Part shown: in pieces, positions 1-64,000 of the stretch
How positions within the stretch are numbered: position 1 is the stretch's first letter
Layout of the letters: each line of letters opens with the position of its first letter
Notes under the pieces: model-generated
Database searches by the model: none
Told to the model about the DNA's origin: nothing
The model's input: the letters and a program-made list of their open reading frames with translations, nothing else
Made by a program: the position numbers and the translations under genes
From: Streptococcus ovis DSM 16829
GTDB taxonomy: Bacteria; Bacillota; Bacilli; Lactobacillales; Streptococcaceae
Direction: 5' to 3'
Assembly (NCBI RefSeq): GCF_000380125.1
Contig: NZ_KB904574.1
Span: forward strand, 129,163-193,162
Length of the DNA stretch: 64,000 nucleotides

Positions 1-188
1 CCTTCGATACTTACATATTGAGCTATTTCTTCAGGTAATACGATGCTTTTGAGAAGTGTAGATTTTCCAGTACCTTCTTCACCGATAATGGCTACCTTAT
101 CACCAGGATTAATGACAAGGTTCAGGTCGTGGATGAGTTCCTGTAAATCTTTTTGGTGTGTTATCGTTAGGTGTTCGAATTTTAGCAT
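1..188 (-). CDS. ABC ATPase, N-terminal part (gene runs off the window)
   Basis: Only the first 62 or so residues are present. They begin MLKFEHLTITHQ and contain a Walker A motif, GEEGTGKST, at about residues 37-45. The start ATG (186-188) has an ideal ribosome site, AAAGGAGG, just upstream. The short N-terminus with no membrane segment fits a stand-alone ABC ATPase. I infer an ABC-F type protein (ribosome-associated, often antibiotic-linked) mainly because the upstream transcript carries an attenuator-like leader, as such genes often do. The second ATPase domain and the interdomain linker that define ABC-F lie outside the window, so a transporter ATPase is not excluded. Confidence 0.75.
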   Translation of the reverse strand, partial: MLKFEHLTITHQKDLQELIHDLNLVINPGDKVAIIGEEGTGKSTLLKSIVLPEEIAQYVSIE

Positions 189-214
189 AGAACCTCCTTT
201 GATTAATAATGGCG

Positions 215-355
215 TTAACGATTCCCGCGATTATGGTTAGGGATCACTTTTATGTGCTGTCTGGTAGGGTTAGAGCAGGTTATTTTACTGAAAATCTGCG
301 TTTGTTGTATGCTATGCGGTTTGATTTTTACTTTAAAGCTTACCAATTTTGTCAT
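215..355 (-). CDS. Possible 46-residue ORF in the leader of the ABC ATPase gene
   Basis: This ORF starts with ATG at 353-355 behind GAAAGGAAAAGAAG and ends at TAA 27 bases before the ABC ATPase start. It begins MTKLVSFKVKIK and is basic, with no recognisable domain or signal peptide. It lies just downstream of an intrinsic terminator in the same transcript. It could be a translated leader peptide whose ribosome occupancy reports on translation, or a chance ORF. I do not recognise it. Confidence 0.3.
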   Translation of the reverse strand: MTKLVSFKVKIKPHSIQQTQIFSKITCSNPTRQHIKVIPNHNRGNR

Positions 356-383
356 CTTCTTTTCCTTTCTTGCCCATATAAAA

Positions 384-411
384 AATCCCCTACTTTACCA
401 AGCAGGGAATT
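384..411 (-). terminator. Intrinsic terminator inside the ABC ATPase leader
   Basis: Read on the minus strand, AATTCCCTGCTT, a GGTA loop and AAGTAGGGGATT form a 12-bp stem with two G-U pairs, followed at once by a T run. It sits between the promoter at 556-584 and the coding region, so it is placed to cut transcription short before the ABC gene. Its 3' arm is also complementary to 449-459, which makes it one half of a possible attenuator switch. Confidence 0.8.
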
Positions 412-448
412 TGTTTGCTACTTCAAAAAGACCGCACCATAGAGGGGC

Positions 449-459
449 AAGTAGGAGAT
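449..459 (-). promoter_or_regulatory. Candidate antiterminator segment
   Basis: On the minus strand this reads ATCTCCTACTT. It can pair along all 11 bases (one G-U) with AAGTAGGGGAT, the 3' arm of the leader terminator at 384-411, and so would prevent terminator formation. A nearby GAAGTAG could pair with the CTACTT inside it and sequester it. The arrangement is that of a ribosome-stalling attenuator, but pairing was assessed by eye only. Confidence 0.6.
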
Positions 460-510
460 GAGCGCACACTAAAAAACCACAACTTGATAAAGTATCAACG
501 TTTTTGTTTT

Positions 511-522
511 TTAGTTGATCAT
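511..522 (-). CDS. Three-codon leader ORF (Met-Ile-Asn-stop)
   Basis: ATG ATC AAC TAA lies behind GGAGGTAAAGGAGCC, a very strong ribosome site for so short an ORF, and roughly 30 bases downstream of the promoter -10. Minimal uORFs of this kind precede attenuators of antibiotic-responsive ABC-F and methyltransferase genes in Gram-positives. A drug-stalled ribosome here could change the folding of the downstream leader. Translation of this ORF is inferred. Confidence 0.45.
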   Translation of the reverse strand: MIN

Positions 523-555
523 GGCTCCTTTACCTCCGAATGTATTTCTGAAATT

Positions 556-584
556 ATTGTAGCATGTTTTGAAAACGATGTCAA
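556..584 (-). promoter_or_regulatory. Sigma-70 type promoter for the ABC ATPase leader
   Basis: On the minus strand TTGACA (584-579) and TACAAT (561-556) are separated by exactly 17 bases. The -35 box is perfect and the -10 has one departure from consensus. The transcript would carry a leader of about 360 bases before the ABC ATPase start at 188. Confidence 0.85.
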
Positions 585-633
585 AAATGGAGGGGTGAGT
601 GAGGAGGAATATTCTTTATCATATGGAGTCAAT

Positions 634-665
634 AAAATAGAGTTCTGATTGCAGAACTCTATTTT
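634..665. terminator. Bidirectional terminator after glnQ
   Basis: AAAATAGAGTTCTG, an ATTG loop and CAGAACTCTATTTT form a perfect 14-bp stem ending in A/T runs on both sides. It lies directly behind the glnQ stop codon (minus strand) and upstream of the ABC ATPase leader promoter, insulating the two units. Confidence 0.9.
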
Positions 666-668
666 ATG

Positions 669-1409
669 TTATACATTCAAGACTTTATCCAAGAACTCAA
701 TTAAACGTGGATGTTTTGGATGGTCAAAGATTTCTTCAGGTGTGCCGTCTTCAAGGAATTCGCCGCCATCGGTAAAGATGACACGGTTGGCAACCTTGCG
801 AGCAAAGCCCATCTCGTGTGTAACAATGAGCATGGTCATACCTTGCTCAGCCAAGTCTTTCATAACGTTCAATACATCACCGACCATTTCAGGGTCAAGG
901 GCGGAAGTTGGCTCATCAAAGAGCATAATATCCGGGTTCATTGCAAGGGAGCGTGCAATGGCAACCCGTTGTTTTTGTCCACCAGAGAGGCTATTTGGCA
1001 TAGCATCTGCTTTATCGGACAACCCCACCTTTTCAAGAAGTTCGCGGGCGTGTTTTTCAGCAGATTCCTTGCTTTCCTTACCCAGTTCGACAGGGGCGAA
1101 AGTGATATTATCTAAAACGGTCATATGAGGAAAGAGGTTGAAATGCTGAAAGACCATTCCGATGTTTTCGCGTGCCTTGTCCACATTGGTATTTTTATCA
1201 GATAGTTCAAAGCCATCTACGACGACCTTGCCACTGGTAATGGTTTCTAAGAGGTTAAGTGTACGTAGGAAGGTGGATTTGCCAGAGCCAGAAGGACCAA
1301 TGATACAAACAACATCGCCTTCATAGAATTTGGCATCAATCCCTTTCAAGACCTTGTTTTCTCCATAAGCCTTGTGTAAATCTTGTACGTCAATTTTTAA
1401 TTCAGCCAT
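669..1409 (-). CDS. glnQ: Glutamine/polar amino acid ABC transporter, ATP-binding subunit
   Basis: This is a 246-residue ATPase that powers amino acid import together with the membrane protein encoded just upstream. Walker A is GPSGSGKST at residues 38-46. The signature LSGGQKQR and Walker [13 protein letters not shown] follow, with the switch histidine in IVTHEMGF. Length and motifs match the GlnQ/ArtP family. The ATG overlaps the stop of the permease gene by one base (TAATG), which indicates translational coupling in a two-gene operon. A terminator follows at once. Substrate is inferred from the partner protein: glutamine is likely, but related polar amino acids are possible. Confidence 0.93.
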
Positions 1410-3583
1410 TAGTTATGCCTCTTTTCTAGTCGTTTTGCCAAACGGGTCAATAGTGTAATCATGACAAGATAGATCACTGCCAGAATAGCATACATACGGA
1501 AAGATTGGTAGTTACGGGCAATAATAATTTTCCCTGTTTGGAAGAGTTCAACCAAACCGATTGCAGAAACGATAGTCGTATCTTTCAATGAAATAACAAA
1601 TTGGTTGATGAAGTTTGGAAGCATGAGCTTGATGGCTTGTGGTAGAATGACCTTTTGCATGGTCTTACCATAAGGCAAACCTAGACTACGGCTAGCTTCC
1701 ATTTGCCCAACTGGGACAGCCTCAATTCCTCCTCGGACAATTTCGGCAATATAAGCGCCACCGTTGAGGGAAAGGGCAATCGTAGCAGCTACAAAGTCAT
1801 TAATCGGACTTTGGTTTCCAGTCATGGATTCAATCAAGTTTGGAATTCCCCAGAAGATAAAGGCTGCTACAATCATGAGCGGGATACCTCTCACAACGTC
1901 CACAAAGATGGAAGCGATAGTGCGCAAGACGCCACTTGGTGATACACTCATCATCCCAAAGATGACTCCGATTACCATCGCAATGGCAAAGGAAATTAAA
2001 GTGAGACTAAGGGTTGTTCCTAAACCAGATAGTAATTGTTTGTAGTTGTTTGAAAGGAGCCCAGAAATAGTCGTTTCATCGACCGTCTTAGATGAGTCGG
2101 TGGCCTTGCCATCTCCCAGGTATTTTGCTAGGATTTCATCGTATTTTCCTGATTTTCTCAGAGCAGCCAGTCCATTGTTAAACATAGCAATCAATTCTGG
2201 GTTGCTCCCTTTTTTCACAGCAAAGCCATAATCTCCAGAGGGTTCCCCATCAATCGGTGTTGTAAATTTGCGGCCTTGTTGGATAGCGTATTTCAGAATG
2301 GCTTCGTCATCCATGATAGCGTCAACAGAGCCAGCATTCAAACTGTCATACATCGAAGAAGCTTCGTCAAAAGCTTTGAGTGTGTAGCCATATTCATTGG
2401 CGTGTTCTTCTAAGAAGCTATAAGAAGCAGTACCGTTTTTTGCACCGACTGTCATGCCTTTTAAATCTTTATAAGCTTTGACAATGCTTCCTTCTTTGAC
2501 AGCTAAAATAATATTTGAAGTGTAGTAGGAGTCTGAGAAATCAAAGATTTCTTTGCGGGCGTCTGTGATAGACATACCTGCGATGACAGCATCAGCCTGA
2601 CCTGCTTGAACTGCGTTCAAGGCAGCATCAAATCCAGGGTTTGACAATTCAAGGGTAAAGCCTTGTTGCTCTGCGATTGCTTTAATCAAGTCAACATCAA
2701 TACCGACGTATTCTCCGTTATCGCTTTGGTATTCAAATGGAGCAAATGAAGAGTCCATGACAACTTTGTAGCTCTTTTTAACAGGTGTCGCTTTGGCTGA
2801 AGCATCTCCTGTAGCCTTGCTAGCTGTACTGGTTTCAGCACCAAGCCACTTGGCCATAATTTGAGCATAGGTGCCATCTTTTTTCATGTCAGCTAAGGCT
2901 GTATTGAAATCTTCAACAAGGCCTTCATACTGACTTCCCTTTTTGACCGCAAATCCGAAACTTCCGACGGCTTCACCATCCATATTAATGGCGTATTCTT
3001 TTCCTTGTTTGATGGCATATTGGACAACAGGTTGGTCATCCATTGCAGCTTCAATGGAACCAGCATCTAGGCTATTATTCATCAAATCGCTTGTATCAAA
3101 TGATTTGATAGTATAGCCGTACTTGTCTTTGTTATCTTCTAAAAAGGATTGAGCAATGGTGCCGTTTTTAACACCAACTGTTTTCCCTTTTAATGCTTTG
3201 TATTCACTAATCTTGGCATCAGCGCGTGTATACAGGACAATTTTTGTGTCATAGTAAGGATCTGAAAAGGTAAAAACTTTTTGGCGGGCATTTGTAATCG
3301 TCGTGCCAGCCATAAGGGCATCTGCTTGACCAGATTGAACGGCATTGACAGCCGCATCAAAACCTGGATAGGTCATATCAAGGTCCCAACCGGAACGTTT
3401 TGCCACTTCTGTGATGATATCGACATCAATTCCTTTGTAAATCTGGTCAGAATCTTTGAATTCGAATGGGGCATAGGCAGTGTCAGAAACAACCTGAATC
3501 GTATCTGCAGAAGCAACCCCACCAATGTAGATAGGGAGCAGTGATACGACACTTGCTAATAAAATGAGTAATGTTTTCTTCAT
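1409..3583 (-). CDS. glnP: Glutamine ABC transporter: two fused substrate-binding domains plus permease
   Basis: This 724-residue protein fuses receptor and channel. A signal sequence or membrane anchor occupies residues 1-26. Two SBP_bac_3 domains follow, at about 27-250 and 270-495, each beginning with an APFEF/APFEY strand and containing the GFDAA(L/V)NAVQ(S/A)GQADA stretch. The permease domain, from about residue 515, has five or so membrane segments and an EAA-type loop ([21 protein letters not shown]). The two receptor domains are clearly paralogous but diverged, and such pairs in lactic acid bacteria can bind asparagine/glutamine and glutamine respectively. The gene leads the operon with glnQ and has its own promoter. 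Confidence 0.93.
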
Positions 3584-3612
3584 ATTCTAGCTCCTTTTTA
3601 AATATGACTAAA

Positions 3613-3641
3613 AGTATAGCATAAAGTCAGAAAATTTGCAA
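3613..3641 (-). promoter_or_regulatory. Promoter of the glnP-glnQ operon
   Basis: On the minus strand TTGCAA (3641-3636) and TATACT (3618-3613) are spaced by 17 bases, with a TGC extended -10 element. About 30 bases separate the -10 box from the glnP ATG, which is preceded by AAAAAGGAGC. Confidence 0.8.
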
Positions 3642-3689
3642 ACTTCTGATGTAAGAAAATCTAACATCGATTTAAAGGTCGTAAGAAAC

Positions 3690-3718
3690 TTGAAAAAGAA
3701 GTTGAATTTCGATACAAT
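3690..3718 (+). promoter_or_regulatory. Promoter of the CPBP protease gene
   Basis: TTGAAA (3690-3695) and TACAAT (3713-3718) are separated by 17 bases. The gene starts at 3745 behind GGAAAGGAGG. This promoter is divergent from that of glnP about 75 bases away. Confidence 0.8.
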
Positions 3719-3744
3719 AGAATAATAGGAAAGGAGGCGGCTGG

Positions 3745-4677
3745 ATGACAGAAAAGCGCATGCTAAAAAGTGTAAAAGTACCAGAAAGCAAAGGATTGAG
3801 AGGACTATATGCCTTATTGGCAATTGTCGGAGTGCAGTTGTTCTTAGTTATTGGTTCTGCTCTTGGTGAGTCGCTATTAGGAGGAATGATTGCCTTACTA
3901 CCTGGGGAGTGGCTGCAAACCCTTTTGTTTACCATTGATCCTATCTTGTTGTCCTTAGTAGTTTTCCTGGTGCCGAGTACACTGGTTTGTCTTTGGGTTG
4001 GCTTTGTAGAAAAAAGACCGGTATCTGGCTTAGGCTTCTTTAAGAAGAGGGCTATCTTTGAGTTGCTGAAGGGGTTTTTCATTGGAGTGCTATTGATTGG
4101 TACAGTAGTTGGTCTGCAAGTGCTGAGTGGGAGTATTGAGCTTACTCGATTGGATTTTTCTGTTGCAAACCTGATGAGCTTGATTTTGATCCTCCCTTTT
4201 TGGTTCATTCAAAGCGGAACGGAAGAATTAATAACACGTGGTTGGCTTTTCCCAGTTGTCTCTCGTAATAGTAATCTTTTGGTTGGGACAGCGGTTTCTA
4301 GTCTCTTATTTGCAGTGCTTCATTTAGCAAATCCCTCTGTCTCATGGATTTCACTCTTGAATATCGCACTTTTTGGACTGCTAGCCTGTCTATATGTTCT
4401 TAAAACGGACAATATTTGGGGGATTGCTGCTATCCATACTGCCTGGAATTATTTCCAAGGAAGTTTCTTTGGATTGAATGTGAGTGGAATTTCTACAAGC
4501 TATGCAACGATGAGTTTTCAAATAGGTGCAGTACCTGATTATTTATCAGGAGGCAACTTTGGTCCAGAGGGAAGTTTGATTGCCTCCGCTGTCTTGCTTG
4601 CTTTTATTCTGTATTTAAGTTGGTCTCTGTTTGGAAAGAAGGAATCTAGCACTTATTCGATTGAGAATAAAAACTAA
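3745..4677 (+). CDS. CPBP-family intramembrane metalloprotease
   Basis: This is a 310-residue membrane protein with about eight hydrophobic segments. It carries the hallmarks of the CPBP (CAAX/Abi, PF02517-type) family: an EE..TR motif (EELITRG, around residues 159-165), a histidine in FAVLHLANP (about 193) and HTAWN (about 230). These residues bind the catalytic metal in the membrane. In streptococci family members often accompany bacteriocin self-immunity, but no bacteriocin gene is adjacent here, so the substrate is unknown. It has its own promoter and terminator, so it is monocistronic. Confidence 0.85.
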   Translation: MTEKRMLKSVKVPESKGLRGLYALLAIVGVQLFLVIGSALGESLLGGMIALLPGEWLQTLLFTIDPILLSLVVFLVPSTLVCLWVGFVEKRPVSGLGFFKKRAIFELLKGFFIGVLLIGTVVGLQVLSGSIELTRLDFSVANLMSLILILPFWFIQSGTEELITRGWLFPVVSRNSNLLVGTAVSSLLFAVLHLANPSVSWISLLNIALFGLLACLYVLKTDNIWGIAAIHTAWNYFQGSFFGLNVSGISTSYATMSFQIGAVPDYLSGGNFGPEGSLIASAVLLAFILYLSWSLFGKKESSTYSIENKN

Positions 4678-4702
4678 AAAGATTGGCATGGCCAATCTTT
4701 TT
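4676..4702 (+). terminator. Terminator after the CPBP protease gene
   Basis: AAAAAGATTGGC, an ATG loop and GCCAATCTTTTT give a 12-bp stem with a T tail. It overlaps the stop codon of the protease gene and isolates it from uvrB. Confidence 0.88.
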
Positions 4703-4750
4703 TCATTCTGTGATAGAATATAATAGAAGAAATGAGGAGAATAGAATCAT

Positions 4751-6742
4751 ATGATTGATAGAAGAGAAGATAATCAGTTTGAATTGGTGTCAAAATACGA
4801 ACCATCTGGAGATCAGCCGCAGGCCATTGAGCAGCTAGTGGACAATATTGAAGGTGGTGAAAAAGCACAAATCCTCATGGGGGCAACAGGGACTGGTAAG
4901 ACCTATACCATGAGTCAGGTCATTGCTAAGGTTAACAAACCAACCCTTGTCATTGCCCACAACAAGACCCTTGCAGGACAGCTTTATGGGGAGTTCAAGG
5001 AATTTTTCCCCAATAATGCAGTGGAATACTTTGTGTCCTACTATGATTATTATCAGCCAGAGGCTTATGTACCATCATCTGATACCTATATCGAAAAAGA
5101 TAGTTCGGTAAATGATGAGATTGATAAACTCCGCCATTCAGCGACGTCTTCACTCTTAGAGCGCAATGATGTCATCGTAGTAGCATCTGTCTCTTGCATT
5201 TACGGTTTGGGGTCTCCAAAAGAATACGCAGATTCAGCCGTTAGTTTGCGTCCTGGTCAGGAGATTTCAAGGGACAAACTGTTGAACCAACTGGTGGATA
5301 TTCAGTTTGAACGGAACGACATTGATTTCCAGCGTGGGCGTTTTCGCGTGCGTGGCGATGTGGTGGAAATTTTCCCTGCTTCTCGTGACGAACATGCCTT
5401 TCGTGTTGAATTTTTTGGTGATGAGATTGACCGCATTCAGGAAATCGAAAGTTTGACAGGGCGTCCAATGGGTGAGGTGGAACATTTGGTGCTTTTTCCT
5501 GCCACCCACTTCATGACCAATGAGGAACATATGGAAGTGGCCATTGCCAAAATCCAAGCTGAAATGGAAGAACAACTCAAATTCTTTGAAGCAGAGGGCA
5601 AACTCTTAGAAGCACAGCGATTGAAACAACGGACAGAATACGATGTGGAAATGCTCCGTGAAATGGGCTACACCAACGGTGTCGAAAACTATTCCCGCCA
5701 CATGGATGGCCGTTCGGAAGGAGAGCCACCCTATACACTTCTTGATTTCTTCCCAGAGGATTTCCTCATCATGATCGACGAGAGTCACATGACCATGGGG
5801 CAGATTAAGGGCATGTACAATGGCGACCGCTCTCGCAAGCAGATGCTGGTGGATTACGGGTTCCGCTTACCGTCAGCCTTGGATAACAGACCGCTGCGCC
5901 GAGAAGAATTTGAAAGTCATGTGCATCAGATTGTCTATGTGTCAGCGACCCCTGGGGATTATGAGATGGAGCAGACAGACACGGTAATTGAACAGATTAT
6001 TCGTCCGACAGGTCTTCTTGATCCAGAAGTAGAAGTTCGTCCGACTATGGGACAAATGGATGACCTTTTGGGGGAAATCAATAGCAGAACTGAAAAAGGC
6101 GAGCGTGTCTTTGTTACCACTTTGACTAAGAAGATGGCAGAGGATTTGACCGATTACCTCAAGGAAATGGGTGTCAAGGTCAAGTACATGCACTCGGATA
6201 TTAAAACTTTAGAGCGGACAGAAATTATTCGTGACCTCCGCCTCGGTGTCTTCGATGTGCTGATTGGAATTAACCTGCTCCGTGAGGGGATTGATGTACC
6301 AGAAGTGAGCTTGGTTGCCATTCTTGATGCGGACAAGGAAGGCTTCCTCCGCAATGAGCGTGGACTGATTCAGACTATTGGTCGTGCCGCGCGTAACAGC
6401 GAAGGGCATGTGATTATGTACGCTGACAAGATTACCGAATCAATGCAACGGGCTATGGATGAAACCGCACGCCGTCGTGAGATTCAGATGGCTTATAATG
6501 AAGAGCACGGCATTGTCCCACAAACTATCAAGAAAGACATCCGTGACCTCATTGCTATCAGTAAAGTGACAGAAACAGACGTGGCAGAAGAGACTGTGGA
6601 CTATTCAGCCATGAACAAAAAAGAGCGCCAAGACGCCATCAAGAAACTTCAAAAACAAATGCAGGAAGCAGCAGAGTTGCTTGACTTTGAATTGGCAGCT
6701 CAAATCCGTGATGTGGTGCTAGAGCTGAAAGCGATGGATTAG
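4751..6742 (+). CDS. uvrB: Excinuclease ABC subunit B
   Basis: This 663-residue nucleotide excision repair helicase receives damaged DNA from UvrA and recruits UvrC. Walker A GATGTGKT is at residues 44-51. The damage-verifying beta-hairpin region [12 protein letters not shown] lies near residues 97-108. The DEAD-like motif appears as IDESH, and the C-terminal helicase motifs include [13 protein letters not shown] and [13 protein letters not shown] coiled-coil domain that contacts UvrC ends the protein. Length is that of full UvrB proteins. A TATAAT box at 4719-4724 just upstream is a likely -10, with a poor -35. The ATG is preceded by GAGGAGA. Confidence 0.97.
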
Positions 6743-6753
6743 GGAAGGAAAAT

Positions 6754-7279
6754 ATGGCATTTTTATTAAATTTTCAATCACCAAAAACCCTTGATGATTT
6801 ATTAGATAGATGGGAATATGATGGATTGACCAACATTGATCATATTCTTCATTTTGAAGATACGATTGGACAGTGGACGGTTGATAAATACGCTAAGATT
6901 GGAGAGAAAATTTTCTTTTCTTGTGCTAGGACCTCAATTGATCATATGAATCGATTACTCAGTGAAATTGAAGAGACAGATTTTTTTGTTTGATGATGAT
7001 TTTATTGCATTTTCCCGTGAGAAAAAAGAGTTGTATCGGAAATATGCTGGTCACATTGTAGCTATTGGAAAAGTTGGTAGTGTACCATTTGAATCTGATT
7101 CAAATTACGCTAATCCTGCTTGGGAAAGTAGGTGGTATGCAGATATTGTTGATTTTCAAGTGTTAGCAACACCAATACCATTTTCTGCATTTACACATTT
7201 CATTCAAATTAGCCGAACGGGTTCTCGGACAAAATTGACCGATGCACAATGTCAGACTTTGATGGCATTAGTGGAATGA
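6754..7279 (+). pseudogene. EVE/PUA-like protein gene split by a frameshift
   Basis: Two overlapping reading frames together read as one protein of about 175 residues. The first starts at 6754 (MAFLLNFQSPKT) and ends at TGA 6993. The second frame continues from about 6980 as FLFDDDFIAFSREKK to 7279. The switch falls on a run of seven T; six T would restore one frame. The C-terminal part, with AGHIVAIGKVG, WYADIVDFQ and PIPFSAFTHFIQISRTGSRT, resembles the EVE/PUA-like nucleic-acid-binding fold seen beside restriction or helicase domains; this is a family impression only. The gene sits 11 bases after uvrB and may be cotranscribed. A sequencing error in the T run is possible. Confidence 0.6.
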
Positions 7280-7355
7280 GAAGAATAGCTTGTCTTGGTA
7301 TGAGGATTTTCTAGATATGAAAGAAACTTTGATTTAATATAGACTGAGGAGATAT

Positions 7356-8861
7356 ATGTACAATCATCGCTTTGGTAGATTCGTGTTAGAAGGCATTTAT
7401 GTGTTCATTATGGTGGCTATTTTTGCTCTAACACTATTTGGAAAGTTACATTTTGAGCATTTTTTTGCAATCTTTTTGTTTAATGTCCTGTCTATCCAAC
7501 TATTATGGATGTCTGAAACTAAGATTGAGACTCCTCTGTTACTCAATTTTCAAGTAGTCAGTCTGATATTATCGTTTGTTTTATTGATTTATTTTCAGGA
7601 TGTAGATGATTATTTTGCGCATATGTTGTTAATCATTGCCAATCTCCTTATATTTGTGAATTGGCATAGTATATTAGACAATAAGAAGTATCAAGCGCAT
7701 AAGGTGCTGATATGGACTGGTTTATGTTTGTCATTTTTGATAGGTTCTGTTCTTTTCTTCTTTGGTGAGAGAATTCTTGAAATCTATTTAGCTGTATCTG
7801 TACTCGTCATGATGTTACTGCCGATAGGGCATGTCTTAGTGAATTATAAACGAATCATCAATTATATGGAGTATAAGAAGAATATCCTTATATTTCTAAC
7901 GATGTTATGGATTGTATTCGTTGTGGTTTATTATAAATTAGGAGTAATGGATGGAACTTATTCGCCGTTAAACTTATTTATCATCTTTAGTATGATTCAC
8001 TACAGTGTTCAAAATCTTTTTTTGACCTATTATTCAAACATAAAAGAGCTGGTAAAAGAAAGTTTTGTGTGGTTAACAATTGCTGCAATCATTCTACTTA
8101 TCGGACGATTTTATCTTATTGGTCTAGTGATGTTGTTTGGGTTAAATGGATATGTATTTACTAAAATGAATCATTATTTTGGATTAGTACACCAGCAAAT
8201 AAGTAAACATGAATTCCAAAGAAGAGTGGAACAGTTGAAAAATGAATCACAATTCCAGTCAGAAATAGCTAATGATTTTCATGATTCAGTGTTACAAGAC
8301 ATCATCTATCTAAAAAAGAAATTTGATGCTGAGAATGTTCCACATCAAGAAGCTTCAGAAATGCTCTCTCAGATCATTTTATCAATTCGAGAAAAAATGG
8401 CCACGCTTTCTCCTAAAATGTATTTAGATAAGACATTCTCTGAAAACATCAGTCTAACGATTGAAGAGATTCAAAACAGGTACCAAGAGAATCCTGTACT
8501 ATTAGATATATTTTGTGATGAAAGACTATATCTTGAATCTCCCTATGACGAAATAGTGTTGAGAATCGTGAAAGAATTGGTGAATAATATCTATAAACAC
8601 TCTCAATCAACATTTGCTGAAATAAGAATCATCAAGGAAGAAAATGAAGTGCATATCGAAGCCTATAATGACGAAGGCACATTAGACGAAAAGGCTTTGT
8701 ATAACAATCGCGTTTTTTCAGGTTTAGCTCAGATATACCGAATAGTTGATTTGTTAAATGGGGAATTTCTAATACCACAGGATGATGGTGTACGGATCAT
8801 TATTCGTATTCCGATTGAAGGAGGGATTGTCATTGAACATTCTATTAATCGAAGATCATAA
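7356..8861 (+). CDS. Sensor histidine kinase, NarL/LuxR-partner type (HisKA_3)
   Basis: This 501-residue protein has about eight membrane segments in the first 260 residues with no obvious extracytoplasmic domain. A coiled coil leads into the phosphoacceptor box DFHDSVLQD, with His309 as the likely phosphorylated residue. The ATP-binding domain carries the N-box VKELVNNIYKHSQ at about 405-417; the C-terminal G-box is weak. The architecture matches the kinases that partner LuxR-type regulators. The regulator gene overlaps its 3' end and an ABC-2 exporter follows, so it probably senses a membrane-active peptide or an envelope signal. The signal itself cannot be read from the sequence. Confidence 0.88.
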   Translation: MYNHRFGRFVLEGIYVFIMVAIFALTLFGKLHFEHFFAIFLFNVLSIQLLWMSETKIETPLLLNFQVVSLILSFVLLIYFQDVDDYFAHMLLIIANLLIFVNWHSILDNKKYQAHKVLIWTGLCLSFLIGSVLFFFGERILEIYLAVSVLVMMLLPIGHVLVNYKRIINYMEYKKNILIFLTMLWIVFVVVYYKLGVMDGTYSPLNLFIIFSMIHYSVQNLFLTYYSNIKELVKESFVWLTIAAIILLIGRFYLIGLVMLFGLNGYVFTKMNHYFGLVHQQISKHEFQRRVEQLKNESQFQSEIANDFHDSVLQDIIYLKKKFDAENVPHQEASEMLSQIILSIREKMATLSPKMYLDKTFSENISLTIEEIQNRYQENPVLLDIFCDERLYLESPYDEIVLRIVKELVNNIYKHSQSTFAEIRIIKEENEVHIEAYNDEGTLDEKALYNNRVFSGLAQIYRIVDLLNGEFLIPQDDGVRIIIRIPIEGGIVIEHSINRRS

Positions 8862-9453
8862 ACTATTATCGACGAGTCTGAAGAATGAGTTGTTAAAATA
8901 TCCTGATATAGAAGAAGTTGCTGTGATTGATTCTCCCATTTCCGAATTGAATCTATTCAACCTAATTGAAAAAAATGATTTTGATATTCTATTGCTGGAT
9001 ATTAATATTAAACGGATTAGTGACAGTGATGGGCTCATATTGGGTCAGAAAATCTTAAAAATAAAACCAGAAGCAAGACTTCTATTTCTGACGGGATATG
9101 ATTATTATGCTTTTGAAAAAGAAGCTAAAAATATGGGAGCGTTCGGTTTTTTAAATAAAGAAATCGAAACAGAAACGTTGCATCAAAAATTACAAGAAGT
9201 TCTACTCGGAAATAAACTCTTTAAAATTCAAGAAGATAAATTAACGGATTTAACACCAAAAGAATTAGAGATTGTTACCCTTTATGCCCAAGGCTACTCA
9301 AGGAATGAAGTGGCTCAAAAGCTGTTCATTTCCTTAAGAACACTTGCTAATCACCTCAATAAGATTTATGAAAAACTAGATGTTAAGAATTACCAAGAAA
9401 TGATTCGAAAGGCAACGCATCTTGGCTACATAAAAGAAAATATTTTAGAATAA
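8833..9453 (+). CDS. LuxR-type response regulator
   Basis: This 206-residue regulator has a receiver domain (acidic pair ED at 7-8, phosphoacceptor Asp56 in LLLDINIK, Lys near 100 in FLNKEIE) and a C-terminal LuxR helix-turn-helix (LTPKELEIVTLYAQGYSRNEVAQ). I chose the TTG at 8833 because AAGGAGG at 8818-8824 is correctly spaced and the receiver then starts MNILLIEDH. A longer frame from ATG 8782 would add residues foreign to the family. It overlaps the kinase gene by 29 bases. It probably controls the exporter genes downstream. Confidence 0.88.
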   Translation: MNILLIEDHKLLSTSLKNELLKYPDIEEVAVIDSPISELNLFNLIEKNDFDILLLDINIKRISDSDGLILGQKILKIKPEARLLFLTGYDYYAFEKEAKNMGAFGFLNKEIETETLHQKLQEVLLGNKLFKIQEDKLTDLTPKELEIVTLYAQGYSRNEVAQKLFISLRTLANHLNKIYEKLDVKNYQEMIRKATHLGYIKENILE

Positions 9454-9534
9454 ACGTGCACAAAAGTACCACGTATTTTATTTCAAAAAGCTGTAAGCTA
9501 GATGTGAGCAAAATACTTGGTCAGTTAATTGTCA

Positions 9535-9568
9535 AAAAAAGCCATCCTATTTTGCAGGATGGCTTTTT
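9535..9568 (+). terminator. Terminator after the two-component genes
   Basis: AAAAAAGCCATCCT, a short loop and AGGATGGCTTTTT form a strong stem with a T tail. It lies about 80 bases after the regulator stop and 40 bases before the exporter ATPase start. Exporter transcription would need read-through or a promoter I could not identify in the short gap. Confidence 0.88.
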
Positions 9569-9608
9569 AGGTGTTTTAAAATTGAAAAAACTAGAAAGAG
9601 AGGCGGTT

Positions 9609-10499
9609 ATGAGTCTTGAATTAAAAAATATCACTAAACAATACGGTTCTCAAATTGTGGTGAATCATCAAAGTTTTGTATTTGAAAATGGTGTCTATGG
9701 CTTGCTTGGTGTCAATGGTGCTGGAAAAACCACACTAATGAATATGATCTGTACCCTAACTTCTCCAAGTGAGGGAAGGATTTGCTATAAAGGGAATAAT
9801 ATCCAAGAAATGGGAGAAGAATACAGAAGTAAGCTAGGTTATCTCCCACAAGATTTTGGCTATTATCCGGATTTAACGGTTTGGGATTACTTATTCTCGG
9901 TCTCCTTGATGAAGGGTTTGCAGGTTTCGGAAGCTACAAAACGAATTGGCGAGTTATTAGAGCAAGTTGGCATGAATGAAAAAAGAAATGTGAAAATGAG
10001 AAAATTGTCCGGGGGCATGTTGAGACGGGTAGGCATTGCCCAAGCCTTGTTGAATAATCCAAAAATCTTGATTCTAGATGAGCCAACAGCTGGTTTAGAT
10101 CCGAGTGAACGGATTCGATTTAGAAATATTATTAGCGAGATAGCAATGGATAAAATTGTGATTCTGTCTACTCATATTGTGTCAGATATCGAATTCATAG
10201 CGAAACAAATTGTCTTGATGAATAAGGGAGAGTTCTGTTTAACAGGAACATTGGAAGAAATCCTATCCAGTGTTGATACACAAGTATGGACGTGTAAGAT
10301 TTCAAATATAGAATTAGAAAAATATTTAACTCAGTATTTAGTTGCCAATGTCAAAACAATTGTGAATGGAGTAGAAGTTCGGATCTTATCAGATACCTGC
10401 CCTATTCCAGGAGCGGTACAAGAACAGTTGACATTGGAAGATGCCTTTTTATATTATTTCGGACGGGAAGTGAGGAATGCACATGCTGACATTCTATGA
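9609..10499 (+). CDS. ABC-2 type exporter, ATP-binding subunit
   Basis: This is a 296-residue ATPase with Walker A GVNGAGKTT at 34-42, signature KLSGGMLRRVGIAQ, Walker B ILDEPTAGLDP and the switch histidine in ILSTHIVSD. It is of the BcrA/CcmA-like family that drives export of antibiotics, peptides or lipids. The ATG at 9609 is preceded by AGAGAGGCGG and begins MSLELKNITKQYG, typical for the family. The longer upstream frame crosses a terminator and is rejected. The next gene encodes the matching permease and overlaps by 17 bases. Placement behind a kinase/regulator pair suggests a self-protection or stress-response exporter. Confidence 0.9.
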   Translation: MSLELKNITKQYGSQIVVNHQSFVFENGVYGLLGVNGAGKTTLMNMICTLTSPSEGRICYKGNNIQEMGEEYRSKLGYLPQDFGYYPDLTVWDYLFSVSLMKGLQVSEATKRIGELLEQVGMNEKRNVKMRKLSGGMLRRVGIAQALLNNPKILILDEPTAGLDPSERIRFRNIISEIAMDKIVILSTHIVSDIEFIAKQIVLMNKGEFCLTGTLEEILSSVDTQVWTCKISNIELEKYLTQYLVANVKTIVNGVEVRILSDTCPIPGAVQEQLTLEDAFLYYFGREVRNAHADIL

Positions 10500-11646
10500 G
10501 ATGAAGAAAGTTCTATCAAAACGAGTCACTCAAATAGCCATTCTGATAGCAATTGGACTAGCCTTTGTTTTTAGTTTATTTGCTATTGGCAGTTTTCAAT
10601 ATGAAGATACGGACAATCATCTGATAAAAGGGATTTCTGCACCACGAATGTTGGTGGAGACTAAAAACCAATGGCGTGGGGAATTGTCACCTGATAGGAT
10701 TGTGGAGCTAATTCAAGCAAAACAAAATGGTGATTGGCAATCAACAAGTGATATTCTCTTTGCGCTGAATGAAATGTTAGTTGGAGAAGCAAAGGATAAT
10801 GAGTCTTATGATTATGAAGCAATCTTGACAGCTGATTCGGAAAGCCTCCAATCATTTTATGACTATTATAAAGAAAATTTGAAAAAAGAAGTTGAGGAGG
10901 TGGGGAAGACTCCGGAGCAAAGAAGGTTTCTGATGAAAGAGTATAAAAAAATTCGCTCCCCTTTTTACTATGAAGCAGCTGATGCGTGGGACACCATGCT
11001 CCTCTATGCAACAACTTTTAGTCTAGTTTTAATCATGATCATCAGTCTTATTACAGCTGGAATTTTCTCTGATGAATTTCGTTATCATACGTCTGCCATA
11101 CTTTTTTCGACTAAATATGGAAGAAGTAAAGTTATAAAAAGTAAGATTTACGCTGGTTTAGCAATCACGACATTTGTATATGTGATAGGTATGGGATTAT
11201 TGTCATTTATTTGTTTTAGTGTGATGGGAATCAGTGGCATCTTAACAGCCTATCAATTCTATCAACCCTACTCTATTTATTCTCTGACATTTGGAGAACT
11301 TTACGGTGTGATTTTAATTTGTGGCTATATTGCTAGTTTATTATCAGCTAGCCTGTCTATGTTTGTCGCTGCTAAAACAAGAATGACAAGTATTGCTATT
11401 GTAGCTCCTTTTATTCTATTTTTTGTTTCTCCTTTTATTGGTAGGGTGCTTCCTTTTAAGAGTTTCTTCAGTTTAACGCCAGATCAGTTAACCAATATCA
11501 TGAATAGCGTACGGATTCCTTATATTTATCAAATTGGAAGTGTTGTATTTAAGCAGATACCATTTCTTGTTCTGTTTTATACTTTATTATCAATTGCAAT
11601 ATTACCTTTTTTGTATTATAGTTTTCGACAGACAAAAGTGGAATAG
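10483..11646 (+). CDS. ABC-2 type exporter, membrane subunit
   Basis: This 387-residue protein has one N-terminal membrane segment, an extracellular domain of about 150 residues rich in charged residues, and five more membrane segments. This is the ABC-2 permease layout. I prefer ATG 10483 (MLTFYEMKKVL) because GTGAGGA lies eight bases upstream; ATG 10477 is also possible. It forms the exporter with the ATPase encoded just upstream. The transported compound is unknown. No terminator is obvious in the AT-rich 300 bases that follow. Confidence 0.85.
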   Translation: MLTFYEMKKVLSKRVTQIAILIAIGLAFVFSLFAIGSFQYEDTDNHLIKGISAPRMLVETKNQWRGELSPDRIVELIQAKQNGDWQSTSDILFALNEMLVGEAKDNESYDYEAILTADSESLQSFYDYYKENLKKEVEEVGKTPEQRRFLMKEYKKIRSPFYYEAADAWDTMLLYATTFSLVLIMIISLITAGIFSDEFRYHTSAILFSTKYGRSKVIKSKIYAGLAITTFVYVIGMGLLSFICFSVMGISGILTAYQFYQPYSIYSLTFGELYGVILICGYIASLLSASLSMFVAAKTRMTSIAIVAPFILFFVSPFIGRVLPFKSFFSLTPDQLTNIMNSVRIPYIYQIGSVVFKQIPFLVLFYTLLSIAILPFLYYSFRQTKVE

Positions 11647-11812
11647 TATAATATGTTATTAGTAAGTTGTACGGTAATCTGTGTATATATTCAGATATCA
11701 ATTATTGATACTGAGATATTAAATAGTAGATAGAAAAATGAATAGATTGATTTACTGATATAAATGGGAAATTCCATCAATGGTTGTTGCTATGAATTGC
11801 TTTAGATAAAAT

Positions 11813-11830
11813 AAATGTTAGTTAACATTT
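11813..11830. repeat. Perfect dyad in the 11647-11957 intergenic region
   Basis: AAATGTTA and TAACATTT flank GT, giving an 8-bp perfect inverted repeat of operator type. A second short dyad, TATCAA/TTGATA, lies near 11700. The 311-base gap between the exporter permease and the DUF1697 gene otherwise shows only AT-rich sequence with no coding evidence on either strand. These dyads may be regulator-binding sites or chance in AT-rich DNA. Confidence 0.35.
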
Positions 11831-11957
11831 AGCTTTTATTAATGATTTAGAAGAAATCAAAGTTCGATTAAGTAAAAAATCATAGACAATACTAGTATAT
11901 GGTAAAATGAAATTAACGATATCTTTTTAAATATCAGTAACATAAAATGAGAAAAGA

Positions 11958-12524
11958 ATGAATATGAAAATTTACCTTCTCCTACTTCGTGGCATCAATC
12001 TTGGCAATGACAATAAGGTCAGTATGCCTATTTTAAGAGAGCAGTTAGAGACTATTGGATTAGAAGAGGTTTCTTCCTATATCAGTACTGGTAATCTTTT
12101 TTTCAGTTCCAATTGCTTGTATGATGATTTGGTCAGTCAGATTGCGACTCTTTTATCTAGTTATTATGACTTTGCGATTCCCTTTACCCTAATAAACATG
12201 GAGGAATTACTGGAAGAAGGACAAAATCTACCTGACTGGTGGCAGGATGAAACCGCTTATCGGAGAGATGCTCTCTTTTATTTACCGCCTATTACTAAAG
12301 AAGTAGTAGCAAACTTAATATCGACTTGGCCGTTGACAGAGGGGGAAAACTATCATCTAGGAGACAAAGCACTCTATTGGTTAGCTCCCACTAAGGAAGA
12401 ATATCGTAAGACGGCTCATGCGAAGAAAATCATGGCGAAACCTTTTAATCAGATGGTGACCCTGCGTAATGCCAATACGACAATGACATTGATTGACCTA
12501 ATGAGGGAAAAGATTAAAAAATAG
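11958..12524 (+). CDS. DUF1697 family protein
   Basis: This 188-residue soluble protein begins MNMKIYLLLLRGINLG and contains the family's conserved N-terminal LLRGINxG and ISTGNLFF segments, with a positively charged C-terminus (HAKKIMAKPFNQMVTLRN). DUF1697 proteins are common single genes of unknown function in Firmicutes. GAGAAAAGA precedes the ATG; a start two codons later is possible. The gene is followed at once by a strong terminator and seems monocistronic. Confidence 0.85.
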   Translation: MNMKIYLLLLRGINLGNDNKVSMPILREQLETIGLEEVSSYISTGNLFFSSNCLYDDLVSQIATLLSSYYDFAIPFTLINMEELLEEGQNLPDWWQDETAYRRDALFYLPPITKEVVANLISTWPLTEGENYHLGDKALYWLAPTKEEYRKTAHAKKIMAKPFNQMVTLRNANTTMTLIDLMREKIKK

Positions 12525-12526
12525 CT

Positions 12527-12562
12527 AAAAGGAGTTGACTTTATCCGTTCAACTCCTTTTTG
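12527..12562. terminator. Terminator after the DUF1697 gene
   Basis: AAAAGGAGTTGA and TCAACTCCTTTTT form a 12-bp stem around a 10-base loop, with A and T runs on the two sides. It can serve both the DUF1697 gene and the convergent TetR pseudogene. Confidence 0.88.
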
Positions 12563-12583
12563 GTTTATGAAATGGTATCTTGG

Positions 12584-13147
12584 TTACTGATTGATATTGG
12601 AATGTAAGAGGGCTACCAAGTCACTTGCGATGACTTCAGGTGGTGGTGGCGGTGTCTGTTGAAGTGCAGACTCGATCACAGTGAAACAACCCCCTATCAA
12701 AAATTTGATTAGGTAAAAATTTTCACTATTATAGTGTGAAAAACGTTCAGATCCACGCAACTGTTCGACAATTAACAGTTCATTGTTCTTGAAATTTTCC
12801 AGTAATAAGTATAGAATATTATTCTTACTAAGAAGTATCAAATGATGAACTTCTTGATAGAAATAATCTAAACAAGAAATGAGTACATCATAAAGAGATG
12901 TTTCTTTTACAATGAGTTTTAGTTGTTTATAAAAACCATCTCACAAGGATTCAAGGTAATCTTCTACAATCGCTTGTTTATTGGAATAGTGACGGTAGAA
13001 AGTCCGCCTAGAGATTTGCGATTCATCTAAAATCATCGCAATAGTAAGATGTTGATAGGATTCTTGTTCTAATAGAATAAAAAACGCTTTCTGTATTTGA
13101 TTTTTTGAGTAGAGTCGTTTATTTTCTTTTTTATCTAATCTCATCAT
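12584..13147 (-). pseudogene. TetR-family regulator interrupted by an in-frame TGA
   Basis: The frame opening MMRLDKKENKRLYSK (ATG at 13147, behind AAAGGTGAA) encodes a TetR helix-turn-helix, with LTIAMILDESQISRRTFYRHY as recognition region. It is stopped by TGA at 12941-12943 after about 68 residues. The same frame continues without shift for about 119 more codons, DGFYKQLKLIVKE onward, a plausible TetR ligand-binding domain ending in a short proline run. One base change (for example to CGA or TGG) would restore a 187-residue regulator. It is divergent from the pilus cluster, so loss could alter pilus expression; that link is inference. Confidence 0.75.
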
Positions 13148-13295
13148 TTCACCTTTCAGTGGTAAAAAATATATTGAAAATGCCCTAAAAAACATTTCTT
13201 AACATGATCGCTTTTTCAAATTGATAAGTCAAGAAATTATGTAGAAAGTGTAAAAATTAGACAATCTAGCATTTTTTTGTCTATTTTTCAATTGT

Positions 13296-13417
13296 AATAT
13301 CACTATTTAATGATATTTGAAAAGTAAGATTGTACTCAAATCTGAAACTTTTTTGCAAATAAGTATCTTTTTCTAGTTATATATTGATTTGCTTAAAAAG
13401 ATGTGCTAACATAAAAT
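13296..13417 (+). promoter_or_regulatory. Pilus cluster promoter with upstream dyad
   Basis: TTGCTT (13389-13394) and TAAAAT (13412-13417) are spaced by 17 bases in front of the coiled-coil gene at 13451. About 75 bases upstream, AATATCA and TGATATT (13296-13317) form a 7-bp inverted repeat around eight bases, a candidate operator. It lies between this promoter and the divergent TetR pseudogene. Which regulator binds, if any, is unknown. Confidence 0.55.
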
Positions 13418-13450
13418 GTGAAAAGGAAAAAATAGAGTAAAAAATTAAGT

Positions 13451-13726
13451 ATGGAACAAAAAGATTTACGAAAATTACGACGGTCAGACTTGTTTAGTTT
13501 GCTAGTTTCTCAAGCAGAAGAGATTGAACGATTAGAGCAAAAAGTGACGGACCTGCAAGCACAAGTGGACGAGAAAGAGATTTTGATACGAGAAGCTGGT
13601 TCAATTGCTGAAGCTGCCTTACAAGTACAACATATTTTCGAGGCGGCCCAGCGAGCGGCCGATTTATATGTTGAGAATGTCAAACGATTGACTGACGCTG
13701 AGAAAGAAACAGAAGAGAAGGAATAA
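13451..13726 (+). CDS. Small coiled-coil protein upstream of the pilus genes
   Basis: This is a 91-residue soluble acidic protein. Residues about 15-50 show heptad-like leucine/isoleucine/valine spacing (EEIERLEQKVTDLQAQV), and the rest is alanine-rich helix. There is no signal peptide or membrane segment. The stop is three bases before the signal peptidase-like gene, so it is probably cotranscribed with the pilus genes. I do not recognise a function. Its cytoplasmic, coiled-coil nature argues against a pilin; a role in localising assembly is speculation. Confidence 0.7.
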   Translation: MEQKDLRKLRRSDLFSLLVSQAEEIERLEQKVTDLQAQVDEKEILIREAGSIAEAALQVQHIFEAAQRAADLYVENVKRLTDAEKETEEKE

Positions 13727-13729
13727 AGA

Positions 13730-14335
13730 TTGTTTAAGATTCAAAAGAGTGAGATAAGTCTCCATGACTTACCACCAGCATCTGTTTTAGCAGAGGAGCT
13801 GAAGTTGGTACAGCATAAGGAACGCTATCGAAGGACCTTAAAAAGTACAGTCTCCACCTTGATTACTGTAGCCGCAGTTGCAGTGCTAATTGCGACGATA
13901 TGGCTTCCTGTTTTACAAATATATGGAAACTCGATGAGCCCGACGCTAGAGGCCGGTGATATGGTTGTTTCTGTCAGTGCAGGAAAATTGAAAGCAGGAG
14001 ATATGATAGCTTTTTATTACAATAATAAGGTTCTAGTAAAACGTGTGATTGCAACATCCGGCCAATGGGTTGATATTAAAAAAGATGGCACGGTTTACAT
14101 TGATGGCGAAGAGTTAGATGAGCCTTATCTAGATGAAGAAGCAAAAGCGTTAGGTGATACCAATATTGAATTACCCTATCAGGTTCCAGATGGTAAGATA
14201 TTTGTAATGGGGGACCATAGAAGTGTGTCTGTCGATTCTCGAAATACTGCAGTTGGTCCAATAAGTGAAGAGCAGTATGTTGGAAAATTGACATTTCGTA
14301 TTTGGCCTTTCCCAAAAATGGGATGGGTAAAATAG
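13730..14335 (+). CDS. sipF: Type I signal peptidase-like protein of the pilus cluster
   Basis: This 201-residue protein has a cytoplasmic N-terminus, one membrane segment at about 40-62 and an S26-family catalytic domain. Ser68 in NSMSPT and Lys104 in VKRVIA are the likely catalytic dyad, and GDHRSVSVDSRN is the conserved last box. The start is TTG at 13730 behind GAAGGAATAAA. SipF-like peptidases in pilus islands are thought to help process or assemble pilins. The order peptidase-ancillary pilin-major pilin-sortase is that of the S. suis srtF cluster. The catalytic residues look intact, unlike some pilus-locus homologues reported to lack them. Confidence 0.85.
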   Translation: MFKIQKSEISLHDLPPASVLAEELKLVQHKERYRRTLKSTVSTLITVAAVAVLIATIWLPVLQIYGNSMSPTLEAGDMVVSVSAGKLKAGDMIAFYYNNKVLVKRVIATSGQWVDIKKDGTVYIDGEELDEPYLDEEAKALGDTNIELPYQVPDGKIFVMGDHRSVSVDSRNTAVGPISEEQYVGKLTFRIWPFPKMGWVK

Positions 14336-14361
14336 CTATTATATAGAAAGGAGAACTATCT

Positions 14362-17300
14362 TTGAAAACACTATGGGAAAGAATGGTTGCTCTTATCAGA
14401 GAAAGGGTACGAGAGAGTATTTGGGCTAGGATTGCTTTAGTACTATCGATCGTGGTAGTATTTTGTACAACATATGCCCTTGTCCTACCGGCCCTAACAT
14501 TAACTGATAATGCAAGCAAAACGGTTTTGCAGCAGGAAGATCCACCAAGTCCGCAAGCCCCTGTGACAGATGCGAGTGGAGACAATAGTGAGTTTGCGGT
14601 TACAACTGAAGTTGTTGATACGACAGCAGCAGAAGTTATAAATGAAATGGATGTGCCTACTGTGTCGGAAACTGAGCCAAGCACTGTAAAAACTGAAACA
14701 TCAATATCAAGTAAAGAAGACACCGAAGAAGAAAGAGAACGAAAAGCTAGAGAAGCGGGTACTTTTAAAGCAGAAACAGATGATGTTGTTGTTACAGTTC
14801 ATTATGGAGCCGATACCTTTTCTGAAGAAGTGGTATTGAATGTTCGACCTCTAGAGAATTCTAGTGCGTATGAGGCGAAAATTAATGATCTTCTAAACGA
14901 ACAAAATCAAACACTTACTGTCGCTCACTCGTATGACATTTCTTTTAAAAATAAAGACGGAGTGGAGATTGAACCAAGCCAAGAAGTTCAGGTCTCAATT
15001 GATTTCAAAAACAAGGTCGCTCTTGCTGAAGACTTACAAGCTGGTTGGAAACTATATCACTTTAAAGAAGATAAAGTAGAAGCAGTGGAAGATTTGACAG
15101 AAGAAAAGACGACAACCATTGCTGAGACAGCGGAAAAAGAAGTGACAGGAATTAATTTTAAGTCTGACTCTTTCTCACCATATATACTAGCTGGAGTTCA
15201 GTATGCTGATTTCTCAGGGTACCTTACTGCTGCAAGTCTTTCAGGAAGTGCAACCTACACACAAAGCACCAAGCAACTACTTGCTCAAATTAATCTTGAT
15301 TACAAGATTCCACAGTCTGCTTTAGCAGCAAACAAATCGTATGCAATCGAGCTACCAGCGGATACTTCGTGGGGAGAAGGACTTCAACCTTATACAGATT
15401 ATACTGGTAAAGATGGGAATCGAGATGCCTTCAAGTTTAGATTTATCGAGCAGAATGGTAAAAAGTATCTTGCATTAACTTTCTTAGATACTTACGTCAA
15501 TAGTGTTGCGCAAGGATCGGATGTTAAAGGGGATATTTATTACAATGCAAGTATTGGTGAGTCTCGCCGTGGAGGAAACGGTGAGTATAAGATTCCTTAC
15601 TCGGATGATGTAATCATTACTATCCCACCAAATAGTTACAATGAAGTTCCAACACCGCAAGAAAATAAATATGACTTAGGTAGTCAAAAGAGTGGTTCAG
15701 TCTCTTATGATGGGGATACAGGAATTCTTGATTACACTGTTGTCGTTTGGTCTGACAAAGGTACGAAAGAGACTGTGAAATTGAAAGATACGTTAACTGC
15801 GAATGGACTGACATTAACACCACTCGAAGTAACCTCTATTAAGAAGAGTAGCTATCAATATTATTATGCGAATGAAGACAATAATCCTCAGACTCTTACA
15901 GTACAACCGAATAAGATTTCAAACACGTCATTTGATTTAACTTTGCCAAAACTTGAGGCGAAACAGAAATATACCATTACTTATCGTTATAAAGTAACAG
16001 GCTTCCCAGCGGGTAAAGCAACTGTTGTTAATAACAAGCTGGAAGTTGAATCACCTGATGTTCCTAACCCAGGTCCGAAAGATAATTCTGTAACACTGGA
16101 ACGGAATAAGATTTCAAAATCTAGTTCATATGATAAAGATTCAAATAAAATCACTTGGACGATTAAGATTAACGAGAACAAAAATGATATTGCTGGCACA
16201 GTCTTGACGGATACCATGTTTAATCAAGTCAAGGTGGCTGATTTGAAATCAACGGATATGTCTGGCATGAAAATTAATGCCAATCCAGATGGTACAATTA
16301 AAAACATTGAGTTTTCTGCCACAAATGGTGGTAGGAATACCAAGCAATATACACTGACTTATCAAACAGATGCTGGTCCGGCGCCACAAAGTTGGGGTGA
16401 GCAGTCACAAAATATTTCGAATACCGCTACGATTACTGATGGTGGTGAACCAAATAGCGCAACTTCAACAGCTCCAAAACCTAATGATGGTGGTAATACG
16501 GGTGGACTTGATAAGGTTGTCGAAAAAATGACACCTACCGATAACGATGACATCAAAGAAGTGACTTGGAAATCAGTCATTAAGATGCCAGCTGATAAAA
16601 AATTACCGCAAAACGTAGAGTTCGAAGATATATTAACTGGTAAGGATAATAGTCAGACTGGAGAACATTACTACACGAAGGCACAATTAGATGCTATTTA
16701 CCAGAAGTTGACTGATGTATTTGGGGCAGGTAATGTCGAGTTTACTATTTGGCCATTTGACTATTATACCTATGTTCCATACGAGCAGATGGTTTCTACT
16801 AAGACATATAGAGGTTTCAAATTCAAACTCTTGAAGCCCTATACTGGCTCAGATATTAGTCTTACCTATAATTCCACTATTAATAAATTATCAATGGTGA
16901 ACTTTACAAATAAAATCTCAAGCTCTGGCTTTGAGAAGTCAGCCACTTATAAGTTTGAAGATACGAGCAAAGTTCGTAAGATGGATGGACATGACACAGT
17001 TTGGGATGGCCAAGGACGTGAGTTTGACGCGAAAGATACATCGCATATTGTCAATAAAGATGGTACAATTGACTGGGTTGTTCGTGTTTTAATTGAGGAT
17101 AATACTAATAAGGTTACTATTACAGATACGCCTCCTGCTGGATTGAAGTTGACTGGATTTACTTATGGTGATGCAACATATTCTATCAATAGTGGTGACT
17201 TTACAGTAACCGACACTGAGGTCAAATGGACGAATACAGGTTGGCCAGGTGGCTATGGTACAGATATATCTGTACTTGGAACAATTGGTTCGAATGGATC

Positions 17301-18894
17301 TGTAACAGTAAATTTTGAAGCTAAAAACGGTAAGACTCTGAAGGAAATACTGAAAGGTAGCAACAAACTTTATGCTCGCTTCAAGTTTAAATCTGATGTC
17401 GTTCCATTCGATGACGATATCGTAAAAGAATATACGAATAAGGCCTCAGCTACAATTGATGGTGTTCCTTCTGGTGAAGACGATCATACGCAAAAGATTA
17501 CGCATAAACCAGGTCAAAAGATTCAAAAAAATGGTATTTGGAATAATGATTCTCGTGCTGTTGAGTACTCACTAACTATTAATCCAGATAAACAAGACTT
17601 AGTTGCTTCAAAAGATACTATTGAGGTAACTGATACTCTGACTTATCAAGAAAATCTAACAACTCATCTAAGTTATGACTTGGTACAGGAATCTGTAGAG
17701 CTCTTAGATGAATCTGGAAAACCAATTGACAAGTCACTATGGTCTTGGCGTGTTGAAAAGACAAAAGATGCTAGTGGACTTTATAGTAGTGTAATGAAAT
17801 TGACAGTACCAGATAGTCAGAAATTAACATTGAAGTATAAGTATAGCGTTTCTCAAGATGTTGCAGCAGATGCCTCAGCTAGTTTGACAGTTAAGAATAA
17901 GGCTTCAATTTCAGGTCTTAAGACTGGCGGTACAGAAGATAGTACAGACATCACTTGGCAAAAAATTAATGCTGGTGGTACTGCTCAAAGTAATAAGTTC
18001 TTTAAGATTACAAAGGTAGATGTAGCAAACTTTGGTATTATCCTACCCGGTGCAATCTTCGAAGTGAGAGAAAATCTTAGTGATAAAGTTGTTGCTACTT
18101 ATAAGACCGGTGCTGATGGTTCCTTCTATATCACACAAGATAGTAAAGAAGCTCAGCCAGGTAGTGTCGCACTTGAAGAAAATAAACTCTACTACGCGAT
18201 TGAAGTGAAGGCGCCAATGGGTTATGTATTGCCAGAAGAAGATGCTAGGGAAAGATATTTCTTCTATTATTCTCCGACAGGTACAATTCCTATAAATAGT
18301 GGCACTAGTAGTGTTGTCTCAAATGAGTGGACAAACTTAGCTAAGCAAAGTAGGCAAGTTTATCTTGAAAATGAGAAACTTCCTGATGAAACGTCTATTA
18401 CAGTTCATAAGATTTGGCAAAAAGCCGATGGTAAGGAAACTGAACGTGTAGACGGTCAAATTGAGTTGACATTGAAACAAATCGCTACTGAGGCAGATGG
18501 CACAAGTCAAGAAAAAGACTATGCAACTGCAATTGTTACATTTGCTGATAATTGGATGAAGAAATTTGATCAATTGCCGGTTCAAGGTCAAAATGCAGCT
18601 GGGGCTTCAGTGAACTATACTTACTATGTCGTTGAAAAAGCTGTTTCAGGTTATTCAACGATGTACGGTGATGCGACAAGCAGTAGTGCTCTTAGTGAGA
18701 CACCGAAAGATTTTGCAATACAGTCTGGTGGCATCAACGTCATCAACAAAGCAAATAAGGAATACAGCTTACCGAAAACGGGTGGTATTGGTCCTGAAAA
18801 GATTCTATGGATGGGTCTAGCGTTGTCAATCTTGACAATTTCATTAATTAGTTATCAATCTTATAAACGTTATCAAGGAGGTGGATCCTTGTGA
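14362..18894 (+). CDS. sfp1: Large ancillary (tip) pilin, LPXTG-anchored
   Basis: This 1,510-residue surface protein has an N-terminal membrane signal segment (about 22-46, preceded by basic residues) and an acidic serine/threonine-rich stretch. It then has many tandem beta-rich modules with repeated TDT and NKA-type edges typical of isopeptide-forming pilin domains, and CnaB/SpaA-like domains near 1210-1330 and 1345-1460. LPKTG at 1470-1474, a membrane segment and a basic tail end it. The start is TTG at 14362 behind GAAAGGAGAAC. It matches the ancillary subunit position of the srtF cluster. In several S. suis strains that gene is reported to be truncated by mutation near its 5' end; here the frame is open throughout. 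Confidence 0.85.
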   Translation: MKTLWERMVALIRERVRESIWARIALVLSIVVVFCTTYALVLPALTLTDNASKTVLQQEDPPSPQAPVTDASGDNSEFAVTTEVVDTTAAEVINEMDVPTVSETEPSTVKTETSISSKEDTEEERERKAREAGTFKAETDDVVVTVHYGADTFSEEVVLNVRPLENSSAYEAKINDLLNEQNQTLTVAHSYDISFKNKDGVEIEPSQEVQVSIDFKNKVALAEDLQAGWKLYHFKEDKVEAVEDLTEEKTTTIAETAEKEVTGINFKSDSFSPYILAGVQYADFSGYLTAASLSGSATYTQSTKQLLAQINLDYKIPQSALAANKSYAIELPADTSWGEGLQPYTDYTGKDGNRDAFKFRFIEQNGKKYLALTFLDTYVNSVAQGSDVKGDIYYNASIGESRRGGNGEYKIPYSDDVIITIPPNSYNEVPTPQENKYDLGSQKSGSVSYDGDTGILDYTVVVWSDKGTKETVKLKDTLTANGLTLTPLEVTSIKKSSYQYYYANEDNNPQTLTVQPNKISNTSFDLTLPKLEAKQKYTITYRYKVTGFPAGKATVVNNKLEVESPDVPNPGPKDNSVTLERNKISKSSSYDKDSNKITWTIKINENKNDIAGTVLTDTMFNQVKVADLKSTDMSGMKINANPDGTIKNIEFSATNGGRNTKQYTLTYQTDAGPAPQSWGEQSQNISNTATITDGGEPNSATSTAPKPNDGGNTGGLDKVVEKMTPTDNDDIKEVTWKSVIKMPADKKLPQNVEFEDILTGKDNSQTGEHYYTKAQLDAIYQKLTDVFGAGNVEFTIWPFDYYTYVPYEQMVSTKTYRGFKFKLLKPYTGSDISLTYNSTINKLSMVNFTNKISSSGFEKSATYKFEDTSKVRKMDGHDTVWDGQGREFDAKDTSHIVNKDGTIDWVVRVLIEDNTNKVTITDTPPAGLKLTGFTYGDATYSINSGDFTVTDTEVKWTNTGWPGGYGTDISVLGTIGSNGSVTVNFEAKNGKTLKEILKGSNKLYARFKFKSDVVPFDDDIVKEYTNKASATIDGVPSGEDDHTQKITHKPGQKIQKNGIWNNDSRAVEYSLTINPDKQDLVASKDTIEVTDTLTYQENLTTHLSYDLVQESVELLDESGKPIDKSLWSWRVEKTKDASGLYSSVMKLTVPDSQKLTLKYKYSVSQDVAADASASLTVKNKASISGLKTGGTEDSTDITWQKINAGGTAQSNKFFKITKVDVANFGIILPGAIFEVRENLSDKVVATYKTGADGSFYITQDSKEAQPGSVALEENKLYYAIEVKAPMGYVLPEEDARERYFFYYSPTGTIPINSGTSSVVSNEWTNLAKQSRQVYLENEKLPDETSITVHKIWQKADGKETERVDGQIELTLKQIATEADGTSQEKDYATAIVTFADNWMKKFDQLPVQGQNAAGASVNYTYYVVEKAVSGYSTMYGDATSSSALSETPKDFAIQSGGINVINKANKEYSLPKTGGIGPEKILWMGLALSILTISLISYQSYKRYQGGGSL

Positions 18895-18914
18895 TGTTAA
18901 AGGTGGTAAATAGT

Positions 18915-18995
18915 AGAGGTGGTGATGCTTACTGGTAAGCATCGCGACCTCTCAGCCCTCGGGCATTATTGTTGGCGGTAAGAAGTCATTCTTAC
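18915..18995 (+). promoter_or_regulatory. Hairpins between ancillary and major pilin genes
   Basis: At 18915-18952, arms of 18 bases pair at 17 positions (one G-U) around a two-base turn, starting AGAGGT and ending ACCTCT. No T run follows directly, so it is not a clean intrinsic terminator. A second perfect hairpin, GTAAGAA/TTCTTAC, lies at 18978-18995, and GCCC/GGGC lies between them. The positions fit RNA processing, stabilisation or partial termination that would set the ratio of the two pilin transcripts. Confidence 0.6.
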
Positions 18996-19021
18996 TAAAC
19001 TATTTTAAAAAGGAGAATAAC

Positions 19022-20461
19022 ATGAAAAGATTAAAATTAATCTTTGCAACACTTGTTGCAGTTCTTGTGGCTTTTGCTAGTGCACAGAACGTTTCTGCAG
19101 ACACCTATACAATTACTGTAGATGGTGCTATTGATGGGCACACTTATGAAGCTTACCAGATCTTCAAAGGTGACTTGTCTGGTGACACACTTTCAAATAT
19201 TACTTGGGGTAACGGAGTAAGTCCGGCAGGTCAAGCTGCTCTTGGAGATGCTAGAACTAAGGCTGAAACGTTGACTGACACTGCAAAAGCTGAAGCATTT
19301 GCGAAAGAACTTGCACCATACTTGCAAAATGCAATCGCTGCAAATGGCGCAACAATTACAGCGCCAGAAGCTGGTTACTACTTGATCAAAGATAAAGATG
19401 GCTCTCTCAACGATACTGACAAGTCTTACACGTCATATATCTTAGAAGTTGTGAAAGATGTGACAGTAAAACCAAAAGCTGATGTTCCAACTGTACAGAA
19501 AAAAGTTAAAGACACAAACGATACAACTGGTGAAACTTCAAATTGGCAAGATTCTGCTGACCATGATTTTAATGATAAAGTTCCTTTCCAATTGACTGCT
19601 ACACTTCCAAGCAACTATACTGCTTACAAAACTTACTATCTTGAATTTGCTGATACGATGTCAAAAGGTTTGACATTTGACCAAGCTTCAGTAAAAGTGA
19701 CTGTTGATGGTGTTGCAGTAGATGCATCTAAATATGCAATTACTACTTCTGCTGCAGGTTTCTCACTCAGCTTCGCTGACTTGAAAACAGTTGTACCAGC
19801 AGCTACAGCAGGTAGCGAAGTTGTTGTAGAATACGAAGCAACTCTTAACGAAAATGCTGTTATCGGTTCAACTGGTAACCCCAATGAAGTTCAATTGATT
19901 TACTCAAACGACCCTAACTACACAGGTGGTGGTGATAAAGAACCTAAAGGTAAAACTCCAAAAGACAAAGTTATCGTCTTCACTTACAAAACAGTTGTAA
20001 ACAAAGTTGACAAAGATAAAAAACCATTGGCTGGTGCTGAATTCACACTCTTCAAGAAATTGAAAGATGGTTCAGAGAAAGAAATTAAAGTTGTTGTAGC
20101 TGAAGAAGGTACACAATTTGCTTTCAACGGTCTTGATGATGGTGACTACGTCTTGCGTGAAACAAAAGCTCCTGCAGGATACAACAAAATTTCAGATATC
20201 ACTTTCACAATCGTTGCAACTCATGATGAAACAGCTGATGAGCCTAAATTGACTGACCTTAACGGTAATGCAGTTTCAGGTGAAATTACATTCACTAAAG
20301 ATGTAACTGCTGGTTCGTTGACTACTGACGTTGTCAATAACAAAGGTTCTGAACTTCCAAGTACAGGTAGCACAGGTACAACTATTCTTTATGTAGTCGG
20401 TGCAATCCTGGCTATTGGTGCAGGTGTCCTTCTTGTTACTAAAAAACGTATGGATGCTTAA
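19022..20461 (+). CDS. sfp2: Major pilin backbone subunit, LPXTG-anchored
   Basis: This 479-residue pilin has a signal peptide ending near residue 27 (SAQNVSADT). A pilin-motif-like region (VVKDVTVKPK, about residue 150) offers the lysine for polymerisation. A D2-type isopeptide domain follows, then a CnaB domain with the E-box YVLRETKAPAGYN. LPSTG at 445-449, a membrane segment and the tail KKRMDA end the protein. Sequence composition (alanine, threonine, lysine; regular codon use) suggests high expression. The ATG is preceded by AAAAAGGAGAATAAC. The dedicated class C sortase lies next door. It matches the srtF-type backbone pilin in place and length. Confidence 0.9.
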   Translation: MKRLKLIFATLVAVLVAFASAQNVSADTYTITVDGAIDGHTYEAYQIFKGDLSGDTLSNITWGNGVSPAGQAALGDARTKAETLTDTAKAEAFAKELAPYLQNAIAANGATITAPEAGYYLIKDKDGSLNDTDKSYTSYILEVVKDVTVKPKADVPTVQKKVKDTNDTTGETSNWQDSADHDFNDKVPFQLTATLPSNYTAYKTYYLEFADTMSKGLTFDQASVKVTVDGVAVDASKYAITTSAAGFSLSFADLKTVVPAATAGSEVVVEYEATLNENAVIGSTGNPNEVQLIYSNDPNYTGGGDKEPKGKTPKDKVIVFTYKTVVNKVDKDKKPLAGAEFTLFKKLKDGSEKEIKVVVAEEGTQFAFNGLDDGDYVLRETKAPAGYNKISDITFTIVATHDETADEPKLTDLNGNAVSGEITFTKDVTAGSLTTDVVNNKGSELPSTGSTGTTILYVVGAILAIGAGVLLVTKKRMDA

Positions 20462-20500
20462 TCTAAGCTAACAAAAACACATTTCTGTTGTTATAGGGTG

Positions 20501-20521
20501 AGAGGTAGCCTGGCTACCTCT
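20501..20521 (+). terminator. Terminator between major pilin and sortase genes
   Basis: AGAGGTAGC, a CTG loop and GCTACCTCT form a perfect 9-bp stem followed by TTCCTTTT. It lies 40 bases after the major pilin stop and would reduce sortase transcription relative to pilin. The interrupted T tract suggests partial read-through. Confidence 0.75.
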
Positions 20522-20554
20522 TTCCTTTTGACAATGGTAAGGAGAGCCTATTTT

Positions 20555-21388
20555 ATGCTGAAAAAAATAAAATCAAATCTGACGACTATCTTATTGGTCT
20601 TTACATTATTGATTGGGTTGTCCCTACTGTTGTACCCAACAGTCAGTGACTACTGGAATTCTTTCCACCAATCTCGAGCTGTGGCAGGTTATGTTGAAAA
20701 AGTAGAGGACATGACCAAGAAAGAGTACGATCAGATGTTTGCGAATGCAAACAAGTACAATGAGAATTTAGACAAGAACATCATTCCTGACTTAAATGTA
20801 ACTAATGATGATGTGAGTAACTATAATAAACTTTTGGATGTGACAGGAACAGGAATCATGGCTTATGTCGAAATTCCGAAGTTAAACACTACTATGCCGA
20901 TTTACCATGGAGTTGGTGATGAGATTTTGCAGGTGGCAATTGGGCATATTCCAGGAACTTCTTTGCCTGTTGGAGGAAAGGGAACACACTCTGTCATTTC
21001 TGGTCACCGTGGTCTTCCATCCGCAAAGTTATTTACAGATATTGACCAGTTGGTGGAAGGAGATACCTTCTTAATTCAAGTTTTGGATGAAACGTTAACC
21101 TATGAAGTAGATCAGATTTTAACGGTAACTCCTGATGATGTTTCAGCCCTTAAAATTGATCCAGAGCAGGATTATGTGACGCTAGTGACCTGTACACCAT
21201 ATGGAGTGAACTCTCATCGCTTATTGGTCAGAGGACATCGAATTGAGAATGCTGCTAAGAAAGCACGTGTGACTTCTGAGGCAACGCAGGTGAAACCTTT
21301 GCTAGTTGCGCCAACTATCGGAATTATCTTACTTATTTCACTTGCGATTATCGCGCCAATCTATGGCTATTTCCGAACTAAATTGTAA
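20555..21388 (+). CDS. srtF: Class C (pilus) sortase
   Basis: This 277-residue sortase has an N-terminal membrane segment, a lid-like segment, the catalytic domain and a second membrane segment at the C-terminus, the class C layout. The likely catalytic residues are His151 (SGHRG), Cys213 (TLVTCTPYG) and Arg226 (LLVRGHR). It should cleave the pilin LPXTG motifs and link them to pilin lysines. I chose ATG 20555 because AAGGAGAG is correctly spaced and the protein then starts MLKKIKSN. The longer frame runs back through the terminator at 20501. It closes the pilus cluster. Confidence 0.9.
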   Translation: MLKKIKSNLTTILLVFTLLIGLSLLLYPTVSDYWNSFHQSRAVAGYVEKVEDMTKKEYDQMFANANKYNENLDKNIIPDLNVTNDDVSNYNKLLDVTGTGIMAYVEIPKLNTTMPIYHGVGDEILQVAIGHIPGTSLPVGGKGTHSVISGHRGLPSAKLFTDIDQLVEGDTFLIQVLDETLTYEVDQILTVTPDDVSALKIDPEQDYVTLVTCTPYGVNSHRLLVRGHRIENAAKKARVTSEATQVKPLLVAPTIGIILLISLAIIAPIYGYFRTKL

Positions 21389-21390
21389 TA

Positions 21391-21430
21391 AAAAAATAAC
21401 ATTTGATGAAATTATCAAGTGTTATTTTTT
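21391..21430. terminator. Terminator between srtF and the convergent nuclease gene
   Basis: AAAAAATAACATTTGAT and ATCAAGTGTTATTTTTT pair over 17 positions (one G-U) around GAAATT. The A/T runs on both sides make it bidirectional. Confidence 0.9.
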
Positions 21431-21471
21431 GTTTTTCACCATTCGTTCATTTGGAGAATCATCGGGCTTGA

Positions 21472-22422
21472 CTATTCTTTGCTGGTGTGACGTTTGCCCA
21501 TGGAAATAGCTTCTTGCTCTGTGACTTCAATGACATTGGAGAAATTGGTATTGTAAGGCATGCTATCCTTTGAATACCAGTAAACATCCGCAGTTCCGTT
21601 TCGAGCGATATAAACGATGCGGTCCTCTGAAATGCTAGGCACACTTGCTTCGCTTGCTGCTGATTGTGTGGGAGGTGTTTGAGTGCTTGTTTGTTCCGAA
21701 AATTTTTGGATTGTATTTGTCGCGACGCCAGTAGCGTAATCAATGGTCGCATTTGGGGAAGTGTTGTCTAGCGTGACAACAGTCACTCCGTCTTGATTGA
21801 TGGATTCCCGTCTACCACCGAGACGAATTTCTAATTTATTTCCATCCTTATCAATTCCAAAATAAGCCAGCAGGATTTGATGGGGGAGGAGATTATTGCC
21901 ATCATAAATCGGATAAACAGCGTAATCTAAATAATAATTAGGGTGGAGTGCGAGCCAGTTGTCCAATTGCTCTTCATAATAGAGCATGCCATCTGGATTT
22001 CCCTTGTCCATGCCGTTATAGTTGCCGGAATTCAGCCAAGCCGTCATCGGAACAAGATTTCGTGCTTCATTTTCTAGACCTGAAAACTGATAGCCAATGA
22101 GATGGCCACGATTCATGAGCCAGGCTCTCTTTTGCCCATTGTCGTAGTAAAATCTATAATTGTGCCAACCCGCAGGATTGTATTTGAGCCTGCTTGCACG
22201 CTTTTTCCTAGGCTCATCACTTTCTTTTAATCGGATATGCGCCCTCCCAGCTCTTCCAAGTGCGTCAAGCTCGCTTAATTCCAGTGTATAATTGGCAGAG
22301 TGTGTGGTTTCAGCATTTAACAGAGGATAGGAGAAGTAGGATAGTTGACTAGGAAAAAGGAGTAAAAGCCCTATTCCAACTAGTAAAACTCGTCTGAAAT
22401 AAGAATAACGTGACGTTTTCAT
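21472..22422 (-). CDS. Secreted DNA/RNA non-specific endonuclease
   Basis: This 316-residue protein has an N-terminal signal or anchor (about 10-37). A beta-beta-alpha-metal nuclease domain has the motif NRGHLIGYQ with His107 as likely general base, and the metal-binding asparagine region AWLNSGNYNGMD (about 129-139). Members usually carry DRGH; here it reads NRGH, as in some streptococcal secreted DNases. After a serine/threonine-proline linker, a C-terminal segment (VYWYSKDSMPYN...ITEQEAISMG-like) resembles a small repeat often attached to secreted nucleases. A role in degrading extracellular traps or scavenging nucleotides is inferred from the family. Confidence 0.85.
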   Translation of the reverse strand: MKTSRYSYFRRVLLVGIGLLLLFPSQLSYFSYPLLNAETTHSANYTLELSELDALGRAGRAHIRLKESDEPRKKRASRLKYNPAGWHNYRFYYDNGQKRAWLMNRGHLIGYQFSGLENEARNLVPMTAWLNSGNYNGMDKGNPDGMLYYEEQLDNWLALHPNYYLDYAVYPIYDGNNLLPHQILLAYFGIDKDGNKLEIRLGGRRESINQDGVTVVTLDNTSPNATIDYATGVATNTIQKFSEQTSTQTPPTQSAASEASVPSISEDRIVYIARNGTADVYWYSKDSMPYNTNFSNVIEVTEQEAISMGKRHTSKE

Positions 22423-22585
22423 ACAGGCACCTCAAGCAGTATTATCTATCTTTATTATAATACTTTCTAGAATAGACGGCTAGAGAAATTTACAATTATC
22501 ATTTCACCAAAAGGGAAACTGGTATAACTTGAGCGAAAATGGCTCGAAATGTTGAGTATTTGGTTGATAAACTAGATATTGTGAC

Positions 22586-22614
22586 TTGCACTGGTTAATT
22601 ATTTATCGTATAAT
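22586..22614 (+). promoter_or_regulatory. Promoter of the AAA ATPase/TOPRIM module
   Basis: TTGCAC (22586-22591) and a perfect TATAAT (22609-22614) are spaced by 17 bases. The first gene starts at 22659, so the leader is about 38 bases. Confidence 0.85.
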
Positions 22615-22620
22615 AAATTT

Positions 22621-22641
22621 GGCCGTAATTTTTTTACGGTC
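22621..22641 (+). promoter_or_regulatory. Leader hairpin before the AAA ATPase gene
   Basis: GGCCGTAA and TTACGGTC pair over eight bases (one G-U) around a five-T loop. It would lie at the very 5' end of the transcript and ends about five bases before the AAGGAGG ribosome site. It may stabilise the mRNA or control translation start. Confidence 0.5.
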
Positions 22642-22658
22642 AACAAGGAGGCCACAAA

Positions 22659-23777
22659 ATGTTACAAAAGTTTAAAGTAGAAGGATTTAAAAATTTTTCG
22701 TCAAAGATAGAATTTAATTTAACATCTGGAAATTATGCATTTAATGATGAGATTATTCAAAATGAAATACTGAATACAGTAGTGATTTATGGAGATAACG
22801 CATCTGGAAAATCTAATTTAGGCTTGGCTATTATGGATATCATTACTCATTTGACAGATAATGAAAAGAATAGTGATGATTATAAAAAGCATTTTTTAAA
22901 TTTAGAAACTGTGCCCGAGGTTGCAAAGTTTGAATATACATTCAATTTCAATAAGCATATTGTCGAATATAACTATTCTAAAAAAAATCATGATGATATT
23001 GTGTATGAGGAATTATTTATAGATGGTGATTTAATTATTCAATATGATAAAGAACAACAACTTAGAAGGATAAATCTAAAAAATGGTAATAACATAAACT
23101 TTGATAAATTAAGAGATGATCAATCTCTGGTTAAATTGGCGTATGTTTATGCTACAGGGAGTGATCATATAGAAGGTAGCAAGGATGATGTATTTAATAA
23201 ATTTATAACGTTTGTTGATTCGATGCTATCTTTTGATTCTATATATGGTAACCATTACCAAGGATACACAACAGGTAGTGGAAGTATTGCTGAGATTATT
23301 ATCGAAAAAAATAAAGTAAAAGAGTATCAAGACTTTCTTTCATATGTCGGCATTAAATATAACTTATTTGAAAAAGAAATCGATGATACGAAATATATTT
23401 TCACAAAATTTGCTTCAGGAAAAGAAGCTAATTTCTTTAAAATCATGTCTAAAGGTACATTAGCTTTATCATTATTTTTTATGTGGTATATGCAATTGGT
23501 TGACGGTATAAACTTCATGTTTATTGATGAATTTGATTCTTACTTTCATCATGATGTATCAAGAAAACTAATAGAAAAACTAAAGAATTGTAAAGCACAG
23601 GTAATTCTAACGACACACAACACTGCAAATATGTCGAATGCAATTTTAAGACCAGATAGCTATTTTATTATCTCAAATGGAACGATTGCTAATATTGCAG
23701 AGCGCTCTGGTCGTGAAATTCGTCAAGCACAAAATATTGAAAAAATGTATAGAGCAGGTAGTTTTGATAATGAGTAA
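22659..23777 (+). CDS. AAA15/21-type (ABC/SMC-like) ATPase of a two-gene module
   Basis: This 372-residue protein begins LQKFKVEGFKNF, the usual N-terminal strand of OLD/RecF-like ATPases. Walker A is GDNASGKS at 45-52. The signature region MSKGTLALS is at 263-271, Walker B FMFIDEFD has Asp290/Glu291, and TTHN carries the H-loop His320. There is no coiled-coil arm or nuclease domain. Its stop overlaps the next gene by eight bases. Such ATPases paired with a TOPRIM-like or RloB-like partner occur in abortive-infection modules (PARIS and RloAB are examples). Strong AT richness relative to the neighbours suggests horizontal acquisition. Specific system membership is undecided. Confidence 0.8.
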   Translation: MLQKFKVEGFKNFSSKIEFNLTSGNYAFNDEIIQNEILNTVVIYGDNASGKSNLGLAIMDIITHLTDNEKNSDDYKKHFLNLETVPEVAKFEYTFNFNKHIVEYNYSKKNHDDIVYEELFIDGDLIIQYDKEQQLRRINLKNGNNINFDKLRDDQSLVKLAYVYATGSDHIEGSKDDVFNKFITFVDSMLSFDSIYGNHYQGYTTGSGSIAEIIIEKNKVKEYQDFLSYVGIKYNLFEKEIDDTKYIFTKFASGKEANFFKIMSKGTLALSLFFMWYMQLVDGINFMFIDEFDSYFHHDVSRKLIEKLKNCKAQVILTTHNTANMSNAILRPDSYFIISNGTIANIAERSGREIRQAQNIEKMYRAGSFDNE

Positions 23778-24597
23778 CATATTATTTATTGTTGAGGGAC
23801 TCAAAGATGAACCTAAATATATAGATCAGTTTATTCAATATCATCAAGAACTCATGACGAAAAACGGAAACAATGTCTCATCAATTGTAGTGCAGAGTTA
23901 TGGAACATTAATCTATGATTTGTATAAAAGACTTTCAAGCTACCGTAGTGATGATGAATTTGAAACGATACCTGTTTTACTAGAAATATTAAACTCTAGA
24001 GGAGTTGAGTATGATACTAGATTAGAAGAATATGAGATGTTTTCAGATATTTTTCTTTTTTTTGATTTAGATGCGCATTATCACTATAAAAAAAGGAATA
24101 GGAATGCGATTCTATATTCAGCAATGAGAGACCTTTTGTCTTTTTTCAACGAATCAACAGAAAAAGGAAAACTGTTAATCAGCTATCCTATGTTTGAAGC
24201 TTTAAAATGTTTTAATGATAAATGTTTGACTAGAGATGAAATTTTATTGTATTTGTTTGATATTTATGAAGTTGAAGGAAGTGCAACAACTTTTAAGAAA
24301 AAATATAAGTTCATTTCTACTGACAATTACAATAATCCATTTTATAGTGTTGAGAAAATCGAAAAACTGGTTCAATATTTTATATTCTGTTCTTTGTATT
24401 TAGTTGAAAACAAATCGGAAATTGCTAATTCTGAAACTATATTTTTAAAACAATACGAAAAATTTATTAATCTGTCTAATCAGGTTCTTATCTTATCTGC
24501 TTTTCCACATTTTATAGTTGATATTTTTGGAATCAAACCATATTATGAAAATGCTTGTCGGGCTGTTATCTGTAAATCTATTACTGAGTATAATTGA
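23770..24597 (+). CDS. TOPRIM-like effector candidate, partner of the AAA ATPase
   Basis: This 275-residue protein starts ILFIVEGLKDEPKY, with Glu9 in the place of the TOPRIM glutamate. FLFFDLDAHYHY carries Asp99 and Asp101 as a DxD motif. A later LLISYPMFEALKCF stretch is also typical of TOPRIM-type partners of AAA ATPases. I chose ATG 23770 (overlap of eight bases with the ATPase gene) because the frame before it is a shadow. These features suggest a metal-dependent nuclease held in check by the ATPase until triggered, as in PARIS (AriB, DUF4435) or RloB. The sequence is not close enough to memory for a family name. Confidence 0.7.
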   Translation: MSNILFIVEGLKDEPKYIDQFIQYHQELMTKNGNNVSSIVVQSYGTLIYDLYKRLSSYRSDDEFETIPVLLEILNSRGVEYDTRLEEYEMFSDIFLFFDLDAHYHYKKRNRNAILYSAMRDLLSFFNESTEKGKLLISYPMFEALKCFNDKCLTRDEILLYLFDIYEVEGSATTFKKKYKFISTDNYNNPFYSVEKIEKLVQYFIFCSLYLVENKSEIANSETIFLKQYEKFINLSNQVLILSAFPHFIVDIFGIKPYYENACRAVICKSITEYN

Positions 24598-24625
24598 AAT
24601 TGTTATTAATCTATTCCTCAAAAAA

Positions 24626-24657
24626 TTGTATTTTACCCTTAATTTTGATAAAATACA
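24626..24657 (+). promoter_or_regulatory. Promoter of the NUDIX gene inside a dyad
   Basis: TTGTAT (24626-24631) and TAAAAT (24649-24654) are spaced by 17 bases. The same bases form the arms of a perfect 9-bp inverted repeat, TGTATTTTA/TAAAATACA (24627-24635 and 24649-24657). A repressor binding this dyad would cover both promoter boxes, but the symmetry may also follow by chance from AT-rich promoter boxes. Confidence 0.55.
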
Positions 24658-24682
24658 GCCATCGTGATAAAAGGAGTAGATA

Positions 24683-25147
24683 ATGTCCCGTTCAGAAAAT
24701 GTGATTTTAACCAATATGTGCCTGATAGAAGATGGACAAGGAAATATTGTCATGCAAATACGAGACCCCAAGCGCTATGCTTGGTCTGGTGCAGCCTTGC
24801 CTGGTGGGCATATCGAAGCTGGAGAATCGTTGCATGAGGCGGTTGCGAGAGAAGTACGTGAGGAAACAGGATTAACCATTCGAAATCCGCGATTGGTTGG
24901 GATGAAGCATTGGCACACTACTGAAAATGTGCGCTATCTAGTTTTTCTCTACCGGACGTCTGAGTTTACCGGAGAACTACGGTCATCAGAAGAAGGAGAA
25001 GTGAAGTGGGTTTCACGCCAAGCACTTCCAGAAATGGAGTTAGCTTATGACTTGCTCAACCTGCTTCGTATTTTTGAAGAGGAAGAGCTGTCCGAACTCT
25101 TCTACTCTGAACGACTAGAAGATGATTTTGTCAGAGAATTTTGGTGA
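24683..25147 (+). CDS. NUDIX hydrolase (MutT/8-oxo-dGTP diphosphatase-like)
   Basis: This 154-residue enzyme has a complete Nudix box, starting GGHIEAGES and ending REVREETGL at about residues 38-60, which binds Mg2+ and cleaves nucleoside diphosphate-linked substrates. The N-terminal strand TNMCLIEDGQGNIVMQ and the KHWHTTENVRYLVFLY segment fit 8-oxo-dGTP diphosphatases such as streptococcal MutX. A second, different NUDIX gene at 56342 means this one may serve another substrate. AAAGGAG precedes the ATG. Confidence 0.85.
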   Translation: MSRSENVILTNMCLIEDGQGNIVMQIRDPKRYAWSGAALPGGHIEAGESLHEAVAREVREETGLTIRNPRLVGMKHWHTTENVRYLVFLYRTSEFTGELRSSEEGEVKWVSRQALPEMELAYDLLNLLRIFEEEELSELFYSERLEDDFVREFW

Positions 25148-25194
25148 GATACGGCAACAATTGAAACACAGTACAGAATGCTCTAAGAATTGTA

Positions 25195-25230
25195 AAAAAA
25201 TCCCTTTGTCACAGCGACAGAGGGATTTTT
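25195..25230. terminator. Bidirectional terminator between the NUDIX gene and glgB
   Basis: AAAAAATCCCT and AGGGATTTTT, with inner TGTC/GACA pairs, form a long stem flanked by A and T runs. It serves the NUDIX gene on the plus strand and glgB on the minus strand. Confidence 0.88.
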
Positions 25231-25249
25231 ACTGTTTCTTCAAATCGAG

Positions 25250-27148
25250 TTATTTTTCAACTTTCTTTGTTTTTCGAGTAGCTTTTTTCTTCTTTGGGGT
25301 TTCGGGAAACACTCGTTGCAAATAATAAGTCGTTAAGCGAGGTACACTGAGATGGGTATCGCCGTGTTCGTTTGTGAAGATTGAGAATGATTCCATTGGA
25401 AGGATGCTTGATGAGAAGACTAATTTGTATTCAGTATCAGGCGTCAAATTCAATTGGGTTTCATACATATCAACATCATTGAAGTTGTTGACAATCAGCA
25501 CTTCATCCTCCTCCGCAGTACGAGTAAAGGCAAATAGGTTGCAATCAGCATCTATTTTTACCCAATTGAACCCTTTTTCGTAAGCTTGGTAATCGTATTT
25601 CCACATGGCAGGATGTTCGCGATAAAAGCCAGATAAGTAGTTCATCATTTGATGGAAGGATTGATGGATTGGGAACTCAAGCAGATTCCAGTCCATTTCA
25701 GTATATTCGTGCCATTCGCGTATGTGCCCCCATTCATTACCCATGAAGAGGAGTTTTTTACCAGGATGAGCATAGAAGTAACTGTAATAAGCGCGTGCTA
25801 GATGGAAGCGGTCTTCGTAGTCTCCATTCATTTTATCAATGATAGAAAGCTTTCCATGTACCACTTCATCGTGTGAGAGTGGTAGTAAGAATTGCTCACT
25901 TTGGTTGTAGTACATACCAAAGGTTAACTCATTCGAATGATATTTACGATAAACAGCAGGACGTTCCATGTATTTGAGAGTGTCATTCATCCAGCCCAAA
26001 TCCCACTTCATATCAAATCCGATACCACCATCTTCTAGGCTATGTGTGACTTTAGGGAAGCTAGAAGAATCTTCCGCAATCATGACCACACCTTTAAACT
26101 CAGCATGGACAAGGGCATTGACACGTTTGATAAAGTCAACTGCGGTATGGTTGATATTTTCATCCGCACATTCTCCACGCCAGTAGAGAAGATAAGAAAG
26201 CGCGTCTACACGAATCCCGTCAAAGTGGAATTCCTTCAACCAATACTTGAGGTTCGAAAGAAGGAAGGAACGTGTCGAACCTTTTCCAAGGTCGAAATTT
26301 GCAGTGCCCCATTGCACATTTTCTCGGTCATATTCCTTTTCGTATTCATAAAGAGATGAACCGTCAAATTGATAGAGACCATGCGCATCTTTACAGAAGT
26401 GGAGCGGTACCCAATCGAGAATAACCCCAATACCTGCTTGGTGACAAGCATCTACCAAGTATTTCAACTCATCTGGCTTGCCATAACGGCTAGTCGCACT
26501 GAAATAACCTGTTGTTTGATAGCCCCAAGAAGCATCGAGAGGATGCTCGGTAATAGGCATGAGTTCAATATGAGTAAAATGGTTTTCTTTCACATAGTCA
26601 ACCAGCATACTGGCCAATTCTTTGTAAGAGTAGTAACAAGCTGTTGAATCAGCTTCAAGAGCTGCTTGGTCAACCACCTTTTGGCGCCAAGAGCCTAGAT
26701 GGACTTCATAGACAGAAAATGGGCTCGTCTTGAAATCATAATTGACACGATTGTACATCCAGACATCATCTTTAAACTTGTAGCGAGGATTGTATGTGAC
26801 AGATGCTGTTTTCGGACGAACCTCGCTAAAGAAAGCATAAGGATCCGCCTTGTGGAGTTCCCAACCTTGCTGTGTAATAATCAAATACTTATACGTTTCA
26901 AGTGATTTGAGTCCTTCAACATAAAGATAGAAAACACCATCAACTTCTCGTTGCATTTCGTGAGTGCGTTCCCAGTTGTTGAAATTTCCCACAAGAAAAA
27001 CCTGTGCAGCATTTGGAGCATACAGACGGAACTCAGTTCCAAGGATTTTGTTTCTCTCCTTGACCATATGAGCTCCCATGGTTTCATAGAGATTGGTATG
27101 TTCACCAGTTTGAAGATAGTAAAGATCAACATCACTAAATTGTGTCAT
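25250..27148 (-). CDS. glgB: 1,4-alpha-glucan branching enzyme
   Basis: This 632-residue GH13 enzyme introduces alpha-1,6 branches into glycogen. It has an N-terminal CBM48 domain (about 15-110) and a catalytic barrel with FDGIRVDALSYLLYW (nucleophile Asp in RVD), MIAEDSS (acid/base Glu) and LPLSHDEV (third acid), then a C-terminal beta domain. The last 20 residues are strongly basic (PKKKKATRKTKKVEK), an unusual tail. The start MTQFSD (ATG at 27148) is preceded by GAAAGGAGAATTC. It is the last gene of the glgC-glgD-glgA-glgB unit, whereas in many streptococci glgB comes first. Confidence 0.95.
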   Translation of the reverse strand: MTQFSDVDLYYLQTGEHTNLYETMGAHMVKERNKILGTEFRLYAPNAAQVFLVGNFNNWERTHEMQREVDGVFYLYVEGLKSLETYKYLIITQQGWELHKADPYAFFSEVRPKTASVTYNPRYKFKDDVWMYNRVNYDFKTSPFSVYEVHLGSWRQKVVDQAALEADSTACYYSYKELASMLVDYVKENHFTHIELMPITEHPLDASWGYQTTGYFSATSRYGKPDELKYLVDACHQAGIGVILDWVPLHFCKDAHGLYQFDGSSLYEYEKEYDRENVQWGTANFDLGKGSTRSFLLSNLKYWLKEFHFDGIRVDALSYLLYWRGECADENINHTAVDFIKRVNALVHAEFKGVVMIAEDSSSFPKVTHSLEDGGIGFDMKWDLGWMNDTLKYMERPAVYRKYHSNELTFGMYYNQSEQFLLPLSHDEVVHGKLSIIDKMNGDYEDRFHLARAYYSYFYAHPGKKLLFMGNEWGHIREWHEYTEMDWNLLEFPIHQSFHQMMNYLSGFYREHPAMWKYDYQAYEKGFNWVKIDADCNLFAFTRTAEEDEVLIVNNFNDVDMYETQLNLTPDTEYKLVFSSSILPMESFSIFTNEHGDTHLSVPRLTTYYLQRVFPETPKKKKATRKTKKVEK

Positions 27149-27166
27149 GAATTCTCCTTTCAAAAA

Positions 27167-27209
27167 GGGAGCCGACAGACAATCGACGAATCGACGATAT
27201 CGTACTCCC
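27167..27209 (-). promoter_or_regulatory. Hairpin in the glgA-glgB gap
   Basis: On the minus strand GGGAG (27209-27205) and CTCCC (27171-27167) enclose an inner region with repeated TCGTCGAT-like units and the palindrome ACGATATCGT. TTTTT follows, then the glgB ribosome site. It could fold as an imperfect terminator that lowers glgB relative to the genes before it, or it may be a remnant of rearrangement where glgB was joined to the operon. Confidence 0.5.
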
Positions 27210-27218
27210 TTGCTTGCT

Positions 27219-28664
27219 TTATTGTGTGATTTCTTGATAGAGGAAGGTGTATTTCTCAGCAGAAGCTGTCCAACTCACATCTAAGTCCATTGCTTGTTGT
27301 ACCAGTTTTGCCCAGTCATCAGGACGTTCATAGTATGTTTTCAGTGCCAAGTCGTAGACTTGTCTCATACTGTAGGCGTCTTTTCCGCCAAAGCTAAATC
27401 CGGTACCTGCAGCTGTATCCAGATGGTAAGGCGTTACCGTGTCACGTAAACCACCAGTTTCTCGAACGAGTGGAAGTGTACCGTAGTGCATGGAAATCAA
27501 TTGACTAATACCACATGGTTCAAACATGGATGGCATAAGGAAGAGATCACTCGCAGCGTAAATCTGATGCGCAAGAGGTTCATTATACCCACGGTAAAAG
27601 GCAAATTTATCAGGATAGGCATTCTTGAAGTGGTTGAAGGCATTCTCGATGTCTGTTTCACCATTCCCAAGAATGACAAATTGAACATTTGCTTGTAAGA
27701 GATGGCCTAAGACTTCCGTCATCAGATAGAATCCTTTTTGCCAAGTCAATCTGGAAACAATCCCTACAAGTGCAATATTTTCATCTTGTGGTAAACCAAA
27801 TTGCGCTTGAAGAGCCAGCTTGTTTACTTTCTTATCAGCAATGGTATCTTTGCCATAATTTTTTACAAGGTATGAATCTGTTTGACTATTCCAAGTATCA
27901 TAGTCAATTCCATTGACAATACCGCATAAGTCATGGCGACGCAACTCCAGTACATGCTGCATGTTTTCGCCAAATTCCTCTGTTAAAATCTCCTGTGCGT
28001 AGGTTTCTGATACAGTCGTTACTTTGTCTGCGTAAAGAATACCCAGCTTCATGAAGCTGATACAATCGTCGTAGAAGCGCGCCGTGCCATCCAAGTAATA
28101 ACCGAAGTCCATACCAAGCGCAGACCAGAGATAGTGCTCATGGAAAATTCCTTGGAAAGCAAGGTTGTGAATCGTAAAGACATGCTTAATGGCACGAAAT
28201 TCTTCCCGATAACTGTAAAATGTATGACAGAGAAAAGGAATAGCAGCAGTATGCCAGTCATGCGTGTGAATGACATCTGGGAAATAGTTGAGGGCTTCAA
28301 GGAGACGGCAGGTTGCATGTTGGAAGAATCCAAAACGCATCGCATCATCATCATAGCCATAGAGTTGATCACGTTCGAAGTAGTCACGATGTTCAATGAA
28401 ATAGAATGTAACACCGTCAACAACTTGACTATACACATTCGCCATTGTCTGAATGTCACCTGCTCGAACGTCAAAACTAGCTACGTAATCAAATTGATTG
28501 TGGTTGTTGATGGCCATTTTCAAATAAAGTGGCATCACAACACGAACATCCATTCCCTGACGGACTAATTCTTTCGGCAGAGAGCCGATCACATCTGCAA
28601 GACCACCTGTTTTAATAAAGGGAAGCCCCTCAGAAGCGACAAACAAGACTGATTTTTTGGTCAT
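27219..28664 (-). CDS. glgA: Glycogen synthase (ADP-glucose, GT5)
   Basis: This 481-residue enzyme elongates glycogen from ADP-glucose. The N-terminal KTGGLADVIGSLP loop (about 18-30) binds ADP-glucose. The C-terminal GT-B half has SRLTWQKGFYL and MPSMFEPCGISQL with the conserved glutamates. Length matches bacterial GlgA. The gene lies 10 bases after glgD and shares the operon. The ATG is preceded by TAAGGAGGGAATT. Confidence 0.96.
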   Translation of the reverse strand: MTKKSVLFVASEGLPFIKTGGLADVIGSLPKELVRQGMDVRVVMPLYLKMAINNHNQFDYVASFDVRAGDIQTMANVYSQVVDGVTFYFIEHRDYFERDQLYGYDDDAMRFGFFQHATCRLLEALNYFPDVIHTHDWHTAAIPFLCHTFYSYREEFRAIKHVFTIHNLAFQGIFHEHYLWSALGMDFGYYLDGTARFYDDCISFMKLGILYADKVTTVSETYAQEILTEEFGENMQHVLELRRHDLCGIVNGIDYDTWNSQTDSYLVKNYGKDTIADKKVNKLALQAQFGLPQDENIALVGIVSRLTWQKGFYLMTEVLGHLLQANVQFVILGNGETDIENAFNHFKNAYPDKFAFYRGYNEPLAHQIYAASDLFLMPSMFEPCGISQLISMHYGTLPLVRETGGLRDTVTPYHLDTAAGTGFSFGGKDAYSMRQVYDLALKTYYERPDDWAKLVQQAMDLDVSWTASAEKYTFLYQEITQ

Positions 28665-28674
28665 AATTCCCTCC

Positions 28675-29790
28675 TTAGATGATTTGGTAAGTCTTCAGAT
28701 AAGCAGGGGATGTTTCGCTTCCTTTGATATCTACTGGGTGAATGATTTTTGTTGCCTTATCAACGATGGCATTCTCAATATTTGCACCACTCTTAATGAC
28801 GACTCCGTTGAGGATGATAGAGTTTTTCACCACAACGCCTTCTTCAATGACAACATCACGGTCAATGACAGAATTTTCAACTTGTCCGTTGATGTGAGCA
28901 CCATTTGCAATCAAGCTACCTTTTACTTCAGCCAATGGACCATATAGACATGGTGAACTATCACTTGTTTGTGTGTAGATTGGCCAGTTGTTCTTGAAGA
29001 GCAATTTGCGGATGTCACGGTCAATCAGTTCTAATTGTGTTTGGTAGTAAGCTTCAACAGTGTTGATACATGCGACATAGTCACGATGGGCGTAGCCCAT
29101 AATCTTGTATTGATCTACGACATCACGTAGAATATCTTTCAACCAATAGAGTGATGATACTTTATTTGCACGTTTGATGAGCTCAAGGAACAAACTACGT
29201 TTCATGAAGTAGGCTTCCAAAGAAACGGGACGGTTTTTGTATTTTCCATGATTTTCTTGGAATTCTACAATCCGTTTGTCATCACCAAATTTTAATGTTT
29301 GGCAACCAATAAAATGATTTTTAGCATCTGTTACATTTTTGTAGAGAACAGTGATGTCAGCTCCAGTTTCCAAATGTTCGTCTTGCAATTTTGAGAAATC
29401 TTGACTATAGATGAAGTAAGAAGGAGCAATCAAGACATACTCTTTATCTGAACTTTCGATATAGTGAATATTATCTGAGAAAGCCTTAATATCATGTTGG
29501 TAGACAGAATTTGGATCTGTTACACTGTTCAATAGACGGAGTTTGCCACGTTTACTGTTGATATTGTAATGTTTTCCTGTACCCACGTGTTGGATTGTGG
29601 AGCGCATTCTAGCTGGCATATAGACTTGAAATTCTGTCAAGCCAGAGTTGGACATATTGGATAGGATAAAGTCAATCAAACGATAACGACCGAGGAAAGC
29701 GTAAGCTTGCACACCGCGGTGGTTCATAACATCTCCAAAATGAACATTTGTTCCTTCGATATTGACAATTCCCAATGTATTTCTTAACAT
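28675..29790 (-). CDS. glgD: ADP-glucose pyrophosphorylase-like subunit GlgD
   Basis: This 371-residue paralogue of GlgC lacks the catalytic GGRGTRL loop: the matching stretch reads VNIEGTNVHFGDVMNHRG. It retains the nucleotidyltransferase core (GRYRLIDFILSNM) and a left-handed beta-helix with hexapeptide repeats (VVIEEGVVVKNSI). In Firmicutes GlgD pairs with GlgC and raises the enzyme's activity. It sits 12 bases after glgC. Confidence 0.93.
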   Translation of the reverse strand: MLRNTLGIVNIEGTNVHFGDVMNHRGVQAYAFLGRYRLIDFILSNMSNSGLTEFQVYMPARMRSTIQHVGTGKHYNINSKRGKLRLLNSVTDPNSVYQHDIKAFSDNIHYIESSDKEYVLIAPSYFIYSQDFSKLQDEHLETGADITVLYKNVTDAKNHFIGCQTLKFGDDKRIVEFQENHGKYKNRPVSLEAYFMKRSLFLELIKRANKVSSLYWLKDILRDVVDQYKIMGYAHRDYVACINTVEAYYQTQLELIDRDIRKLLFKNNWPIYTQTSDSSPCLYGPLAEVKGSLIANGAHINGQVENSVIDRDVVIEEGVVVKNSIILNGVVIKSGANIENAIVDKATKIIHPVDIKGSETSPAYLKTYQII

Positions 29791-29802
29791 AGTTTCCCTC
29801 TC

Positions 29803-30930
29803 TTATTTTGTCGTATTCTTGTCAATTAGCAAGACTTTATCAGCAGTTCCTGCAAGTTTCACGCCATCACCGATTTTTATATTTTCAGCGACAATGACAT
29901 ATTCTAATTGAGCACCTTCACCGACAGAAGAGCCTGGTAGAAGGACAGAATTTTTCACAGAAGAATCCTCTCCGACAATGACATCCGTTGAAACAACAGA
30001 ATGATCGACTGTTCCGTCAATGATAGCTCCTTTATCAATATAAGCATTTTTAACAGTTGCTTTTGAGCCAATTACTTGAGCAGGAGAGCCAGAGTCTTCT
30101 GAGTAAATCTTCCAAGTTGGGTCAGACAGATCTAGGTCACCAGAGTGATCAATCAAGTCCATATTGGATTCCCAAAGGCTGTTGACAGTACCGACGTCCT
30201 TCCAGTATCCACGGAACGGATGAGCATAGAGACGTTTGCCATCTTCCAAATATTTTGGAATGATATCATGTCCGAAGTCATGAGAAGAAGTGTCCAATTT
30301 GTCATCTTCTTGCAAATATTTTTTGAGGCTCTTCCAGGTAAAGATATAAATCCCCATTGAAGCAAGATTGCTCTTAGGATTTTCAGGTTTTTCTTCAAAT
30401 TCTTCGATACGGTAGTTTTCGTCCGTATTCATAATACCGAAACGAGAAGCTTCCTTAATTGGGACTTCAATAACTGCGATAGTAGCATCCGCTTCTTTTT
30501 GAATATGAGTGTCCAACAGTTTATCGTAGTTCATCTTGTAGATGTGGTCACCAGACAAAATAAGGACGTATTCTGGCTCGTGTAGGTCGATGAAATCAAT
30601 ATTTTGGGTAATCGCATCAGCAGTACCTTTGTAGAGTCCAAAACCTTCGATTTTTTCACGAGGAGGTAAGACAAAGATACCAGATCCTTGAACATCAAGT
30701 CCCCAACGTTGCGATTGTGCGACGTAAGAATTCAGCTGGACAGATTCATATTGGGTCAAGACACCAACAACATCAATACCAGAGTTTGCACAGTTACTTA
30801 AAGGGAAGTCGATGATACGGTATTTACCTCCGAAAGCTACGGCAGGTTTTGCGACTTTTTTTGTCAAGCCTTCCAAACGTGTACCACGTCCACCAGCAAG
30901 AATCATCGCTAATAATTTGTTTTGTGCCAA
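29803..30930 (-). CDS. glgC: Glucose-1-phosphate adenylyltransferase
   Basis: This 375-residue enzyme makes ADP-glucose, the committed step of glycogen synthesis. It has the pyrophosphorylase signature [31 protein letters not shown], and a C-terminal left-handed beta-helix ([16 protein letters not shown]). I chose TTG 30930 because AAGGAG lies seven bases upstream; a GTG at 30939 is in frame but overlaps the ribosome site. It leads the operon and its promoter carries a cre-like site. Confidence 0.93.
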
Positions 30931-30962
30931 AATGATCACTCCTTATTTCTTAAGATAATTAA

Positions 30963-31000
30963 ATTATACCATAAAAGAAAAAATAATGAAAGCGTTTCCT
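30963..31000 (-). promoter_or_regulatory. glg operon promoter with cre-like site
   Basis: On the minus strand a perfect TATAAT lies at 30968-30963. A catabolite-responsive element, AGGAAACGCTTTCA (31000-30987), matches 12 of 14 positions of the cre consensus and covers the -35 position. CcpA bound here would block the polymerase, linking glycogen synthesis to carbon status. The -35 itself is poor (TTTCAT). Confidence 0.7.
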
Positions 31001-31103
31001 GTTATAAAATTGAAGAGTTTTCAATTTTATTCAAAAAACTTTTCATTATTTTTTCATAATTTTGTATAAGATTCGCTTTACAAAGAGCCATCAACTGGAG
31101 CTT

Positions 31104-32012
31104 TTAAAAATCAGACGGCACTTCATCAAGTAGGTATTGGATAAATTTTTCTCCCATATTAGAGAGGTGCGTTTTTTCATGCTGAATATAAACCAATTCA
31201 ATCGTATCATCATACTCCAGTGGAATGGAGACAATACCATCTCCGTTTAGGTTACTGTTTAAAATACCTGTTGCGATGGTGTAGCCATCTAGTCCGATTA
31301 AGAGATTAAAAAGTGTAGCACGGTCGGACACAACAATTGATTTTTTGTGGTGCTCTTGGGATAAAATTTCTTCTGAAAAGTAGAAGGAGTTATGAATCCC
31401 TTGCTCATAGCTGAGATAAGGGAAATCGACCAAATCATCTAGTGTGACGACTTCTTTTTTAGCCAGAGGATTTTTTTTGCTGACAAACACATGTGGTTTT
31501 GCTGTGAAGAGTGGTGTATAGGTCAAATGATTATCATCAAGCAGTTTCAATAAGACATCACGGTTAAATTGGTTTAAAAAGAGAACGCCGATTTCTGAAC
31601 GAAAGTTTTTGACATCATCAATAATTTCCCAAGTCCGCGTCTCCCGCAAGAAGAGCTCGTAGTTTTCCATGTTTGTCTTTTTTAAGAGGCTCACAAAGGC
31701 GTTCACGACAAAAGCATAGTGCTGTGAGGATACGCTAAACAATTCACGTCGGACATCTGATTTTTTATACCGTTCTTCTAATAATTCAGCCTGCTCGACC
31801 ACTTGGCGTGCATAGGATAAAAACTCAATACCGTCCTTTGTTAAGGTAATGCCTTTTGGATGGCGGTTGAAAATAGTGATCCCCATTTCCTTTTCTAAAT
31901 CCTTGACGGAATTTGACAGACTGGGCTGGGTAATAAAGAGTTGCTTTGCCGCCTCGTTCATGGAGCCAGTTTCTGCAATTTTAATAATATAGTATAATTG
32001 TTGGATTCTCAT
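31104..32012 (-). CDS. cpsY: LysR-type regulator, CpsY/MtaR-like
   Basis: This 302-residue LysR protein has an N-terminal winged helix (MRIQQLYYIIKIAETGSMNEAAKQL, helix-turn-helix near 18-38) and a periplasmic-binding-like effector domain. I chose ATG 32012, since the 18 residues before it in the longer frame are not family-like. In S. agalactiae, S. iniae and S. mutans a homologue (CpsY/MtaR) lies divergently upstream of the capsule genes, but mainly controls methionine/arginine uptake and envelope traits. The same divergent position is seen here. Confidence 0.88.
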   Translation of the reverse strand: MRIQQLYYIIKIAETGSMNEAAKQLFITQPSLSNSVKDLEKEMGITIFNRHPKGITLTKDGIEFLSYARQVVEQAELLEERYKKSDVRRELFSVSSQHYAFVVNAFVSLLKKTNMENYELFLRETRTWEIIDDVKNFRSEIGVLFLNQFNRDVLLKLLDDNHLTYTPLFTAKPHVFVSKKNPLAKKEVVTLDDLVDFPYLSYEQGIHNSFYFSEEILSQEHHKKSIVVSDRATLFNLLIGLDGYTIATGILNSNLNGDGIVSIPLEYDDTIELVYIQHEKTHLSNMGEKFIQYLLDEVPSDF

Positions 32013-32208
32013 AATAGTAGTGTATCTCAAAAACGGATTTCCTGCAAGAAGTTGAACAAGGTACAAATTAAAAACACCGCACCAATTTCTAATTTTCTGA
32101 CATTTCTTATGAAAACGGTTAATGTTCGGAAATATAGAAATGTTCTAAAAAGGATGTGTAAAAATATAAATAAATTTCACTAATAATGTAAAAAAGCAGT
32201 GATTTTCA

Positions 32209-32237
32209 TTGTAAAACTTCTGAAAAAATGGTATTCT
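32209..32237 (+). promoter_or_regulatory. Capsule operon promoter
   Basis: TTGTAA (32209-32214) and TATTCT (32232-32237) are spaced by 17 bases, with a TGG extended -10 element. The transcript would start about 30 bases before wzg. No terminator was seen between the capsule genes up to 50611, so they may form one long unit. Confidence 0.78.
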
Positions 32238-32274
32238 AGATTCGTTTAAGTATTTTTAAAAATCGGAGAATTCA

Positions 32275-33735
32275 ATGTCTAGACGTGCACAATCTAAGAA
32301 GAAAAAGACAGGTTCCCATCGAACTTGGAGTATGATAAACTCTGCCTTGTTAACACTTTATACGGTTTTGGCTGCCTTTTTTACCTATCAGATGTTCCGC
32401 CATCATTTTTTGGCTTTTAGACACCTCAATGTCATTCTGACAGGTATCTTGGTTGCTATTTTTGTGTTTGGGCTCCTCTTGCTGTTATCGAAAAAAGCAA
32501 AATTAGGAACTGCAATTGTCTTACTGGTATTTACCCTCTTATCTGCTGCTGGCTTATATGTTGTGCAGTCAACGGTCCAAGTTGCTGAAAAAATCAATAA
32601 AACTGCTTCTTACTCAGAAACAGAGATGCGCGTGGTTGTCGCGGCAGATAGTCCTATTTCAGATGTTTCGGAATTAACGACTGTCCAGGCACCAACGAAG
32701 AATGACTCGGAAAATATCCAAAAATTAGTCAACGATATTCAGCAAAATAAGGGCGTCACGTTGGCGACAGAAACAGTTGATTCTTATCAACATGCCTATG
32801 AAAATGTGACGGGTGGCTCAACGCAGGCGATGGTTTTAAACGGTGCCTATTCTAGTTTGCTAGAGCTGACTTATCCAGATTACGAAGAGAAGCTCAAAAC
32901 CATTTATACCTATAAAATTACTGAAAAAGTAGCGCCAGAGAAGCAAACACAAGCGAATGCAAATGTCTTGAATCTCTATATTAGTGGGATTGATACCTAT
33001 GGTTCTATTTCAACGGTTTCTCGTTCAGATGTGAACATTATCATGACGGTTAATATGGATACGCATAAGGTGTTATTGACGACGACTCCTCGGGATTCCT
33101 ATGTTCAAATCCCAGATGGTGGTGGAGATCAGTATGATAAGTTGACACATGCTGGTATCTACGGTGTTGAAACGTCCATGAAGACCCTTGAAAACCTGTA
33201 TGGTATCGATATCAATTACTATGCTCGGATTAACTTCACAAGTTTCTTGAAATTGATTGATCTAATCGGTGGCGTCGAAGTGTATAATGATCAGGCGTTC
33301 AGCACATCTGAATATGATTTCCCTGTCGGAAAAATTACCCTCAATTCAGAAAAGGCACTTCGATTTGTAAGAGAGCGCTATTCATTGACAAATGGAGATG
33401 CAGACCGTGGTCGGAATCAGCAAAAAGTCATAGCAGCTATTATCAACAAATTAGCCTCTATTGATTCCATTGCTAATTTTTCAAATATCGTCAGTGGCTT
33501 GCAAGATTCACTTCAAACCAATATGTCTTTAGAAACAGTGATGCAATTTGCCAATAATCAGTTGTCTTCTAAGAATCCATTTACGGTAACATCTCAAGAT
33601 GTGACAGGGACTGGTTCGACAGGGCAATTGCCATCTTATGCAATGCCAGGTGCTAGTCTCTATATGATGTCCCTAGACCAAGCAAGTGTAGATGCAGCGA
33701 AGCAAGCTATAAGAGATGTGATGGAAGGAAAATAA
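32275..33735 (+). CDS. wzg: LytR-CpsA-Psr family protein, capsule attachment/regulation
   Basis: This 486-residue membrane protein has a short cytoplasmic basic N-terminus and three membrane segments (about 22-105), then an accessory domain and an extracellular LCP catalytic domain (LYISGIDTYGSISTVSRSDVN, DSYVQIPDGGGDQ, RVRER-like RFVRERYSL). LCP enzymes ligate undecaprenyl-linked polymers to peptidoglycan. The gene opens the capsule operon, behind CGGAGAATTC. Confidence 0.94.
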   Translation: MSRRAQSKKKKTGSHRTWSMINSALLTLYTVLAAFFTYQMFRHHFLAFRHLNVILTGILVAIFVFGLLLLLSKKAKLGTAIVLLVFTLLSAAGLYVVQSTVQVAEKINKTASYSETEMRVVVAADSPISDVSELTTVQAPTKNDSENIQKLVNDIQQNKGVTLATETVDSYQHAYENVTGGSTQAMVLNGAYSSLLELTYPDYEEKLKTIYTYKITEKVAPEKQTQANANVLNLYISGIDTYGSISTVSRSDVNIIMTVNMDTHKVLLTTTPRDSYVQIPDGGGDQYDKLTHAGIYGVETSMKTLENLYGIDINYYARINFTSFLKLIDLIGGVEVYNDQAFSTSEYDFPVGKITLNSEKALRFVRERYSLTNGDADRGRNQQKVIAAIINKLASIDSIANFSNIVSGLQDSLQTNMSLETVMQFANNQLSSKNPFTVTSQDVTGTGSTGQLPSYAMPGASLYMMSLDQASVDAAKQAIRDVMEGK

Positions 33736-33746
33736 TAGGATAACTT

Positions 33747-34478
33747 ATGATTGATATTCATTCGCATATTATTTTTGATGTTGACGATGGTCCGCGTACC
33801 TTAGAGGAAAGTATGCAGCTAATTGCTGAAAGCTATGCTCAGGGGGTACGTGGAATCGTCTCTACTTCCCATCGGCGCAAAGGCATGTTTGAAACTCCCG
33901 AAGAGAAGATTCGTGCGCATTACGAAGTTGTGAAAGCAGAAGTTGCAAAATACTTTCCGGATCTTGAGTTATATTATGGTGGAGAGCTTTATTATAGCAA
34001 CGATATTCTTCAAAAGTTAGAAGCAGGAAATGCGCCAAGAATGAATGGAACGCGCTTCGCATTGATTGAGTTTAGTATGAACACCCCGTGGAAAGACATC
34101 CAAGCAGCAGTTGGAAAAGTGCTGATGCTGGGCATTACCCCCATTATTGCCCATATTGAACGCTACAATGCACTGGAATTTAAAAGAGAGCGGGTTCAAG
34201 AACTGATTAATATGGGATGTTATACGCAGGTCAATAGTTCTCACGTTTTAAAGCCAAAGTTGTTTGGCGACAAATACAAGATCTTTAAGAAACGTGCTCG
34301 TTACTTTTTAGAAGAAGATTTAGTGCATTGTGTAGCTAGTGACATGCACAATACTGGAGAGAGAAAGCCTTATATGGCGGAAGCCTATCGGATTGTGATG
34401 AGGGAGTTCGGCAGAAAACGAGCCCATGAGCTTTTTCGCTTCAATCCTCAAACTTTATTAGAAAATAGTAATTTATAG
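33747..34478 (+). CDS. wzh: Protein-tyrosine phosphatase of the PHP family (CpsB)
   Basis: This 243-residue enzyme starts MIDIHSHIIFDVDDGP, with His5 and His7 of the metal centre, and later HIERYNAL and ASDMHN supply further ligands. It dephosphorylates the tyrosine kinase Wze and so tunes chain length and attachment. Its place directly after wzg gives the order wzg-wzh-wzd-wze, as in S. pneumoniae and S. agalactiae; S. suis usually has wzh fourth. Confidence 0.95.
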   Translation: MIDIHSHIIFDVDDGPRTLEESMQLIAESYAQGVRGIVSTSHRRKGMFETPEEKIRAHYEVVKAEVAKYFPDLELYYGGELYYSNDILQKLEAGNAPRMNGTRFALIEFSMNTPWKDIQAAVGKVLMLGITPIIAHIERYNALEFKRERVQELINMGCYTQVNSSHVLKPKLFGDKYKIFKKRARYFLEEDLVHCVASDMHNTGERKPYMAEAYRIVMREFGRKRAHELFRFNPQTLLENSNL

Positions 34479-34486
34479 GAGTAAAA

Positions 34487-35176
34487 ATGAATTCAACAGA
34501 TACGAATACCATTGAGATTGATGTCCTCTATCTCTTGCGAAAACTTTGGAATGCAAAAGTTTTAATTTTATTTAGCGCCCTCTTTTTTGGGATTTTATCG
34601 TTATTGATCAGTGTGTTACTGATAAAACCAACCTATACTTCCTCTACTCGGATTTATGTTGTTAATCAAATGGGAGAAAAAAGCATTACGGCACAAGACT
34701 TGCAAGCAGGTTCCTACTTGGTAAATGACTATAAAGAGATTATTACGTCAAGTGCGGTCATGTCTGATACCATCCAAAAAGAAGGACTTGCAATGTCTGA
34801 GGGGCAACTCTCCTCGATGATTTCGGTATCTATTCCTGCGGACACTCGCATTATCACCATTTCTGTGAACAGTCATGATGCGGAAGAAGCCCAACGATTA
34901 GCAAATGGGGTACGGAAAGTAGCGGCAGAAAAAATCAAAGAAGTGACAAAAGTAGAAGATGTCACAACGATTGAAGAGGCCAAGGTTCCTGAAAAGCCAA
35001 CCTCTCCAAATACAAAGAGAAATGTCCTACTAGGTGTGCTAGCTGGAGGCTTCCTTTCAGTAGCAGGTGTTCTTTTAAAAGAATTGCTAGATGATCATGT
35101 GCGTCGTCCGGAAGATATTGAAGAAGTATTAGGGCTTGTTTTGATTGGTGTCGTACCAAATTCAGAAAAGTTATAA
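34487..35176 (+). CDS. wzd: Capsule chain-length/kinase activator membrane protein (CpsC)
   Basis: This 229-residue Wzz-family protein has membrane segments near 25-50 and 175-195 flanking an extracellular domain. The C-terminal cytoplasmic tail activates the Wze kinase. The motif EKPTSPNTKRN before the second segment is the family's proline-rich signature. It starts eight bases after wzh. Confidence 0.94.
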   Translation: MNSTDTNTIEIDVLYLLRKLWNAKVLILFSALFFGILSLLISVLLIKPTYTSSTRIYVVNQMGEKSITAQDLQAGSYLVNDYKEIITSSAVMSDTIQKEGLAMSEGQLSSMISVSIPADTRIITISVNSHDAEEAQRLANGVRKVAAEKIKEVTKVEDVTTIEEAKVPEKPTSPNTKRNVLLGVLAGGFLSVAGVLLKELLDDHVRRPEDIEEVLGLVLIGVVPNSEKL

Positions 35177-35186
35177 GGAGAGAAAA

Positions 35187-35912
35187 ATGGCACAGTTTGT
35201 ATTAGCAAGAACAAAAGCTCAAATGTTTAAAACGATGGAAGAGTACTATAACTCCATCCGTGTCAATATTCAATTTAGTGGCAGTAGCTTTAAGGTGATT
35301 ACAGTGACTTCTGTACAGCCTAGTGAGGGGAAGTCGACGACTTCTGCTAATTTGGCTCTCTCATTTGCACAGGCAGGATACCGGACTTTGCTGATTGATG
35401 CTGATATCCGGAACTCTGTCATGACAGGGACTTTTAAGGCAGACAATGCCTATCATGGATTGACTAGTTATTTATCAGGTCATGTGGGATTAGCAGATAT
35501 TATCTCTCAAACAAGTGTAGAAAATCTTCATATTGTACCTGCTGGACAGGTTTCACCGAACCCTACGACCTTATTGCAAAACGCTCTTTTTTCATCGATG
35601 ATTGATCAGGTATCAAATATTTATGATTTCGTCATTATTGATACGCCACCGATCGGCTTAGTCGTTGATGCAGCCGTCATTGCACAACGGTCAGATGCTA
35701 GCCTGTTGGTTACAGAATTTGGAGCAGTTAGCCGTAAGTTTGTCAAGAAGGCAGTGGAGCAAATGCAACAGAGTGGTGTACCGTTTTTAGGGGTTATCTT
35801 GAATAAGGTGGATACCAAAAAAGATAACTACGGTAGCTACGGGTCATACGGAGATTATGGAAAACAAAAGGAGCAGGCAGCAAAACATGCCAAGAAAGCT
35901 TCTAAAAAGTAA
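35187..35912 (+). CDS. wze: Autophosphorylating tyrosine kinase (CpsD)
   Basis: This 241-residue BY-kinase has Walker A PSEGKSTT at about 45-52, Walker A' LLIDADIR and Walker B VIIDTPP. Near the C-terminus the tyrosine cluster NYGSYGSYGDYG is the autophosphorylation site. I chose ATG 35187 because AAGGAGAGAAAA precedes it; the longer frame overlaps wzd. Phosphorylation state is set by Wzh. Confidence 0.95.
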   Translation: MAQFVLARTKAQMFKTMEEYYNSIRVNIQFSGSSFKVITVTSVQPSEGKSTTSANLALSFAQAGYRTLLIDADIRNSVMTGTFKADNAYHGLTSYLSGHVGLADIISQTSVENLHIVPAGQVSPNPTTLLQNALFSSMIDQVSNIYDFVIIDTPPIGLVVDAAVIAQRSDASLLVTEFGAVSRKFVKKAVEQMQQSGVPFLGVILNKVDTKKDNYGSYGSYGDYGKQKEQAAKHAKKASKK

Positions 35913-35944
35913 TTGACAGAATTAAGTAAGATATAGGAAAAAAG

Positions 35945-37759
35945 ATGGATATAAATCAACTAACTCGTACAAATAAAAAAATAATATTAATCGCAATTGA
36001 TACTATTTTGCTATTGTTTGCGATGGGACTATCGTTGGCATTTGTCAATTTTTTTGCTAGTGTTTCATATACCAGTTTTTTGATTTCGTATGCTATCGTA
36101 TTAGTGGCTTACTTTGTCATTGCAAGTTATTTTAAGATATTTTCTATTATTAACCGTTATACGGACTATCGTGTATTGTTTGCGCTATTCGTTTCCACTA
36201 CGTTTGCATATGCTGTGTTATTTGGTGCATCGTACTTATTCAATGATTACAGCTATCGTTTTCTTTTCTTAGCATGGTTTTTTACATTTCCGATTCTCAT
36301 GTTGCCACGGATTGTGTGGCGAGTGCTAAGTGAAAAAATCGAGAACAATACTCATTCAAATGGTGAAAAGAAAAAAGTCAAAACACTAGTAATCGGTGCC
36401 GGAGCAGGTGGACGTCTCTTTGTCGATACTGTTTTAAGTGGCAATAGCGATATTGAGATTGTTGGTTTGATTGACTCGGATCCTAATAAATTAGGGACTT
36501 ATATCCACGGTGCTCGAGTGCTTGGAAATCGGGATGGTATTCCATATATTGTCAAAAACTATGATGTAGAGCAAATTACCATTGCTATCCCATCCTTATC
36601 AGGTGAGGAACGTGAAAAGTTAGTTGACCTCTGCCACGAACTCAACATTAAAGTGAATAACATGCCTAGTGTTGAAGATATCGTTGTCGGTAAAATTTCA
36701 AGTAAACAACTGCGAGAAATTGATATTGCTGACTTATTAGGACGTAAAGAAATCGTCCTTGAACAAGGTGAATTACGGACATTTTTTGCGGATAAGACAG
36801 TTTTAGTGACTGGCGCAGGTGGATCGATTGGTTCAGAAATTTGTCGTCAAGTCTCAAAATTTCACCCAAAACGCTTGTTATTATTAGGACATGGGGAAAA
36901 TTCGATTTATCTCATTCATCGTGAATTGGTGGATAAGTATGGTGGAAAGTTTGAAATTGTACCCTTGATTGCGGATATTCAGGATCAAAACCTAATCTTT
37001 GATTTGATGCAACAGTACAAGCCAGATATCGTTTACCATGCTGCTGCTCATAAACATGTCCCTCTAATGGAATACAATCCAAAAGAAGCAGTGAAGAATA
37101 ATATTTTTGGGACAAAAAATGTGGCTGAAGCAGCTAAGGCATCCGGTGTCGCTAAATTTGTCATGGTATCTACAGATAAGGCAGTTAATCCGCCAAATGT
37201 GATGGGGGCAACCAAACGTGTGGCTGAAATGATTGTGACAGGTCTTAATGAAGCTGGGAAAACACAATTTGTGGCAGTGCGTTTTGGGAATGTACTGGGG
37301 AGCCGTGGTAGTGTGGTACCTGTCTTTAAAGAGCAGATTGCCAAAGGTGGTCCTCTTACTGTTACTGATTTCCGCATGACGCGTTACTTTATGACCATTC
37401 CAGAAGCGAGTCGATTAGTGATTCAAGCGGGTTATATGGCGCATGGTGGTGAAGTGTTTGTCCTTGATATGGGACAACCAGTAAAAATCGTAGATTTAGC
37501 GAAAAAAGTCATTAAATTGAGCGGTCACACTGTTGCGGAGATTGGAATTGTGGAATCAGGTATTCGCCCGGGAGAAAAACTCTATGAAGAATTGTTGTCT
37601 TCTGATGAGCGTGTGAGCGAACAAATTCATGAGAAGATTTTTGTGGGTAAGGTTACACCAAAACCAATTGACGAAGTAGAGTGTTTTATTGATAATCTAT
37701 TGCAACTAGACAATGTGACGCTAAAAGAACGTTTGATTGAATTTGCAAAACAGGAGTAG
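35945..37759 (+). CDS. Membrane UDP-HexNAc 4,6-dehydratase (CapD/PglF type)
   Basis: This 604-residue protein has four membrane segments (about 12-130), a Rossmann fold of unclear role (GAGAGGRLF, about 150) and a C-terminal SDR dehydratase domain. That domain has TGAGGSIGSE near 290-300 and the catalytic MVSTDKAVNPPNVMGATKR region; the family's usual tyrosine is replaced by Met, as in CapD/FlaA1-type dehydratases. It converts UDP-GlcNAc to a 4-keto-6-deoxy sugar. With the aminotransferase and initial transferase that follow, it points to a 4-amino-4,6-dideoxy-HexNAc as the first sugar. Confidence 0.9.
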   Translation: MDINQLTRTNKKIILIAIDTILLLFAMGLSLAFVNFFASVSYTSFLISYAIVLVAYFVIASYFKIFSIINRYTDYRVLFALFVSTTFAYAVLFGASYLFNDYSYRFLFLAWFFTFPILMLPRIVWRVLSEKIENNTHSNGEKKKVKTLVIGAGAGGRLFVDTVLSGNSDIEIVGLIDSDPNKLGTYIHGARVLGNRDGIPYIVKNYDVEQITIAIPSLSGEEREKLVDLCHELNIKVNNMPSVEDIVVGKISSKQLREIDIADLLGRKEIVLEQGELRTFFADKTVLVTGAGGSIGSEICRQVSKFHPKRLLLLGHGENSIYLIHRELVDKYGGKFEIVPLIADIQDQNLIFDLMQQYKPDIVYHAAAHKHVPLMEYNPKEAVKNNIFGTKNVAEAAKASGVAKFVMVSTDKAVNPPNVMGATKRVAEMIVTGLNEAGKTQFVAVRFGNVLGSRGSVVPVFKEQIAKGGPLTVTDFRMTRYFMTIPEASRLVIQAGYMAHGGEVFVLDMGQPVKIVDLAKKVIKLSGHTVAEIGIVESGIRPGEKLYEELLSSDERVSEQIHEKIFVGKVTPKPIDEVECFIDNLLQLDNVTLKERLIEFAKQE

Positions 37760-37763
37760 AATT

Positions 37764-38444
37764 GTGCTAGAAAAAGAATTTCTTGATGTTTTTGAAGTTC
37801 ACGAAGCTCGAAGACAGTTAAAAAAGAAACGCGTATCATTATTTTTAAAACTTCTATTTGATAAGCTAATGTCAGTTTTATTATTAGTTTTTCTCTCGCC
37901 TATTTTTTTGATTTTAGCTATATTTATTAAGTTAGAAGATGGGGGCCCCATTTTTTATCGGCAGGAACGCGTAACAACTAATGGACGATTGTTTAAAATC
38001 TTTAAATTTCGTACTATGGTCATGAATGCTGATAAAATTGGAAGTTTAGTAACGAAGCAAAATGACTCGCGGATTACGAAGATTGGGGCAAAAATTAGAG
38101 ATTATCGGTTAGATGAGATTCCTCAATTGATTAATATCTTGCTCGGTGATATGAGTTTTGTAGGAACACGGCCAGAAGTTGTGAAGTATGTATTATCGTA
38201 CACAGATGAAATGAAAACAACTCTGTTGTTACCAGCGGGAGTTACTTCACTTTCTAGTATACAATTTAAGGATGAAGATACTATTATTGAAGAATTTATG
38301 AAGCAGGGAGAGACCGTTGATGATATTTATATACACCGTATTCTCCCGAAAAAAATGATTCCAAATATCAAATATATCAACTCTTTTAATTTTTTTTCAG
38401 ATATTAAAATTATGTTGATGACAGTGATTAGTGTTATAAGATGA
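37764..38444 (+). CDS. Initial sugar-phosphate transferase (polyprenyl-P primer enzyme)
   Basis: This 226-residue PglC/WbaP-like protein has one re-entrant or membrane segment (about 30-55), then the family motifs GGPIFYRQERV, FKFRTM, RLDEIPQLINIL and DMSFVGTRPEV. It links the first sugar phosphate to undecaprenyl phosphate. I chose GTG 37764 (AGGAG seven bases upstream); the longer TTG frame overlaps the previous gene. The compact C-terminal-only form resembles PglC, which uses diNAc-bacillosamine-type sugars. Confidence 0.9.
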   Translation: MLEKEFLDVFEVHEARRQLKKKRVSLFLKLLFDKLMSVLLLVFLSPIFLILAIFIKLEDGGPIFYRQERVTTNGRLFKIFKFRTMVMNADKIGSLVTKQNDSRITKIGAKIRDYRLDEIPQLINILLGDMSFVGTRPEVVKYVLSYTDEMKTTLLLPAGVTSLSSIQFKDEDTIIEEFMKQGETVDDIYIHRILPKKMIPNIKYINSFNFFSDIKIMLMTVISVIR

Positions 38445-38453
38445 GGACAAGAA

Positions 38454-39671
38454 ATGACAAAGAAAATGAATATTCCTTTCTCTCCACCAGATATTTCTGA
38501 AGAAGAAATAGCGGAAGTAGCAGATGCATTACGTTCAGGATGGATTACAACAGGTCCAAAAACCAAAAAATTAGAAACGTTACTTTCAGAATATGTTGGG
38601 ACTTCTAAAACGGTCTGTCTTAACTCAGCTACTGCTGCCTTAGAGCTGGCTTTGCGTGTGTTAGGAGTTGGTGCAGGTGATGAAGTGATTGTCCCAGCGA
38701 TGACCTATACAGCCTCTTGTAGTGTTATCGAGCATGTTGGTGCGACTCCAGTTATTGTCGATATTCAAGAGAATAGTCATGAAATGGATTATGATTTGGT
38801 AGAGAAAGCAATTACTGAACGTACAAAGGTCATTATTCCTGTCGAACTAGCAGGGATTCCATGTAATCATGAAAAAATCCAAAAAGTGATTAATAGTAAA
38901 AAAGAGTTGTTTAGACCAAGCAATTCTATTCAAGAGCTTTATGGTAGAATCATTGTTCTTTCTGACGCAGCTCATGCTTTTGGTGCAAGTTACAAAGGTA
39001 AAATGATTGGAAATGTTGCTGACTTTACGGCCTTTTCATTCCATGCTGTTAAGAATTTTACGACAGCAGAAGGAGGAGCTATTACTTGGAAAAATCACGA
39101 TGGAGTTGATAATGACGAAATCTATCGTCAATTCCAAGTGTTTTCACTGCATGGTCAAACCAAAGATGCGCTTGCAAAGACACAACTTGGTGCTTGGGAG
39201 TATGATATTGTTATTCCGGGTTTTAAGTGCAATATGACTGACATTATGGCATCAATTGGTTTAGCACAGTATAAACGATACCCTGAGTTATTAAAACGTC
39301 GTTGTGAGATTGTCGAAGCGTATAATAAAGGTTTTGAGGGGACAAATATTCATCCATTACAACACGTTAGCGATAATTATGTTTCATCTTATCACCTTTA
39401 TATCACACATATTGATGGTATTACGAAAGAACGGCGTAATGAGTTGATTACAAAAATGGCAGAAGCAGGGATTGCTTGCAATGTGCATTATAAACCACTT
39501 CCATTATTGACAGCTTATGTAAAAATGGGCTTTAAAATGGAGGATTACCCAAATGCACAGAGCTATTTTGAAAACACCATTACGTTGCCATTACATACGA
39601 AGTTGACAGATGAAGAAGTTGAATATGTAATTGAGACATTAAAACAAATAATTGGAGAGATTCATGAGTAG
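38454..39671 (+). CDS. DegT/DnrJ/EryC1/StrS sugar aminotransferase
   Basis: This 405-residue PLP enzyme begins IPFSPPDISEEEIAEV, typical of PglE/PseC-type UDP-4-keto-sugar aminotransferases. The PLP-binding lysine is in FSFHAVKNFTTAEGG, near residue 198, and DAAHAFGA lies before it. It should add a 4-amino group to the product of the dehydratase. The usual next enzyme, an N-acetyltransferase of PglD type, was not found, so the amino group may remain free. Confidence 0.9.
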   Translation: MTKKMNIPFSPPDISEEEIAEVADALRSGWITTGPKTKKLETLLSEYVGTSKTVCLNSATAALELALRVLGVGAGDEVIVPAMTYTASCSVIEHVGATPVIVDIQENSHEMDYDLVEKAITERTKVIIPVELAGIPCNHEKIQKVINSKKELFRPSNSIQELYGRIIVLSDAAHAFGASYKGKMIGNVADFTAFSFHAVKNFTTAEGGAITWKNHDGVDNDEIYRQFQVFSLHGQTKDALAKTQLGAWEYDIVIPGFKCNMTDIMASIGLAQYKRYPELLKRRCEIVEAYNKGFEGTNIHPLQHVSDNYVSSYHLYITHIDGITKERRNELITKMAEAGIACNVHYKPLPLLTAYVKMGFKMEDYPNAQSYFENTITLPLHTKLTDEEVEYVIETLKQIIGEIHE

Positions 39672-40506
39672 TGTACCTTACGGTATCAGTGTATTATTTT
39701 CAGTATATAAAAATGAGAAGCCATTGTTTTTGAAACAAGCAGTTGAGAGCATGGTTTATCAGACTAGAGTGCCAGACGAGATTGTCATCGTTGAAGATGG
39801 TCCCTTGACGGACGAACTTTATAGTGAATTAAATGATTTACAAGGTCGTTTTCCAGATTTGATTCAACGTTATCCCCTCGCAGAAAATCAAGGGTTAGGG
39901 TTAGCTTTGAAATTTGGTGTTGAAAAATGTCGTTTTAGTCTGATTGCACGCATGGATACGGATGACATTTCTGTTGAAAATCGTTTGGCATTGCAAGAAA
40001 AAGCATTTGAAGAAGATGGGATATTAGATATTGTTGGTGGACATATCAGTGAATTTATGACAGTTCCAAACAGTCCAACTGCTCACCGACGTGTTCCTCT
40101 TACACATGAGGAGATTGCAAAGTATCAGAAAAAACGCAGTGCCTTTAATCATGTTACAGTGATGTTCAAAAAAGATGCTGTTCTAAAAGCGGGCAACTAT
40201 GAACATGGTCTATACATGGAAGATGACTTGCTTTGGCTTAATATGTTGTCTGCGGGTGCTAACACAAAAAATTTAGACCTCGTTTTATGTCATGTACGAG
40301 TGGGAGACGGTATGTATGAAAGACGTGGAGGTTTTTCATATTTACAACAATATTCGGGAGCACGAAAATTGATGTACAAACGGCATCAGATTGGTTTTAT
40401 GGATTATGCTTCCAGCGTGATTGTCCAATCTTTAGTTGCGATTGTGCCGACAGGTGTCCGTAAATTTATCTTTACCAAGCTATTAAGAGAGAAAATTAGT
40501 GAATAA
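39664..40506 (+). CDS. Family 2 glycosyltransferase
   Basis: This 280-residue GT-A enzyme has ISVLFSVYKNEKP at the start, the nucleotide-binding IVEDGP, and the DxD-type metal motif MDTDD (about 100). Later EDDLLW carries the likely base. I chose ATG 39664 (TTGGAGAG upstream; 8-base overlap with the aminotransferase gene). Donor and acceptor cannot be read from sequence; it probably adds the second or third residue of the repeat unit. Confidence 0.88.
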   Translation: MSSVPYGISVLFSVYKNEKPLFLKQAVESMVYQTRVPDEIVIVEDGPLTDELYSELNDLQGRFPDLIQRYPLAENQGLGLALKFGVEKCRFSLIARMDTDDISVENRLALQEKAFEEDGILDIVGGHISEFMTVPNSPTAHRRVPLTHEEIAKYQKKRSAFNHVTVMFKKDAVLKAGNYEHGLYMEDDLLWLNMLSAGANTKNLDLVLCHVRVGDGMYERRGGFSYLQQYSGARKLMYKRHQIGFMDYASSVIVQSLVAIVPTGVRKFIFTKLLREKISE

Positions 40507-40518
40507 CAGGAGCGATAG

Positions 40519-41610
40519 GTGATAAAAATTCTTCATGTTGGATTGAGTTCTAATCCAGGTGGTGTTGAAAATCTGATGCTGAATTACTTCCGCAATATGG
40601 ATAAAACACAATTTACATTTGATTTTGCGGATATTTATGGAGATGGTCTTGCTTTTGCAGAGGATATTCAAACTCTAGGGGGACAAGTTATCACCTTGCC
40701 TAATTATAAGCAGAAAACTGTTTTGTTTATTCAGGAATTTAATCGTTTTTTAGAAAATCATCACTATGATATCATCCATATCCATATGCAGTCAGCCGCC
40801 AATATTCTGCCGGTATTAGTGGCTAAAAAACAATGTGCAAATGTCATTTGCCATTCGCATTCAAGTTCAACGCCGAACGGCTTGCTACGAAAAGTTCTCA
40901 ATGCGACCAATACAACGATATTGCGTAACCTGCGAGTTCATAAGTGGGCTTGTGGGATTAAGGCTGGAGAATGGATGTGGGGAGGGCATTTTGATAAAGA
41001 CTATGTTCTTCCAAATGCAGTTGATATGCGAAAATTTGCATTTGATTCAGTTCTGCGAAACCAAAGTAGAGAGCAGTTGAAACTCCAACCAGAGGATAAA
41101 GTTCTTGGTTTTATCGGTCGATTTGGTGATGAGAAAAATGTGTTTTTCCTCATCGATGTGCTAGAGAAGTTGTTACAAAAATCAGCTCAATATAAGCTGG
41201 TCACGGTTGGAGAGGGAGAATTGCTTCAATCCTTTGTAGAAGAGGTGTCGAAAAAAGGTTTAGAAGATTCGGTTCATTGTCTTGGAAAAAGAAGTGATAC
41301 AGCTGTTTGGTATCAAGCCTTTGACGCTTTCGTACTCCCAAGTTTTTTTGAAGGTTTTCCAGTGGTAGCGGTCGAAGCACAAACGAGCCATCTACCAGTC
41401 TTTTTGTCAGCGAATATTTCAAAAGAAGTGGCGATTTCTGACCAAGTCTCCTTTCTCCCGCTGGATTCTGCTGAAAAATGGGCGGATAAGATTGAGTATG
41501 TTTTAGATGATTATCAGAGAGCGAGACGACAAATAATAGATGAACGGTTTGATATTAGAAATGCGACAAATTTACTTGAGGAAAAATATTGTCAATTGGT
41601 GGATAGATAG
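40519..41610 (+). CDS. Family 1/4 (GT-B) glycosyltransferase
   Basis: This 363-residue enzyme starts ILHVGLSSNPGGVENLM, the acceptor-loop motif of GT4 enzymes. The C-terminal half has GFIGRFGDEKN and PSFFEGFPVVAVEAQ with the E-x7-E-like donor site. The start is GTG 40519 behind ACAGGAGCG. It resembles EpsF/CapH-type transferases of Firmicute capsules; sugar specificity is unknown. Confidence 0.88.
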   Translation: MIKILHVGLSSNPGGVENLMLNYFRNMDKTQFTFDFADIYGDGLAFAEDIQTLGGQVITLPNYKQKTVLFIQEFNRFLENHHYDIIHIHMQSAANILPVLVAKKQCANVICHSHSSSTPNGLLRKVLNATNTTILRNLRVHKWACGIKAGEWMWGGHFDKDYVLPNAVDMRKFAFDSVLRNQSREQLKLQPEDKVLGFIGRFGDEKNVFFLIDVLEKLLQKSAQYKLVTVGEGELLQSFVEEVSKKGLEDSVHCLGKRSDTAVWYQAFDAFVLPSFFEGFPVVAVEAQTSHLPVFLSANISKEVAISDQVSFLPLDSAEKWADKIEYVLDDYQRARRQIIDERFDIRNATNLLEEKYCQLVDR

Positions 41611-41613
41611 ATT

Positions 41614-42915
41614 ATGAGTTTTAATAAAAATAAATTTGGTTTAGTGTTCTTTTTGTTAGTTGCCTTTATTGAATTTCCTCTACGATTAAAAGGAATGGGG
41701 ATCATATCTTCCTTATTCTTATATGCATTACCGATTACGTATATTTTTTTTAATTTGGGATGGGTTGTACAGGTTTTTACTGAATTAAAGAAATCAGTAT
41801 TTTTCCTTGTTTTAATTGGATATATGTATTTACTTGGTATATCATTATTGCTTCCGATACTGTTTGGAACCTTTGATTTTTCATTTCTAACAATTTATTG
41901 GTTTGGTTTCTCTGCTTTTTTCCTAAAAAATCTATTTTTGATTATTGCGTTTGATAAATATTTTGCGACAAACAATGGAAGTAAAGTAGAACAATTCATT
42001 AATTATTTTTTAAATGCTCTAACGCTATATATCAGTTTTAGTTTAGTCTTAATTTTGATTCCTTCTTTAAGGAGTTTGTTGCTAAATATTCTTGAAATTG
42101 ATTCAAAATTTGCAAATTATTTGACGTTGCCTACTTTTTTGACTCGTTTTGGTTGGTCAGGCTGGTCAGGTTTTGATTTTACGATTTGGAGTACGCTCGG
42201 TGTATTGTTCTGTATTGTTCTATCTGTTTTTTATAAGAATAATCGAAAAAAACAAGTACGTTATTTAATGAGAATTCCAATTTATATCATGGGGAATATG
42301 TTTTATGGCCGAACAGGACTTGTAGTGTCTGCTATTTCTTTGGTCGTATTAGTTTTTATATTAGCAGTTAATTTAAAATTTGGCTATCTTATAAAAGTAA
42401 TGCTTTTAGGTGCATCTGGGATAATATTACTTGTATTCGTAAAGTCACATATCTCTTTTTTGAATGAATGGTATAATTGGATGTTTTCTGCTTTCATTAA
42501 TTTTTATCAAAAGGGGCGTTTTGTAGATAATGTTGGATCTGTTTCAAGGTTAAAGGAGATGTACTGGATACCTGAAATCTCTACTTTACTTTTTGGAGAC
42601 TTTAAATACACTGATTTAGGACATTATTATATGAGTACTGATATTGGTTTTATGCGACATCTCTTGTTCTATGGAATTATAAATTATTTTTTAGAAGTAC
42701 TATTTGCAGTTTCAGTTGGTTTTAAATTTGTTAGAATCTTTTTTAAGAAATTTAATTTAGATAGATTTTTACTCAGCATTTTGATGGTATTAGTGATTGT
42801 GATGTTTGAAATGAAGGGTGAAACTTTATTTTACATCATTTCAATTATTTTACCAATTGTAATGTTAGCGGTGAAGGAGCGTAAAATTGATCACAGTAAT
42901 CATGTCCATTTATAA
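41614..42915 (+). CDS. wzy: Capsule repeat-unit polymerase
   Basis: This 433-residue membrane protein has about 11-12 hydrophobic segments and a large extracytoplasmic loop near 280-340. It has no enzymatic motif except the layout of Wzy polymerases. Composition is very AT-rich. It polymerises lipid-linked repeat units at the outer face. The call rests on topology and on being one of only two multi-span proteins of this size in the locus, the other being the Wzx-type flippase. Confidence 0.82.
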   Translation: MSFNKNKFGLVFFLLVAFIEFPLRLKGMGIISSLFLYALPITYIFFNLGWVVQVFTELKKSVFFLVLIGYMYLLGISLLLPILFGTFDFSFLTIYWFGFSAFFLKNLFLIIAFDKYFATNNGSKVEQFINYFLNALTLYISFSLVLILIPSLRSLLLNILEIDSKFANYLTLPTFLTRFGWSGWSGFDFTIWSTLGVLFCIVLSVFYKNNRKKQVRYLMRIPIYIMGNMFYGRTGLVVSAISLVVLVFILAVNLKFGYLIKVMLLGASGIILLVFVKSHISFLNEWYNWMFSAFINFYQKGRFVDNVGSVSRLKEMYWIPEISTLLFGDFKYTDLGHYYMSTDIGFMRHLLFYGIINYFLEVLFAVSVGFKFVRIFFKKFNLDRFLLSILMVLVIVMFEMKGETLFYIISIILPIVMLAVKERKIDHSNHVHL

Positions 42916-43816
42916 TGAAAAATTATTATGGATTCAACAGTCAATTGATTCAATCTTAAATCAAACATATACCAATCTTGAGTTGATTATTATTGTAGAT
43001 AATCCCGAAATCGATAGCTCCATTTTGGAGTACTTGACAACATTATCGTCTCAATATTCTAATGTAAGGATTGAGAAAAATACAGTAAATATTGGCTTGG
43101 CTTCTTCTATGAATAAGGCGATTGAACTTGCAAAAGGGGAATATATAGCAAGAATGGATGCGGATGACATATCGTTATCTAGTCGAATCGAAGAAGAGTT
43201 GAAACACTTGGAAGAAAATGAATATGATTTGGTCTTTTCTGATAAAATAAATATGAGTGAAGATGGTGCTGTTTTTTTTGAAGAAAAGATATCAGACAGA
43301 GATATTCAGAAGAGTTTGTATTCTGGGAGTAATATTGTTAATCATCCTACAGTATTAGTGAAAAGAAGTGTTCTAATTGCCTTGAAAGGGTATCGTAATT
43401 TTCCAAATTCTGAAGATTATGATTTGTGGTTAAGGATGCTTGAAAGTGGCTATAAAATAGGTCATATTAGAAAAGTATTGTTGAAATATCGATTAAGAAG
43501 TACTAGTGCTTCAATTGGTAGAGCATTGGAGCAATATTATATTAGCGAATATATTGTTTCATTATCTGAAAAAAGGCGTCAACAGAATGGTAAAGATCAA
43601 TATTCAATGGACGAATTGCAAAGATTTCTCAACAAAAAGAAAATAACACCTAGAAGACAAAAGAATTTTTTAATTGCCTCCCAGTATTTATCTCAATCTT
43701 TATCGGCTATTCAAGAGTATTCTTTCTTAAAAGCTATATCTAGTTTATTGATTTCCTTTATTTATTTTCCAAGTTTACCCTTTAAAGCTATGTTGAGAAG
43801 GTTAAACTTTAGGTAA
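42887..43816 (+). CDS. Family 2 glycosyltransferase
   Basis: This 309-residue GT-A enzyme begins ITVIMSIYNEKLLW, has LIIIVDNPE and the metal motif MDADD (about 90), with SEDYDLWLRML as catalytic region. The start is TTG 42887 behind GAAGGAGCG, overlapping wzy by 29 bases. A hydrophobic C-terminal stretch may associate it with the membrane. It resembles rhamnosyl- or galactosyl-transferases but I cannot assign the sugar. Confidence 0.85.
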   Translation: MITVIMSIYNEKLLWIQQSIDSILNQTYTNLELIIIVDNPEIDSSILEYLTTLSSQYSNVRIEKNTVNIGLASSMNKAIELAKGEYIARMDADDISLSSRIEEELKHLEENEYDLVFSDKINMSEDGAVFFEEKISDRDIQKSLYSGSNIVNHPTVLVKRSVLIALKGYRNFPNSEDYDLWLRMLESGYKIGHIRKVLLKYRLRSTSASIGRALEQYYISEYIVSLSEKRRQQNGKDQYSMDELQRFLNKKKITPRRQKNFLIASQYLSQSLSAIQEYSFLKAISSLLISFIYFPSLPFKAMLRRLNFR

Positions 43817-43828
43817 TGAGGAGTAAGA

Positions 43829-44878
43829 ATGAAAAAAAGAAATTCTGGAATAGATATATTAAAAATAATCGCAATGTTTATGATACTGTTTATTCATTTA
43901 CTTGGAGAAGGTGGAATTATTTCTACCCTCCAACATATTGGGGGGAGCAAATATTATGTTGTTTCGGCAATTGTTGTTGCGTTTTATTGTCATGTTAATT
44001 GCTATGGTTTAATCAGTGGATATTTAGGAGTACAGAAGCAATCAAATTATTTAAAAATTTTCTTGTTATGGTCTCAAGTGATTTTTTATAGCTTAGGTGG
44101 GACGTTATTGTTATTTTTGATAGGCTATACTGATATTACGACAGAAATATGGAAAAAAACGTTATTTCCTATATCTAGTGGCACATATTGGTATATGACG
44201 GCTTATTTTGGAATGTTAATTTTTATCCCTCTTATGAATCCAATTTTAAAAAAAATGACAGCAACTCAGTTGATGAGAGTCTGTTTAGTTTCTTTTTTTC
44301 TTTTTTCATTCTTTCCAACAATATTATCAGATAGTAATAAGTTTTTAGGAGTAAATCAGGGGCTAAGCACAATTTGGTTGATAAATTTATATTTGATTGG
44401 AGCATTATTGTATAAAATAGATTTACATAAGATTAAAAATGTTATTCTTTGTGTCATCTATTTCAGTTCAATTTTTGTAACAGTGCTAATGAAGCAAGTT
44501 TTTAAGGCTGATTATTGGCTAATGTATAGTTCTCCTACAATTTTATTGAGCGCAATATCTGTTTTTATCTTATTTAGTCGTATCCAAATTCCATCAAATA
44601 CGACGAAAAAGGTATTAGCAGTGATTAGTTCTTTAACTTTAGGGGTGTACTTATTGCATTTTCAACCGATGGCTTATGAACTTTTTTTAAAGAATAAATT
44701 GACATATCTAGTAGAGTATCCATTTGTGTATTTTATCATTAGTTTATTAGGAATTTCTATTCTTGTGTTTAGTATGAGTCTATTGATTGACTATTTAAGG
44801 CTAAAATTTTTTGAAAGAATACAGGTAAGAAGATTTTGGGAGCGTTTATTAAAGCGTACCTTTGATGTGGAGGAATGA
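43829..44878 (+). CDS. Membrane acyltransferase (OafA/WecH-like, Acyl_transf_3)
   Basis: This 349-residue protein has about ten membrane segments. It begins KRNSGIDILKIIAMFMILFIHLLG, where the R/H pattern of the first helix is the family's hallmark. Such enzymes transfer acetyl or other acyl groups from CoA to surface glycans. It lies 13 bases after a glycosyltransferase gene and overlaps licD by four bases, so it probably decorates the capsule repeat. Confidence 0.85.
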   Translation: MKKRNSGIDILKIIAMFMILFIHLLGEGGIISTLQHIGGSKYYVVSAIVVAFYCHVNCYGLISGYLGVQKQSNYLKIFLLWSQVIFYSLGGTLLLFLIGYTDITTEIWKKTLFPISSGTYWYMTAYFGMLIFIPLMNPILKKMTATQLMRVCLVSFFLFSFFPTILSDSNKFLGVNQGLSTIWLINLYLIGALLYKIDLHKIKNVILCVIYFSSIFVTVLMKQVFKADYWLMYSSPTILLSAISVFILFSRIQIPSNTTKKVLAVISSLTLGVYLLHFQPMAYELFLKNKLTYLVEYPFVYFIISLLGISILVFSMSLLIDYLRLKFFERIQVRRFWERLLKRTFDVEE

Positions 44879-45597
44879 AAGTGAATTTTACAGACACGAA
44901 ATATTGGAAAAAATTTCAAAAAAACAAATTATTATTTCCGCTCTATAAAAAATATATAGGGAAGCATATTACGAATTATTTCTTGACAGATAGACGAAAT
45001 GAGATACAACATACCGGCATCGAAACTATTCAGGAGATAGAGGAAGCATTATCCAGCAAAGGAGCCACATTCTTTTTGGGGAATGGTTCACTATTGGGTA
45101 TAGTTCGAGATGGAGAAATGATTAAATGGGATCATGATATTGATTACGGTATCTATATTGATGAACAATTCGGCTGGGAAACATTAGAATCTAGCCTTCG
45201 TAATTTAGGCTTTTCAAAGTATAAAGAGTTTTACTTTGAAAATGAGTTACTAACAGAACAGACTTATCGTCGAAATAATACTTATGTTGATTTCTTTAGG
45301 CATTTTGAAACTGAAGATGAAACTTATTTCTATTCATATTATAAAATTATGGGAGAAGAATATGCTTCTGAGAATGAGCAAAGTGTGAGAACCTTTAATA
45401 CTGTAAAATTAAGTGGTTCTCAAGTGATGTTGATTGATGGAAAGCAATTCCATGTCCCTAACGAATACGAAGAGTACTTGGCTGGATTGTATACTTCAAC
45501 TTGGAGGGTACCTAATCCTAACTGGGTTGCAGGTTCTGGTCCAGCTTGTCGTGTCTTGTCAGGGAAAAAAGGTTTTTGTAAAATTTTAGAGCCCTAA
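44875..45597 (+). CDS. licD: LicD-family phosphotransferase
   Basis: This 240-residue protein has the LicD core: FFLGNGSLLGIVRDGEMIKWDHDIDYG, with Asp86, Asp88 and Asp90 as the metal-binding acids. LicD enzymes transfer phosphocholine or other phospho-groups from CDP-activated donors onto glycans. No choline uptake/kinase genes (licA, licB) are present. The CDP donor is therefore probably made by the two nucleotidyltransferase-like genes downstream. ATGA overlap with the acyltransferase gene indicates coupling. Confidence 0.85.
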   Translation: MKVNFTDTKYWKKFQKNKLLFPLYKKYIGKHITNYFLTDRRNEIQHTGIETIQEIEEALSSKGATFFLGNGSLLGIVRDGEMIKWDHDIDYGIYIDEQFGWETLESSLRNLGFSKYKEFYFENELLTEQTYRRNNTYVDFFRHFETEDETYFYSYYKIMGEEYASENEQSVRTFNTVKLSGSQVMLIDGKQFHVPNEYEEYLAGLYTSTWRVPNPNWVAGSGPACRVLSGKKGFCKILEP

Positions 45598-45617
45598 TTA
45601 ATATTGGAGATTATAAA

Positions 45618-46730
45618 ATGAATATAGCTATTATCGGTGCTGGTAATTTGGGAACAGCAATCGCCGCTGATTTAGGAAGAAATCACGAAGTCAAAATATA
45701 TAGTTCAAGGCCAGAAAGTTTTGGAAAGAGTTTGCAATATATTGATGAAGTAACTAAGGTAATACATTTTGGAAATGTTGCTCTTGTATCGAATGATTAC
45801 AAGGAAGTTGTATTTGATGCTGAACTTATCTTTATTTGCTTACCGACTTTTTTAATTAAAGAAACCGTAGAGAAACTTATTCCTTTTTTACAAAAGGATG
45901 TAAAGGTAGGGTTCGTTCCAGGTGCAGGGGGAATTGAGTATCTTTCGAAAGAATTGGTGGATCGAAAAGTTCCTATTTTTGGTTTTGAGCGAGTTCCTTA
46001 TATTTCTAGAGTAAGAGATTATGGAAAAAGTGTTTGCGCTTCAAAAAAACAACATTATCGTATAGCTACCATTCCTAGTGCTGAGGCTATTTCATTAGCA
46101 GGAGTTATTTCGGAATTATTCGAGGTTCCGTGTGATGCGATGAGCCAATTTATATCCATATCACTGACTCCTACTTTGCATACTTCTAGGTTATACGATT
46201 TATACAAGGATTACAAAGAGGGAGACTTGCTAGATGTAAATCCATATTTTTATGGAGAATGGAGAGACTCTGCCTCTGAAATTTGTTTAGAACTTGATTC
46301 AGAGTTACACAAAGTGGCAAGTAGTTTAGAACAAAAAGGAATTCCTACTAGCGAACTTGTTCCCTATTCTATTCATTATGAGAGCGAAACACCAGAATTA
46401 TTGACACACAAACTATGTTCGATTTCTTCCCTTTCTAGTATAAAGGGACCTCTTATTGAAACAACGAAAGGAAAGTATGTGGTTGATTTAAATTCGAGAT
46501 ATTTTACAGAAAGTTTTCCATATAGATTGGCACTTGTAAAAGGTTTAGCTGATATATGTCAGATTAGTATTCCAAAAACAGATGAAGTTCTTACTTGGTA
46601 TTCTCAGTTAGCAGGAAAAGAATATTATATGGACGGGGAGTTTACGGGAGTGGACAGCTATGAATGCAATATCCCTCGAAATTATGGCATCCAGACATTA
46701 ACTGATTTAAGAGATTTTTATCAAGCTTGA
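45618..46730 (+). CDS. NAD(P)-dependent opine/octopine dehydrogenase-like protein
   Basis: This 370-residue protein has an N-terminal Rossmann fold, IAIIGAGNLGTAIAADLG, and a helical C-terminal domain of the octopine/opine dehydrogenase type with a conserved-looking His (about 193, PTLHTSRL). Family members reduce the imine formed between a 2-oxo acid and an amino acid, or a ketone in polyol synthesis. It is not a normal capsule gene. It may make an N-(1-carboxyalkyl) amino acid, or a polyol phosphate, used as a substituent. The exact substrate is not inferable. Confidence 0.7.
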   Translation: MNIAIIGAGNLGTAIAADLGRNHEVKIYSSRPESFGKSLQYIDEVTKVIHFGNVALVSNDYKEVVFDAELIFICLPTFLIKETVEKLIPFLQKDVKVGFVPGAGGIEYLSKELVDRKVPIFGFERVPYISRVRDYGKSVCASKKQHYRIATIPSAEAISLAGVISELFEVPCDAMSQFISISLTPTLHTSRLYDLYKDYKEGDLLDVNPYFYGEWRDSASEICLELDSELHKVASSLEQKGIPTSELVPYSIHYESETPELLTHKLCSISSLSSIKGPLIETTKGKYVVDLNSRYFTESFPYRLALVKGLADICQISIPKTDEVLTWYSQLAGKEYYMDGEFTGVDSYECNIPRNYGIQTLTDLRDFYQA

Positions 46731-46752
46731 TAGGTATTTTAAGGATTATTAA

Positions 46753-47355
46753 ATGAGCGAATATATATTTTTATTTGATTTAGATTCGACTGTTACAAAA
46801 AAAGAAATTTTACCAACAGTTTCAGAAAAGATTGGTAAGTTGAGTGAGATGAGAAGATTGACAGAGGCTACAATGCAAGGAGAGCTACCTTTTAAGACAA
46901 GCTTTTTGCAAAGAGTGGATATTCTTAAAGATATTGATGTCAATGATGTTCGAGATATTGTGAAAGATATTCCGTTGAATCATGCAATTGCCAATTTTAT
47001 TATGAGTAATAAGGACAGATGTTATATTGTTACTGGTAATTTGGATGTATGGATTGACACACTAATGGAAAAATTATCTATGAAGGAGCATTTATATTGT
47101 TCAAAAGCAAATGTCAAGGAAAACAAAATTGATCATGTCGTTAGCGTTGCTGATAAAGAATTAATCGCTCGGCAATTTGTACATCCACTCGTTGTAATTG
47201 GTGATGGTGATAATGATTCCGGAATGGCAAGGTTGGCAGATATTGCGATTGGTTTTGGTGGAGTTAGAGAAATTGCTCCATCGTTACTTAGAAATATTGA
47301 TTATGCATTTTACGATGATATAGCTTGTGCAAATTTTTTAGAAAGTTTGTTGTAG
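46753..47355 (+). CDS. HAD-family phosphatase (phosphoserine phosphatase-like)
   Basis: This 200-residue enzyme begins YIFLFDLDSTVTK, with Asp9 and Asp11 as nucleophile and acid. IVTGNLDVW and GDGDNDSGMA supply the other HAD motifs. The layout resembles SerB-like phosphatases or the phospho-intermediate phosphatases of CDP-activated pathways. Between the dehydrogenase and the nucleotidyltransferase, it could dephosphorylate an intermediate of the substituent pathway. Confidence 0.8.
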   Translation: MSEYIFLFDLDSTVTKKEILPTVSEKIGKLSEMRRLTEATMQGELPFKTSFLQRVDILKDIDVNDVRDIVKDIPLNHAIANFIMSNKDRCYIVTGNLDVWIDTLMEKLSMKEHLYCSKANVKENKIDHVVSVADKELIARQFVHPLVVIGDGDNDSGMARLADIAIGFGGVREIAPSLLRNIDYAFYDDIACANFLESLL

Positions 47356-47368
47356 TAAATGAGGTTTA

Positions 47369-48019
47369 ATGATGAATAAGAACGATACAACCATTGTAAT
47401 ATGTTGTGCAGGTATGGGAACACGTTTAGGCATTGGTACTCCAAAAACGTTAGTGAATATCTGTGGAAAGCCTCTTATTATCCATCTTTTAGAGATGTTA
47501 TCAGATTATGATGATATTCGGATAGTAGTAGGCTTTCAGGCTGAAAAAGTAATCAATGTTGTAAAAGAATTTAGAAAAGATATCACTTTTGCATTTAATT
47601 ATGATTATAAAACAACAGGTGTTGCTGCTAGTCTATCTAAAGCAATTCTAGGAGCTAGAAAATATGTGGTTTCTATTGATGGTGATTTATTAATTAATCC
47701 AAATGATTTCCAAGGATTTTTAGAAGCACCATATGAATGTATTGCAGGTAGTGACCCAACTTCAGAAGAAACTATTTATATGTCGACAAGTTCTGATGCA
47801 ACAAGAATTGTAGAATTTTCAAAAAATAAAACTGAGACAGAGTGGATTGGACTGGTAAAAATTGAAACTTTTAAACTTCATCAATATAAGGATAGTGTAA
47901 TCGAGATGATGAAAGAACATCTTCCGCTACCTTTAATAAGAGTACGGTCGCGTGAAATAGATACTCCTGATGATTATGAAAAGATGGTAAATTGGTTTGC
48001 GAACGGTTGCCAAGATTAA
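47369..48019 (+). CDS. Nucleotidyltransferase (LicC/IspD-like sugar-nucleotide type)
   Basis: This 216-residue enzyme begins VICCAGMGTRLGIGTPKTLVNICGKPLI, the pyrophosphorylase signature with Lys for phosphate contact, and carries SIDGDLLI as metal-binding motif. The short single-domain form fits CTP:phosphocholine cytidylyltransferase (LicC) or related enzymes that activate phospho-alcohols or phospho-amino-acids. It may supply the donor for LicD. Confidence 0.82.
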   Translation: MMNKNDTTIVICCAGMGTRLGIGTPKTLVNICGKPLIIHLLEMLSDYDDIRIVVGFQAEKVINVVKEFRKDITFAFNYDYKTTGVAASLSKAILGARKYVVSIDGDLLINPNDFQGFLEAPYECIAGSDPTSEETIYMSTSSDATRIVEFSKNKTETEWIGLVKIETFKLHQYKDSVIEMMKEHLPLPLIRVRSREIDTPDDYEKMVNWFANGCQD

Positions 48020-48037
48020 TTGAATGGAGAGGAATTT

Positions 48038-48742
48038 ATGAAAAAAAAGATGACAATTGGTGTTCTTGGAGGAATGGGGACTTTTGCTACAATCCATTTT
48101 TTCCAACAGTATGCCAGTGTGTTTAAGGCGGAAAAGGAATGGGAAAGACCTAGAATAATAATTGATAATCGGTGTACTATGCCTAGTAGAGTGAGAGCTT
48201 TTTTATATGATGAAAATACTGATCAACTTGTTGACGAAATGGTAGATTCAATTAAAAGTTTAGTGAATGCGGGTGCTGATAAAATTATTTTAGCTTGCAA
48301 TACGTCTCATATTTTTATTCCAAAAATTGAAGAAAAATTTCCTCAAGCGAAGGGGATGATTATAAATATTATCGAAAACTGTTCCCAAAAAATTTTAGAA
48401 GATAGTATTGATGAAGTCTATTTGCTAGGTTCCGAAGGTACGATTGAATCGGGGGTATATCAAACGATTCTTGAAGAAAGTGGCATACGTTGTCTCGTTC
48501 CCGAAGAAGAGCAATATAAAATATTAAGAGATTGTATTGAGGCAGTGAAACAACATTCTTATAGTGAAGATATAGAAAGTAAGTTTCTTTCATTAATCAA
48601 TGCAAATTCTATCTGTATTTTAGGGTGTACAGAATTACCTATTTTGTATGAAAGATATTTTGATAAGATTAGTTGTGAGAAAGTATACGATCCATTATTA
48701 CTAGTATTAGATAAGTTGAAAGAAGAATTTATAAATGAATAA
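48038..48742 (+). CDS. Aspartate/glutamate racemase family protein
   Basis: This 234-residue protein has IGVLGGMGTFAT at the start, then Cys87 in ACNTSH and Cys197 in LGCTELP, the two cysteines that act as acid and base in this family. I chose ATG 48038 because GGAGAGGAATTT precedes it. The fold also includes non-racemase lyases. It lies in a capsule operon beside an opine-dehydrogenase-like gene, so a D-amino acid or derivative could be built into the polysaccharide. It overlaps the next gene by eight bases. Confidence 0.82.
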   Translation: MKKKMTIGVLGGMGTFATIHFFQQYASVFKAEKEWERPRIIIDNRCTMPSRVRAFLYDENTDQLVDEMVDSIKSLVNAGADKIILACNTSHIFIPKIEEKFPQAKGMIINIIENCSQKILEDSIDEVYLLGSEGTIESGVYQTILEESGIRCLVPEEEQYKILRDCIEAVKQHSYSEDIESKFLSLINANSICILGCTELPILYERYFDKISCEKVYDPLLLVLDKLKEEFINE

Positions 48743-49148
48743 AATATTAACATTTGGAGTATATGATTTTCTACATTTAGGTCATTTACGTTTATTTAAA
48801 CAGTGCCATTTACATGGAGATTATCTGATTGTTGCTGTACAAGATAGTGATTTCATTTTAAAATATAAGCCTGAGGCTAAGATTTTATACAATACAAGTG
48901 AAAGAGTAGAGATGTTAGAAGCTATCAAATGTGTTGATGAAGTTTTAATTTATCAAACTGTTTCAATTGATTTTTTATCAATCATAGATTTTGATATTTT
49001 AGCACTGGGTGAAGATCATGTTGCTGAACGTTTTTGCAAGATAGAGAAGTGGTGTATAGAACACGGAAAGAAGGTTGTTCGCTTGAAGAGAACAGACGGA
49101 ATTTCTTCTTCAAGTATTAAAGAATTTTTGAACGATTCAAAGAATTAA
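48735..49148 (+). CDS. TagD-like cytidylyltransferase
   Basis: This 137-residue protein has GVYDFLHLGHLRLF, with the HxGH signature, and RTDGISSSSIKE, the second CTP-binding motif. The family (glycerol-3-phosphate or related cytidylyltransferases) makes CDP-alcohols. In a capsule locus with LicD it probably makes the CDP donor for a phospho-alcohol substituent or backbone link. Two candidate cytidylyltransferases in one locus suggest two activation steps or two substituents. Confidence 0.85.
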   Translation: MNKILTFGVYDFLHLGHLRLFKQCHLHGDYLIVAVQDSDFILKYKPEAKILYNTSERVEMLEAIKCVDEVLIYQTVSIDFLSIIDFDILALGEDHVAERFCKIEKWCIEHGKKVVRLKRTDGISSSSIKEFLNDSKN

Positions 49149-49156
49149 TATAAAAT

Positions 49157-50611
49157 ATGAAAAAATTATTAAATAATTACAAGGAGTTGTCAACTCCTTT
49201 TAAAGCATCAATATGGTTTTTATTTTCGGTTTTTGTTCAAAAGGGGATTTCTGTCATTGCGACACCTATATTTACTCGTTTGATGTCTGCGTCTGAATAT
49301 GGACAATATAGTGTTTTTGATTCATGGCTGAGCATTATTAGCATTTTTGTATCTTTAAATCTGACTTCAGGGGTTTATTTACAGGGGTTAGTTAAATTTG
49401 ATTCTGAAAAAGAAGAGTATACTTCTTCTTTAGTCCTTCTTTCAACAACTATCGCTGCATTCTCTTTGGTTTCTTGGGGCGGATTTCAAGATTTTTTCGG
49501 GCGATTGCTATCTCTTGATTCTATACAAATGTTGTCGTTATTAATCATGATATGGACAACGAGTATGTTTAATTTTTGGGCTGCTAGACAGAGGGTAGAA
49601 TATAAATACAAAGTGCTAGTTCTTATTACACTATTAGTATCTTTATTAAAACCAGTGATTGGAGTTATTTTTGTTTCTGTTTTTACAGATAAAGTGACAG
49701 CAAGGATAGTGGCAATATTATTAGTAGAAATCGTATTTTTTACTCCATTGTTTTTTGTTTTACTAGGAAAATCTAAGCGAAAAGTTAATTTCATGTTTTG
49801 GAAGTATGCATTGGTGTTTAATTTGCCATTGATTCCTCATTATCTATCCCAAACAGTTTTAAATAGTGCGGATAGAATCATGATAAAAAATATGATTTCT
49901 ACTGATAAAGCAGGTATATACAGTCTAGCCTATTCAATCGCTGTTTTGATGACATTATTTAATACAGCGTTGATGCAAACTCTTAGTCCATGGATTTATC
50001 AGAAAATTAGAGCAAAGCAATTTGGAGAGATTAAATCAATTGCTTATTTTACGATGATTCTCATTGCATTTGTGAATATTCTATTAATCTTTTTTGCGCC
50101 AGAGGCCGTCCGATTTTTTGCACCACCATCTTATTATGAAGCAATATGGATTATTCCACCAGTTACGATGAGTGTTTATTTTATGTTCATCTATGATTTA
50201 TTTGCTAAATTTGCGTTCTATTATGAAAAAACAAGATTTATTATGTTTGCGAGTGTTATCGGAGCAATTGTAAATATAGCATTAAATTATATTTTTATCC
50301 CTCAATTTGGCTATATTGCAGCAGGCTATACAACATTATTCTGCTACATTATATATGGATTAGGTCATTATATCTTTATGAATAGAGTATGTGATTTGTA
50401 CTGTGGTGGAGTTCGACCATATGAGAAAGAGAAGGTCATTATTATTTCTTTGACATTTTTAATAATTGGTAATATGGTATTGTTGACGTACAATTATCCG
50501 TTGTGGCGATTTGGTCTGATACTTGTTTTATTGCTGATTTTATTATTAAAACGTAGAATATTTATCCAAGAACTAAATAAAATTTTACAGGTGAGAAAGC
50601 AGTCGCATTAA
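49157..50611 (+). CDS. wzx: Repeat-unit flippase
   Basis: This 484-residue MATE/MOP-fold membrane protein has about 14 hydrophobic segments and begins with an amphipathic helix and FSVFVQKGISVIATPIFTRLMS, the usual Wzx opening. It moves undecaprenyl-linked repeat units across the membrane for Wzy. It is the last capsule gene; no terminator was recognised directly after it. Confidence 0.9.
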   Translation: MKKLLNNYKELSTPFKASIWFLFSVFVQKGISVIATPIFTRLMSASEYGQYSVFDSWLSIISIFVSLNLTSGVYLQGLVKFDSEKEEYTSSLVLLSTTIAAFSLVSWGGFQDFFGRLLSLDSIQMLSLLIMIWTTSMFNFWAARQRVEYKYKVLVLITLLVSLLKPVIGVIFVSVFTDKVTARIVAILLVEIVFFTPLFFVLLGKSKRKVNFMFWKYALVFNLPLIPHYLSQTVLNSADRIMIKNMISTDKAGIYSLAYSIAVLMTLFNTALMQTLSPWIYQKIRAKQFGEIKSIAYFTMILIAFVNILLIFFAPEAVRFFAPPSYYEAIWIIPPVTMSVYFMFIYDLFAKFAFYYEKTRFIMFASVIGAIVNIALNYIFIPQFGYIAAGYTTLFCYIIYGLGHYIFMNRVCDLYCGGVRPYEKEKVIIISLTFLIIGNMVLLTYNYPLWRFGLILVLLLILLLKRRIFIQELNKILQVRKQSH

Positions 50612-50830
50612 TGTGTAAAATGTTTCTTTTAATAAAAGATAAAAATTTTGTTAATACTTCATTACTAGAGCCAAACCATAAATCGTAGTTCGATTTTAGT
50701 CAATCAAAATTTTTAGATTTTCAGATATTACGTTCGTGATATCCGAATTATTTTATTAAAAAAACAGTAATATATTCTCATTTTTTCAACTTTTTAGCAT
50801 GATAATTCTATAAAAATTGAAAAGGAGAAA

Positions 50831-51060
50831 ATGTTTATGGATAATATTAAAAAGCGAATGCATCGGCATATGTTTTGGATCGGCCTAGTCTCATTGGTTT
50901 TGATGTTGGTGGACATATTACTTCAGTTAATTTTCATATGAACTTAAGTGAGCCACTGAATCAAATTGAACAGACGGTTTGTATTGTGTTAAGTATTTTA
51001 CTCTTTTTAGGGATTTTGACAAATAAAACGGATAAACGAACTGGTACTTCCAGAAAATAG
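50831..51060 (+). pseudogene. Phage holin (phi LC3-like) remnant with a frameshift
   Basis: From ATG 50831 or 50837 (AAAGGAGAAA upstream) the frame reads MDNIKKRMHRHMFWIGLVSLVLMLVD..., a basic start and one membrane segment, then stops at about 50939. The next frame continues as HMNLSEPLNQIEQTVCIVLSILLFLGILTNKTDKRTG to 51060, the second membrane segment and tail. One missing base near 50936 explains the break. The whole is a holin-like protein of about 76 residues. No other phage genes are nearby, so it looks like a stranded remnant. Confidence 0.65.
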
Positions 51061-51067
51061 CCTCCCC

Positions 51068-51096
51068 TTGACAACCTTCTTTTTTCAAGTTATAAT
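51068..51096 (+). promoter_or_regulatory. Promoter of pyrK-pyrDB
   Basis: A perfect TTGACA (51068-51073) and a perfect TATAAT (51091-51096) are spaced by 17 bases. It starts the transcript that contains the first PyrR attenuator. Confidence 0.93.
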
Positions 51097-51120
51097 GAGT
51101 GAAAATTAGACCTTTAATGT

Positions 51121-51222
51121 AGTCCTGTGAGGCTGGCAAGGTTGTCGTGAAAAATGGTTGAGTAGTAGTATTGCAAGCTCTGCCTGTTTTTGTGTAACCT
51201 TGCCTTGGGGCGAGGTTTTTTT
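51121..51222 (+). promoter_or_regulatory. PyrR-dependent attenuator upstream of pyrK
   Basis: AGTCCTGTGAGGCT (51121-51134) matches the PyrR-binding loop consensus ARUCCNGNGAGGYU. GGCAAGGTT at 51135-51143 is the exact complement of AACCTTGCC (51196-51204), the 5' arm of the terminator AACCTTGCC/GGCGAGGTT with a T tail at 51216-51222. PyrR with UMP would hold the binding loop, freeing the terminator; otherwise the antiterminator forms. Confidence 0.9.
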
Positions 51223-51267
51223 CTATCGTTTGTGTCCTTCGGTTTGTAGAAAGTGAGGAGAGAGAAA

Positions 51268-52068
51268 ATGGGTGTGAGTGGGTGTAAGAACTCCTCTGTA
51301 TTGAAAGAGGAGTTGACAATTGTCAGCCAGCGTGAGATGGTACCTCGGATTTTTGAGATGGTATTATCAGGGAGGATGGTTCAGGAGATGAAGGCTGGGC
51401 AATTCTTACATTTGCGGGTTCCAGATCCGAGTAAGTTATTGCGTCGTCCGATTTCGATTTCTCAGATTGATAAGGAAAAAGGGGAAGCGACGATCATTTA
51501 TCGTGTGGAAGGAGAAGGAACGGCTCTCTTATCCCATTTACAGGAGGGTGACGTCGTAGATACGATGGGGCCACAAGGTAATGGATTTGATCTGTCGGTT
51601 GTATCAGAAGGACAGATTGCTCTCTTGATTGGCGGCGGTATTGGTGTTCCACCTCTAGTTGAAACAGCTAAGCAGTTGGCTCAGAAGGGCGTGCGAGTCG
51701 TATCTGTTATCGGATTTGCCCATAAAGATGCAGTGATTTTGGAAGAAGAATTGTGTCAATACGGTGAGGTCTATGTGACGACGGACGATGGCTCGTATGG
51801 GATTCATGGTTATGTGTCTACAGTCGTGGATCAATTCGCCTGGACACCTGATGCAGTCTATTCCTGTGGAGCACCAGGCATGCTCAAGTACGTGGATGCC
51901 AAATTTGAGAATCATCCGCATGCCTATCTTTCGATGGAATCACGAATGGCTTGCGGGATGGGAGCTTGTTATGCCTGTGTGGTGCGCTTGCGTGATCAAG
52001 ATGGCGCAGCAAACAAGCGTGTGTGTGAAGACGGTCCTGTCTTTGAGGCAGGCAAGGTTGTCTTGTAG
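51268..52068 (+). CDS. pyrK: Dihydroorotate dehydrogenase electron transfer subunit
   Basis: This 266-residue FAD and [2Fe-2S] protein passes electrons from PyrDB to NAD+. The FAD site has LLRRPISI, NAD binding has LLIGGGIGVPPLVE, and the C-terminal MACGMGACYACVV plus a later Cys hold the iron-sulfur cluster. I chose ATG 51268 because GAGGAGAGAGAAA precedes it. pyrDB follows within 15 bases. Confidence 0.95.
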   Translation: MGVSGCKNSSVLKEELTIVSQREMVPRIFEMVLSGRMVQEMKAGQFLHLRVPDPSKLLRRPISISQIDKEKGEATIIYRVEGEGTALLSHLQEGDVVDTMGPQGNGFDLSVVSEGQIALLIGGGIGVPPLVETAKQLAQKGVRVVSVIGFAHKDAVILEEELCQYGEVYVTTDDGSYGIHGYVSTVVDQFAWTPDAVYSCGAPGMLKYVDAKFENHPHAYLSMESRMACGMGACYACVVRLRDQDGAANKRVCEDGPVFEAGKVVL

Positions 52069-53025
<957 letters not shown>

Positions 53026-53041
53026 AAAGAAGGTAGTTTAA

Positions 53042-53527
53042 ATGGTATTTGCGACTGAAAAAGAAGCCTATGATTTACTAGAAAAATTAGAGATCTCATA
53101 TGAACGGTTGGATCATCGTCCGATTACTTCAGTTCAGGATTTAGAGTTTACTTTACCAGGTCAACAAGTAAAAAATCTAGTCTTGAAAAACAAGAAAAGT
53201 CGTCAATTTTATATGGTCATTTTACATGATGAAAAGCAGGCCAACATTGCCGATTTAGCAGAGCGATTAGGGGAAAAACGTCTTTCTTTTGCCAGTGATG
53301 AACAACTGGAGGAGCTGCTGCATGTTCCAGCTGGGACGGTGACGCCCTTTGGTCTCCTTTTTGACACAGATAATCGGATTCAAGTAGTGGTGGATGCGGA
53401 AGTAGACCAAACCTTGACAGTAGGTTTCCATCCATTTATTAACTCGACGACCTTAAATATTGCTTATACAGATTTTGAAAAAATCATGGATTTTGTCAAT
53501 CATCCCATTCGCATTGTAGAATGTTAA
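53042..53527 (+). CDS. YbaK/ProX-type aminoacyl-tRNA editing protein
   Basis: This 161-residue protein has the PrdX/YbaK fold: DHRPITSVQDLE, VKNLVLKNKK with the conserved Lys, and VTPFGLLFD. Such proteins hydrolyse mischarged tRNAs (Ala-tRNAPro or Cys-tRNAPro). It lies 16 bases after pyrDB, an odd neighbour for translation quality control; no pathway link is evident. The second PyrR attenuator starts just after it. Confidence 0.85.
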   Translation: MVFATEKEAYDLLEKLEISYERLDHRPITSVQDLEFTLPGQQVKNLVLKNKKSRQFYMVILHDEKQANIADLAERLGEKRLSFASDEQLEELLHVPAGTVTPFGLLFDTDNRIQVVVDAEVDQTLTVGFHPFINSTTLNIAYTDFEKIMDFVNHPIRIVEC

Positions 53528-53543
53528 GAAATCTGGTTTTTCC

Positions 53544-53572
53544 TTGACAATCGTTGGAAAGCCATGTAGAAT
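53544..53572 (+). promoter_or_regulatory. Promoter of pyrF-PPase-pyrE
   Basis: TTGACA (53544-53549) and TAGAAT (53567-53572) are spaced by 17 bases. It precedes the second PyrR attenuator. Confidence 0.88.
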
Positions 53573-53598
53573 GAAGATAATCAAATAACCTTTAATCA

Positions 53599-53684
53599 TG
53601 TCCAGAGAGGCATCAAAGGTCCACGGAAAAAGGGTGCAGTGTACCCATATTTTGTGTAGCCTCACCCTCTTTGGTGAGGCTTTT
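53599..53684 (+). promoter_or_regulatory. Second PyrR-dependent attenuator, upstream of pyrF
   Basis: TGTCCAGAGAGGCA (53599-53612) fits the PyrR-binding loop except at its edges. The terminator GCCTCACC, a CTCTTT loop and GGTGAGGC (53659-53680) with a TTTT tail follows. The upstream ACCTTTAATCATG and CATCAAAGGT flanks pair to form the binding stem. So pyrF-pyrE is controlled apart from pyrK-pyrDB by the same regulator. Confidence 0.85.
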
Positions 53685-53809
53685 CTTTGTACTGTTAGAA
53701 CAGTGTGAGAGTAGATGTAGCAGCTACAAGTTTGTAGCGTCAAAAACAGTGTTGGATAGCATAGAGAAAAGACAGTACATGATTCCCTTATGTATCAGAA
53801 AGGAAGAAT

Positions 53810-54502
53810 ATGCGCGAAGCTCGCCCGATTATTGCCCTTGATTTTCCTAATTTTGAAGCGGTTAAAGAATTTTTAGCTCTTTTTCCTCGGGAAGAAAAGC
53901 TCTATGTTAAGATTGGCATGGAATTGTATTATGCGGTTGGTCCAGAGATTGTACGTTATGTGAAATCTTTAGGGCACAGTGTATTTTTGGATTTAAAATT
54001 GCACGATATTCCCAATACAGTCCAGTCGGCAATGGCTGCGCTGGCCAATTTAGGGGTTGACATGACCAATGTACATGCAGCAGGTGGGGTTGAGATGATG
54101 AAGGCTGCACGAAAAGGTTTGGGAGAAGGTGCCAAATTGATTGCGGTGACGCAACTAACTTCAACTTCCGAAGAACAAATGCAGTCTGACCAAAATATTC
54201 AAACCAGCCTCGCAGAGTCTGTCCTTAACTACGCTCGCAAATCAGCGGAAGCAGGTCTTGATGGTGTCGTCTGCTCAGCTCATGAGGTTGAAGCTATTAA
54301 ATCTGCTACATCGAGTGGTTTCGTCTGTTTGACACCGGGCATTCGTCCTGCAGGCTCTGCTGTTGGTGACCAAAAACGGGTCATGACACCTAGTCAGGCT
54401 AGGAAAATTGGCAGTGACTACATCGTGGTAGGACGTCCAATTACACAGGCAGAAAATCCTGTGACGGCTTACCAAGCAATTAAGGAAGAGTGGAATGGTT
54501 AG
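53810..54502 (+). CDS. pyrF: Orotidine 5'-phosphate decarboxylase
   Basis: This 230-residue barrel enzyme makes UMP. It has [22 protein letters not shown] with the catalytic Lys-Asp pairs (DLKLHD), and [11 protein letters not shown] for phosphate binding. Length is standard. The 237-base leader before it holds the attenuator. ATG is preceded by AAAGGAAGA. It overlaps the next gene by eight bases. Confidence 0.96.
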
Positions 54503-54836
54503 GAAGAGTTATCAGGTCATCATTGATAGACCTATGGGGTTTCGAGATCATTTTGGGAATACCTATCCTGTTAACTATGGTTACATCCCTGAATTGTTAG
54601 CAGGAGATGGTGAGGAGCAAGATGTTTACATTATCTCTCAGCATGTTTCACAGCCTTTGACGACTTTTTTCGGAGAATTGGTGGCCATCATTCATCGTAA
54701 AGATGATGTGGAAGACAAATGGATACTAACCTCTCCAGGAGAAAATCTAACGCTTGAAGCTATTCAGGCACAGACATATTTTATTGAACAATATTTTACA
54801 TCAAGCATTGAGATGCTGGAGGAGGAAATTTTATGA
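54495..54836 (+). CDS. Short inorganic pyrophosphatase-like protein
   Basis: This 113-residue protein begins [42 protein letters not shown], which has the soluble family I pyrophosphatase core, YPVNYGYI and GDGEEQDVY, though the full three-Asp set is reduced. It overlaps pyrF by eight and pyrE by four bases. Pyrophosphate removal would pull the PyrE reaction forward, a sensible partnership; activity is unproven. Confidence 0.8.
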
Positions 54837-55462
54837 CATTAGCGACACAAATTGCATCAGATTTATTAGACATTAAAGCTGTTTATTTAAAACCTGAGGA
54901 ACCATTCACATGGGCTTCAGGGATCAAATCGCCCATTTATACAGACAACCGTATTACACTGTCTTATCCAGAAACACGGACACTGATTGAAAATGGTTTT
55001 GTTGAGAAAATCAAAGAACATTTTCCAGAGGTTGAAGTGATTGCAGGAACTGCTACCGCAGGGATTCCACATGGTGCAATCATTGCAGATAAGATGAATC
55101 TACCATTTTCTTACATCCGCAGCAAACCTAAAAAACACGGGGCTGGTAATCAGATTGAAGGGCGCGTGGTGAAGCGACAAAAAATGGTCATCATCGAAGA
55201 CTTGATTTCGACAGGTGGCTCTGTGCTGGATGCGGTCAAGGCTGCGCAGGATGCAGGTGTCGACGTCTTGGGAGTTGTTGCTATCTTTACCTATGAACTG
55301 CCAAAAGCTACTGAAAACTTTGAAAAAGCAGGCGTGAAATTGGTAACCTTATCCAATTACAGTGAACTAATTAAGGTAGCAAAAGTGCAAGGCTATATCA
55401 ATGCTGATGGATTGACATTGTTGAAAAAATTCAAGGAAGACCAAGAAAACTGGCAAGAATAG
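54833..55462 (+). CDS. pyrE: Orotate phosphoribosyltransferase
   Basis: This 209-residue enzyme joins orotate and PRPP. It has [42 protein letters not shown] (flexible loop) and the PRPP motif [14 protein letters not shown]. It follows pyrF and the PPase-like gene and ends the unit at a strong terminator. Confidence 0.96.
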
Positions 55463-55465
55463 GCT

Positions 55466-55489
55466 AAAAGGCGGGGAACCCGCCTTTTT
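55466..55489 (+). terminator. Terminator after pyrE
   Basis: AAAAGGCGGG, a GAA loop and CCCGCCTTTT form a perfect 10-bp GC-rich stem with a T tail. Confidence 0.95.
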
Positions 55490-55493
55490 ATGC

Positions 55494-55532
55494 TATAATA
55501 TAGAAAAATGTAACGATATCTGATAACGATAT
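55494..55532 (+). promoter_or_regulatory. Extended -10 promoter and direct repeat upstream of ung
   Basis: TGCTATAAT (TATAAT at 55494-55499) forms an extended -10 element directly behind the pyrE terminator. TAACGATAT occurs twice, at 55511-55519 and 55524-55532, near the expected transcript start. The leader to ung would be about 180 bases and includes CTGCTA/TAGCAG arms; no coding sequence is evident in it. Confidence 0.5.
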
Positions 55533-55684
55533 ATGGCCAATCACAGCCAAAATATCTCCTGCTAGCATTTTAGGATTCTCCTGTAGCAGAAGATAAACTG
55601 ATAGGATGGAAGTTTTAAGTAAAAGAGTGTGGCTTTATCTTCGTTTGTAGACTAGTTATTCCATGTAGAGGAGGTAGAAAGAAA

Positions 55685-56338
55685 ATGAAACATTCAGCTT
55701 GGCACGAAGCAATCAAAAAAGAACTACCAGAACATTACTATGCTCAAATCAATGCCTTTCTTAACCAAGTGTATGCACAAGGCATGGTTTATCCGCCCAA
55801 GGAAAAAGTTTTTGCTGCGATTCAGACAACAGCCTTAGAAGATGTCAAGGTGGTGATTTTAGGGCAGGACCCTTATCATGGACCCAAGCAAGCACAAGGT
55901 TTGTCCTTTTCAGTGCCAAATGATTTACCAGCACCGCCCTCTCTCCAAAATATCTTGAAAGAATTGTCTGATGACATCGGCGTGAAAGTTTCACACGACT
56001 TGACGCCGTGGGCTGAGCAGGGAGTATTGCTTCTCAACGCCTGCTTGACTGTTCCAGCGGGCAATGCCAATGGACACGCTGGACTTATCTGGGAACCCTT
56101 TACAGATGCTATTATCAAGGTAGTAAATGAGCAGGAGCAATCGGTCGTCTTTGTTCTCTGGGGTTCTTATGCACGCAAGAAGAAAGCCTTGATTACCAAC
56201 CCTAAGCACTTGATTATTGAATCAGCGCACCCTAGTCCCCTCTCTGCTTATCGCGGTTTCTTCGGTAGCCGTCCGTTTTCAAAAACCAATGATTTTTTGG
56301 TGGAAAATGGCAGAGCAACAATAGATTGGTTGAGGTAA
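55685..56338 (+). CDS. ung: Uracil-DNA glycosylase
   Basis: This 217-residue family 1 enzyme removes uracil from [20 protein letters not shown] holds the catalytic Asp and water-activating loop, LLLNACLTV recognises uracil, and [12 protein letters not shown] is the minor-groove loop with catalytic His. GAGGAGGTAGAAAGAAA precedes the ATG. It is followed by mutX four bases later. Confidence 0.97.
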
Positions 56339-56341
56339 GAT

Positions 56342-56812
56342 ATGGTTATGTTAGCAACCATTTGTTATATCGATAATGGCAAGGAATTTCTACTCCTGCA
56401 CCGCAATAAAAAGCCCAATGATGTTCATGCTGGAAAATGGATTGGGGTTGGAGGCAAACTCGAAAAAGGAGAAACGCCAGAAGCCTGCGCTAGGCGTGAA
56501 ATCCTTGAAGAAACGGGCTTAACGGTTGAAAAAATGCACTTTGCTGGTGTCATCACCTTTCCAGAATTTACTCCTGGTCATGACTGGTATACCTATGTTT
56601 TTAAGGTGACGGAGTTTTCAGGAGAGCTTAAAGATTGTGACGAAGGAACGTTGGAATGGGTGCCTTACGATCAAGTCTGGGACAAACCCACTTGGGAGGG
56701 AGATCATACCTTTGTCGGCTGGCTTCTTGAAAATAAACCTTTCTTTTCGGCCAGTTTCACCTATAAGGGAGATAAACTAGTGGACGAGAGTGTGACCTTT
56801 TATGGAGAGTGA
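56342..56812 (+). CDS. mutX: NUDIX hydrolase, 8-oxo-dGTP diphosphatase
   Basis: This 156-residue enzyme has a full Nudix box starting GGKLEKGE and ending REILEETGL at about 39-61, plus NKKPNDVHAGKWIGVGGK, typical of streptococcal MutX. It clears oxidised dGTP. Its place right after ung makes a small base-repair pair. An ATG two codons later is an alternative start. Confidence 0.9.
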   Translation: MVMLATICYIDNGKEFLLLHRNKKPNDVHAGKWIGVGGKLEKGETPEACARREILEETGLTVEKMHFAGVITFPEFTPGHDWYTYVFKVTEFSGELKDCDEGTLEWVPYDQVWDKPTWEGDHTFVGWLLENKPFFSASFTYKGDKLVDESVTFYGE

Positions 56813-56847
56813 ATACTCGGTATCAAGACAGGATAGAGGACAGTTAT

Positions 56848-57480
56848 ATGACAGAACTCGACAGAACCGTTTTATTTTTCACAACCTTAGAAGAGGGACG
56901 ACTGGAAGAGGCTGATGAAATACTAAAAGAGAGTTATGAATTGTTAGAATCAGATGATAAAAATAGTTTATTCTGGCTGAATAACAACCATATCTATCTC
57001 TCTATAAAAAAGTGCGTATTTCAAGAAGCCAGAGAATTTGGCAATGAAAATATCAGACTATCAGAAGAACTTGATAATTTGGAATTAAAACATATCGCCT
57101 TACACCAACTTGCCTATATTGAACGTGAGGCTAAACAGTATCAACAGGCATTGGACTACATCATCCAAGAAAAAGAAATCATCGAACAGTTGGCTTTGGC
57201 TGGAAATGATGTTACGCTAGATAAAGCGGTCGCTACTTACGAATATGCTTATCTTAATTTTCTATTGGGAAATAAAGCAGTAGCAGAAAAAGAGATGCAG
57301 TTCAGTTTGAAATTGGCTCTGCAAACAGAGGATAAGGTTGCCCATGCCTGTGCCTATCGTGGTTTAGGAGAGATATTAACTGACATATCTTATCTCCAAA
57401 AAGCAAGAGATATTTTCGTGGAACTAGGCGATGAATATGGTGTTCGTGAAATAGATGAACTAATGGGAAAAGTGAGATAA
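56848..57480 (+). CDS. Tetratricopeptide-like helical protein
   Basis: This 210-residue soluble protein is made of helical pairs with TPR-like spacing (ALHQLAYIEREAKQYQQALDYI; AVATYEYAYLNFLLGNKAVAEKEM; ACAYRGLGEILTDISYLQKARDIF). I chose ATG 56848 (AGAGGACAG upstream); a GTG at 56809 overlaps mutX. No DNA-binding domain is present. A copy-like fragment of the mutX 3' end follows it, hinting at insertion between mutX and the next gene. Function unknown. Confidence 0.75.
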   Translation: MTELDRTVLFFTTLEEGRLEEADEILKESYELLESDDKNSLFWLNNNHIYLSIKKCVFQEAREFGNENIRLSEELDNLELKHIALHQLAYIEREAKQYQQALDYIIQEKEIIEQLALAGNDVTLDKAVATYEYAYLNFLLGNKAVAEKEMQFSLKLALQTEDKVAHACAYRGLGEILTDISYLQKARDIFVELGDEYGVREIDELMGKVR

Positions 57481-57482
57481 AA

Positions 57483-57507
57483 GAGTGTGACTTTTTATGA
57501 GGAGTGA
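57483..57507 (+). repeat. Near-copy of the mutX 3' end
   Basis: These 25 bases match 56788-56812 (the last codons and stop of mutX) at 22 positions, from GAGTGTGAC to GAGTGA. The two copies bracket the tetratricopeptide-like gene. This is what would remain if that gene entered by recombination at the mutX end, or after a partial duplication. Confidence 0.6.
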
Positions 57508-57538
57508 TAGAGTCTGAGAAACGAGTGGGGAATACAGA

Positions 57539-58072
57539 ATGTACGCGGTTATTTTAACATTTGATGAACAAATAGAAGATAGAATTAAGAAAATATGGCA
57601 AGAACTAGAGGAGCAGGGGATTTCTGATTATGCTAGCCAAGTCCAAAATCGAAAACCTCATCTGACGCTGGCTTCTTATGAAGAGATTGCGAATGTAGAA
57701 GTGTTTGAGAAACAGTTCAATCTTTTCTATCGTCAAGTGCCAAGTTTGACTGTTCAATTTTCATCACTTGGCTCCTTTTTACAGTCGGCTACGCTTTTTC
57801 TTAGTCCTGTTGTCACGCAATCATTATTTGTCTTGCATCAAGCGCACTATCAAACCTTTCATCAATGGTCTGCTCAGAATCTATATAGTCCAGAACATTG
57901 GATTCCCCATGTAACGCTCGCGAATTATTTATCAGCTGATCAATTACAGGAGGCATTCGCTTTTTGTCAGGGGCGATTGTCAAACTTAGAAGGATGCATT
58001 ACAGGCGTTCAACTCATCGAAATTTCAAAAGATAAGCAAGTAAAAACTGTATTTCATATTGAATTTCAATAA
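57539..58072 (+). CDS. 2'-5' RNA ligase/cyclic phosphodiesterase family protein
   Basis: This 177-residue protein has two H-x-T/S-type motifs of the 2H phosphoesterase fold: KPHLTLASY (about 40) and [10 protein letters not shown] (about 122). Such enzymes act on 2',3'-cyclic phosphates or 2'-5' linkages of RNA. The ATG lacks a strong ribosome site. It lies between the tetratricopeptide-like gene and pyrC; its substrate is unknown. Confidence 0.85.
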
Positions 58073-58086
58073 AAGAAGGAGAAGCC

Positions 58087-59355
58087 ATGCTTTTAATCAA
58101 AAATGGTCGTGTTGTTGACCCAAAATCAAACACAGATAAGGTTTTAGACATTTTGGTGTCTGATGGAAAGATTATCAAAATTGCTGAAAATATCGAAGAA
58201 AAAGAAGTACAAGTCATTGATGCGACTGGTCTGGTGGTGGCTCCTGGCTTAGTCGATGTCCATGTGCATTTCCGTGAGCCTGGTCAAACTCACAAGGAAG
58301 ATATCCATACGGGCGCTCTTGCTGCTGCGGCTGGTGGTGTGACCTCCGTTGTCATGATGGCTAACACCAATCCAACCATTTCGACCGTGGAAACCTTAAA
58401 AGAAGTCCTGGGCTCAGCCGCTAAAGAGAATATCAATATCCATACAGTTGCGACTATCACTAAGGACTTTGATGGGGAGACTATTACGGATTTCGATGGA
58501 TTATTGGCAAATGGCGCTGTCGCTTTTTCAGATGACGGGATTCCATTGACCAATGCGGGCGTTCTTCGTGATGCTATGAAATTAGCGAAAAAACATGATG
58601 TCCTCTTGAGCTTGCACGAAGAAGATCCAAACTTGAACGGCGTGTTGGGCCTCAATGAAAATATTGCTAAAAAACATTTCCATATCTGTGGCGCTACAGG
58701 TGTCGCTGAATATAGCATGGTAGCGCGTGATGTGATGATTGCCTATGAAACAGGGGCCAAGGTCCATATTCAGCACTTGTCAAAAGCCGAGTCTGTCAAG
58801 GTGGTCGAATTCGCCCAGTCGCTAGGTGCTAATGTAACTGCTGAAGCCGCACCGCAACATTTTTCACGGACAGAAGACCTCTTGCTGACCAAAGGTGCCA
58901 ATGCCAAGATGAATCCGCCTTTGCGTCTAGAAAGTGACCGTTTGGCAGTCATCGAAGGGCTGAAATCAGGTGTTATCTCTGTGATTGCGACAGACCATGC
59001 TCCTCACCATGCTGACGAGAAAAATGTAGCAGATGTGACCAAGGCACCGTCTGGGATGACAGGACTTGAAACCTCTCTTTCTCTCGGTTTGACCTATCTG
59101 GTTCATGCTGGTCATTTGACCCTCCCTCAATTCTTAGAAAAGATGACCTACAAACCTGCTGAATTGTATGGTTTGGATGCGGGCTATCTGGTGGAAAATG
59201 GTCCTGCAGATTTAGTCATTTTTGATATGGAGGCAGACCGTGAGGTATCTGACCATTTTGCTTCAAAAGCAAGCAATTCACCGTTTATTGGTGACAAGCT
59301 GAAAGGTCAAGTGAAGTACACCATCTGCAAAGGTGAGATTGTCTATCAGGACTAG
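58087..59355 (+). CDS. pyrC: Dihydroorotase
   Basis: This 422-residue class I enzyme cyclises carbamoyl aspartate. [16 protein letters not shown] carries the zinc histidines. [17 protein letters not shown] and [11 protein letters not shown] supply the other ligands and the catalytic Asp. AAGAAGGAGAAGCC precedes the ATG. It is separate from the two attenuated pyr units, and no PyrR loop was seen directly upstream. Confidence 0.96.
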
Positions 59356-59358
59356 GAT

Positions 59359-60018
59359 ATGGGAAAAAAAGTAACAAAGAAAAAAGCCTCTATTTCCAAA
59401 AAAGGAACAAAAAAGAAGCGAAAAAAACTAAAAAAATCCATACGGAATCGACTCATTCTTTTTGGAGCACTTGTTTTGCTTCTGTTTGGAGGCATCCGAT
59501 TGTATCAAGCATGGACCCTTCATGTTGAGCAAGAGGCTTTTGAAAAAGCCAACCATACGGAATTTATTGAGATTGTTGGAAACTCTGCTCGTAGAATTGC
59601 TGGGGAGAATGACTTATATGCATCTGTCATGGTCGCACAAGCCATTTTAGAAAGTGATTGGGGAAAAAGTCAATTGACCAAAGAAGCTAACAACCTTTTT
59701 GGCGTGAAGGGAGAGTACCACGGAGAGTCCTATCAGATTGAAACGAAGGAAGATGATGGGACAGGCAAGCTCTATACGGTTATGGCAGATTTTCGTAAAT
59801 ATCCGACTTACCATCGTTCCTTAGAAGATAATGCTAGTCTGCTTAAAAATGGTGTTTCATGGGATTCTGACTATTATGCGGGTGCATGGAAAAGTCGTAC
59901 TAAATCCTACCAAGATGCGACTGCCTATCTCCAAGGACGTTACGCAACTGACACCCACTATGCAAGCAAACTCAATGCCTTGATTGAGCAATATCACCTA
60001 ACCAGATTTGATGAGTGA
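59359..60018 (+). CDS. Membrane-anchored N-acetylglucosaminidase (GH73)
   Basis: This 219-residue protein has a strongly basic N-terminus (lysine-rich, about residues 2-32), one membrane segment (about 33-52) and a GH73 domain with SVMVAQAILESDWGKSQL, the catalytic Glu in LESDWG, and NLFGVKGEYHG. It cuts peptidoglycan glycan strands. The lack of binding repeats and a single anchor suggest a housekeeping role at the cell surface. It starts three bases after pyrC. Confidence 0.88.
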   Translation: MGKKVTKKKASISKKGTKKKRKKLKKSIRNRLILFGALVLLLFGGIRLYQAWTLHVEQEAFEKANHTEFIEIVGNSARRIAGENDLYASVMVAQAILESDWGKSQLTKEANNLFGVKGEYHGESYQIETKEDDGTGKLYTVMADFRKYPTYHRSLEDNASLLKNGVSWDSDYYAGAWKSRTKSYQDATAYLQGRYATDTHYASKLNALIEQYHLTRFDE

Positions 60019-60065
60019 GGATGTCAGATGGCAGAAACGATTAAAAATTGGGTTATGAGTATATG

Positions 60066-60101
60066 AAAAAATAGCTAGTAGACCTCTACTAACTATTTTT
60101 T
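60066..60101. terminator. Bidirectional terminator between the glucosaminidase gene and plsY
   Basis: AAAAAATAGCTAGTA, a GACCTC loop and TACTAACTATTTTTT pair along 15 positions with one mismatch. It overlaps the end of plsY (minus) and follows the glucosaminidase gene (plus). Confidence 0.85.
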
Positions 60102-60737
60102 TGGATTCTGATGAGTGAGGTTTAATCCCCAAGGGACAAGATTTTCAGATTTTTGTCGAATGCGCGCTACATTGTCTTGATGACGGATGATAACAAATGT
60201 TCCAAGAAATAGGACAATCAGAGTAAAAATCCAATCATAGCTTGGCAAAATAAAGTGAAAAACTGGGAAGATAATGGCACCCAAAATCGCAAATCCAGAA
60301 GCAACAATACTTGATAAAGAGACCATTGAGGACAGATAAAGAGTAGCAACAAAGACGACAACCAAATAAAGACAGAATAATGGAGCAAACCCCATCAACA
60401 TACCTGCAGAAGTTGCAACAGCTTTCCCCCCTTTAAATTGAGCAAAGATAGGGAAAGTGTGACCTAGCACGGCAACTAGTCCGAAAACAATAGGGGACAG
60501 GCCGTTTAAATGGAACAGGACGGGGAGAAGTGCTGCGATTGTTCCCTTTAAGAAGTCAATGATAAAGACAATCACGCCAGCTTTTGGACCTAACACTCGA
60601 AAAGTATTGGTTGTACCTGTATTTCCTGAACCATAGTCGCGCAGGTTTTTATGAAAGAAGATTTGTCCAATCCACAATCCAGAGGGAATGGAACCTAAAA
60701 GGTAGGCAATTATTAAACAAAATACATTCATTAACAT
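60093..60737 (-). CDS. plsY: Acyl-phosphate:glycerol-3-phosphate acyltransferase
   Basis: This 214-residue membrane enzyme starts phospholipid synthesis. It has about five membrane segments and the family loops [25 protein letters not shown] and [16 protein letters not shown] 60737 or 60731 can start it. No ribosome site is evident, and the -10 box lies so close that the transcript may begin at or near the start codon. Divergent from parE, as in other streptococci. Confidence 0.95.
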
Positions 60738-60743
60738 TCTTTT

Positions 60744-60752
60744 ATTATAACA
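60744..60752 (-). promoter_or_regulatory. Extended -10 promoter of plsY
   Basis: On the minus strand TGTTATAAT gives a perfect TATAAT (60749-60744) with a TG extended element. The -35 position (CACCGA) is poor. The expected transcript start, about seven bases downstream, falls on the plsY ATG at 60737. Confidence 0.65.
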
Positions 60753-60900
60753 TAGAGTGTTTTAATTCGGTGAGGCAAACAAGATTTTTTTCTGATACAG
60801 CGGATGATATGAGGGGACGAGCACGGTAAAAAAAAGGTTAAGGATAGCGCGATTAGGGATTTTTTGGTAAGATAGTTAGGATGAACTAGAGGAGTTTAGT

Positions 60901-62850
60901 ATGCCTAAAAAGGAAATTACAGTAAATAATTACAATGATGATGCCATTCAAGTGCTAGAAGGGTTGGATGCAGTTCGAAAACGTCCTGGGATGTATATCG
61001 GCTCAACAGATGGGACGGGTCTTCACCACCTTGTCTGGGAAATTGTCGATAATGCGGTCGATGAGGCCTTGTCAGGATTTGGTGACCGTATTGATGTTAC
61101 GATTAATAAAGATGGTAGTTTAACCGTTTCAGACCACGGTCGTGGAATGCCAGTCGGTAAACATGCCATGGGGATTCCAACGGTTGAGGTCATCTTCACC
61201 ATTCTCCATGCCGGAGGAAAATTCGGCCAGGGTGGTTATAAGACGTCAGGCGGTCTGCACGGGGTTGGTTCTTCGGTGGTTAATGCCCTGTCTAGCTGGC
61301 TTGAGGTAGAGATTACACGTGAAGGAACTGTCTACCAGCAACGATTCGAAGATGGAGGCAAGCCTGTTACGACCTTGAAGAAAATTGGGACAGCACCCAA
61401 GTCGAAATCTGGGACCAAGGTTACCTTTATGCCAGATGCGACCATTTTTTCAACGACTGATTTCAAATTCAACACCATTTCTGAACGTCTGAAGGAATCT
61501 GCTTTTCTATTAAAAAATGTGACGATGTCATTGACAGATTTGCGACCTGATGAGGTATTGCATGAAGAATTCCACTATGAAAATGGGGTGCAAGATTTTG
61601 TTGAGTATCTGAATGAAGACAAGGAAACCTTGACACCTGTTATTTTCTTTTCTGGAGAAGACCAAGGTTTCCAAGTGGAGGTAGCGCTTCAGTATAATGA
61701 TGGATTCTCAGACAATATTCTATCCTTTGTCAATAATGTCCGGACCAAGGATGGAGGAACGCATGAGACAGGCCTGAAATCAGCCATTACCAAGGCCATG
61801 AATGACTATGCTCGCAAGACTGGCTTACTCAAGGAGAAGGATAAAAATCTGGAAGGCTCTGATTACCGTGAAGGGGTGTCAGCTATCCTGTCCATCCTTG
61901 TGCCAGAAGAACACTTGCAATTTGAAGGACAAACGAAGGATAAATTGGGTTCACCACTGGCACGTCCGATTGTCGATGGGATTGTGTCTGAAAAATTGAC
62001 CTTCTTCCTCTTAGAAAATGGGGAAGTAGCTTCTAACCTCATTCGAAAAGCCATCAAGGCGCGTGATGCCCGTGAAGCTGCTCGTAAGGCGCGTGACGAA
62101 TCGCGGAATGGAAAGAAAAATAAAAAAGATAAAGGCTTGTTGTCAGGAAAATTAACACCTGCCCAGTCTAAAAATCCGAAGAAAAATGAATTGTATCTAG
62201 TCGAAGGGGATTCCGCCGGTGGTTCTGCTAAGCAAGGACGTGACCGGAAGTTCCAAGCCATTTTGCCACTGCGTGGTAAGGTCTTGAATACAGCCAAGGC
62301 CAAGATGAGTGACATTGTCAAAAACGAAGAAATCAACACCATGATTTACACGATTGGTGCGGGTGTTGGGGCCGATTTCAATGTAGAAGATAGCAATTAC
62401 GACAAAATCATCATCATGACCGATGCGGATACAGATGGCGCTCATATTCAGACCTTGCTGTTGACCTTCTTTTACCGCTATATGCGTCCCTTGGTAGAAG
62501 CAGGGCATGTCTATATCGCCCTCCCACCACTTTATAAGATGTCCAAAGGTAAGGGAGTTAAGGAAGTGGTTGAATATGCCTGGACTGATGGTGAGTTAGA
62601 AGACCTACGGAAGAAATTTGGCAAAGGGGCCATGCTTCAACGGTACAAAGGTCTCGGTGAGATGAACGCCGATCAACTCTGGGAAACGACTATGAATCCC
62701 GAAACCCGTACCCTCATCCGTGTGACCATCGAAGACCTTGCCCGTGCAGAACGCCGCGTCAATGTCCTCATGGGCGACAAAGTCGAGCCCCGCCGTAAAT
62801 GGATTGAAGACAATGTCAAGTTTACATTGGAAGAAAATACTGTGTTTTAA
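60901..62850 (+). CDS. parE: DNA topoisomerase IV subunit B
   Basis: This 649-residue ATPase subunit pairs with ParC (not in the window) to decatenate chromosomes. GHKL motifs include EIVDNAVDEALSG and DHGRGMPVG, with GGLHGVGSSVVNALS binding ATP. The TOPRIM domain has YLVEGDSAGGSAKQ and MTDADTDGAH. The start and RKRPGMYIGST distinguish it as ParE rather than GyrB, with plsY divergently upstream, the usual streptococcal order. AGAGGAGTTTAGT precedes the ATG. Confidence 0.96.
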   Translation: MPKKEITVNNYNDDAIQVLEGLDAVRKRPGMYIGSTDGTGLHHLVWEIVDNAVDEALSGFGDRIDVTINKDGSLTVSDHGRGMPVGKHAMGIPTVEVIFTILHAGGKFGQGGYKTSGGLHGVGSSVVNALSSWLEVEITREGTVYQQRFEDGGKPVTTLKKIGTAPKSKSGTKVTFMPDATIFSTTDFKFNTISERLKESAFLLKNVTMSLTDLRPDEVLHEEFHYENGVQDFVEYLNEDKETLTPVIFFSGEDQGFQVEVALQYNDGFSDNILSFVNNVRTKDGGTHETGLKSAITKAMNDYARKTGLLKEKDKNLEGSDYREGVSAILSILVPEEHLQFEGQTKDKLGSPLARPIVDGIVSEKLTFFLLENGEVASNLIRKAIKARDAREAARKARDESRNGKKNKKDKGLLSGKLTPAQSKNPKKNELYLVEGDSAGGSAKQGRDRKFQAILPLRGKVLNTAKAKMSDIVKNEEINTMIYTIGAGVGADFNVEDSNYDKIIIMTDADTDGAHIQTLLLTFFYRYMRPLVEAGHVYIALPPLYKMSKGKGVKEVVEYAWTDGELEDLRKKFGKGAMLQRYKGLGEMNADQLWETTMNPETRTLIRVTIEDLARAERRVNVLMGDKVEPRRKWIEDNVKFTLEENTVF

Positions 62851-62947
62851 GGAATAGAATACTTGTGCTTGGCAGCAAGATACCTCGAAGTCAATTATCT
62901 CGAAAGCGACACAATAACGACTTCTTTTTTTCAAATGGTAAAAGTAT

Positions 62948-63376
62948 ATGAAAACAAAACTCAATCTTCCTTGGTTTAAGGAAAAGCGTGCGCGCATTGA
63001 ATTGGAGCAGGGCTATGCACAAGCTCAGGAATTGCTCAGAGAACCTGATAAGATAGAGCGATTTCTTCAGAAATTGGAGCAAAAGCTAAAGCAGGTTCCT
63101 TTATTGGGGAGAGAAATAAAGGAGCTTCCTATCCTTCTTTCTCTCTTGCGAAATTATTTCAAAAAGGAATACCAAGAAGTACCAGTTGGCACCTTATTAG
63201 CAGTAGTGAGTGCTTTGATTTATTTCCTGTCCCCAATTGATGGTCTGCCAGACTTTATTCCACTCTTGGGGTATTCAGATGATGCTGTTGTCTTAGGAAT
63301 CTGCTGGAAATTAGTCCAATCAGACTTGAAAGACTATATGGAGTGGCGGAAGACACATTACCAATATAGGAAATAA
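62948..63376 (+). CDS. YkvA-family (DUF1232) membrane protein
   Basis: This 142-residue protein has a charged helical N-terminus and one membrane region near 82-115 with LIYFLSPIDGLPDFIPLLGYSDDA, the DUF1232 hallmark. Function is unknown in the family. It lies about 100 bases after parE and ten bases before the Fic gene, so the last two genes may form a small unit. Confidence 0.85.
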   Translation: MKTKLNLPWFKEKRARIELEQGYAQAQELLREPDKIERFLQKLEQKLKQVPLLGREIKELPILLSLLRNYFKKEYQEVPVGTLLAVVSALIYFLSPIDGLPDFIPLLGYSDDAVVLGICWKLVQSDLKDYMEWRKTHYQYRK

Positions 63377-63385
63377 GGAAAGAAT

Positions 63386-63988
63386 ATGGTACTTGAAAAT
63401 AAATTAGGTTTGACCAATTCAGCAGAGCTTGCGCGTGAAGAAGAACGCATGACGAAGTTGAGAGCGAAAGAACTGTTTGAGAGTGGTCAGCTGTTTGAGT
63501 TTGAAATTGGGACGTTTGCAGGCCTGTCTGCTATTCATAAAGCACTTTTCTCAGATATTTATGAGTTTGCTGGCAACATTCGTGATGTTAATATTGCTAA
63601 GGATCATTTTCAGTTTGCTCCTCGTATGTTTTTGAAGCAGTCTCTGCACTATCTGGACACTCTTCCCCATGAAAATTTTGATGAGATTATTGACAAATAT
63701 GCAGAAATGAATGTCGCTCATCCTTTTCGTGAGGGAAATGGGCGTGCGATGCGAATTTGGCTAGACAATATGTTGCGGGATAAACTGGGGAAAATCGTAG
63801 ACTGGAATCAGATTGATAAAGACGAGTATCTTAATGCCATGAAACGCAGTCCTATTTCAACAGGAGAGCTCAAGTATTTATTATTAAATTCCTTGACGGA
63901 TGATATGAGTCAAGCAACCTTCTTTAAAGGAGTGGATGCTTCTTATCATTATGAGGGGTATCATCTGTATAAGACAGAAGAATTGTAA
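63386..63988 (+). CDS. Fic-family AMPylase, class III-like (C-terminal inhibitory motif)
   Basis: This 200-residue Fic protein has the full catalytic motif HPFREGNGR at 112-120, with His112 as base. The flap region (FAGNIRDVNIAKDHFQF) precedes it. Near the C-terminus SYHYEG (186-191) fits the [S/T]xxxE[G/N] autoinhibitory motif, with Glu190, placing it in class III as with the Neisseria enzyme. No separate antitoxin gene is next to it. Targets in that class include gyrase/topoisomerase IV subunits; parE lies two genes upstream, which may be coincidence. Confidence 0.88.
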   Translation: MVLENKLGLTNSAELAREEERMTKLRAKELFESGQLFEFEIGTFAGLSAIHKALFSDIYEFAGNIRDVNIAKDHFQFAPRMFLKQSLHYLDTLPHENFDEIIDKYAEMNVAHPFREGNGRAMRIWLDNMLRDKLGKIVDWNQIDKDEYLNAMKRSPISTGELKYLLLNSLTDDMSQATFFKGVDASYHYEGYHLYKTEEL

Positions 63989-64000
63989 AAAAGAATGATT

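What the first reader, a model, noticed from the sequence alone, without database searches (positions are those of the whole stretch)
44875..49148. Unusual capsule cassette: LicD, opine-dehydrogenase-like, HAD, two nucleotidyltransferases and an Asp/Glu racemase
Six consecutive genes have the pieces for making, dephosphorylating, activating (CDP) and transferring a phospho-substituent, but no choline, glycerol or ribitol synthesis genes. The opine-dehydrogenase-like enzyme and the two-cysteine racemase suggest an amino-acid-derived or opine-type group, new to streptococcal capsules as far as I know.
Basis: partly seen in the sequence, partly recalled or inferred. Interest (0 to 1): 0.75.

Follow-up and report, generated by a model that had tools for sequence, protein, structure and literature searches.

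The report
Capsule cassette for phospho-amino-acid decoration
A streptococcal capsule gene cluster carries a rare set of genes that most likely attaches an activated, chemically altered amino acid to the capsule through a phosphate link, a chemistry so far described on the flagella of two unrelated bacteria.

Summary
The six genes exist at 44875-49148 as described: divergent LicD, opine-dehydrogenase-like ODH, HAD, LicC-like nucleotidyltransferase, two-cysteine racemase, TagD-like cytidylyltransferase, between acyltransferase and Wzx genes of a capsule locus. The interpretation can be sharpened. HAD and LicC-like are homologues of an adjacent pair in the P. aeruginosa b-type flagellin island (32%, 28% identity). 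That pair and its C. difficile counterpart are genetically required to attach phospho-N-methylated threonine, by a proposed CDP-threonine (PMC10714395, PMC11833859). Four of four HADs examined from this group have TGN where seven of seven SerBs have SGG. ODH and LicC-like occur in 2 of 284 Streptococcus genomes, with the same gene order. One other genome's polysaccharide locus has LicD-HAD-LicC-like-racemase-TagD in that order without ODH. So the core probably makes a CDP-activated phospho-amino acid for LicD; ODH probably N-carboxyalkylates it where flagellar systems N-methylate. Substrates and reactions are inferred, the TagD step is unexplained, and ODH has Ser at the dyad Asp. My searches of open-licence papers found no capsule precedent.

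The parts
44875..45597 (+). Divergent LicD-type phosphotransferase (240 aa), presumed to transfer X-phosphate from CDP-X to the repeat unit
   Evidence: PF04991 26.3 bits over 32 residues; NCBIfam Mf1 47 bits against a cut-off of 225; hhalign 94% to LicDs of L010/L015 over 52 columns; motif LGNGSLLGIVRDGEMIKWDHDID
45618..46730 (+). ODH: octopine/opine-dehydrogenase-like NAD(P) enzyme (370 aa); streptococcal add-on, presumed N-carboxyalkylation
   Evidence: PF02317 62 bits; octopine dehydrogenase 3c7a E=8e-20; H188=OcDH H212 and R294=R324 kept, D329 replaced by S299
46753..47355 (+). HAD of the CD0241/PA1089 group (200 aa), presumed phosphotransferase making the phospho-amino acid
   Evidence: 32% over 170 aa to the HAD of the P. 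aeruginosa flagellin island; motif II TGN not SGG; SerB model 79 bits, below its cut-off of 144, while the genome's separate SerB scores 254
47369..48019 (+). LicC-like NTP transferase of the CD0242/PA1090 group (216 aa), presumed CTP:phospho-amino-acid cytidylyltransferase
   Evidence: 28% over 212 aa, 93 bits, to the NTP transferase of the P. aeruginosa flagellin island; PF12804; AGMGTRLGIGTPK and IDGD motifs
48038..48742 (+). Two-cysteine Asp/Glu racemase family enzyme (ORF opens at TTG 48020), presumed racemase of an acidic-side-chain amino acid such as O-phosphoserine/-threonine or Asp
   Evidence: PF01177 69 bits; asp_race 129 bits, over cut-off; CuyB 140 bits, below its cut-off of 190; 1jfl C82, C194, R48, K164 all conserved
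48735..49148 (+). TagD-like HxGH cytidylyltransferase (137 aa); role unresolved
   Evidence: PF01467 61 bits; glycerol-3-phosphate cytidylyltransferase 1coz E=5.5e-16; conserved with the core in L058 at 65%
43829..44878 (+). Acyltransferase 3 family membrane protein, neighbour
   Evidence: PF01757 64 bits
49157..50611 (+). Wzx-type flippase, last gene of the capsule locus
   Evidence: PF01943/MatE
33747..43816 (+). Rest of the capsule locus: CpsB/C/D-like, PseB-like 4,6-dehydratase with FlaA1 layout (35945), sugar transferase (37737), DegT/PseC-like aminotransferase (38454), GT2 (39652), GT4 (40519), Wzy-like protein without Pfam match (41614), GT2 (42887)
   Evidence: PseB and PseC models are matched below their equivalog cut-offs; CpsB/C/D, FlaA1 and Wzy names are recalled from sequence and order, not from a profile hit

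Best explanation
The cassette is a phospho-amino-acid decoration module of a Wzx/Wzy capsule. Core (LicD, HAD, LicC-like, racemase, TagD-like): the HAD puts a phosphate on a hydroxy-amino acid (threonine or serine; donor perhaps phosphoserine), the LicC-like enzyme joins it to CMP giving a CDP-amino acid, the racemase sets the configuration of the alpha carbon (D form) of an acidic, probably phosphorylated, amino acid, and LicD passes the phospho-amino acid from CDP to a sugar of the repeat unit. Streptococcal add-on: the opine-dehydrogenase-like enzyme condenses the amino group with a 2-keto acid (for example pyruvate) and reduces it, giving an N-carboxyalkyl (opine) amino acid, in the place where the flagellar systems use a SAM N-methyltransferase. 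Shown here: gene content, homology, conserved order, one locus with the core but no ODH. Inferred: every substrate, the order of steps, the D configuration, and the ODH reaction. The TagD-like step is not explained.
For: HAD and LicC-like are homologues of the adjacent HAD and NTP-transferase genes of a P. aeruginosa island ahead of a gene annotated B-type flagellin; I equate these with PA1089 and PA1090 by their place and annotation, not by comparison with PAO1 itself. In PAO1 and in C. difficile 630 the pair is required to add phospho-N,N-dimethyl- or N-methyl-threonine (PMC11833859, abstract and discussion read; PMC10714395, abstract and sections 6 and 7 read; PMC4441256, passages). HAD motif II is TGN in 4 of 4 cassette/flagellin HADs and SGG in 7 of 7 SerBs compared; the genome has a separate SerB scoring 254 bits on the SerB model where the cassette HAD scores 79, below cut-off. 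The same six-gene order in a second Streptococcus. The racemase keeps both cysteines and R48 and K164 of aspartate racemase 1jfl (the roles of these residues are recalled), fitting an acidic side chain such as phosphate. ODH-like genes also sit with CDP-transfer and amine-making genes in L010 (TagD fusion, LicD, PhnW/BhcA-like aminotransferase) and in Mogibacterium timidum (NTP transferase fused to a CobD/HisC-like enzyme, LicD).
Against: Identity to the flagellin pair is low (28-32%) and the Pseudomonas HAD sits on a very long branch (4.5 changes per column), so same-substrate inference is weak. CDP-threonine is a proposal of those papers, not an isolated metabolite; PMC11833859 reports that earlier work saw a mixture with wild-type glycan in a pa1089 mutant. 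The phosphotransferase idea rests on likeness to ThrH, yet the NCBIfam ThrH model was not among the matches of the window HAD (E up to 0.1), of L038's HAD (E up to 1e-5) or of L058's HAD (E up to 1e-8), although it matched both streptococcal SerBs below its cut-off; the confidence below was lowered a little for this. Two nucleotidyltransferases but only one LicD: TagD-like is unexplained and could mean a glycerol-type donor. The ODH dyad Asp is Ser299 in both streptococci, whereas the six other homologues that I aligned keep Asp. LicD is a weak, partial Pfam match. The core-without-ODH case is a single locus on a 15.7-kb contig. No substrate was tested.
Confidence: 0.52

Rival explanations
1. 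The TagD-like enzyme makes CDP-glycerol (or a close polyol) and LicD adds ordinary glycerol phosphate; HAD, LicC-like, racemase and ODH make a second, separate amino-acid group.
For: TagD-like is closest in PDB to glycerol-3-phosphate cytidylyltransferases; only one LicD for two nucleotidyltransferases; glycerol-3-phosphate is a common metabolite.
Against: The four enzymes HAD, LicC-like, racemase and TagD-like travel together in two different kinds of locus with one recognised LicD each, suggesting one product; TagD-like scores 66 bits against an equivalog cut-off of 165 and has GEDH where L010's TagD domain has GSDW.
Confidence: 0.2
2. Racemase and ODH make a free opine (such as N-carboxyethyl-D-Asp/Glu/Ala) that is amide-linked to the 4-amino sugar made by the PseB/PseC-like genes, as alanopine is in Providencia alcalifaciens O35; the phosphate genes serve something else.
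For: 4-amino-sugar type genes are present at 35945 and 38454; alanopine and N-carboxyethyl-lysine are reported O-antigen parts (PMC10609480, passages and a reference title); characterised metagenomic opine dehydrogenases prefer L-Asp and L-cysteate with pyruvate (PMC10787698, passages).
Against: No amide ligase was recognised among the 15 proteins scanned; the racemase is kept in L058, where no ODH was found on the contig, so the racemase goes with HAD and the nucleotidyltransferases rather than with ODH.
Confidence: 0.12
3. An ordinary phosphocholine or phosphoethanolamine system: LicC-like cytidylyltransferase plus LicD.
For: LicD and LicC-like families; LicC 1jyk is among the PDB matches (30 bits); NCBIfam cholinephosphotransferase Mf1 is the only NCBIfam match of LicD, 47 bits against a cut-off of 225.
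Against: No choline kinase or transporter hit in the 15 proteins scanned; a choline-type locus met here (L059) has a choline-kinase fusion and a BCCT transporter; the LicC-like protein scores 93 bits (BLASTP) with the flagellin enzyme and 30 bits (phmmer, another program) with LicC.
Confidence: 0.05
4. The ODH-like protein is not an opine synthase but a dehydrogenase for a keto or hydroxy acid (its N-terminus resembles GpsA/PanE), supplying the group that is phosphorylated.
For: Dyad Asp replaced by Ser in both streptococci; GpsA/PanE-type N-terminal matches.
Against: C-terminal PF02317 domain matched nearly end to end (3-149 of 150) and the His and Arg positions kept.
Confidence: 0.15

Closest known systems
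C. difficile Type A and P. aeruginosa b-type flagellin glycan pathways (cd0240-cd0244; pa1088-pa1091)
   Same: Adjacent SerB-like HAD and LicC-like NTP transferase, a CDP-dependent phosphotransferase, and an enzyme that may modify the amino acid's nitrogen (methyltransferase there, ODH here)
   Different: Capsule rather than flagellin; LicD instead of the TagF-type transferase; ODH instead of a SAM methyltransferase; extra racemase and TagD-like enzymes
LicC/LicD phosphocholine systems
   Same: LicD transferase and LicC-fold cytidylyltransferase
   Different: No kinase or choline uptake gene recognised; HAD, racemase, ODH and second nucleotidyltransferase added
Opine dehydrogenases (octopine dehydrogenase 3c7a, PF02317)
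   Same: PF02317 domain, GxGxxG, His and Arg at the octopine dehydrogenase 212 and 324 positions
   Different: Dyad Asp is Ser in the streptococcal pair; found in a capsule locus
O-antigens with N-carboxyethyl amino acids (alanopine in Providencia alcalifaciens O35)
   Same: An opine in a surface polysaccharide
   Different: There a derivative of a 4-amino sugar (amide link recalled); here proposed as a phosphodiester
Class V aminotransferase + TagD/Gfo-Idh fusion + LicD loci (L010; Ruminococcus albus plasmid pRUMAL01, L070)
   Same: Amine-bearing CDP donor presumed, LicD, polysaccharide locus; L010 also has an ODH
   Different: No HAD, LicC-like or racemase match in L010; none annotated in the stretch of L070 shown

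Membership tests
Type A / b-type phospho-threonine pathway | CD0241/PA1089-type HAD next to CD0242/PA1090-type NTP transferase | tested here: met
   32% and 28% identity to the pair in a P. aeruginosa B-type flagellin island, same order; PAO1 and C. difficile sequences themselves were not compared
Type A / b-type phospho-threonine pathway | SAM-dependent N-methyltransferase in the cluster | tested here: not met
   No methyltransferase profile hit among 15 proteins of 35945-50611
Type A / b-type phospho-threonine pathway | TagF-type (PF04464) phosphotransferase | tested here: not met
   No PF04464 hit in those 15 proteins; LicD instead
Type A / b-type phospho-threonine pathway | Flagellin glycan as acceptor, phosphodiester-linked N-methylated threonine as product | not testable with these tools
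   Capsule locus here; product needs NMR or MS
ThrH-type phosphotransferase | Match to NCBIfam ThrH model NF010109 | tested here: not met
   Not among the window HAD's nine NCBIfam matches at E up to 0.1
LicC/LicD phosphocholine system | Choline kinase and choline transporter with LicC | tested here: not met
   None among 15 proteins of 35945-50611
LicD family | PF04991 over cut-off, with the motif seen in L010/L015 LicDs (such as GALRHKGFIPWDDDID) | tested here: met
   26.3 bits against 22.6, but only 32 residues; motif present in altered form GNGSLLGIVRDGEMIKWDHDID
Opine dehydrogenase family | PF02317 domain and GxGxxG | tested here: met
   62 bits, GAGNLG
Opine dehydrogenase family | Catalytic His-Asp dyad (PMC10787698, passages; residue numbers recalled) | tested here: not met
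   His kept (H188), Asp is Ser299; Glu298 adjacent
Asp/Glu racemase family | Two catalytic cysteines | tested here: met
   1jfl C82 and C194 conserved
Glycerol-3-phosphate cytidylyltransferase (TagD) | TIGR01518 over equivalog cut-off | tested here: not met
   66 bits against 165.4

The most novel reading that the evidence does not exclude
A capsule is decorated with a phosphodiester-linked opine: an N-(1-carboxyalkyl) D-amino acid (serine or threonine type) made through a CDP-opine donor. This would be a new class of capsule substituent and a new nucleotide-activated metabolite, with the CDP-amino-acid route acting as a portable module whose N-modifier (methyltransferase or opine dehydrogenase) is exchangeable.
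Probability: 0.33. Interest if true: 0.82.

Novelty: new variant of a known kind. Interest (0 to 1): 0.62.

Why it matters
It would carry the CDP-amino-acid chemistry, described in the papers that I found only for two flagellin glycans, into capsules, give a testable assignment for a six-gene cassette, and predict a strongly charged (carboxylate plus phosphate) capsule epitope relevant to serotyping and to reading capsule structure from sequence. The flagellin papers treat CDP-threonine as a prediction; these compact, apparently soluble enzymes are a second system in which it can be tested.

Tried and rejected
Plain phosphocholine (no kinase or transporter recognised). HAD as the housekeeping SerB: rejected, a separate SerB lies elsewhere in the genome and motif II differs. 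HAD as an ordinary phosphatase: disfavoured, not excluded. ODH relatives L011, L012 and L013 lie beside transporter or mutase-like genes and L014 looks like GpsA (read by eye, no profiles). Of 8 plasmid records with an ODH match I looked at 3 (Paraburkholderia, Burkholderia stagnalis, Cytobacillus); no polysaccharide gene is annotated in those stretches. The Priestia record has no annotation. Viral contig scans with ODH, LicC-like and racemase alignments confirmed nothing, nor did phages with the LicC-like protein. The plasmid search with the racemase gave 106 records, 20 listed, annotated as racemases or unannotated, none followed. That with TagD-like gave 52 records, 12 listed, one followed. 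The host species was not identified. One search found its files missing and was repeated.
Full report
What is there. The six genes are at the stated coordinates, in one direction and nearly without gaps, inside a capsule locus that runs from the CpsB-like gene (33747) to a Wzx-type flippase (50611) and is followed by a PyrR site and pyrK/pyrD-like genes (CpsB, PyrK and PyrD names are recalled from the protein sequences). Pfam supports all six families above curated cut-offs, LicD only weakly and over 32 residues. A profile comparison of this LicD with three ordinary LicDs gives 94% probability over 52 columns around the catalytic motif. G+C is 31-35% in the 2-kb windows over 44-50 kb, against 40-46% in those from 51 kb on and 37-42% in those of 25-34 kb; low values also occur elsewhere upstream, as at 22-25 kb.

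How rare it is. The ODH (E up to 1e-10) and the LicC-like protein (E up to 1e-15) each have matches in 2 of 284 Streptococcus genomes, the window's own and G283. Among 345 genomes sampled in the order, the HAD profile found only the own genome (1 of 345, E up to 1e-25; G283 presumably was not in that sample). Among 398 sampled from the phylum, the ODH matched in 6, own included, and the LicC-like profile in 2, own included. Within the family of G619 the ODH profile matched 1 of 90, G619 itself; within the family of Mogibacterium 3 of 89, strongly only in Mogibacterium.

Conserved order. G283 (L009) has the acyltransferase, LicD, ODH, HAD, LicC-like, racemase, TagD-like and Wzx genes in the same order at 57-85% identity; the polymerase candidate at 41614 had no match there, all other locus genes from CpsB to Wzx had one. 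Purifying selection is evident (dN/dS 0.05-0.22, with dS above 1). Its contig (L058, 15.7 kb) holds a full LicD (164 bits), HAD 68%, LicC-like 57.5%, racemase 63% and TagD-like 65% in the same order, with no ODH match on the contig. Its neighbours are nucleotide-sugar, GT and Wzx genes. ODH-profile matches elsewhere in that genome are weak (best 42.5 bits, in a 377-aa frame on another contig, not examined). So the core appears to be LicD, HAD, LicC-like, racemase and TagD-like, with the ODH as an addition.

Link to a known chemistry. On plasmids the LicC-like protein has two matches; the better lies in a P. aeruginosa island ahead of a B-type flagellin gene, the other, on a Priestia plasmid, is weak. 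The gene next to it is the HAD's best plasmid match (109 bits; of 33 records, 30 listed, the others listed reach at most 70 bits and are mostly SerB or unannotated). Pairwise identities are 28% over 212 aa and 32% over 170 aa. In PAO1 and in C. difficile 630 such genes are needed to attach N,N-dimethyl- or N-methyl-threonine to a sugar by a phosphodiester; the authors propose a phosphoserine:threonine phosphotransferase (HAD), CDP-threonine (NTP transferase) and a TagF-like transferase (PMC10714395, abstract and sections 6 and 7 read; PMC11833859, abstract and discussion read; PMC4441256, passages). [quoted passage not shown] The HAD group differs from SerB by TGN instead of SGG at motif II, 4 of 4 against 7 of 7, and by a 100/99 split in a tree of 11 rows, though the Pseudomonas row has a very long branch. 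The genome carries a separate SerB, 254 bits on the SerB model; the cassette HAD has 79 and L058's 85, both under the cut-off of 144. Against the phosphotransferase idea, the ThrH model is not among the HAD's matches.

The racemase. The two cysteines of the P. horikoshii aspartate racemase 1jfl are conserved, and so are R48 and K164 (the source organism and the roles of all four residues, R48 and K164 as binders of the distal carboxylate, are recalled). The best NCBIfam models are cysteate racemase (below cut-off) and asp_race (over it). An acidic side chain is therefore likely; in this operon O-phosphoserine or O-phosphothreonine would fit, as would aspartate.

The ODH. It matches octopine dehydrogenase 3c7a (E 8e-20). 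The His (OcDH 212) and Arg 324 are kept; Asp 329 is Ser in both streptococcal proteins, with Glu beside it, whereas the six other homologues that I aligned keep Asp (further ODH-like loci in hand were not aligned). PMC10787698 (passages) describes a His-Asp dyad as conserved among opine dehydrogenases, so this is a real departure. Elsewhere ODHs nearest to this one lie with LicD and amine-making or CDP-making genes: L010 (class V aminotransferase, SbnB-like protein, TagD fused to a Gfo/Idh domain, two LicDs) and Mogibacterium timidum (NTP transferase fused to a CobD/HisC-like enzyme, LicD, two ODHs). This is in line with action on an amine that ends up phosphate-linked.

What stays open. There are two nucleotidyltransferases and one recognised LicD in both kinds of locus. 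The TagD-like enzyme belongs to the core (65% in L058) but no step of the proposed route needs it; it may make a second donor, such as a glycerol type, or act on the other diastereomer. The keto acid, the amino acid, its configuration and the acceptor sugar are unknown. The 4-amino sugar suggested by the PseB-like and PseC-like genes is a possible acceptor.

Literature. Searches that joined opine dehydrogenase with capsule or LicD returned no paper. Of 9 papers with at least three of capsular polysaccharide, racemase, octopine dehydrogenase and cytidylyltransferase, none held octopine dehydrogenase. A search for at least five of Streptococcus, capsular polysaccharide, LicD, racemase, HAD family and nucleotidyltransferase returned none. 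Of 96 papers with two of CDP-threonine, phosphothreonine and capsul-, 20 were listed and only PMC10714395 among them held CDP-threonine. Of three papers with a CDP-threonine or CDP-serine term, two are the flagellin papers and the third, on steroids, was seen only in the listing. Only open-licence papers were searchable. The confidence of the best explanation was lowered from 0.55 to 0.52 on re-checking, for the missing ThrH match.

Noticed in passing
window 45618-46730, residue 299 of the ODH: The Asp of the opine-dehydrogenase His-Asp dyad is Ser in both streptococcal ODHs and Asp in the six other homologues aligned.
   Followed up: partly
L010 4383-10853 (G619) and L070 6040-11810 (Ruminococcus albus pRUMAL01): A different LicD module: class V aminotransferase plus a TagD-type cytidylyltransferase fused to a Gfo/Idh domain, perhaps making an amino-polyol CDP donor; in G619 joined by an ODH and an SbnB-like protein.
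   Followed up: partly
L015 2806-11062 (Mogibacterium timidum): LicD, an NTP transferase fused to a threonine-phosphate-decarboxylase/HisC-like enzyme, and two ODH copies in one polysaccharide region.
   Followed up: partly
window 41614-42915 and L009 8731-9909: The two streptococcal loci share the other genes in order but their polymerase candidates do not match by tblastn, so the polymers may differ in one linkage.
   Followed up: no
window 51107-51225 and 53585-53690: Two PyrR binding sites (Rfam RF00515) next to the pyr-like genes directly after the capsule locus; a 12 of 12 consensus promoter lies at 51068-51096.
   Followed up: no
L045 3538-4242 and 7718-8242 (G542): A distant LicC-like NTP transferase beside a CDP-alcohol-phosphatidyltransferase-like gene and a flagellin end (names recalled), possibly another flagellin phospho-decoration system.
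   Followed up: no
window 14362-18894: An open frame of 1510 aa upstream, not examined.
   Followed up: no
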